Positions 1 to 29,553 of a stretch of 29,553 bases of DNA are shown here, piece by piece; the stretch's first letter is position 1, and every line of letters begins with the position of its first letter. Origin of the DNA: a virus; the IMG/VR virus record IMGVR_UViG_3300003873_000083, positions 1 through 29,553 of that record; one strand, 5' to 3'. Made by a program: the position numbers and the translations under genes. Below the pieces are notes generated by a model. It was not told where the DNA came from. It made no database searches and saw only the letters and a list, made by a program, of their open reading frames with translations.

Positions 1-73
1 AGTTCTTTATTCTCTTGTTTGGAAAGGACAGGAATCAATAAAGGTAACAAAATCAAACAATAGGAGGCATAAT
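1..73 (+). other. Leader of tail sheath gene and unresolved 3' end of the upstream gene
   Basis: Short stretch before the sheath gene. A strong ribosome binding site (AGGAGG, about 62-67) precedes the ATG at 74. The last codons of an upstream gene (by T4 order the large terminase, gp17) may end at the TAA at 39-41 or the TAG at 61-63. Both frames are open to the window edge and too short to identify. No TATAAATA late promoter is visible here. Confidence 0.5.
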
Positions 74-1821
74 ATGTCTTTACTTTCACCGGGCGTTCAA
101 GTCCAGGAGATAGATTTATCACAAATCGCTCCAACAGTTTCAAATAGTATAGCAGTTTTTTCAGGTGACTTTATAAGAGGTCCTGTAGGTCAGTACTTAT
201 CTGTTTCATCAGAATCAGATTTAGTATCTTTGTATGGTGAACCAAATAAGTTAAATTTTAATGATTGGTATCAGGCTAAAACTTTTCTAGATTACGGAGA
301 TAAACTTTTTATATCTAGAGCAAGTAATACAAATGGTTCATATGAAAAAATATCGGGTCTTACAGTATCAGCAGATGTCGCTTCTAGTACCTTAGTTGAT
401 GTTTCAGACGCATCATTAGTTAAAGTATCTGATTATATTTGTTTTGGAGATGCAACAGGTGTTATATTAACACCATATGTTGTTCAAAGTACTGATACAG
501 TAGCTAATACAATAACACTTGATAGAGATGTAGATATTACAATATCAGCAGATCCTAATGTATATTCATTTAGCTCAGCAGTAAATGCCGTTTATGATGC
601 AGTTCAAGATGCGGGTACAGAAGTACCTGTAATAGATTATGTAAGAACACAAATGCCTATCTTAAATTTTCATGATTTTGAAGATAAAGAACTTTCTATT
701 CCTATGAATAGTACAGAGTCTAAGCTTAAATTTTTGTCAAGAAATCCAGGATCTTGGGGTAATGGTATTGAGATAATAGTAGCTAAAAGTTCAGACTTTG
801 GTAAAGAAAAGCTTGCATTTGATGGTATATACTTAGATGATTTATTCGAATATGCTCCAGTAGGTAGTGAATTTGGTGTTGTTATAAGATACAATAAAGA
901 AATTCAAGAAATTTATACAGTATCATTTGATGAAAATGCAAAAGATTCTCAAAACCGTTCCATGTACGTAGAAACAGTTATTAATAGTGGTAGTTCTTTT
1001 ATATTTGTAAAAGATAACCCACAAAACACAAACGATATTAAAACTTACTTATATCCAGATAGTATAACATTAGTAAATGGTACAGATAGCCCTGTTGGAC
1101 TTGATGATTTAGTAGATGCTTACTCAATTTTTGATAATAAAGAAGCAACTGATGTAGATATTGTTATTGCTAATGAGTTAGATGGTGGTGTTTCTGCTAA
1201 AAACTTAGCTGAGACTAGAAAAGATTGTATGTGTTATATAGGTGCTAACTATAGCGATGTAGTGGGTAAGAAATCATCTGTTGCTGTTAGTAATCTAATA
1301 GCATGGAGAAAAACGGGATCTTTAAATTTTGATAGTATGTTTTGTGTATCTTGTCCTAACTACTTCTATGTATATAATAAGTACGCAGATAGATACGTAT
1401 GGGTAAATGTTGCAGGATCTACAGCTGGTCTTAGAGCAAGAACAAGTACTACAAGAGACGCATGGTGGTCAGAAGCGGGGTTAAATAGAGGTATTTACAA
1501 GAATGTTAAAAAACTCGCTTTTAACCCTTCACAAGCGCAAAGGGATTTAATGTACAAAAATGGTCTTAATCCAATTGTGAATTTTGCGGGTCAGGGTAAT
1601 GTATTATGGGGTAATAAAACTCTATTAAGTAAATCAAGCTCATTTAATCGTATAAATGTACGTAGCTTATTTAATGTATTGGAAAGAAGTCTTAGTAAAA
1701 TGGCTAAATATCAAGTGATGGAGTTTAATGATAGTTTTACAAGAAATCGTATTTCTAGTATTATTAAACCATTCTTAAGCACAGTTCAAGCTGGTAGAGG
1801 TATCCAAGATTATTTGGTGAT
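74..1821 (+). CDS. 18: Tail sheath protein (gp18-like), exon 1 of 3
   Basis: Contractile tail sheath subunit, which polymerises around the tail tube and contracts during DNA injection. Exon 1 encodes residues 1-582 plus two bases of codon 583. The N-terminus (SPGVQVQEIDLS) and the late segment FTRNRISSIIKPFL...GRGIQDYLVI are typical of T4-type sheaths. Read without splicing, the frame runs six more codons into intron sequence and stops at 1841-1843, losing the conserved C-terminal signature CDETNNTP. That signature lies in the right frame at 3105 onward. Joining 74-1821, 3104-3161 and 3442-3534 gives an uninterrupted 632-aa protein, close to T4 gp18 (659 aa). The start is fixed by AGGAGG at 62-67. 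Exon 1 ends in GGTGAT, which pairs with the intron guide GTCACC through the expected terminal U.G wobble. Family identity is near certain; the exact splice points are inferred from pairing and frame. Confidence 0.95.
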
Positions 1822-1912
1822 AAACAACACTGTCACCTTTTAATGGTAACATTAAAATAAAAAAGTTTTTTAATTGCTGGAAACTCTTGTTAGGCAACTG
1901 GTAGGAAATTTA

Positions 1913-1920
1913 TATAAATA
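1913..1920 (+). promoter_or_regulatory. T4-type late promoter inside intron 1
   Basis: Exact TATAAATA, the T4-family late promoter box, located between the P and Q elements and 71 nt before the endonuclease ATG. T4 intron endonuclease genes are known to be expressed from promoters inside the intron, so that the protein is made from a separate late transcript; the same logic fits here. Confidence 0.6.
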
Positions 1921-1991
1921 AACTAATAATCCAGTTGATAGAGACAATCAGCAGCGAATATATAAACAAACAAAAAAATGGAGTGAGACCC

Positions 1992-2882
1992 ATGAATATT
2001 TACATTATAACTAACATTATAAATTCAAAACAATATGTTGGTATAACAACAAGGACAATAACTGAGCGATTTAGAGGACATAAATATACTGCAGGTAAGA
2101 ACACAGGATATTATTTACACAATGCTATGAGAAAATATGGTTTTAATAATTTTGTTATAAAATTATTAGATACTACAGATAGTATAGATGAATTAAAAGA
2201 AAAAGAAATATTTTATATAAAAAAATATGATACATATAAACATGGATATAATCTAACAAAAGGTGGGGATTTTTCTTCTAACAAAGGGTACGTTATAGCT
2301 TTAGATAAAAACAATAATATTTTGCGAATTCCTATAACAGAGTTTGTAGAACGCAGTGATTTAGTTTCTATAAATAAAAATAAAATTACTGTCTTTAAAA
2401 ACGATGAACGTATACGTGTTACAACAGACGAATATAGAAATAAATATTTTAATGAAGGTTGGCGAAGTAAAAATTATGGTTTTACAGTAGTTAAGGATAA
2501 AAATGGAAATTGTGTACGAATAAAATCAAGTGATTTTGATAAAAATATCCATAAAGGAGTGTCATATGGTACTCAGATATATTTTAATCCCTTAACACAA
2601 ACATTTGAATCATTGAAACCACACGAAGTTGATAAATTTATTTATTTCAATAAATTAAAATTAAAATACATAGTATATGATAGTAATGATGAGATTATAA
2701 ATATTTCTATGTCAAAAGCAATTGATCCTGAGTTTGGTGGGAACCAGTTTAGATATTTGATAAATAGAAATAAAGATTTTAACACATTAGTGTTAACAGA
2801 GAAGGTATTTTTAAAATTAAAACCAAAAAATAGAAATTATGATTTTTTAGGATATAAATTAGAAAAATTAAAATATAAATAA
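1992..2882 (+). CDS. Intron-encoded GIY-YIG homing endonuclease
   Basis: A 296-aa protein inside intron 1 that probably cuts intronless sheath alleles to start intron homing. The N-terminal GIY-YIG nuclease domain spans about residues 2-93: Y4 in NIYIITN, YVG at 15-17, the catalytic-type arginine in ERFRGH (R26/R28), the metal-binding glutamate in ELKEKEIFYI (E70/E72), and GYNLTKGGD at 85-93. The remaining 200 residues are Lys/Asn-rich, consistent with a DNA-binding region, but no named module is clear. I chose the ATG at 1992, preceded by GGAGTGAG; an in-frame TTG at 1935 would add 19 residues overlapping the Q element and is less likely. A late promoter box lies 71 nt upstream. The family is clear; the target site is inferred from intron location. 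Confidence 0.9.
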   Translation: MNIYIITNIINSKQYVGITTRTITERFRGHKYTAGKNTGYYLHNAMRKYGFNNFVIKLLDTTDSIDELKEKEIFYIKKYDTYKHGYNLTKGGDFSSNKGYVIALDKNNNILRIPITEFVERSDLVSINKNKITVFKNDERIRVTTDEYRNKYFNEGWRSKNYGFTVVKDKNGNCVRIKSSDFDKNIHKGVSYGTQIYFNPLTQTFESLKPHEVDKFIYFNKLKLKYIVYDSNDEIINISMSKAIDPEFGGNQFRYLINRNKDFNTLVLTEKVFLKLKPKNRNYDFLGYKLEKLKYK

Positions 2883-3103
2883 CATATGACCGAGATGTCT
2901 TAAAACTATTTTGTTTATATAACGTTCAACGACCAGGGTATTACACCCGTACACTCAAGTGAGTGGAAATGGAAACCAACCTAACTAGTCTCACACCTTT
3001 TTTAAGGATAGCGGTTGAAGATATGGTCTGATCTATATGGAGACATATAGTTGCAGGTAAAGCTGCAGATTTAGAAGTAACGAATCTAAATTGAACACAA
3101 ATG

Positions 3104-3161
3104 ATGTGATGAAACAAATAACACCCCAGATGTAATATCTAGGAATGAGTTAATTGTGGAT
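3104..3161 (+). CDS. 18: Tail sheath protein, exon 2 (58 nt)
   Basis: Tiny middle exon encoding the last base of codon 583 and residues 584-602, CDETNNTPDVISRNELIVD, which is the most conserved signature of T4-type sheath C-termini. It is flanked on both sides by group I introns. In-frame translation continues directly into a stop (TAA at 3162-3164, the first bases of intron 2), so splicing is needed to reach exon 3. Its last six bases (TGGAT with preceding G) form the P1 helix of intron 2. Confidence 0.93.
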
Positions 3162-3441
3162 TAAATGAAGGTTCACATAAAAGTTTTCTAATTGCTGGAA
3201 CATCTTACCATTAAGTTGAAGACAATCAGCAGCTAAGATTAAAAACAATTGTTTTTAATAAAGTTCAACGACTATCGAAAAGGGTATTTACCACTTAGTA
3301 GAGTACACTATAAGCTAATGATAGTGGAAACGGAAACTATTCTGTATAAGCAGAATAAAGATATAGTCTAATCTATGTGGAAACATATAGCAGAGTTAAA
3401 AGCTCGGTATAAATTGTTGCGAATTTATGCGAATATGAATG
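3162..3441 (+). ncRNA. Group I intron 2 in tail sheath gene (ORF-less, 280 nt)
   Basis: Second group I intron, closely related to intron 1 but without an ORF. P (AATTGCTGGAACA, 3190-3202), Q (ACAATCAGCAGC, 3222-3233), R (GTTCAACGACTA, 3263-3274) and S (AAGATATAGTCTA, 3358-3370) are all present. P7 pairs GACTA with TAGTC, a compensatory change relative to GACCA/TGGTC in intron 1. P9 is CTATGTG-GAAA-CATATAG with a GNRA loop. P1 pairs exon TGTGGAT with guide GTTCACA, with U3161.G at the cut site, and exon 3 TTTCAT can pair with ATGAAG at the 5' end as P10. The intron ends with G3441. Confidence 0.93.
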
Positions 3442-3534
3442 ATTTTCATAAAACCTACATATGTAGCGGAATTTATAAAATTACGATTCACAAATGCAGG
3501 CACAAACAGTTTTGCAACTATAACAGGTGCTTAG
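3442..3534 (+). CDS. 18: Tail sheath protein, exon 3 (C-terminus)
   Basis: Encodes the last 30 residues of the sheath, beginning IFIKPTYVAEFIKLRF and ending at TAG 3532-3534. The pattern D-I-F-I-K-P across the exon 2/3 junction matches the conserved IYIKPA...INFI segment of T4-type sheaths. A different frame through this segment (3375-3584) is open only by chance. Confidence 0.92.
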   Translation: MFIKPTYVAEFIKLRFTNAGTNSFATITGA

Positions 3535-3540
3535 CTAAAA

Positions 3541-3570
3541 TAAAGACCAATCTTTGCGGGTTGGTCTTTA
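3541..3570 (+). terminator. Hairpin terminator after tail sheath gene
   Basis: Perfect 10-bp inverted repeat (TAAAGACCAA / TTGGTCTTTA) with a 10-nt loop, seven bases after the sheath stop codon. The descending arm ends in TTTA but no longer U-tract follows, so termination may be partial. The rest of the gap up to 3642 holds nothing I can recognise. Confidence 0.55.
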
Positions 3571-3642
3571 TACTGTACATATAAGATCCAATACCAAAAC
3601 AGATGAATTTAAAATTAATGTTATCAGAAAGATTATCATAAA

Positions 3643-5370
3643 ATGACAATAGAAAAGATTCTACCAATACTTATAAACTCTAAAAAAAGACTAGAAGGTC
3701 AAAGACTAAAAGAAAAATGGTTTTTAAAAAGAGGCTACACAGAAGAATATAATTTTTTAAAAAATAAGAATATAACAGATACTAAATCATTGTATATGTA
3801 TATAACAGGTGAAACCGATAGATGTGAGTGTGGATCTCTACGACGATTTATATCATATAAAGATGGTTTTAAGCAACATTGTGAAAAATGTGCTAGAACT
3901 AAATTTAATCATATGAAAAAATTGTCAGAATTCAACTTTGCTAAAAAAGATTTGAAATTTGAACTAAGAAAATTTTTGAAAAATGATATAAAAAAACTAA
4001 AAACAGGTGAAAAATATAGTTCAACTAAAATAGTCATGAACCCCAAAATTATCCAAAAAGTTATAGAAAGCACACATTATCTTGATAAAGATGTTAAAAT
4101 AAACGAGAGATTGTATCATATTGAGCATGATATAAAAGAAGTACAAGTTTGTATAAATTGCGGAATACCTTTAGATAATTTTATTAGCACACAAGTTGGG
4201 TATTATTCAGATTATTGTAAAAAAAATAAGTGTGCTATAAAATTTAAAGATACTAGTACTATATCTAAAGGTATAAAACATTCAAAATACCCAATGCTGG
4301 TAAGTAAGTTTAAAAATGCAATATCTAAATTATCACACGATGATGAATACCAGTACAACTTATTTACAGAAGAAGAATATTTAAATGATAGTGCTAAAAT
4401 AAAAATTAAGCATAAATGTGGATATGAATATGATATAGATATAGGGTACCAAGGACATTTTAAATGTCCTAAATGTTTCCCGATAAGATCTAAAAAACAA
4501 TACGAAATATATGAATTTTTAAGAGAATATACTGATATAAAATTTAACGATCGAAAGCTAATTCGACCTTTAGAGCTTGATATATTAACAGATAAGTTTG
4601 CTATTGAATATGATAGTTTAACATTTCACAGTACGGGTAATAGCGCATTACAATATTTAAATTTTAAAGCAGAAAAACCTAATAAACATGTTTATAAAAC
4701 AGAGTTATGTGAAAATAAAAGTGTGCAATTGTTTAGAATTTTTAGTAATGAATGGTTTCAAAAACAAGATATATGGAAGAGCATTATACTTCATAGACTA
4801 GGAATATCAAGTAAAATATTTGCAAGAAAATGTGAAATTAATGAAATAGATACTAAAACATCTAAAGAATTTTTACAGAATAATCATCTTCAAGGTTCTA
4901 TAAATGCTTCTGTCAGAATAGGTTTGTTCTATAAAAATAATTTAGTTCAAGTTATGACTTTCTGTAAATCTAGATTTAATAAAAAATATCAATATGAACT
5001 ACTAAGAATGTGCTCTAAATTGGATTATACTGTAATAGGAGGTGCATCCAAACTACTTAAATATTTTGAACGAAATTATAAACCAGATTCTATAATCAGT
5101 TATGCTAATAGAAGATGGTCTCAAGGTAATGTATATAAAATACTGGGTTTTGAGTTTATACACAATTCAAAACCTAACTATTTTTACTTTAAAGGTGATG
5201 ATTGTTCAAGTTTATTCTCTAGAAACCAATTCCAAAAACACCTACTAAAAAATAAATTAACAATATTTAAACCTGAACTAACAGAGACTGAGAATATGTA
5301 TTTAAACGGATACAGAAAAATATATGATTGTGGAGATAAAGTATATGTTAAGGAATATATAAATACCTAA
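3643..5370 (+). CDS. Hef-like free-standing homing endonuclease (Vsr/EDxHD nuclease fold)
   Basis: A 575-aa protein of the free-standing phage homing endonuclease type resembling Hef of T4-related phages. Visible parts: Cys-rich knuckles at about 60-83 (CECG...CEKC), 170 (CINC) and 261-278 (CGYEY...CPKC); a Vsr-like/PD-(D/E)XK nuclease core with PLELDIL at about 309 and AIEYDSLTFHS at 321-331 (E-Y-D...H, as in EDxHD homing enzymes), followed by KTELCENK...RIFSNEW; then a C-terminal domain from about 394 (ARKCEINEI) containing GGASKLLKYFE and ISYANRRW. The same C-terminal domain recurs in the 960-aa protein downstream. It sits between sheath and portal genes without its own recognisable late promoter, and its ATG has only a weak upstream AGAAAG. 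Its 3' end carries the late promoter for portal. The nuclease family is well supported; cleavage target is unknown. Confidence 0.85.
   Translation: MTIEKILPILINSKKRLEGQRLKEKWFLKRGYTEEYNFLKNKNITDTKSLYMYITGETDRCECGSLRRFISYKDGFKQHCEKCARTKFNHMKKLSEFNFAKKDLKFELRKFLKNDIKKLKTGEKYSSTKIVMNPKIIQKVIESTHYLDKDVKINERLYHIEHDIKEVQVCINCGIPLDNFISTQVGYYSDYCKKNKCAIKFKDTSTISKGIKHSKYPMLVSKFKNAISKLSHDDEYQYNLFTEEEYLNDSAKIKIKHKCGYEYDIDIGYQGHFKCPKCFPIRSKKQYEIYEFLREYTDIKFNDRKLIRPLELDILTDKFAIEYDSLTFHSTGNSALQYLNFKAEKPNKHVYKTELCENKSVQLFRIFSNEWFQKQDIWKSIILHRLGISSKIFARKCEINEIDTKTSKEFLQNNHLQGSINASVRIGLFYKNNLVQVMTFCKSRFNKKYQYELLRMCSKLDYTVIGGASKLLKYFERNYKPDSIISYANRRWSQGNVYKILGFEFIHNSKPNYFYFKGDDCSSLFSRNQFQKHLLKNKLTIFKPELTETENMYLNGYRKIYDCGDKVYVKEYINT
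5358..5365 (+). promoter_or_regulatory. T4-type late promoter for portal gene
   Basis: Exact TATAAATA 17 nt before the portal ATG, embedded in the last codons of the Hef-like gene. The following CCTAAAAAGG supplies stop codon and ribosome binding site. Confidence 0.75.
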
Positions 5371-5382
5371 AAAGGCTATATA

Positions 5383-6861
5383 ATGAATTTAATAGAAGCT
5401 CTAAAATCTTTTTTATCAAAAAAAGAAGTACAATCAACAGAGCAAGAAAAACATGTAATTGATGATTATTCGGTAGATGATACTATTGGTACAGGAGCAT
5501 TTTTCGACGGTACTAAATCTGGTTCTATACTATCATTTACGGGTAAGGATAAATCTTTCTTAGAAAAACAAAAAGCTAAAATAATGACTTACAGAAACCT
5601 TACACATCAAGAAGAGGTGCAAGATGCCTTAGATGAAATTGTAAACGAAATTGTATATACTAATGAGAAAGAAATAATAAAAATTAGTATAAATGAAACT
5701 AATGAAAAAATAGTACAAGCTATAGAAGATGCATTCAAGAAGATAACAAGATTACTAAATGTTAAGAAGAATTTATATGGTCTTGTAAGACAAACTTATA
5801 TAGATGGTCAGATAAACTTATTTACTCAATACAATGATAACCAGAAAGAAGGTCTTTCTAAAATTGGCTTGCTAGATCCTATATATTTTTACTACGATCC
5901 AAAAGAAGACTTGTACAAATACAAAGAGCAAAATGATTATAGTGGTATTAGTACAAATGACGAAGTAGTAACATATCAAAAAGAAGAGATAGTAAGAAAT
6001 ACTTTTGGATTAAGATCGGGTCCTGTTATATTAAGTTACTTAGAAAATGCTATAAAACCAATCAACCAGTTAAGAGCCCTAGAAGATTTATTAATACCGA
6101 TGAGATTTAGCAGAAGTATTAGCAGAAGGGTATTTAACGTAGATACAGGTGAACTAAGCTATTCTAAATCAGAAGAAGTAATGGGTGAGATGGCTAAGAA
6201 ATTTAAGTACAAAAAATTCTATAACACCGAAACAGGTGAAATTACGAATCAACAACATATCACAAGCATGGTAGAAGATTATTGGTTTGCTAATAGAGCA
6301 GGTGGTAAAGGTACACAAGTTGATCTACTAGACGAAACAGGTAATTTAGGTGAACTCGGAGATATTATGTATTTCAAAAAGAAATCATATACAGCTTTAA
6401 AAGTACCATTAGACAGAATAGCAGATAATCAAGATGCTCAAGAATTTGATTATGATGCTACGCAAACTAATCACGATGAGTTAAAATTTTTCTACTTTAT
6501 AAGTAGAGTACGGGGTGTATATGTAGAAGTATTTAATGAGCTGCTACGAAGAGAATTAATAAGCACAGAAGTACTAACTAATGAAAATTACGAAGAGTAC
6601 AAAGAAAAAATAGAAATAAATTTTGTATCAGAAAGTATTTTCGTAGAAAAAATGAAATTAAATTTATTTAGCTCTAAGTTAGAAATATATGCGACTCTTG
6701 CTGAATATGCAGGAAAGTTATTTCCAGTAGCTAAGATACTTAAAGACGTATTTGGTTTTAACGATGAGGAAATTAAAGAGAATTTTGATGAAATAGAAAA
6801 GGAATCTAAAAATAAAATGTTCGCTAGTTTCTATCAAAAAGAAGATGATAGTAGTTATTAA
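5383..6861 (+). CDS. 20: Portal protein (gp20-like)
   Basis: Portal vertex subunit of the head, forming the dodecameric ring through which DNA is packaged and to which the neck attaches. The protein has 492 aa (T4 gp20 has 524). Typical gp20 features are the early helix segment TYRNLTHQEEVQDALDEIV (about 69-87) and the later PLDRIADNQDAQEFDYD (about 343-359), where T4-type portals have a related signature. A late promoter lies 17 nt upstream and AAAAGG serves as ribosome binding site. Next comes a small gene behind its own late promoter. In T4 the sheath and portal genes are separated only by gene 19; here gene 19 has moved downstream and a Hef gene takes that position. Confidence 0.95.
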   Translation: MNLIEALKSFLSKKEVQSTEQEKHVIDDYSVDDTIGTGAFFDGTKSGSILSFTGKDKSFLEKQKAKIMTYRNLTHQEEVQDALDEIVNEIVYTNEKEIIKISINETNEKIVQAIEDAFKKITRLLNVKKNLYGLVRQTYIDGQINLFTQYNDNQKEGLSKIGLLDPIYFYYDPKEDLYKYKEQNDYSGISTNDEVVTYQKEEIVRNTFGLRSGPVILSYLENAIKPINQLRALEDLLIPMRFSRSISRRVFNVDTGELSYSKSEEVMGEMAKKFKYKKFYNTETGEITNQQHITSMVEDYWFANRAGGKGTQVDLLDETGNLGELGDIMYFKKKSYTALKVPLDRIADNQDAQEFDYDATQTNHDELKFFYFISRVRGVYVEVFNELLRRELISTEVLTNENYEEYKEKIEINFVSESIFVEKMKLNLFSSKLEIYATLAEYAGKLFPVAKILKDVFGFNDEEIKENFDEIEKESKNKMFASFYQKEDDSSY

Positions 6862-6865
6862 AAAA

Positions 6866-6873
6866 TATAAATA
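6866..6873 (+). promoter_or_regulatory. T4-type late promoter
   Basis: Exact TATAAATA 19 nt before the ATG at 6893, followed by AAAAAAGGAG as ribosome binding site. Confidence 0.75.
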
Positions 6874-6892
6874 AATAAAAAAGGAGTACAAT

Positions 6893-7114
6893 ATGTACAT
6901 AGCTAAAAAATATTTCGAAACAAGATTTAATAGAGTTTTTAAAAAAGATGAGATAGTACCTGATGAAATTGCTAAATATTACTTGAGAGATGTAGAGTTA
7001 AAAGAAGGTGAGTTGTTAGTTGAAGATCCGTCTGAAGTACAAGTATCTAAAGAAATATCTAAAGAAGATAAAGATATCAAAAAATCTAAAAAAACAAAGA
7101 AGATTAAAAAATAA
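6893..7114 (+). CDS. Small hypothetical protein between portal and neck genes
   Basis: A 73-aa protein I do not recognise. It begins MYIAKKYFETRFNRVF, has an acidic middle (EGELLVEDPSE) and ends in a Lys-rich tail (KKSKKTKKIKK). It has a strong ribosome binding site (AAGGAG) and late promoter, and its TAA overlaps the ATG of the next gene by one base (TAATG), so it is very probably translated and coupled. In T4 the place after portal is taken by small head-core genes 67 and 68, but no sequence match is evident. Confidence 0.8.
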   Translation: MYIAKKYFETRFNRVFKKDEIVPDEIAKYYLRDVELKEGELLVEDPSEVQVSKEISKEDKDIKKSKKTKKIKK

Positions 7115-7821
7115 TGATAAAAAACAATGATGATTTAGTTGACTACATAAAGCGCAAACTTGGATACCCATCAGTTCGTGTAGAGGTTACAGATGACCAA
7201 CTTCAAGATTGTATTGACTATAGCATTAAAGAGTTTAGTTCATTCGCTCTAGATGGTGAATTACAAGAAGTGGTAATATTAACGGTAGATGGTACCGGTA
7301 ACTATGATTTACCACCATTTATAACTAGCATCAAAGCTGTTAGAAGTATAAGTAACTTTAGTAATTATGGTTCCAATTATGTACCTGATAGGTGGAGTGA
7401 GTTATATAATAACATGTTTAGTAACTCTGCTATTGGTATTACAGCTATAGTAACAATATCTAGCGAGTTATCTATTTTTCAGAAATATATGACCAGAGAG
7501 ATAAATTATAGCTTCAACGAGTATAAAGCTAAGCTTAGATTGTTTGAGAAATATTCTGGTAACTTACTAGTGCATTACACATACGAATACACTCCTGATA
7601 GAGTAGATAAAATATTTAACCAGCAGTGGGTAAAAGATATGGCTGTAGCTCAAGCACGAATGATACAAAGTACAGTAACTGGTAAGTACAACGCACCTTT
7701 AGTTGGTGGTAGTACTGTAAATTATGATAATATGAGATCATTGGCAGAGTCTGAAATAGAGAGTCTTAGAGATCAGTTATTTTCAAAATATGGTGGTCCT
7801 GCACCTATATTAATAGCCTAG
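7114..7821 (+). CDS. Neck/head-completion protein (gp13-like)
   Basis: A 235-aa virion protein. The N-terminus (DDLVDYIKRKLGYPSVRVEVTD, with DDQLQDCIDYSI following) matches the recurrent N-terminal pattern of neck proteins of T4-like phages, in which a short helix and the D-D-Q-L-x-D motif precede a two-helix segment. The C-terminal part (FNQQWVKDMAVAQARMI, then LVGGSTVNYDNMRSLAESEIESLRDQL) also resembles these proteins, with a W-x-K-x-x-A helix, a glycine-rich loop and a final acidic helix. Such proteins close the filled head beneath the portal. It is coupled to the preceding gene by TAATG. The gp13 assignment is from remembered family patterns and could be wrong; a structural neck role is likely. 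Confidence 0.58.
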   Translation: MIKNNDDLVDYIKRKLGYPSVRVEVTDDQLQDCIDYSIKEFSSFALDGELQEVVILTVDGTGNYDLPPFITSIKAVRSISNFSNYGSNYVPDRWSELYNNMFSNSAIGITAIVTISSELSIFQKYMTREINYSFNEYKAKLRLFEKYSGNLLVHYTYEYTPDRVDKIFNQQWVKDMAVAQARMIQSTVTGKYNAPLVGGSTVNYDNMRSLAESEIESLRDQLFSKYGGPAPILIA

Positions 7822-7830
7822 GAGAAAAAA

Positions 7831-8283
7831 ATGAAAAAATTAGAAGATTTAAAAAATTTACTTGAAAGTCCTGTTGGAGTTATAGGTAGAACATCGGTTC
7901 AAGATGCTATACTTCACATAACACCTGAATTGGAAAGAAAATTTAATCAAATAGTAAAGGAATTGGGTGGTAAAGTAGTAGCACGGATATTACTAGATAA
8001 AATTAGCGCATTTAATGCTATTGATAAACTAGAAGGTAAAGATTCAGATCTTAAAAAATATCAAACTAAAAATCAGATAGATGCTAAGAAAAATCTTAAA
8101 GAATCTATACAAAACCCCGAAGATGTCTTAATCAAACATAACATAAAAATTAAACAAAAATTTAGTACTAAATTTGGAATACAATTTGATCTAGCAAAAA
8201 AATATACAGAATCGGAAATAAAAAAAGCTTTAGTTGATTTTAAGTATAAGTTAGATGGTAATTCAATATTTGTATATCTTTAA
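7831..8283 (+). CDS. Hypothetical protein in neck/tail cluster
   Basis: A 150-aa, Lys-rich protein not recognised. It starts with an amphipathic helix (MKKLEDLKNLLESPVG) and contains HITPELERKFNQIVKELGG; the second half is Lys/Asn-rich. No membrane segment or signal peptide is seen. The ribosome binding site GGAG overlaps the stop region of the neck gene, so it is transcribed with it, while the next gene has its own late promoter. Context suggests a virion or assembly component. Confidence 0.75.
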   Translation: MKKLEDLKNLLESPVGVIGRTSVQDAILHITPELERKFNQIVKELGGKVVARILLDKISAFNAIDKLEGKDSDLKKYQTKNQIDAKKNLKESIQNPEDVLIKHNIKIKQKFSTKFGIQFDLAKKYTESEIKKALVDFKYKLDGNSIFVYL

Positions 8284-8284
8284 A

Positions 8285-8292
8285 TATAAATA
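8285..8292 (+). promoter_or_regulatory. T4-type late promoter for tail tube gene
   Basis: Exact TATAAATA 18 nt before the tail tube ATG, immediately after the previous stop codon; AAGGAG follows as ribosome binding site. Confidence 0.75.
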
Positions 8293-8310
8293 GTACAATA
8301 AGGAGAAATA

Positions 8311-8889
8311 ATGAGTAATATAGCAGCATTAAAACAAGCAGTCGGTGCAGGTGGGCGTGTAAATAAATATAAATTAAAATTTAATATGCCAGGTTCTGTA
8401 TCACCAATATCAAATATTTCAGAAGCAGATGTACTTTGTAAAAGTACACAGTTTCCAGGTGTGACAATTACACCAATCGAAGTATATAATCAAGGTAGAA
8501 AACTTTTAATACCAGGTGATACTACATATGAGAATACGTGGACTGTAATTTTTTATAACACAGAAGACCATGCTCTAAGAAGAGACATGATTAATTGGAT
8601 GAAAGCGGCAGATAACTTTCAAGAAAATAAACATAGTGGTAATCCAGCAGATGTTCTTACAGAAATAGGTGTATCACAATTAGATTCAAGCGCTAAAGAA
8701 ACAGCTACATATACCTTTCATAATGTATTTGTATCAGGAGTTGATGCAGTTGAAGTTTCCGATGACCCTGATGGTAATATTCAGGAGTTTTCAGTAACTT
8801 TTACATTTAGTGACTGGGTAGTTGGTACAGAAGCTACTAATCAACCAGATTCAGCAAAAGCTGCTACTAAAAATAGTACAGCTTTATAA
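8311..8889 (+). CDS. 19: Tail tube protein (gp19-like)
   Basis: Subunit of the rigid inner tail tube around which the sheath contracts. It has 192 aa (T4 gp19 has 163). The fold-typical pattern is visible: NKYKLKFNMPGS near the N-terminus, FPGVTITPIEVYNQGRKLLIPGD (read in parts, about residues 48-70), then a WTVIFYNTEDHALRRDMINWM segment matching the tube family's W-T-V...N-D-E-x-x-x-R...W pattern, and a C-terminal IQEFSVTFTFSDW like the end of T4 gp19. It has its own late promoter and strong AAGGAG site. Its position downstream of portal differs from T4, where gene 19 directly follows 18. Confidence 0.9.
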   Translation: MSNIAALKQAVGAGGRVNKYKLKFNMPGSVSPISNISEADVLCKSTQFPGVTITPIEVYNQGRKLLIPGDTTYENTWTVIFYNTEDHALRRDMINWMKAADNFQENKHSGNPADVLTEIGVSQLDSSAKETATYTFHNVFVSGVDAVEVSDDPDGNIQEFSVTFTFSDWVVGTEATNQPDSAKAATKNSTAL

Positions 8890-8902
8890 AAACTTAAAAA
8901 CG

Positions 8903-8925
8903 GATAGCTTGATTTTCAAGCTATC
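8903..8925 (+). terminator. Hairpin after tail tube gene
   Basis: Perfect 10-bp stem GATAGCTTGA / TCAAGCTATC with a three-base loop, 13 nt past the tail tube stop codon and 15 nt before the next ATG. No U-tract follows, so it may act as a 3' stabilising structure or partial terminator rather than a full one. Confidence 0.5.
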
Positions 8926-8940
8926 TGAGAAAGTAGATAC

Positions 8941-9501
8941 ATGAGTGTACTTAAAAAAGTAGTTCAAAAAGTAAAAAATCTTGGTATTAAAGATCTCACC
9001 CCTAAAGAATCCATAGCAATGTTTAAAAATCTTATGAAAACGAATAAAACAAGTATTCAAGATAAATTAAAACCCGGTACTTTACTTACATTTGTTTATA
9101 ATGCGAAGTATGATAAGGAAAATTTTGATCGAACCCCTTTTGTGATGGTTCTTAGTACTACATCTAAGTACATGCTCGGATGTAACTTTCATTGGGCTCC
9201 ACTTTTTAAACGTGAAATAATTGTACAGTACATCTTAGAAAAAAATAAAAATAGAATACGTAAAAAATTAAAAATTAAAATGACATATAAAGAGCTTAGA
9301 GCGCTTTTAAAAACTGTGGGTATGTTTCCTGTTGTAAGATTATACATAAGAAAGAGGATGAGCTCTAAAGGTGTTATAGTACCTGATGATATGTTAATGA
9401 GTGCTGTTAAGATGAAGACAGAAACATTTACTAAAGGTAAAGTTAACAGTACAACATTGTGGCAAAGAGCTAAAAACAAAATAAATAAATTTAGGCGATA
9501 A
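8941..9501 (+). CDS. Conserved T4-superfamily virion-associated protein, function unknown
   Basis: A 186-aa very basic protein (many Lys and Arg; calculated by eye as strongly positive), ending NKINKFRR. The segment PGTLLTFVYNAKYDKENFDRTPF followed by MLGCNFHW resembles a conserved small protein of T4-like marine phages with the pattern F-x-Y-x-x-K...YD-x-x-P...G-x-N-x-H. That resemblance is from memory and the function of those proteins is not clear to me. It may bind DNA or nucleocapsid given its charge. It lacks an obvious strong ribosome binding site (AGAAAG) and starts just after a hairpin. Confidence 0.75.
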   Translation: MSVLKKVVQKVKNLGIKDLTPKESIAMFKNLMKTNKTSIQDKLKPGTLLTFVYNAKYDKENFDRTPFVMVLSTTSKYMLGCNFHWAPLFKREIIVQYILEKNKNRIRKKLKIKMTYKELRALLKTVGMFPVVRLYIRKRMSSKGVIVPDDMLMSAVKMKTETFTKGKVNSTTLWQRAKNKINKFRR

Positions 9502-9507
9502 CTTAAA

Positions 9508-9515
9508 TATAAATA
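9508..9515 (+). promoter_or_regulatory. T4-type late promoter
   Basis: Exact TATAAATA 26 nt before the ATG at 9542, right after the stop of the preceding gene; GAAAGGAA follows as ribosome binding site. Confidence 0.72.
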
Positions 9516-9541
9516 ACTACATATTATATGAAAGGAATATA

Positions 9542-9787
9542 ATGGATAAAATAGAACCAGAGGTATTAAAACATGCAACTGATAAAAAATTTACAGAATT
9601 TTCAGCTGCGGTTAAACAGTCGCTAAAAAATAAATTAGCTAACCATAAAGATATAAGAAAATATGTTTCTGATTACGATAAAATTAATCAGATGAAAAAT
9701 ATGTTTAATAAGATAACAACAATTAATGACCCTAAGGACTTAGATAAGGATAAAGACTTAGATAAAGATAAAGACTTAGATAAGTAA
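9542..9787 (+). CDS. Small prohead-core-type protein with DKDLDK repeat tail
   Basis: An 81-aa protein directly upstream of the prohead protease. The helical N-terminal part (FSAAVKQSLKNKLANH) resembles the short helical motif of small internal head proteins (gp67/gp68 type) that precede gene 21 in T4, but the match is weak. The C-terminus is an acidic/basic tail DPKDLDKDKDLDKDKDLDK produced by an in-frame 18-nt tandem repeat. It has its own late promoter. Function is inferred from position only. Confidence 0.65.
   Translation: MDKIEPEVLKHATDKKFTEFSAAVKQSLKNKLANHKDIRKYVSDYDKINQMKNMFNKITTINDPKDLDKDKDLDKDKDLDK
9737..9786 (+). repeat. 18-nt in-frame tandem repeat
   Basis: Units GACTTAGATAAGGATAAA (9737-9754) and GACTTAGATAAAGATAAA (9755-9772), then a partial third copy ending in the stop codon. 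Each full unit adds DLDKDK to the small core-type protein. Confidence 0.9.
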
Positions 9788-9806
9788 GTTGTTAAAGGAG
9801 ATGTAG

Positions 9807-9998
9807 ATGAAATTATTATATGACACTAATATTGATAAAGTCGTAGTTGAACAAGAGCTTAATGAATCAAGTGGTACTAAAAAGTACGTGATAAAGGGTA
9901 TTTTTTCAAGTCCTGGTGTTAAAAATAAAAACGGTAGAGTATATCCAAAATCTCTATGGGAAAAAGAAGTAAACAGGATCCTCAAATTCATTACTTGA
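9807..9998 (+). CDS. 21: Prohead protease (gp21-like), N-terminal segment, frame ends early
   Basis: N-terminal part of the prohead maturation protease, which digests the scaffold and trims the capsid proteins. The segment KKYVIKGIFSSPGVKNKNGRVYP aligned by eye (in parts) with T4 gp21 YIEGIFMQAEVVNRNKRLYP, and SLWEKEV corresponds to ILEKAV. After residue ~56 the frame reads RILKFIT and stops at TGA 9996-9998, while the gp21 sequence continues in the +1 frame. Relative to T4, about seven residues between EKEV and the catalytic-His motif are missing, suggesting a deletion of a length not divisible by three near 9973-9981 rather than a simple one-base change. The start has a strong AAAGGAG site at 9794-9800. 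Confidence 0.85.
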   Translation: MKLLYDTNIDKVVVEQELNESSGTKKYVIKGIFSSPGVKNKNGRVYPKSLWEKEVNRILKFIT

Positions 9999-10443
9999 GC
10001 TCGATCACCCACCAAGACAGAATGTTGATATGATGGAAGCAGTTGCTAAAATGAGAAAACTTTACATTGATGGTGATTATGTAATGGGTGAAGCTGTGCT
10101 ACTTGATAATCCGAAAGCTAATCAGCTAAAAACATTAATAGATAATGGTATAAAGATGTCAGTATCTAGTAGAGGAGTTGGTAACATAGGATCAAATAAT
10201 ATGGTTGAAAAATTTAATCTTATTACATTTGATATAATACCAAACCAAAATCAATCTGATTTAAATGCTAGTATGTACGGGATAACAGAGGGTATACTAC
10301 AAGACAAAGAATATGATTATGATGATAATGGTAATATAGTTGAGGTATGTACAAAAAAAGGTTGTAGCTTATATGAGAAAGAAGATATTCAAAAAGCTAT
10401 TAAAGAGCGTTTTGAAAATATTTTAGAAAAATTTAAAGTCTAA
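9973..10443 (+). CDS. 21: Prohead protease (gp21-like), catalytic segment in the +1 frame
   Basis: Open frame from 9973 (after TAA 9970-9972) to the stop at 10441-10443. It carries both catalytic motifs: NSLLELDHPPR with His codon at 10006-10008, matching T4 GELNHPPR, and MSVSSRGVG at about 10156-10182, matching the T4 serine motif VSSRGLG. No start codon with a ribosome binding site is seen; the first ATGs (10030, 10033) lie after the histidine, so independent translation would give a protein lacking it. The product is therefore only functional if joined to the 9807 segment by frameshifting, or if the break is an error in the sequence. The C-terminus ends in a helical KAIKERFENILEKFKV. Confidence 0.85.
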   Translation, partial: TGSSNSLLELDHPPRQNVDMMEAVAKMRKLYIDGDYVMGEAVLLDNPKANQLKTLIDNGIKMSVSSRGVGNIGSNNMVEKFNLITFDIIPNQNQSDLNASMYGITEGILQDKEYDYDDNGNIVEVCTKKGCSLYEKEDIQKAIKERFENILEKFKV

Positions 10444-10478
10444 ATTTTAAGATTTTATTAAAAAATAATTTTCAAAAA

Positions 10479-10486
10479 TATAAATA
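10479..10486 (+). promoter_or_regulatory. T4-type late promoter upstream of scaffold gene
   Basis: Exact TATAAATA in the 132-nt gap between protease and scaffold genes, 89 nt before the scaffold ATG. This is the longest leader in the window. The leader contains a small inverted repeat GATTC-CTAGA-GAATC and ends in AAAAAAAGGAG. Confidence 0.65.
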
Positions 10487-10575
10487 AGTATATGTAATTG
10501 TTTTACATTACGTTTGAATGGTCTATTAAGATCTAAGATTCCTAGAGAATCATAAACTAAAAAAAGGAGAAATAT

Positions 10576-11373
10576 ATGTTAGATAAAATGTTCGAATCAC
10601 TAGATGAAAAAGTATTTACACCAGAACTTAAATCTGACCTTACTGAAAAATTCGAAGCTGCTGTAAAAGCTAAAGCAGAAGAAATTGCTAAAGAAGGTTT
10701 AGATGAAAAGATCGAAGTAAAAGCTGCTGAAATAGCTAGTGAAAAAATTGAAGAAAAAATTCAAGAACTTGAAACTCTATCTGAAGAAGTAAAAACTAAA
10801 TTAGAAGAGCACAAAGAAAAACTCGAAGAAGAATATAAAGAAAAAGAATCAGAACTAACCGATCAAGTAGATACATACTTAGAGAAAGTTGTTGATGATT
10901 TTGTTGCTGAATCTAAAGAATCTTTAGAAGAATCTCTAAAAGATGAAAAAGCTGATATGATTATTGAGGCAATGGACGCAATGATTACAAGTACAGGGGT
11001 TAAAATATCACAAATTACTGAAGCTAAAGATAGTCTAGATGCTGAGTCTAAACTTAAAGAGCTTACAGAAAAATATGATACTCTTGTAGAAGAAAATATC
11101 AAATTAGAGAAGCAAAAAGTCGAACTAGTTAAAAAAGGAGTCATTGAAGAAATTTCAGAAGGACTAGATGTAATAGATACTGAAAAATTTAACAAAATGG
11201 CTGATATGATTAATTTTGATAGTTTTGATAGTTTTGTAGAAAAACTTCAATTAGTCAGGGAGAGTATCGGTAGTTCTAAACAGAAAGACGTAAAGAAAGA
11301 CGTAAAGAAAGACGTATTAGAAGAAAAACACGACAAAGAGTCTGTAGTAACTTCTTTTAATCATCTTATATAA
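10576..11373 (+). CDS. 22: Prohead scaffold/core protein (gp22-like)
   Basis: Main internal scaffold around which the prohead shell assembles and which the gp21 protease later destroys. It has 265 aa (T4 gp22 has about 270) and is extremely rich in Glu and Lys with long predicted coiled coils (about residues 15-105 and 150-185). The central segment SLKDEKADMIIEAMDAMI and the C-terminal half with VELVKKGVIEEISEGLDVIDTEKF are typical of gp22. Position between gp21 and gp23 is the T4 order. Near the C-terminus a 12-nt repeat encodes DVKKDVKKDV. It has a strong GGAG site and a late promoter 89 nt upstream. Confidence 0.9.
   Translation: MLDKMFESLDEKVFTPELKSDLTEKFEAAVKAKAEEIAKEGLDEKIEVKAAEIASEKIEEKIQELETLSEEVKTKLEEHKEKLEEEYKEKESELTDQVDTYLEKVVDDFVAESKESLEESLKDEKADMIIEAMDAMITSTGVKISQITEAKDSLDAESKLKELTEKYDTLVEENIKLEKQKVELVKKGVIEEISEGLDVIDTEKFNKMADMINFDSFDSFVEKLQLVRESIGSSKQKDVKKDVKKDVLEEKHDKESVVTSFNHLI
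11284..11316 (+). repeat. 12-nt in-frame tandem repeat in scaffold gene
   Basis: AAAGACGTAAAG at 11284-11295 and 11296-11307 plus a partial third copy AAAGACGTA at 11308-11316, encoding the DVKK repeats of the scaffold C-terminus. Confidence 0.85.
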
Positions 11374-11393
11374 TAAATTAAGGAGAATAAATT

Positions 11394-12719
11394 ATGGAAA
11401 TGAATGAAAAAATTAAAGCTTTAGTAGAAAGCGAAAAATACCCAATATTAGAAAATGATGCCGAAGCTTCTTATATGGCAATGATGCTAGGAAATGCCGA
11501 AGCAGAAGCTGAAAAAGTACTTGCAGAGGGAACAGTTGCTAGTGATATAGCTCAATTTACACCAATTATAATGCCTCTAATTAGAAGAATATATCCAAAT
11601 CTTATAGCTAATCAATTATTAGGGGTTCAACCAATGGCTTTACCTACAGGTTTTATTTATGCTTTAACTAGAAGATATACTGGTAGTTCAAATGCGAGTA
11701 TTTCACCAGTTGAAAAAGGTCAAATTCTTGTATTTAGTGCTAAAACTCCAAAAGTTGGTGATACTGTAACAGGTGTTGATGCTAAAGGTGTTGCTGCGAC
11801 TGCTGTAGTTGTTTATGTTGAAGATAATAAAGCGCTTGTTAAGGATAATGGTAACTTTTTAGTAGTTGGTGGTGATATATCTGCTGTATATACTAATGAG
11901 TCTTCTTTTTATCATATACTTAAAAAATACACAGGACCTATGCCTACAGCTACTGCTGAGCAACTTGGTGATGATATGAAAGAAGTTGGTTTTGATATTG
12001 CTAGAAAAAGTGTTGAAGCTAAATCAAGAGCACTAAAAGGTAAATATTCAGTTGAAATGTACCAAGATTTAAAATCTCAGCACGGTCTAGCTGCTGATGA
12101 CGAACTAATGAGCCTTATAGGTTATGAAGTTCAAGCAGAACTAGATAGAGAAATCGTAGAATTTGTTAATTCTAATGCTACTCAAGTTGCTAATGCTACT
12201 GCAATAACTGCTAAAGATGGTAGATGGGAAATTGAAAAATATAGAACTGAAGTTATAAAAATTAAAAGAGAAGCTATACAAGTTGGTTTAGATACTAAAA
12301 GAGGCCAGGGTAATGTTCTAGCGGTTTCTGCTAGTACAGCTACTATGTTAGAGGAAGTTGGTTCTTTCAAAATAGCAACTCAAGCTGAAAATGTTAAGGT
12401 ACCTGTTGCTGGTGGTGTTGCTGGTACTTTTGATAATAAATTTAAAGTAGTTGTTGATCAATATGCAACTTCTGATTATGCTACAGTAATTTTCAAAGGA
12501 GCTGATAGAAGAGATAGTATGGGATTCTTCGCTCCATATGTACCACTTAGTTTTACAAAAGTAACTAAGTATGAAACAGGTCAACCAGCTATTATAGCTA
12601 AGACAAGGTATGCTCTTGAAACTATACCTGGTATTGAAACTCCAATCAGTAATGATAGAGCTCAAAAATATGCTAGAAGTTTTGGTATTGATTTCACAGG
12701 AACAAGTTTAGCACAGTGA
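11394..12719 (+). CDS. 23: Major capsid protein (gp23-like)
   Basis: Hexon subunit of the T4-type capsid (441 aa; T4 gp23 has 521). Diagnostic segment: PLIRRIYPNLIANQLLGVQPM (residues 61-81, quoted in overlapping parts), matching T4 MVRRAIPNLIAFDICGVQPM. A likely prohead-protease site L-A-E/G lies at residues 43-46 (KVLAE|GT), which fits the gp21 cleavage rule (I/L-x-E) and would remove the acidic 45-residue propeptide. C-terminal markers are ADRRDSMGFFAPYVPL and TKVTKYETGQPAIIAKTRYAL, typical of gp23. The start is preceded by AAGGAG, and a strong hairpin follows the stop codon. The relatively short insertion region (residues ~105-150) is smaller than in T4. Confidence 0.97.
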   Translation: MEMNEKIKALVESEKYPILENDAEASYMAMMLGNAEAEAEKVLAEGTVASDIAQFTPIIMPLIRRIYPNLIANQLLGVQPMALPTGFIYALTRRYTGSSNASISPVEKGQILVFSAKTPKVGDTVTGVDAKGVAATAVVVYVEDNKALVKDNGNFLVVGGDISAVYTNESSFYHILKKYTGPMPTATAEQLGDDMKEVGFDIARKSVEAKSRALKGKYSVEMYQDLKSQHGLAADDELMSLIGYEVQAELDREIVEFVNSNATQVANATAITAKDGRWEIEKYRTEVIKIKREAIQVGLDTKRGQGNVLAVSASTATMLEEVGSFKIATQAENVKVPVAGGVAGTFDNKFKVVVDQYATSDYATVIFKGADRRDSMGFFAPYVPLSFTKVTKYETGQPAIIAKTRYALETIPGIETPISNDRAQKYARSFGIDFTGTSLAQ

Positions 12720-12744
12720 CTTACAAATAGCTTAAATAAATAAA

Positions 12745-12772
12745 TTAAGGACTATCTTTTGATAGTCCTTAA
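12745..12772 (+). terminator. Strong hairpin after major capsid gene
   Basis: Perfect 12-bp stem TTAAGGACTATC / GATAGTCCTTAA with a TTTT tetraloop, 25 nt past the gp23 stop codon. It is followed by an A/T-rich tract (AAAATATTAAG) without a run of T. It most probably ends or protects the capsid transcript. Confidence 0.7.
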
Positions 12773-12803
12773 AATATTAAGTAAAATTATAATATAATAT
12801 AAA

Positions 12804-12902
12804 ATATAAGAGATATTAAGTAACATACAGAACTCTTCTCGGTTCTTCTGTATGTTACTTAATGTGAACCGAGAATTCACCTCTTATATCCAAAAGGATA
12901 TA
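12804..12902 (+). ncRNA. Candidate structured cis-regulatory RNA: three-way junction with complementary loops
   Basis: P1 pairs 12804-12812 (ATATAAGAG) with 12881-12889 (CTCTTATAT). P2 pairs 12816-12832 with 12846-12862, 17 perfect bp. P3 pairs 12864-12868 (GTGAA) with 12876-12880 (TTCAC). Loop 2 contains TTCTCGG (12836-12842) and loop 3 is CCGAGAA (12869-12875), a perfect 7-nt complement, so the loops can kiss. Junction strands are very short (3, 1 and 0 nt). The 3' arm of P1 overlaps a competing hairpin TATATCC-AAAA-GGATATA (12885-12902) that buries the ribosome binding site of the ORF at 12905. Forming P1 would free that site. The pairing is seen directly; regulation and any ligand are inference. 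I know no named RNA family with this sequence. Confidence 0.6.
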
Positions 12903-12904
12903 AA

Positions 12905-13063
12905 ATGAAACAAAACAAATACCCCAAAGAACTCAAAGAGTTCTGTAAAACTCTAATTCGAAAAGACGGTAACATAAACGTTGCAATCTTAAAAACCCTA
13001 GAATTCAAAAATTCAAAAGAATTAGAAAAACTCATAATTCGAAAAGACGGTAACATAAAGTGA
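12905..13063 (+). CDS. 52-aa ORF with internal repeat, coupled to the double endonuclease gene
   Basis: ATG preceded by AAGGAT in the hairpin described above. The product begins MKQNKYPKELKEFCKTL and contains LIRKDGNI and LIIRKDGNI as two repeats, encoded by a 25-nt direct repeat (12954-12978 and 13035-13059). Its TGA overlaps the GTG start of the 960-aa endonuclease (GTGA), a classic layout for translational coupling. It may be a leader peptide or a displaced N-terminal module of the endonuclease. I do not recognise a domain. Confidence 0.6.
   Translation: MKQNKYPKELKEFCKTLIRKDGNINVAILKTLEFKNSKELEKLIIRKDGNIK
12954..13059 (+). repeat. 25-nt direct repeat pair
   Basis: Identical 25-nt copies at 12954-12978 and 13035-13059, beginning TAATTCGAAAAGACGG, in the same reading frame, 56 nt apart. 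The second copy ends directly at the GTG start of the 960-aa gene. Confidence 0.9.
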
Positions 13064-15942
13064 CAAACCGCCAAAAAATTCTAAACTTCTTCAATAATCA
13101 AAATAAATTTGAATCATCTTTTAAAAAAAATTTACCAGAGCTGTACAAATACTTTTCTAGGAGAATGAACCAAATACCAAAATTTAGCGATAGAGTTAAG
13201 ATGTATATGGATAATGATATGTATAAGTTGTACAGATTATCCAAGACATCTAAGAAAAAATTCACTGATTACTTATATCGAATCAAGATACCAATAAGAG
13301 AAGATATCTTAAAAAAATTAAACTTTGAACCCGAACATGGTTTAACGAGATTTGAAACAGTGTATAAAATAAAAAATGGTTATATCCCTAGATGTATAGT
13401 GTGTAGCGAGAAATTAAAATTTCAGCTTTACGAAGATAACAAATCTAAAAAATTCTGCAGTAAAAAGTGTCAAAATCTTTATAACAAAAATAATTTGCAG
13501 ATACTTCTTGAAAAAAATAACTCTTTTTTGATATCTTATAGTTCTAAAAAAAGTACTATAAAATGTAACAAGTGTGGTGTTGAATTTTCACGAGATACTA
13601 GTAACATATCAAGTAAGAAAATGTTTATATGTAACACATGTCTAGGAGCTTACTCTCATGGTCAATTAGAAATAAATGAATTTCTTAACAGCTTAAACAT
13701 AAAAACAGAATTAGAAGTACGTAAGATTATAAAAGGAGTAATTGATATATATTGTCCTGATATAAAACTAGCAGTTGAGTATGACGGTCTTATGTATCAC
13801 AGTTTTGGTAAATCTAAGCATACTGTTTTTAACAATTTCGACAAGATAGACCCTTACATACATTTAAAGAGAAAAATCGATCTAGAAGAAAAAAATATAA
13901 AGTTGATCAGAATAACCGACTATGAATGGATACACTATAAAGATCAAATGAAGAATCTTCTAAATTCGGTGATTAATTCTTATAACGATATACAAGTAGA
14001 CCCCAAATGTGTTAATATAGGGCGAGGTGAAGAATATTTTTTAAAAAAACAAGGCTATAAAATAAAAGAAATAAAAAAACCTAGACCATTTATATTTAAA
14101 CATAACTATGAACATGATAAACAATTAAAGATTATTGAATACAAGGATATTGAGAATAAAGTTAATGATGGTTATAGAGTATATTTTGATTGCGGGTTAG
14201 CAGTAATGTATTATCAACCCCGTGTCGCACCAGAACCAAAACCTAGCTTAAAAGTCAATGTACCAAAACCTAGCTTAAAAGTCAATGTACCAAAACCTAT
14301 CTTAAAAGTCAATGTACCAAAACCTATCTTAAAAGTCAATGTACCAAAACCTATCTTAAAAAGACTCAAAAAATACCCTCAGAATTTCTTCAATTCTTTT
14401 AATAACAGGGTTAAACTAAAAAGATATTATCACAGACTAGTAGCTTGGTACATTCTGAATAAATTTGGAGAAGATACATATAAAGGCATGTACTTCTTTA
14501 TAAAGTACTTATCTAAGCACGTAGATATTAAAAGAGCTATAAATTCTACATTTCCTGAACTAAAACTAAAAATAGAAAAAGAATTCAAAATAAATATAGG
14601 CAATCAATTAAAACACGAATTAATAGATGGTTGCTATATTTGTCCTAATTGTGCTAAACGATTAAAACCAAATTATAAATTTTGTTCTTCTAGTTGTGCT
14701 AACAGTTTTAAGCTTAAAGATCCTGATTATGTGGTAAAAATATCAGAAAGTCTTAAAAATTACTACAATAATACGGACTGCTCAGAAAGGTACAAGAAAA
14801 TATCTAATACTTTGAATGATATGTACAGTAATATGACTCGTGATGAAATACGTAAAAAATGTACTAATAAAACTATAGAATATACTGCATATGATGATTT
14901 TTCTAAAAATTTTAAAGGTTTAAGATTAGATTGTACTAAAGAATTTTTTTACACTAATAAAAATATACCTATTATATGTAAGTGTGGTAATAAATTTACG
15001 AGTTTAAAGAGTACTGCATTCTATCCTTATTGTAAAATATGCAATCCTACTCAAAAACATAAAACTCAAAATATTATAACATCATTTATAAGAGGACATA
15101 TAGAGTCAAATATAGATATAGATAGACGATCAATCATATCACCATTGGAATTAGATATATATGTAAAATCTAAAAAGTTCGCAATAGAGTACGATGGTTT
15201 ATTGTACCATAGCTTTGGAAAATCTAAATATCCTAGATTTAACAATACAGATGAAAATTCTAGGATTCATCTTAAAAAAACTGAATTGTGCGAATCTAAA
15301 GGTATTCAGTTATTTCATATTTTCGAGAACGAATATACGAACCCTATTAAGAGGCGAATTTGGAACTCTATGATACTCTCAAAATTACAAAAGAGTACTA
15401 GAGTATATGCTAGAAAATGTACAGTAAAGGAAATTTCAAGTAAAGAAACTCGAGAATTTTTAGATAAAAACCATCTCCAAGGTTATACAAGCGCTAAGAT
15501 AAATATAGCATTATACTATAACGATGAAATTGTCCAGATTATGACATTTTCTAAACCAAGATTCAATAAAAATTATGAGTACGAACTTATAAGAATGTGT
15601 AATACATTAGAATGTACTGTAGTAGGTGGTGCTAGTAAATTACTAAAGTACTTCGAAAGAACTTACAAACCAAAAAGCTTGATAAGTTATGCTAATAGAA
15701 GATGGAGTACAGATAATGTATATAATGTTCTAGGATTTAAACTAGACCATATTTCAGATCCTAACTATTTTTACTTTAAAGTTAATGAAAATGTACTTTA
15801 TAGCCGGAACAAATTTCAAAAACATATGCTTAAAGATACTTATGATAGTAATTTGTCAGAATCTCAAAATATGTACAATAACAATTACAGAAAAATATTC
15901 GATTGTGGTAATCTAGTATTTACGAAGAACTACAAAATATAA
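13060..15942 (+). CDS. Fused double Hef/Vsr-like homing endonuclease
   Basis: A 960-aa protein with two nuclease units. Unit A: zinc-knuckles CIVC...CSKKC (about 112-138) and CNKC...CNTC (169-194), then a Vsr-like core with GVIDIY and AVEYDGLMYHS (about 227-248). Linker: four and a half copies of a 9-residue repeat KP(S/I)LKVNVP (393-435). Unit B: knuckles CPNC...CSSSC (about 527-548) and CKCG...CKIC (641-664), core PLELDIYV and AIEYDGLLYHS (about 694-717), KTELCESKG, and a C-terminal domain from about 785 (YARKCTVKEI, GGASKLLKYFE, ISYANRRW) closely similar to the Hef at 3643. Unit A lacks that C-terminal domain. The start is GTG at 13060, overlapping the previous TGA. The fusion is probably a tandem endonuclease merger. 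Nuclease assignment is well supported; activity of both sites is not known. Confidence 0.85.
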   Translation: MTNRQKILNFFNNQNKFESSFKKNLPELYKYFSRRMNQIPKFSDRVKMYMDNDMYKLYRLSKTSKKKFTDYLYRIKIPIREDILKKLNFEPEHGLTRFETVYKIKNGYIPRCIVCSEKLKFQLYEDNKSKKFCSKKCQNLYNKNNLQILLEKNNSFLISYSSKKSTIKCNKCGVEFSRDTSNISSKKMFICNTCLGAYSHGQLEINEFLNSLNIKTELEVRKIIKGVIDIYCPDIKLAVEYDGLMYHSFGKSKHTVFNNFDKIDPYIHLKRKIDLEEKNIKLIRITDYEWIHYKDQMKNLLNSVINSYNDIQVDPKCVNIGRGEEYFLKKQGYKIKEIKKPRPFIFKHNYEHDKQLKIIEYKDIENKVNDGYRVYFDCGLAVMYYQPRVAPEPKPSLKVNVPKPSLKVNVPKPILKVNVPKPILKVNVPKPILKRLKKYPQNFFNSFNNRVKLKRYYHRLVAWYILNKFGEDTYKGMYFFIKYLSKHVDIKRAINSTFPELKLKIEKEFKINIGNQLKHELIDGCYICPNCAKRLKPNYKFCSSSCANSFKLKDPDYVVKISESLKNYYNNTDCSERYKKISNTLNDMYSNMTRDEIRKKCTNKTIEYTAYDDFSKNFKGLRLDCTKEFFYTNKNIPIICKCGNKFTSLKSTAFYPYCKICNPTQKHKTQNIITSFIRGHIESNIDIDRRSIISPLELDIYVKSKKFAIEYDGLLYHSFGKSKYPRFNNTDENSRIHLKKTELCESKGIQLFHIFENEYTNPIKRRIWNSMILSKLQKSTRVYARKCTVKEISSKETREFLDKNHLQGYTSAKINIALYYNDEIVQIMTFSKPRFNKNYEYELIRMCNTLECTVVGGASKLLKYFERTYKPKSLISYANRRWSTDNVYNVLGFKLDHISDPNYFYFKVNENVLYSRNKFQKHMLKDTYDSNLSESQNMYNNNYRKIFDCGNLVFTKNYKI
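14236..14363 (+). repeat. 27-nt in-frame tandem repeat in the endonuclease linker
   Basis: Units of CCAAAACCTAGCTTAAAA plus GTCAATGTA at 14236, 14263, 14290 and 14317, with a partial fifth copy at 14344-14363. The first two units carry TAGC (Ser) and the later ones TATC (Ile), showing stepwise duplication. Encoded peptide unit: KP(S/I)LKVNVP. Confidence 0.95.
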
Positions 15943-15945
15943 ATA
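15938..15945 (+). promoter_or_regulatory. T4-type late promoter for gp25
   Basis: Exact TATAAATA 17 nt before the gp25 ATG, overlapping the end of the double endonuclease gene. It is followed by CCTAAAAAGG, as at 5358. Confidence 0.75.
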
Positions 15946-15962
15946 CCTAAAAAGGTTATGAT

Positions 15963-16319
15963 ATGGTAGTCTATAAAGATTATACAGCCCCTAATGCTAT
16001 TGTTACGAACGAACATGCTATAAATAACTCTATACGTAATATAATATTAACTAGAATAAACTCACTACCAGGTAAACCAGATTTTGGAAGTAATGTTATG
16101 TATACATTATTCGAATTAATGGATGGTTCAGGTACAGATGATTATGTAAAAACTTCAATTATTGAAGCTATATTAAAGTGGGAACCAAGAATATCATTAA
16201 TTGACATTATAGTAAAAGAAATACCCGAATATAACAAAATAGTTATAGATATTATATATGAATATAAAATGCAAAGTTCTGATGTACAAGCAAGTACATC
16301 TATAACAGTAAAAATATAA
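15963..16319 (+). CDS. 25: Baseplate wedge subunit (gp25-like)
   Basis: Small baseplate wedge protein that joins the wedge to the start of the sheath (118 aa; T4 gp25 has 132). Typical features of the gp25/lysozyme-like-fold family are visible: NEHAINNSIRNIILTR (helix with the N-x-x-A-I...I-x-N-L/I-L-x-T pattern), PGKPDFGSN (family: P-G-E-R-x-x-x-P-x-F-G-S), a helical ELMD...YVKTSIIEAILKWEPRI matching the I-x-x-x-E-P-R-I signature, then a final beta segment. It is followed closely by gp6, as expected for wedge genes. It is driven by the promoter inside the upstream endonuclease gene. Confidence 0.95.
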   Translation: MVVYKDYTAPNAIVTNEHAINNSIRNIILTRINSLPGKPDFGSNVMYTLFELMDGSGTDDYVKTSIIEAILKWEPRISLIDIIVKEIPEYNKIVIDIIYEYKMQSSDVQASTSITVKI

Positions 16320-16331
16320 AGTGGAGAAGAT

Positions 16332-18386
16332 ATGGGAGATTTAACATCTTGTAATAATTTAAAAGAGACATTACCATTTAGTTTTGATGAAATTTATAAA
16401 ACAATACAACAAAAATTTGCAGATAAGGGGTATGACAGTCCTTATGACGGATCTGATATATCTATGCTTATTACTAGTATGACTTACTTAACTAGTATGT
16501 TAAATGCTAATACCGCTATTAATATAAATGAAAATATTCTTACTTTAGCGCAAAAAAGACCAAATATAATACAAGACGCTAGAATGCTTGGTTATGAATC
16601 ATTTAAAAGAGTTTCTTATATGTATAATATAACTCTAACATTTGATAACGGTAAAGACAAAAACGGTAAACCTGTAAAATATACTATACCAAAATATAGT
16701 ATATTTACAGCAGGTTCTAAAAAATATTATTATATGGGTCAAGATATAGAGGTAGAAAAAAGTACAGGAGATACTCTAGTAATACCGGTAAAAGAAGGTA
16801 TATTATATTCATTTGCTGATTACCCAACTAACTTAAAACAAGTAATTGCAAATCAACAGTACTTGGATATACCATATAAAAATATAGAAAGAGATGGTAT
16901 AGAAGTCTTCGCAACGTATTATACTAGTACAGGTATTTTGACTGTAAAAGAACCCTTTTACAAAAGTACTTCTTTACTATTAGATAAGTCTGATAATTTA
17001 AGTAAAAAATTTATTAGAATAGATAATGATGAAATGGGTACACCTAGAATATATTTTACACTTAGTGGTATTGGCTCACCCATTCCTAAAGGATCTACTA
17101 TAGAGTTTGTAGTTCTTCAAAGTTCAGGACCTGATGGTGAGATGACCGAAACACCTAAAAGTACTATAGAGGGTACCTCTGTTACAAACTACACTCTTAA
17201 AATTAAAGGATCTTTAGAAGAATCAAATATGTCTATAAAAGACAATGCTCCTTTATTATATAACACAGCTTCGAGATGTGTTACAGCTAATGATTATGAA
17301 GTCGTGTGTAAGACACATCCTGCTTGTAAAGAAGCTTTAGTTTTCGGTGGAGAGGATGAGCATCCTCAAAGACTTGGTAATTTATTCTTTTGTCTTACAC
17401 CGAAAAAAGCAATTAGAAGTTTTACAAAAGATTCTGAAAATACCTTATATACTTTAAATAAAGTCGAAGACTTAACTAACAATTATCTACTTCCTACAGA
17501 TTTGATAAGTACAGATGTAAATAGTTTCGGTCATATTCAGAATGCGGGTGTAATAGATATAATAAGAGAGTTGAATCTACCTTCGTTAGAATATAATATA
17601 AGAAATCCTATTTATATACTGATGAACTTTAATATAAAAATTGTTAGATATCCTCTTAATACACCTAAAAAAACTTTAAGAAATAATATTTTTGATATTC
17701 TTAGTAAATATATAGCAACACTAGAAAAACCAGAGACGGAGTTTTTTAAATCTAATGTTATAAAAATTCTTGATGAATATTTAACAAATATCAGTGGTTT
17801 AGAGCTAGATGTAAACTTTCAAGCTATATTGACACTCAAAAATATAACATATGAATATATAGAGGGTTCTTGTGAGAATGTAAATCCTACTACAAACCCG
17901 TACTTACATAATCCTTCATATGAAAGACCCAAAGAACATGCTGTATATATGTATTTTAAACTACCATATGAAGGTATATATGATGTAGATGGTAATATTG
18001 ATATTAGTAAATTACCTACTATATTTTGTAAAGATTTTGAAGATACTGGTAAAGATTTATTTATAGATTTTACATCATATACATCCGATTCTAAGGTGCA
18101 AGATAAAGCGAAAAAACACATTATGTATTATGTAATGAGCGGGTCTAAAGACGATTTAGTAAAAGCTGAAAGAGTCGGAGAATATTATATATATAATGAT
18201 TTAGCACCATATATAAAAATAAAACTATATTTTATATCACCGGATGCTGCTCATAGTCCTAAATTTCACCAGATGAATGTAAATGTTTTAAATTCTCCTA
18301 AATTTTTAGATATAATATATCCTAGCAAAAACTTTAAAACGTTCAGAAATTTAATATTTAAACTAAATAAATTAGAGATCGTGTAA
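16332..18386 (+). CDS. 6: Baseplate wedge subunit (gp6-like)
   Basis: Large wedge protein forming the inner baseplate ring (684 aa; T4 gp6 has 660; related to the J family of contractile tails). Characteristic segments are the N-terminal helical stretch ending in NENILTLAQKRPNIIQDARMLGY (quoted in part; the A-x-x-R-x-x-I...A-x-x-L-G-Y signature), then GYESFKRVSYMYNITLTF, and the central RCVTANDYEVVCKTHPA, which matches the R-x-V-T-x-x-D-Y motif of J-type proteins. The ribosome binding site is GTGGAGAAG. The TAA overlaps the next ATG (TAATG), so translation of the wedge genes is coupled. Confidence 0.93.
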   Translation: MGDLTSCNNLKETLPFSFDEIYKTIQQKFADKGYDSPYDGSDISMLITSMTYLTSMLNANTAININENILTLAQKRPNIIQDARMLGYESFKRVSYMYNITLTFDNGKDKNGKPVKYTIPKYSIFTAGSKKYYYMGQDIEVEKSTGDTLVIPVKEGILYSFADYPTNLKQVIANQQYLDIPYKNIERDGIEVFATYYTSTGILTVKEPFYKSTSLLLDKSDNLSKKFIRIDNDEMGTPRIYFTLSGIGSPIPKGSTIEFVVLQSSGPDGEMTETPKSTIEGTSVTNYTLKIKGSLEESNMSIKDNAPLLYNTASRCVTANDYEVVCKTHPACKEALVFGGEDEHPQRLGNLFFCLTPKKAIRSFTKDSENTLYTLNKVEDLTNNYLLPTDLISTDVNSFGHIQNAGVIDIIRELNLPSLEYNIRNPIYILMNFNIKIVRYPLNTPKKTLRNNIFDILSKYIATLEKPETEFFKSNVIKILDEYLTNISGLELDVNFQAILTLKNITYEYIEGSCENVNPTTNPYLHNPSYERPKEHAVYMYFKLPYEGIYDVDGNIDISKLPTIFCKDFEDTGKDLFIDFTSYTSDSKVQDKAKKHIMYYVMSGSKDDLVKAERVGEYYIYNDLAPYIKIKLYFISPDAAHSPKFHQMNVNVLNSPKFLDIIYPSKNFKTFRNLIFKLNKLEIV

Positions 18387-19873
18387 TGAAGGAAATTGTA
18401 AAAGCTATAACACCACAACATATTTATGATATACCTCTGTTAAAGGATGGTTTAGACATATTCATATCATTCTTGATGGAAAATTCTGACATAACAGAGG
18501 ATATTAAAAAAATATATGATAGCACTAAAAAACCAATTTATGAAGAATGGTTAAAAATATATTTAGAAAATATATACAAAATGTTAAATAAAAGCACTAG
18601 AGATGAAGTACTATATAATAAATTGAGTCGATTATACACTTTAGCTGGTCATAATCCTGATGAAATAGAAGCTGATATGAAGATAAACGTTTTAGATATA
18701 TTATCTAAAGATTATTTGTATACGAATAAAGATTTTAAATCATCAAAAGGTACAGCTAAGGCGATAGAATACATATATAATATTGTATCAAAAGCAGATA
18801 TACAAAAAAAATTTCTAGGAGGTGGTGACTATAATTTTGTATTTAGAGATACTGATCATTTATTTGAATATGAAGTAGAAGGTAATATGATTAAGGAGAT
18901 ATTCGAGTATTATGTAAAGCCACTTACTCACCCAGTTGGTTGGTCTCACGTATATAAGCATATAATGTATTTATCATTTACTGACTATTTTGATATAGAT
19001 TTTACATTTGATGTACGAGCGATAGAAGTGAGATGTATGAATGGTGATAACTTATCACACGACAATTATTTTAAAAATATATCACACGATGGTAAACCGC
19101 TAGTACAGAATAATAATGTAACTTTTATTACAACCGAGTCTGTATCTACTGGATACAATAAAGTATCTATTAGACATACTGTTTACTTTAAATCAGGTGA
19201 GATACTAATATCAAATGAAAACCCTAGAAGTATAACACTATACAATGAAGACGGTACTGTCAAAATAGACTACAATAGTTTGAGTGGGAACTGTGGATTA
19301 TTTTTAGATTATGATACTAAAACTAATACGACAGTTACTGATGAAATAGATTTTGGTTATGAATTTTCACTCGCAAGTACTACCGGTAAACAAAATATAA
19401 TTGGTGCTGGTAACATGTTTGTTGGTGCATTTTTAGTCGGTGATGAGTTAGTAAATAAAAATGTACCGGTAACTTACGATTCAATAACTGGTAATAAAGA
19501 TGGTACAAATTATAGTGATATATATACAATAGGTGGTGACGATGAATGTCCTTTATATTGGGATATGGCTGCATCATTTGATAGTATTATGTATTTCGAT
19601 GGGTGTAAAAGGTTTTTTGATAGACATAAATACGATGGTGTATATTGGGATAAGGGGGAGACATTTGATAATTTTATGTTTGGTGGTTATGAATATACAC
19701 GAGATGAATTAAATCTACTTATGAACAATAATGTAAGCACCAATACTGTAAATTATATAAATAATTTTGATACAGATATTAGATTTAATAATTTCATATG
19801 GGATGATGTAAATCATAATAAGATATTATATGGTTATACTGCAAGAGATGAATTTACAATTGAAACTATATAA
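18386..19873 (+). CDS. Probable baseplate wedge protein (gp7 position)
   Basis: A 495-aa protein overlapping gp6 by one base, in the place where T4 has gene 7. The N-terminal ~180 residues are helical (IPLLKDGLDIFISFLMEN, SKGTAKAIEYIYNIV) and resemble tail protein I-type baseplate components; the segment YYVKPLTHPVGWSHVY at about 172-187 is like the P-x-G/H-x-x-x-x-x-Y end of such proteins. The remainder is beta-rich and Asp/Asn-rich with D-N-F/F-D repeats (FDSIMYFDGCKRFFD, GETFDNFMFGGYEY). Much shorter than T4 gp7 (1032 aa), so the equivalence is by position and fold impression, not clear homology. Confidence 0.6.
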   Translation: MKEIVKAITPQHIYDIPLLKDGLDIFISFLMENSDITEDIKKIYDSTKKPIYEEWLKIYLENIYKMLNKSTRDEVLYNKLSRLYTLAGHNPDEIEADMKINVLDILSKDYLYTNKDFKSSKGTAKAIEYIYNIVSKADIQKKFLGGGDYNFVFRDTDHLFEYEVEGNMIKEIFEYYVKPLTHPVGWSHVYKHIMYLSFTDYFDIDFTFDVRAIEVRCMNGDNLSHDNYFKNISHDGKPLVQNNNVTFITTESVSTGYNKVSIRHTVYFKSGEILISNENPRSITLYNEDGTVKIDYNSLSGNCGLFLDYDTKTNTTVTDEIDFGYEFSLASTTGKQNIIGAGNMFVGAFLVGDELVNKNVPVTYDSITGNKDGTNYSDIYTIGGDDECPLYWDMAASFDSIMYFDGCKRFFDRHKYDGVYWDKGETFDNFMFGGYEYTRDELNLLMNNNVSTNTVNYINNFDTDIRFNNFIWDDVNHNKILYGYTARDEFTIETI

Positions 19874-19876
19874 ATA
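19869..19876 (+). promoter_or_regulatory. T4-type late promoter
   Basis: Exact TATAAATA 17 nt before the ATG at 19894, overlapping the last codons of the wedge gene; AAAAAAGG is the ribosome binding site. Confidence 0.75.
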
Positions 19877-19893
19877 ATAAAAAAGGTAGATTA

Positions 19894-20451
19894 ATGATAG
19901 AAACTTTTATAAAACCTCATGGGTATTTTAAGATAGAAAGTATTAAAGATGGTAAAGTTATAGATACTTTTGAAAAACACAATCTTATAATGGATAAAGC
20001 AAGATCAACATTTGCAAAATTGTTGGCAAATATTAATAATCAACCTGTAATTAATAGAATTGTTCTTGGAAATATGGGGCATGTTGGGTCGGATACTTTA
20101 GCCCCAAAGAAAGCAGCAGACGGTTTTGTATCAGGTAGAACGATGTTATTTTCGGAAGAATTGGGAGCAGAGGGGGTAAATTATAATAGTTTAGATTTTA
20201 CAGTTAGTGGTACTTCAGGTAGTACTGTTATAGCATCAGATGGTGCTTCTACAGTTAAAACAACCGTCAATGGGACCGAAGTAGACTACGTGATAGACAT
20301 TGATAGTAATTCTATGAACGGTTCAGGTATTATGGTCTACACAGAGTGTGCTTTTTATACAGGATCAGACATATTCAGTATGAGAACATTTAAAGGTAAA
20401 GTAAAAGACGATACCGTATCATTAAGAATAACATGGAAGATTTTATTTTGA
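19894..20451 (+). CDS. Virion structural protein (baseplate/tail, unassigned)
   Basis: A 185-aa protein. The N-terminal half (FIKPHGYFKIESIKDGKVI, then HNLIMDKARSTFAKLLAN and NRIVLGNMGH) shows a beta segment followed by a helix and I-x-R-I-x-L-G-x-x-G-H, a pattern I associate with small baseplate or tail-collar proteins of large myophages. The second half is beta-rich and Ser/Thr/Gly-rich (TVSGTSGSTVIASDGASTV), ending LRITWKILF. It starts the adsorption gene block and has its own late promoter. No firm family name. Confidence 0.7.
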   Translation: MIETFIKPHGYFKIESIKDGKVIDTFEKHNLIMDKARSTFAKLLANINNQPVINRIVLGNMGHVGSDTLAPKKAADGFVSGRTMLFSEELGAEGVNYNSLDFTVSGTSGSTVIASDGASTVKTTVNGTEVDYVIDIDSNSMNGSGIMVYTECAFYTGSDIFSMRTFKGKVKDDTVSLRITWKILF

Positions 20452-20474
20452 TAAATATATAACAAGAGATGATA

Positions 20475-20482
20475 TATAAATA
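20475..20482 (+). promoter_or_regulatory. T4-type late promoter
   Basis: Exact TATAAATA in the 67-nt gap, 36 nt before the ATG at 20519; TAGGAG follows as ribosome binding site. Confidence 0.7.
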
Positions 20483-20518
20483 AAATAAACATTATGATTT
20501 TTAAATAGGAGAAAATAA

Positions 20519-21028
20519 ATGACAATAACAACTTACGATGATTTTAAGTCAAATCAAACAATAGCATATGGGTCACCTGCTACATCAGCAAGCGCAAACA
20601 AAGCTCCATTATTTATTAAAAAAGAATTAAATGCTTTAAATAATTATTTTATGATAAAATTAGGAGAGTCACCACTCGATTGGGATTCTAATCATCAATA
20701 TTTTTTAGGAGATTATTGTACCCTTAATGGTGTAATTTATAAAGCACATGTAGATAATATTAATAATGCACCAAATAGCTCTAAATGGGATGTTATAGAT
20801 ATTATTCAAAATTATAGACCCTTTTTTAAGTGGAATTCTTCTACATCATATAAACAATATGATGTGGTAATTGATAATAATAATATATATGAAGCAGAAA
20901 ATGCTAATATAGGAAATCAACCACCATCATCTGATTGGTATTTAATCGGGAAAGTCGGTAATTCACAAGCACATATTCAAAATAATGATTTATCATCCTT
21001 TATTGCCATGTCTATAGCTCTTTCATAA
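20519..21028 (+). CDS. Tail adsorption protein with two carbohydrate-binding-like modules
   Basis: A 169-aa protein. After an N-terminal helical part with LFIKKELNALNNYF it holds two modules of the CBM5/12 (chitin-binding type 3) pattern exactly 50 residues apart: WDSNHQYFLGDYCTLNG...IYKA...W (W55 to W90) and WNSSTSYKQYDVVIDNN...IYEA...W (W105 to W140). The pattern W-x-x-x-x-x-Y-x-x-G/Y-D-x-V...Y-x-A...P...W is what the family shows. Such modules on phage tails probably hold surface glycans. The next gene has a similar N-terminal segment (LRLKKELNNVYN) and one module, suggesting duplication. Confidence 0.8.
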   Translation: MTITTYDDFKSNQTIAYGSPATSASANKAPLFIKKELNALNNYFMIKLGESPLDWDSNHQYFLGDYCTLNGVIYKAHVDNINNAPNSSKWDVIDIIQNYRPFFKWNSSTSYKQYDVVIDNNNIYEAENANIGNQPPSSDWYLIGKVGNSQAHIQNNDLSSFIAMSIALS

Positions 21029-21041
21029 AGAAGATATTACA

Positions 21042-21491
21042 ATGGAATTTAAAACAGTAGATTATACAAATTTTATAGTAGATTATACAGTTAGTAATGG
21101 TGAATTAGCAGACGAGCAAAAACTAAATCAATCATCACTGAGACTGAAAAAAGAATTAAATAATGTTTATAATATTCAACAAATTATAAATAGTAAAAAA
21201 GCTTTAAGTTGGAGAGGTGTAGAGACATATTTACCCGGTGAAATTGTTTATAATATAAGTAATGATAAACATTATAGATCATTAAAAACAAATTATAATG
21301 AACAACCTGATTTAAATAACTCATATTGGGAAGTAATAACAATTGATGATTTATCTGCTAAAATAAATAATTTTGTTGGTTTAAATGATACACCGTCTAG
21401 TTATAACTCGTCAGCGGGTAATATATTAGTTGTTAATAATTTAGAAGATGGTATAGAATTTGTAGATTCTATAGATGACGGGATATATTAG
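21042..21491 (+). CDS. Tail adsorption protein, one carbohydrate-binding-like module plus fibre motif
   Basis: A 149-aa protein. Residues 57-96 form a single CBM5/12-like module (WRGVETYLPGEIVY...HYRS...W). The C-terminal part VGLNDTPSSYNSSAGNILVV followed by EDGIEFVDS matches a short motif (L-x-D-T-P-x-S-Y...L-x-V-N...G-L-E-F-V) often found at the start of fibre repeats. It shares the helical segment before the module with the preceding gene. No strong ribosome binding site: AAAGAAG precedes the ATG. Confidence 0.75.
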   Translation: MEFKTVDYTNFIVDYTVSNGELADEQKLNQSSLRLKKELNNVYNIQQIINSKKALSWRGVETYLPGEIVYNISNDKHYRSLKTNYNEQPDLNNSYWEVITIDDLSAKINNFVGLNDTPSSYNSSAGNILVVNNLEDGIEFVDSIDDGIY

Positions 21492-21500
21492 GAGAAAATT

Positions 21501-21980
21501 ATGGCAACTACAGGAATAATACAAAGAAGAGGGTTCAAATCAAGTCTAATTGCCAACCCACCACTTACAGGTGAAATAGTTTATGCGCTTGATACTGAAG
21601 AATTTGGTACTATAAAAAATGGTGTTTTAATATGGCGAAAATTTGAATCATCTATAATTTCTGTTAATGGTAAAACAGGTGTTGTAAATTTAAACAAAGC
21701 AGATATAGGTTTAAATAATGTTGATAATACATCTGATTTGAATAAACCTGTAAGTAATGCAGTTAAAGCTTTAATAAAAGATAAATCAAAGCAAGTAGAT
21801 TGGAATGAAACAAATACCCAAAATCTTAGTTATATTAAGAATAAACCAAAAAATATCACAACTCAAGGTAATTTATTTAATGGGTCTAATCAATTAGTTA
21901 AATTAGATGATAAAGGTAAATTACCAAATATAGATGGTACTAAATTATACTTAGGTATTATCAACGGTGGAACTTTTTAA
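21501..21980 (+). CDS. Tail fibre-type protein
   Basis: A 159-aa protein. The central segment VNGKTGVVNLNKADIGLNNV and the following DNTSDLNKPVSNAVK form the widespread phage fibre repeat (V-N-G-x-x-G-x-V-x-L-x-x-x-D-I-G-L-x-N-V-D-N-T-S-D-x-x-K-P-V-S). The N-terminus (IQRRGFKSSLIANPPLTGEIVYAL) resembles the head of fibre proteins that attach to the baseplate. Its end (DDKGKLPNIDGTKLYLG) is similar to the LDTNGLIPNKQLP linker of the next protein. AGGAG ribosome binding site nine bases upstream. Confidence 0.8.
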   Translation: MATTGIIQRRGFKSSLIANPPLTGEIVYALDTEEFGTIKNGVLIWRKFESSIISVNGKTGVVNLNKADIGLNNVDNTSDLNKPVSNAVKALIKDKSKQVDWNETNTQNLSYIKNKPKNITTQGNLFNGSNQLVKLDDKGKLPNIDGTKLYLGIINGGTF

Positions 21981-22048
21981 ATAAAAATATTTAATTTAAT
22001 ATAAAAGTCTAAATTTTTATAAGAGCATTTATCTTAAAGGAGAAATAA

Positions 22049-22897
22049 ATGAATAGAATAATTACATTAAAAAATTCTAATGTACCTTCTAAAAAACCAA
22101 CTGTTAATGATTTAATATTAGGTGAAGTTGCAATAAATACATACGATGGTAAAATATTTTCAAAAAAAGATAATGGAACTACCTCTATTTTTGAATTATC
22201 AACAACTGGTCATACACATAAAATATCTGACATAACAAATTTACAATTAGAATTAGATTCTAAAATACCACTTAGTCAAAAAGCTGTTGCTAATGGTGTT
22301 GCAACATTAGATACCAATGGCTTAATTCCGAATAAACAATTACCACCTTTAGCAATAACTATAACACGTATTGCTAATAGTCAAGCTGAACAATTAGCTT
22401 TAGTAGCTGAAGAAGGTGATGTTTGTATAAGAACTGATGAAAATAAATCTTATATTCATAATTCAGGAACTGCAGGTAACATGACAGACTGGAATGAATT
22501 ATTAACACCAACAGATGCGATAACTAGCGTAAATGGTAAAGTAGGTGTTGTTAATTTAAATAGTGATGATATATCTGAAGGTAGTACAAATTTATATTAT
22601 AAAGATATTAGAGCAACAAATGCTGTTGGTGGTATTAAGAATGATGTGGGTACAGGTGCTAACGATTTATGGAGCGCACAAAAAATAAATAAAGTTATTA
22701 ATAATCATAACAGTATACATACAGATACAGTTAATCCAAATCAGAATAATGATAAAGGAACAGGATATTTTATTGGTCAAATATGGATAAATACATCTTC
22801 AGATAGACAATTTATATGTGTTGATGATAGTAGCGCCAGTGCAATATGGAAAAAAATATCATTTACTACTGATAATATAGATGGAGGTGTTTATTAA
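22049..22897 (+). CDS. Tail fibre protein
   Basis: A 282-aa modular fibre protein. The N-terminal module LKNSNVPSKKPTVNDLILGE continuing to INTYDGKIFSKKDNG is shared with the protein at 25081. Next come a GHTHKISDITNL motif, the linker ATLDTNGLIPNKQLP, an ITRIANSQAEQLALVAEEGDVCI segment (typical short fibre domain), and SVNGKVGVVNLNSDDISEG plus LYYKDIRA, common in phage fibres. The C-terminal DKGTGYFIGQIWINTSSDRQFICVDDSS is another frequently shuffled fibre cassette. Strong AAAGGAG start. Confidence 0.85.
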   Translation: MNRIITLKNSNVPSKKPTVNDLILGEVAINTYDGKIFSKKDNGTTSIFELSTTGHTHKISDITNLQLELDSKIPLSQKAVANGVATLDTNGLIPNKQLPPLAITITRIANSQAEQLALVAEEGDVCIRTDENKSYIHNSGTAGNMTDWNELLTPTDAITSVNGKVGVVNLNSDDISEGSTNLYYKDIRATNAVGGIKNDVGTGANDLWSAQKINKVINNHNSIHTDTVNPNQNNDKGTGYFIGQIWINTSSDRQFICVDDSSASAIWKKISFTTDNIDGGVY

Positions 22898-22954
22898 AAT
22901 AAGATATATTTATTTTGAATACTCCTTCAATCTTAAATTGCTTATTTAAATAAA

Positions 22955-22962
22955 TATAAATA
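22955..22962 (+). promoter_or_regulatory. T4-type late promoter
   Basis: Exact TATAAATA 24 nt before the ATG at 22987. The 89-nt gap holds nothing else I recognise besides the ribosome binding site AAAAAGGA. Confidence 0.72.
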
Positions 22963-22986
22963 ATATAAATTAAAAAAGGAAAAAAT

Positions 22987-23319
22987 ATGACAAATATATT
23001 TAAGAGTACTGCAAAAACTGCAATTGGTATAACACCAGTAATTATATATACTAGTCCACAAGGTACAACAAGTACTATTATAGGAATGTCTTTAGCTAAT
23101 ATAATATCTACTGATATAACTGTGGATATTTTAATACATAAATCATCTGTAAATAGAGATGCTGCTATAGTAAAAAATGTAGTAATACCAACCGGAACTA
23201 GTTTAGTACCAATAGGTGGTGAACAAAAGGTAGTACTAGAAAGTGGTGACTATATTGAAGTCTCTTCTAATACAGCATCAAGTGTAGATGTTATATTAAG
23301 TATTTTAGAAACATCATAA
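22987..23319 (+). CDS. Conserved virion structural protein
   Basis: A 110-aa beta-rich protein. The pattern with IFKSTAKTAIGITPVIIYT, then STIIGMSLANI, PTGTSLVPIGGEQKVVLESGD and ASSVDVILSILE is common in small structural proteins of T4-like and other myophages. Exact function in the virion is not known to me; context suggests a component of the fibre network or baseplate periphery. Confidence 0.75.
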   Translation: MTNIFKSTAKTAIGITPVIIYTSPQGTTSTIIGMSLANIISTDITVDILIHKSSVNRDAAIVKNVVIPTGTSLVPIGGEQKVVLESGDYIEVSSNTASSVDVILSILETS

Positions 23320-23334
23320 CATAAAGGAGTAAGA

Positions 23335-24438
23335 GTGAATTATATAGGTAATGATTCTAGTAGTGGTTCTGATACTGCATCTCAGATATTAACTAAGTTA
23401 AAAACTGTAGATGGTTCAGGTAGTGGATTAGATGCTGATTTATTAGATGGATTAGATAGTACACAATTAGCTAAAGTTAATGGTGATGTTAATCAGTCAT
23501 TTAAAGTTAAAGCTGCAGTTAATTCAGATGAAGCAGTTAATAAATCTCAACTAGATGCTATAAGTAGTAGTGGTGGTTCTGATACCGCATCTCAGATATT
23601 AACTAAGTTAAAAACTGTAGATGGTTCAGGGTCTGGGTTAGATGCTGATTTATTAGATGGACACGATAGCTCATATTACTTACAATCTAGTTCTGATACT
23701 GCATCTCAGATATTAACTAAGTTAAAAACAGTAGATGGTACAGGTAGCGGATTAGATGCTGATTTATTAGATGGATTAGATAGTAAACAATTTTTAAGAA
23801 GTGACACAGCTATAACAACACAACAAAATTTCACATTTAATAAAGATGTTACAAGTCATTCTCAAATACATATTATAAATGGTCCTACAAAAAAAGCTAG
23901 TGATATAGTCTTTGAAACTAGTGATGTTAGTAGTACAGGTGATTGGGGTGCTGTTGGTTATTCAGATAATGTTCAACAGTATAATAAATGGAATACTAAT
24001 ACTAAAAATAGAATATTAGCTTTAGAAATTACTAAAGGTGCTAATTCTAATAATACTAGTACAGTAGTTCTTAAAGCACCATCTGGTATATTTCTAGATG
24101 CTCCAAGTGTATATGTTGGTGATAAAAATGGTGCAAGAGTACTTACTACAAATGATATTACACACGGAAGTGATGGTAATTATAACGGGTGGCTTAAGTT
24201 ACCAGACGGTACTATTATGCAATTTGGGATAATACATAACACAGGTACTAATGGAGAGATTTCAGTAACATATCCAATAGTTTTTCCAAAGGGTGTTGTA
24301 ATGGGTTTAGCTCAGATGGTAAATGGTAATCTTAATATTGATAATAACTCAGCTTCTTGGATATATGTAGATAATAAAACATGTAAAATAGTACTCGACA
24401 ACGGACTACCAACAGCTTGGTATGCAGTTGGTAGTTAA
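23335..24438 (+). CDS. Tail fibre protein with three internal repeats
   Basis: A 367-aa protein starting at GTG (AAAGGAG six bases upstream). Three copies of SDTASQILTKLKTVDGSG followed by SGLDADLLDG lie in the first 150 residues; this LDADLLDG motif is a widely shared fibre repeat. The middle resembles a fibre shaft with a THGSDGNYNGWLKLPDGTIMQ segment, and the C-terminal ~90 residues (about 285-367), ending WYAVGS, look like a globular receptor-binding tip. The next gene is a fibre chaperone candidate, which supports the receptor-binding role. Confidence 0.85.
   Translation: MNYIGNDSSSGSDTASQILTKLKTVDGSGSGLDADLLDGLDSTQLAKVNGDVNQSFKVKAAVNSDEAVNKSQLDAISSSGGSDTASQILTKLKTVDGSGSGLDADLLDGHDSSYYLQSSSDTASQILTKLKTVDGTGSGLDADLLDGLDSKQFLRSDTAITTQQNFTFNKDVTSHSQIHIINGPTKKASDIVFETSDVSSTGDWGAVGYSDNVQQYNKWNTNTKNRILALEITKGANSNNTSTVVLKAPSGIFLDAPSVYVGDKNGARVLTTNDITHGSDGNYNGWLKLPDGTIMQFGIIHNTGTNGEISVTYPIVFPKGVVMGLAQMVNGNLNIDNNSASWIYVDNKTCKIVLDNGLPTAWYAVGS
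23368..23774 (+). repeat. Three 83-nt repeats in the tail fibre gene
   Basis: Near-identical 83-nt copies at 23368-23450, 23578-23660 and 23692-23774, each starting TCTGATAC and ending TTAGATGG, all in frame. Differences are few and mostly synonymous. Confidence 0.9.
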
Positions 24439-24451
24439 AAAAGGAATAAAA

Positions 24452-25054
24452 ATGAAATATGCACATTATGACACACAAACAGGAAAGATTTTAGGATGGT
24501 ACACACCAGAGGTTCATGGAACATTTATTCCAGGTACACCAGTAATGAAAAAAATGGATGGAACAATAATAAAACCAGCAACTAAACCTCATTATGATAT
24601 TTCAAATATACCAACCCCAAATATTGAAGTAACTGAAGCAGAGTGGGAAAACTCCATATCTAATAATAACAATTATATAGATGTTACAACTAAAACAACA
24701 TCCACTAAAGACTTAGACACTCTCGCAGAAGCTAAAGCATCTAAAAAACAGGAAATGTTTAGCAAATATAGAGATGCAAATAATTTAGAAATATCTTATA
24801 TGAATACTTTATTTCAAGCTGATGAAAAAAGTAGAAATAAAATAGCACAAGCATTAACTGCTGGGGGTGTACCTGCTGGGTTTTATTGGCTCGATAAGAA
24901 TAATGCAAAAGTTGCAATGAGTTATACAGAATTTCAGGGTTTAAGTTCTGCTATATTAGATAGAAATCAGGTAAATTTTGATAAATTACAAAATTTAAAA
25001 ATTCAAATAAATAATGCAACTGATAAGAGCACATTAGCAACAATTATTTGGTAA
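24452..25054 (+). CDS. Tail fibre assembly chaperone (DUF4376-like)
   Basis: A 200-aa protein just after the fibre. I choose the ATG at 24452 because AAAAAAGGAAT lies in front of it; an earlier in-frame ATG at 24422 lies inside the fibre gene and has no ribosome binding site. The N-terminus (YAHYDTQTGKILGWYTPEVHG) is the Y-D-x-x-T-G-x-I-x-G pattern of fibre-assembly proteins. The C-terminal ~110 residues match DUF4376: an A-K-x-x-K helix, FYWLDKNNAKVAMSYTEFQ, AILDRNQVNFDKLQNLK and a terminal TLATIIW. Such proteins help fold or attach the adjacent fibre. Confidence 0.8.
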   Translation: MKYAHYDTQTGKILGWYTPEVHGTFIPGTPVMKKMDGTIIKPATKPHYDISNIPTPNIEVTEAEWENSISNNNNYIDVTTKTTSTKDLDTLAEAKASKKQEMFSKYRDANNLEISYMNTLFQADEKSRNKIAQALTAGGVPAGFYWLDKNNAKVAMSYTEFQGLSSAILDRNQVNFDKLQNLKIQINNATDKSTLATIIW

Positions 25055-25062
25055 TATAAATA
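25055..25062 (+). promoter_or_regulatory. T4-type late promoter
   Basis: Exact TATAAATA 18 nt before the ATG at 25081, right after the chaperone stop codon; AAAAAAGGA follows. Confidence 0.75.
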
Positions 25063-25080
25063 ACAAAAAAGGATTTTTAT

Positions 25081-25545
25081 ATGGCAAATGCTATTTTATT
25101 AAAAAGATCTAATGTACCTGGTAAAATCCCACTAACAACAGATTTAGATTTAGGTGCAATGGCTATTAATACACATGATGGTAAAGTATTTATTAAAAAA
25201 GATGATGGTACACCATCTATAATAGAAGTAGGAATTAATGTTAAATACATTAATTCTGATTATAATGCTATTAATAATGAATTGTTAGTATGTGAATCAT
25301 CAGGAACAACTCTAGGAACAGGATTAACATCTTATACTATAACATTACCACCAAATCCCAATGATAAAGATATCATTAGGATTATGGATGCTAATGGTGA
25401 TGCACAAAATAGACCTATTTTAGTATCAAGAAATGGTAATAATATAGATGGTAAAGCAACTGATTTAACTTGTGATGTTAATTATTTTGATATAAAGTTG
25501 GTATATAATGTTGTTAACACAGATTGGTCATTGAGTGGTAAATAA
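25081..25545 (+). CDS. Tail fibre-type protein, paralogue of the 22049 N-terminal module
   Basis: A 154-aa protein. The N-terminal 48 residues (LLKRSNVPGKIPLTTDLDLG, then AINTHDGKVFIKKDDGTPS) are clearly related to the N-terminal module of the 282-aa protein at 22049. The rest is beta-rich with ITLPPNPNDKDIIRIMDANG, a segment common in phage fibre and tailspike tips. It has its own late promoter. Confidence 0.8.
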   Translation: MANAILLKRSNVPGKIPLTTDLDLGAMAINTHDGKVFIKKDDGTPSIIEVGINVKYINSDYNAINNELLVCESSGTTLGTGLTSYTITLPPNPNDKDIIRIMDANGDAQNRPILVSRNGNNIDGKATDLTCDVNYFDIKLVYNVVNTDWSLSGK

Positions 25546-25585
25546 TGATAAATTATAAAAAATATATAACTTTAAGGATAAACAA

Positions 25586-26380
25586 ATGCAATATTTAAGT
25601 AGAAAATTTGGTACATGTTATAGAGGAGCGACAAACCCCACAAAAGGTCAGCTGCTACCAGCACATTATACTAATATATGCTATATAAATACTAATACGG
25701 GTATTAGGTTTATAGATAAAGTAGGCGATGGTAGTTGGACAGCTTTGTCAGGTATAAATAAAACACCCAAACCTATCTTAAATGGACCATCTTCAGGTAC
25801 GGAAGGAACTGTTGCTAATATTGTTATAACAAATTATGATAAAAGTTTTACTTATACTGTAAATATATCAGGTGGGAGTTATATTATTAGTACAGATACT
25901 ATAAGTTGGACTTTACCTAATGTTAACACAGATACTAATTATACTATAAGTGTTACAGCTGAAGATACTACTAATGGAAAACCTGTATCTTCAGCGGGTA
26001 CACTTATAGTTAAAGTTATTGCTTTACCTGTTACACCTAGCCCTGTTATAACAATATCTCAATCTGTTAATGAAAATACAGCTGTAAATGGTAGTTTTAC
26101 TAGTGATACTAATTCAATTACAACAATAACCGCAGTTTCAGGTACTATATCGAATGTAGATCAATCAGCTAAAACATTTGTATACACAGCACCTGATATA
26201 ACAAATGGTAAAAATAGTTCTGATATTATTAGAGCTTTTTCAAACAAATCCGGGTATAAACAAAGTAAAACAGTAAGTACTGATATTACAGTTGTTTATG
26301 TTCCTATAACAGGTGACGGTGTTATTAGTAACGCTAACTATTCAGCTAATAAATCGTACAATAATAATTTTTTACTTTAA
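25586..26380 (+). CDS. Virion protein with Ig-like domains
   Basis: A 264-aa protein. The first ~60 residues (CYRGATNPTKGQLLPAHYTN) look like an attachment module. Then follow two Ig/cadherin-like beta domains, about residues 64-155 (PKPILNGPSSGTEGTVANIV, ending SAGTLIVKVIALP) and 156-245 (SPVITISQSVNENTAVNG, ending STDITVVYVP). Ser/Thr/Asn-rich strands and the repeated P-x-x-x-I start are typical of Ig-like domains displayed on phage virions. It is likely an accessory surface or fibre protein. AAGGAT precedes the ATG. Confidence 0.7.
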   Translation: MQYLSRKFGTCYRGATNPTKGQLLPAHYTNICYINTNTGIRFIDKVGDGSWTALSGINKTPKPILNGPSSGTEGTVANIVITNYDKSFTYTVNISGGSYIISTDTISWTLPNVNTDTNYTISVTAEDTTNGKPVSSAGTLIVKVIALPVTPSPVITISQSVNENTAVNGSFTSDTNSITTITAVSGTISNVDQSAKTFVYTAPDITNGKNSSDIIRAFSNKSGYKQSKTVSTDITVVYVPITGDGVISNANYSANKSYNNNFLL

Positions 26381-26392
26381 GGATAAATAAAT

Positions 26393-28666
26393 ATGATTTC
26401 TCTTCAAGATAACGCTACATATATAGAAAATATAAGTACGCAAGATAATGGTGTGCATGCTACAGGTACTATTGATTTAAATATAAACCCATCAGATGGT
26501 GATACAATAGTATTGAATAGTAAAACATTTACATACAGAACATCTCCATCGAAAACTGATGATGTTCTGATAGGAAAGAACGCAACAGCTAGCGTTACAA
26601 ATTTAATGAATGGAGCATTACCATCTGTAGCTACATATAGTCAGTCAGGAACTTCAATAACAATAACATATGGTACAGTTGGTACAATAGGTAATAATTA
26701 TAGCATAAAATGTTCATATGTAAGCGGTCTAATATCTAATTTATCAGGTGGTGTAGATGCAGATGGTGATTGGGTTAAAGAAGGACCTACTACTGTAAGT
26801 TATGTTCCTGAAATGTTAGTTATTGATTCATCAAGTACTTCTACAAGTTTAAATTCAACTAATAATTTAAATCAAGGAACTCCACTTAAATTAATAGATA
26901 GTAATAATAATATTTTTTCAAATTACTTAGGACCTGTTACTATAACTCAAACAGGACCTTGGAGAAATAGACCAGCCAGTCAAAATTTATACTCTACAAC
27001 AGATGATATACATCAACAGTTAACATTAGAATCTAATCATTTACCAATGGTAGTAGATGGGCATCAAGTAGCAGTTACTAGTAGTAGAGCTTATACCTTT
27101 GGTGGTATAGATGCGTCATATAATACTATAAGTACTGTAGCTAGTGCACCAGTAGATTCTAATGGTAATATTGGTGCTTGGTCAACAGATAATCCTTTAC
27201 CTAGACCTATACAAGATTTTTGTGGATGTATACAAACTCTCAATAAAATATATTTAATAGGTGGTGCGTATAAAGATAGTAGTGGAAATTACGTAAAACT
27301 TGATACTGTAATAAGTGCATCAGTAGATTCTAATGGTATTATAGGTACTTGGGCAACCGAATCAAATAGGCTCCCATCAGCTATTGCATCTGCAACATCG
27401 ATTGTAACAAGTACAAGAGTATATATAGTTGGTATATACCCATCTAATAAAATATACTGGGCACCTATAGATACAAATGGTAATATTGGTGCATGGACTG
27501 TTGATAGTAATACCGTACCAGCTAATGCATTAGGTGCATCATTTGTGAGTAAAAATAAAGCTTATGTTTTAGGTTCATCTTCTATTAATACACCTGATTA
27601 TAGTTGGGCATCTATAGATTCTAATGGTGTTTTAGGAAAATTTACTACAGTAGATTCTTCACCCTATATAGACGCATACGCATCAGAAGATGTTGCTGTT
27701 ATAGGTAATAATGTTTTTGTTTTCGGAGATTCTAGTGGTGCTATTGCTAAATTAATTATAAACCCAGACGGTTCTATTAAAATTGTTGGGTCAACTAATT
27801 ACTATACACCCTCAGCATATAGTAATGGTGGTAGAATTGTAGTTACTAAAAATAATATATATATGATCGGTGGTTATGATCAAAATAGCGATAATATACT
27901 TGATACAGTTTATAGCACACCTATAAAGGGCTGGGTCTCTGACAATAATTCTAAAATGAAAATATTTAGTGGTGATATATCATCATTTGGTATAAATTCA
28001 AAACCTGTTAAAGCGTTTTTGGATCGTGATATAACAACATCTTTATGTGTGGAGGCAAATTCAAATAGAATATTAAATCTACCTCATATTAATATACCTA
28101 TAGATTCAAGTACAGCGATGAATGGGGGTAATATTGTAACTACAAGTAAAATAATTACTGGAGAAGAATTAATAATTAATGATGTAACTGCAGCAATTGG
28201 AACTGTAAGTTTTTCAAACCCCTTATATACAGCAACTCTACCAAATCATAATTTATCAACTAAGCCAAAAAAAGCTTATAAAAAAGCTAGTGAAATTTTA
28301 ACAAAAGTATCTAGTACAACAACACAATTTGTAGGTACTAGTAATAAAACAGGGTTACTAACTACTGGTGATACAATTAGGTTAGATGGTACTGATGTGG
28401 TTAGTACAAATGTAGTTGAAAGCGGAAGCGGTCCGTATACATATACCATAAAATTTGCATCACAAGCTACTACACCAAATACTTGTGAAATAATGAGTAG
28501 AAATGTTGTATTAACCAAATCATCTGAAACATTTGATGGTACTAAATTTAATATTATATATAATAATGAAAAATTACAAGGTAGATCATTTCAAAGAATG
28601 ATAGAAGCTAAACATATTAAAACTAAAGTTGAAGTCCCATTACAAACACAAGTTTGGAAATTATAA
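26393..28666 (+). CDS. Large virion protein with kelch-like beta-propeller
   Basis: A 757-aa protein, the largest of the adsorption block. The N-terminal part (about 1-200) is beta-rich and holds GDTIVLNSKTFTYRTSP, followed by a NATASVTNLMNG segment, a module found in other phage tail proteins. Residues about 216-508 hold at least five kelch-type blades: a hydrophobic strand such as AYTFGG, KIYLIGG, RVYIVG, KAYVLG, NIYMIGG, followed by a loop with the recurring D-S/T-N-G-x-I/L-G-x-W/F. The C-terminal third is again beta-rich (residues ~540-757), ending LQTQVWKL. A propeller at this place suggests receptor or glycan contact. AAGGAT ribosome binding site; six bases between previous stop region and it. 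Confidence 0.75.
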   Translation: MISLQDNATYIENISTQDNGVHATGTIDLNINPSDGDTIVLNSKTFTYRTSPSKTDDVLIGKNATASVTNLMNGALPSVATYSQSGTSITITYGTVGTIGNNYSIKCSYVSGLISNLSGGVDADGDWVKEGPTTVSYVPEMLVIDSSSTSTSLNSTNNLNQGTPLKLIDSNNNIFSNYLGPVTITQTGPWRNRPASQNLYSTTDDIHQQLTLESNHLPMVVDGHQVAVTSSRAYTFGGIDASYNTISTVASAPVDSNGNIGAWSTDNPLPRPIQDFCGCIQTLNKIYLIGGAYKDSSGNYVKLDTVISASVDSNGIIGTWATESNRLPSAIASATSIVTSTRVYIVGIYPSNKIYWAPIDTNGNIGAWTVDSNTVPANALGASFVSKNKAYVLGSSSINTPDYSWASIDSNGVLGKFTTVDSSPYIDAYASEDVAVIGNNVFVFGDSSGAIAKLIINPDGSIKIVGSTNYYTPSAYSNGGRIVVTKNNIYMIGGYDQNSDNILDTVYSTPIKGWVSDNNSKMKIFSGDISSFGINSKPVKAFLDRDITTSLCVEANSNRILNLPHINIPIDSSTAMNGGNIVTTSKIITGEELIINDVTAAIGTVSFSNPLYTATLPNHNLSTKPKKAYKKASEILTKVSSTTTQFVGTSNKTGLLTTGDTIRLDGTDVVSTNVVESGSGPYTYTIKFASQATTPNTCEIMSRNVVLTKSSETFDGTKFNIIYNNEKLQGRSFQRMIEAKHIKTKVEVPLQTQVWKL

Positions 28667-28686
28667 GACAAACTTATTCTAGTCAA

Positions 28687-29034
28687 ATGGATAGAACAAA
28701 TAAGTATAGATTATATACAGAAACCATTATTTTTCAATCTATTTAACAATTCCGGATTTGTCCGGAATTGTACTCTAGGAAAATCAAAGATGAGGTTGAT
28801 TGCTATGAAACTAAAGATGATAGATCTTTACCCGAGACACCATCTCAGACAGAGATAGTTAGATGTAGTACATCAGTTAAGGAAAATCATGACTTTGTCA
28901 AGATACCTAATGATTATATTCAATTAGAGTTAAGTAACTTATATCTTAGTCTAAAAGAGTTCAAATCTAAACCACAATCAGGATATCCTAAGTTTAAATC
29001 TAGAAAATATGATCAATGGGTCTATAACTTGTAG
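28687..29034 (+). pseudogene. TnpB-like (IS200/IS605 OrfB) N-terminal remnant
   Basis: One frame from ATG 28687 reads MDRTNKYRLYT, similar to the TnpB start (K-x-Y-K-F/Y-R-L-Y-P), then hits a stop (TAA 28744-28746, codon 20), then continues in the same frame to 29034 with YSRKIKDEVDCYE, YIQLELSNLYLSLKEF and SGYPKFKSRK. The last two match the TnpB pattern L-x-x-L-x-x-A-x-x-x-F...G-x-P-K-F-K-S-K/R. The RuvC catalytic part and zinc finger are absent; the frame ends soon after. No ribosome binding site. It is a decayed relic, not a functional RNA-guided nuclease gene. A perfect hairpin overlaps the internal stop. Confidence 0.6.
28746..28771 (+). terminator. Perfect hairpin after the adsorption genes
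   Basis: 11-bp perfect stem ACAATTCCGGA / TCCGGAATTGT with a TTTG loop, 79 nt after the stop of the propeller gene. Without a following U-tract it could be a terminator or a scar inside the TnpB relic. GC-rich compared with its surroundings. Confidence 0.5.
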
Positions 29035-29097
29035 AGCTAGTTCTATAATTAGAATTAAAGATAACCATATACAAATAAATATAAAAGGAATACATAA

Positions 29098-29553
29098 ATG
29101 AGTTTCAAAACTTTTCTATCAGAGTCGGATTATTCTAAGAGAGTAACAGAAATTTTCCAGAAAGCAATCAGAGATGAGCTTACAGCAGCTTCAATATATC
29201 AAAAAATAGCTTATATGTTATCAGGTCCTGATTCAGAAGAGATAAGAGAAAAGATACAAGAGCACGCTAAAGAGGAATATCAGCATTTTTCAGAATTTAT
29301 CGATTATGCAGCAAAGCATAATTTTTTGAACGATCTAAATATTATCTTAGATTCCGAATCTTTGAATCCAGTTGGTAATAATTATGAGCTTGTAAAATTT
29401 ACTCAAGACTTAGAAGTGCGTGCTGCTAAAGATTATAAGTACGCTATGAACTACTGTTTCGCTAATCACGATAATGAAACTTATGAGTTTTTTAAAGAAA
29501 AATTAGCTGATGAAGTAAGACACTTTGATGATGATGCGTACTACTTAGATCAA
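29098..29553 (+). CDS. Ferritin-like di-iron protein (partial, runs off the window)
   Basis: The first 152 residues of a ferritin-like four-helix protein; the frame is open at the window end. Visible ligands: E27 in DELTAASIY on the first helix, E60-x-x-H63 (EEYQHF) on the second, E106 in LEVRAAKDY on the third, and E139-x-x-H142 (DEVRHF) on the fourth. This is the full set of a di-iron centre of bacterioferritin/rubrerythrin type. The ribosome binding site is AAAAGGAA with start ATG at 29098. A TATAAAAG close to the late box lies just before it but is not an exact TATAAATA. Role in a phage is unknown to me; iron storage, oxidative protection or a structural reuse of the fold are all possible. 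Confidence 0.85.
   Translation, partial: MSFKTFLSESDYSKRVTEIFQKAIRDELTAASIYQKIAYMLSGPDSEEIREKIQEHAKEEYQHFSEFIDYAAKHNFLNDLNIILDSESLNPVGNNYELVKFTQDLEVRAAKDYKYAMNYCFANHDNETYEFFKEKLADEVRHFDDDAYYLDQ

Follow-up and report, generated by a model that had tools for sequence, protein, structure and literature searches.

A conserved, apparently undescribed RNA in the leaders of phage homing endonuclease genes, most likely acting on translation

It is established that RNA structures hide the ribosome binding sites of T4 homing endonuclease genes and that late transcripts are freed from this block (PMC2988022; PMC3014915). The RNA element described here resembles the hairpins of I-TevI, I-TevII, I-TevIII, segB, and Aeh1 mobE, in which a late promoter lies upstream of an endonuclease leader and the Shine-Dalgarno (SD) sequence is held in a helix (PMC2988022; PMC3014915); of the 16 copies of the element, 11 have an exact late promoter upstream. 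Late transcripts of the I-TevI/mobE type escape because they are missing the 5' arm of the hairpin. Two other leaders also invite comparison. The T4 gene 32 leader contains a pseudoknot in a T4-type mRNA leader; this pseudoknot is bound by gp32 and autoregulates gene 32, so that it differs from the element in both the gene served and the layout (PMC3014915). In the seg43 leader of Aeromonas phage 25, a stable hairpin lies just before the endonuclease SD, as in the element; its stem of approximately 9 bp, its short loop, and its lack of the A strand and D-D' complement described below led us to reject it as a relative.

The element lies in a 29.6-kb IMG/VR virus contig from a T4-like phage (hereafter the window, meaning the whole stretch of DNA analyzed). 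The initial annotation had predicted an undescribed structured leader RNA preceding a selfish gene at this position, and the absence of an Rfam match and the presence of homologues before endonuclease genes bear this out. Compared to the I-TevI/mobE type, the element adds a long second hairpin and a complement between its loop and a downstream segment, its predicted late transcript includes all arms of the structure, and one leader serves Hef-like, GIY-YIG, and HNH endonucleases. Regulation of T4 endonucleases is known from single hairpins; the element is a compact RNA design with strong covariation that stands ahead of three unrelated classes. A literature search found no description of the element, although its partial coverage makes this weak evidence of absence. 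Both this architecture and its use by unrelated endonucleases appear to be new. We conclude that the element is a genuine leader RNA, conserved and apparently undescribed, that serves phage homing endonucleases and most likely acts at the level of translation; it is not a demonstrated riboswitch.

The gene order in the window is tail sheath, portal, protease, scaffold, the major capsid gene gp23 (11394-12719; Pfam Gp23, E=2.8e-93), the element, a 52-amino-acid ORF, a Hef-like homing endonuclease, and gp25 (15963-16319); apart from gp23, gp25, and the endonucleases, the genes are named from their order and from reading of the sequence. By gp23, the closest isolates are Vibrio phages (~69% DNA identity) and Campylobacter phages. 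A hairpin after gp23 (12745-12772) had been annotated as a terminator, but its terminator-like T-rich tail is on the minus strand only. The 52-amino-acid ORF (12905-13063, plus strand) overlaps the start of the next gene by 4 bases. It contains a 44-nt direct repeat (12935-12978 and 13016-13059) whose units share 80% identity and match exactly over their final 24 nt; its IRKDGN words resemble, in a weak match, the N-terminus of the endonuclease in contig L157. Its match to DUF4116 is weak and under the curated cut-off, and as a search query it returned no match. The 960-amino-acid endonuclease (13060-15942, plus strand; phrog_3339, E=1.7e-134; phrog_559, E=8.4e-111) consists of two Hef-like units, and their linker is a 27-nt tandem repeat (14235-14361, 4.7 copies) encoding PKPILKVNV. 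Both Hef-like genes of the window end inside or beside TATAAATACCTAAAAAGG (5358-5383 and 15938-15963), so that the end of each gene shares bases with a late-promoter word, after which comes the SD of the next gene. Elsewhere in the window, the tail-sheath region (1935-3390) carries a GIY-YIG endonuclease (1935-2882) and a group I intron matched by Rfam (3142-3390), with a second intron-like sequence near 1860-1930, and a prohead-protease-like frame (9807-10443) is split at approximately 9998-10030 by a frameshift or sequencing error.

All of the helices named in the initial annotation were located, on the plus strand, although several proved longer than had been proposed. Strand A (ATATAAGAG, 12804-12812) forms the 5' arm of P1 and is complementary at 9 of 9 positions to A' (CTCTTATAT, 12881-12889), which is at once the 3' arm of P1 and an anti-SD segment, able to pair with either A or the SD strand. 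P2 (12813-12832 with 12846-12865) is a long stem, as stated, but instead of 17 bp its core (12815-12832 with 12846-12863) has 18 of 18 exact pairs, extended to 20 bp by a U-G and an A-U pair. Its apical loop, L2 (12833-12845), carries a conserved CTCT(T) followed by D (TTCTCGGTTC, 12836-12845), and D' (GAACCGAGAA, 12866-12875) begins directly after the stem. The complement between TTCTCGG in L2 and CCGAGAA in L3 (12869-12875) had been recognized as exact; it covers 10 nt, the whole of D and D', rather than 7. An optional 5-bp P3 hairpin (12864-12880; GTGAA/TTCAC, 12864-12868 with 12876-12880) can form around L3. The SD-sequestering hairpin, TTATATCC-AAAA-GGATATAA (12884-12903; -7.8 kcal/mol), hides the ribosome site and, as claimed, shares bases with the 3' arm of P1; it has 8 bp (12884-12891 with 12896-12903) instead of 7. 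The minimum free energy (MFE) of the region is -33.3 kcal/mol (z -5.67), and none of 200 shuffled sequences was equally stable. Folding, proposed earlier as a check, supports a structured region, though in the MFE fold, which holds P2, the SD hairpin takes the place of P1; the P1-P2-P3 fold lies 1.5 kcal/mol above it, with the loop contact left out.

The element was found 16 times in related uncultivated T4-like phages, in addition to two degenerate copies. All copies come from uncultivated contigs: one each in the window, L013, L015, L016, L111, L157, L123, L279, L307, L424, and L415, two in L204, and three in L303. One search covered the region after gp23 in relatives and then all fetched loci for a long hairpin with a loop complement just downstream, a descriptor whose matches stand well apart from background. 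Further copies came from two protein-blind DNA-pattern scans and one whole-record pattern scan; each of the nine copies found by protein-blind patterns lies ahead of an endonuclease gene or a remnant of one. A covariance model derived from six other copies recovers the window (E=9.6e-8) and most remaining copies, and its matches in one 100-kb contig are the two degenerate copies, whereas L015 was caught by the descriptor and missed by the model. An exact 23-nt element sequence had no match in viral_contigs; homologues share structure and not sequence. The pattern ATATAAGAG..CTCTTATATCC gave nine matches, all without the structure, and a scan of GTDB genomes gave 72 pattern matches and zero elements. 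No element was found in the nearest isolates (Vibrio phiKT1024, pv27, Va1, and phiTY18, Campylobacter CP220 and NCTC12673, and others), where pattern matches were no more frequent than reversed-pattern controls. No Rfam family matches the element; at gathering scores, the only matches are group I introns, which lie in L123 and in another part of the window.

Comparison of the copies indicates a real folded RNA whose pairing has been preserved by compensating mutations at 16 or more loci in uncultivated T4-like phages. In P2, 17 of 18 model pairs are altered on both sides (15 copies), and 94.4% of P1 and P2 cells are paired in the covariance-model alignment, counts that are biased toward the proposed structure because the alignment was fitted to it. 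The covariation score is 0.610, compared to 0.190 +/- 0.022 for shuffled alignments and at most 0.13 with slid partners. An alignment-independent, block-wise test of P2 gave pairing of 0.71-1.0 for a copy's own arms and a mean of 0.44 for swapped arms; the MAFFT alignments A2 and A3, in which P2 is misplaced, were excluded from pair counts. The D/D' complement is rebuilt in each copy. Summed over the 16 copies, D complements its own D' over 145 nt, compared to a maximum of 114 nt among 50,000 permutations of partners, none of which reached 145, and to 58 +/- 4 nt for shuffled strands. Stems and loop complement are therefore kept in relatives, the property on which the initial annotation had staked its claim.

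Apart from AAGAG/CTCTT and two features of the loop, CTCT on its 5' side and a frequent CGG, the copies have no conserved unpaired core. AAGAG is present in the A strand of 16 of 16 copies, and P1 is intact over 7 bp in 14 of the 14 copies listed; it shows little covariation because it is nearly invariant, with a change from U-A to C-G in three copies only. P3, 5 bp in the window, has 5-6 bp in L015, L123, L204b, L279, and L307 and 2-3 bp in most others, and the junction has no conserved unpaired core across copies. The loop CTCT (12833-12837 in the window), which is unpaired in the main fold, is kept in 16 copies, as CTCTT in most and as CTCA in L015; it is similar to A' and complements AAGAG in strand A.

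The initial annotation had linked the element to Hef-like genes. Selfish genes do follow it, but they are not restricted to this type. Hef-like ORFs follow the copies in the window, L016, L111, and L157, and, judged by its N-terminus, in L013; GIY-YIG/NUMOD3-type ORFs follow in L204b (Pfam GIY-YIG) and in L204a, L123, and L307 (phrog_314); and HNH-type ORFs follow in L303a and L424 (phrog_655) and, by likeness, in L279 and L303c. The L303b product has no family match and reads as GIY-YIG-like, and the L015 ORF is truncated at the contig edge. No copy was found ahead of a gene other than an endonuclease or its remnant. A contig can hold up to three copies (L303), and a leader can outlive its endonuclease, as in L415, where the leader is intact and the endonuclease is a frameshifted remnant. 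In L303, genes for DNA polymerase and helicase (836-11307) are fractured, and split-intein-like halves and element-led endonucleases lie nearby. One tentative interpretation, to which we give somewhat less than an even chance, is that a portable RNA cassette consisting of a late promoter, a pseudoknot-capable leader, and strand-swapping SD control has been exchanged between unrelated endonuclease classes; the regulatory RNA, and not the enzyme, would then be the conserved part, and dose would be set in a new way, co-transcriptionally or through mRNA dimers. The element makes dose control of a selfish gene inside a lytic phage testable, provides an RNA-based instead of a protein-based marker for finding homing endonuclease genes, and gives a bistable leader for study that may need no ligand.

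Transcription from T4 late promoters starts approximately 13 nt past the first T of the promoter. In 11 of 16 copies, an exact TATAAATA lies 12-14 nt upstream of A (chance ~0.003 each), a spacing that predicts A as the 5' end of the late transcript. The exact box is absent from the window copy, three other copies behind gp23, and L111; for those behind gp23, read-through from gp23 is possible. Because transcription is predicted to begin at strand A, ahead of every arm, a late transcript would carry the entire structure, and its relief must differ from that of the T4 hairpins.

P1 and the SD hairpin had been described as mutually exclusive, and both pairings of A' (CUCUUAU..) are available in 16 of 16 copies. 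The helix between A' and the SD strand, which covers the SD as in T4-type endonuclease control, has 7-11 bp in every copy (sum 142, compared to 78 +/- 4 shuffled), and in L303, L279, L307, L123, and L424 the SD strand, AUAGGAG, is nearly identical to A, AUAAGAG. Without any loop contact, only 0.2-5.3 kcal/mol separates the two states, and energy models prefer the OFF hairpin in nearly all copies. The competition of A and the SD strand for one segment makes a translational on/off leader the best reading, and we propose with moderate confidence that the element acts in cis, as the 5' leader RNA of free-standing homing endonuclease genes in T4-like phages, to switch their translation on and off. 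In the ON state, A' would pair with the 5'-terminal A, so that P1 encloses the P2 hairpin and the SD stays open; in the OFF state, A' would pair with the SD strand. The long P2 hairpin would place A beside A', and loop D would pair with D' directly after P2. A short D-D' contact would dock beside intact P1-P2, whereas a full contact would force the basal pairs of P2 apart and free A, favoring the OFF hairpin. Translation would be the controlled step, with the balance most likely set by folding during transcription and by an intact late 5' end, so that no ligand would be needed.

The geometry of the loop contact was assessed with a rough, rigid A-form helix model. In most copies, a D-D' contact of 5-8 bp (5 in the window) is compatible with intact P1 and P2, and full contact requires 3-5 basal P2 pairs to be opened. 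P3 together with the loop contact is incompatible with P1 in the four copies tested, and in the window P3 with a 7-bp contact is forbidden when P1 and P2 are intact. These results favor a loop-to-downstream pseudoknot or an alternative fold over the kissing of two closed hairpins, and the L2-L3 geometry drawn in the initial annotation is doubtful on this model. The same considerations bear on an unlikely alternative in which pairing joins the D and D' of two separate mRNAs, P2 keeps D and D' apart in cis, and dimers formed at high mRNA levels stop translation, a form of trans-acting self-limitation. By the rough model, the outer D-D' pairs beside P2 are impossible in cis with P2 intact, yet the complement covers them in most copies; moreover, both L204 copies have private D/D' pairs, and a leader common to three endonuclease classes makes protein-based control unlikely. 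However, P2 is held at 17-20 bp in the 16-copy type, exceeding the needs of a simple spacer, and the contact of 5-8 bp is feasible in cis.

Returning to the cis-acting switch, it accounts for complements that would be left over if the element were an mRNA stabilizer. A 5'-terminal P1-P2 could guard the late transcript from 5'-end-dependent decay, with the SD hairpin incidental, as might be suggested by the long, perfect P2 and by transcripts predicted to begin with the first bases of P1 wherever TATAAATA is present (11 copies); since both the D/D' complement and the A'-SD complement of 16 of 16 copies would be unaccounted for, we regard this as quite improbable. The label "riboswitch", in the sense of ligand binding, is not supported. 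In the add adenine riboswitch, the 3' strand of P1 competes with an SD helix and there is a loop contact; the element shares this competition and a proposed loop contact. A metabolite or ion riboswitch of purine-class type, with P1 as the switching helix, would fit the P1-closed junction, the competition of its 3' strand with an expression platform, and the near balance of the states. The initial annotation was correct in noting this topology and the absence of the purine-binding core, but P2 is 17-20 bp instead of a short arm matched to P3, and P3 is weak or absent in approximately half of the copies; the likeness is one of topology only. Neither the junction core of the purine class nor a conserved P3 was found, given the lack of a conserved unpaired core and a variable P3 of 2-6 bp. 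No riboswitch of any class is among the Rfam matches up to E=5, the purine riboswitch is also absent from those at gathering scores in homologues, and we consider a riboswitch very unlikely. A DNA-level site for recombination, replication, or endonuclease targeting, with the RNA fold a by-product of inverted repeats, would suit mobile genes and a minus strand that also folds well, but it is scarcely credible: the position is fixed between late promoter and start codon, and P2 has 13 G-T and no A-C appositions, which, although the copies are related and these are not 13 independent events, identifies the plus-strand RNA as the selected molecule. A group I intron fragment, a ribozyme, and a terminator were rejected on the absence of an Rfam match, a conserved catalytic core, and a plus-strand U tract.

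A second, looser leader type was found in L009, L169, L045, L061, L063, and probably L084 and L116. It consists of a long hairpin before an endonuclease or endonuclease-like gene, with a loop that complements the SD or a nearby site, and the covariance model does not match it. These leaders may be relatives of the element or convergent. The loop complements the SD itself in L009, L169, and L045, which suggests that D-D' is an OFF contact there. In L084 (4120-5450), a tandem duplication has placed two leaders in a row and fused the C-terminus of gp23 to an endonuclease-like ORF.
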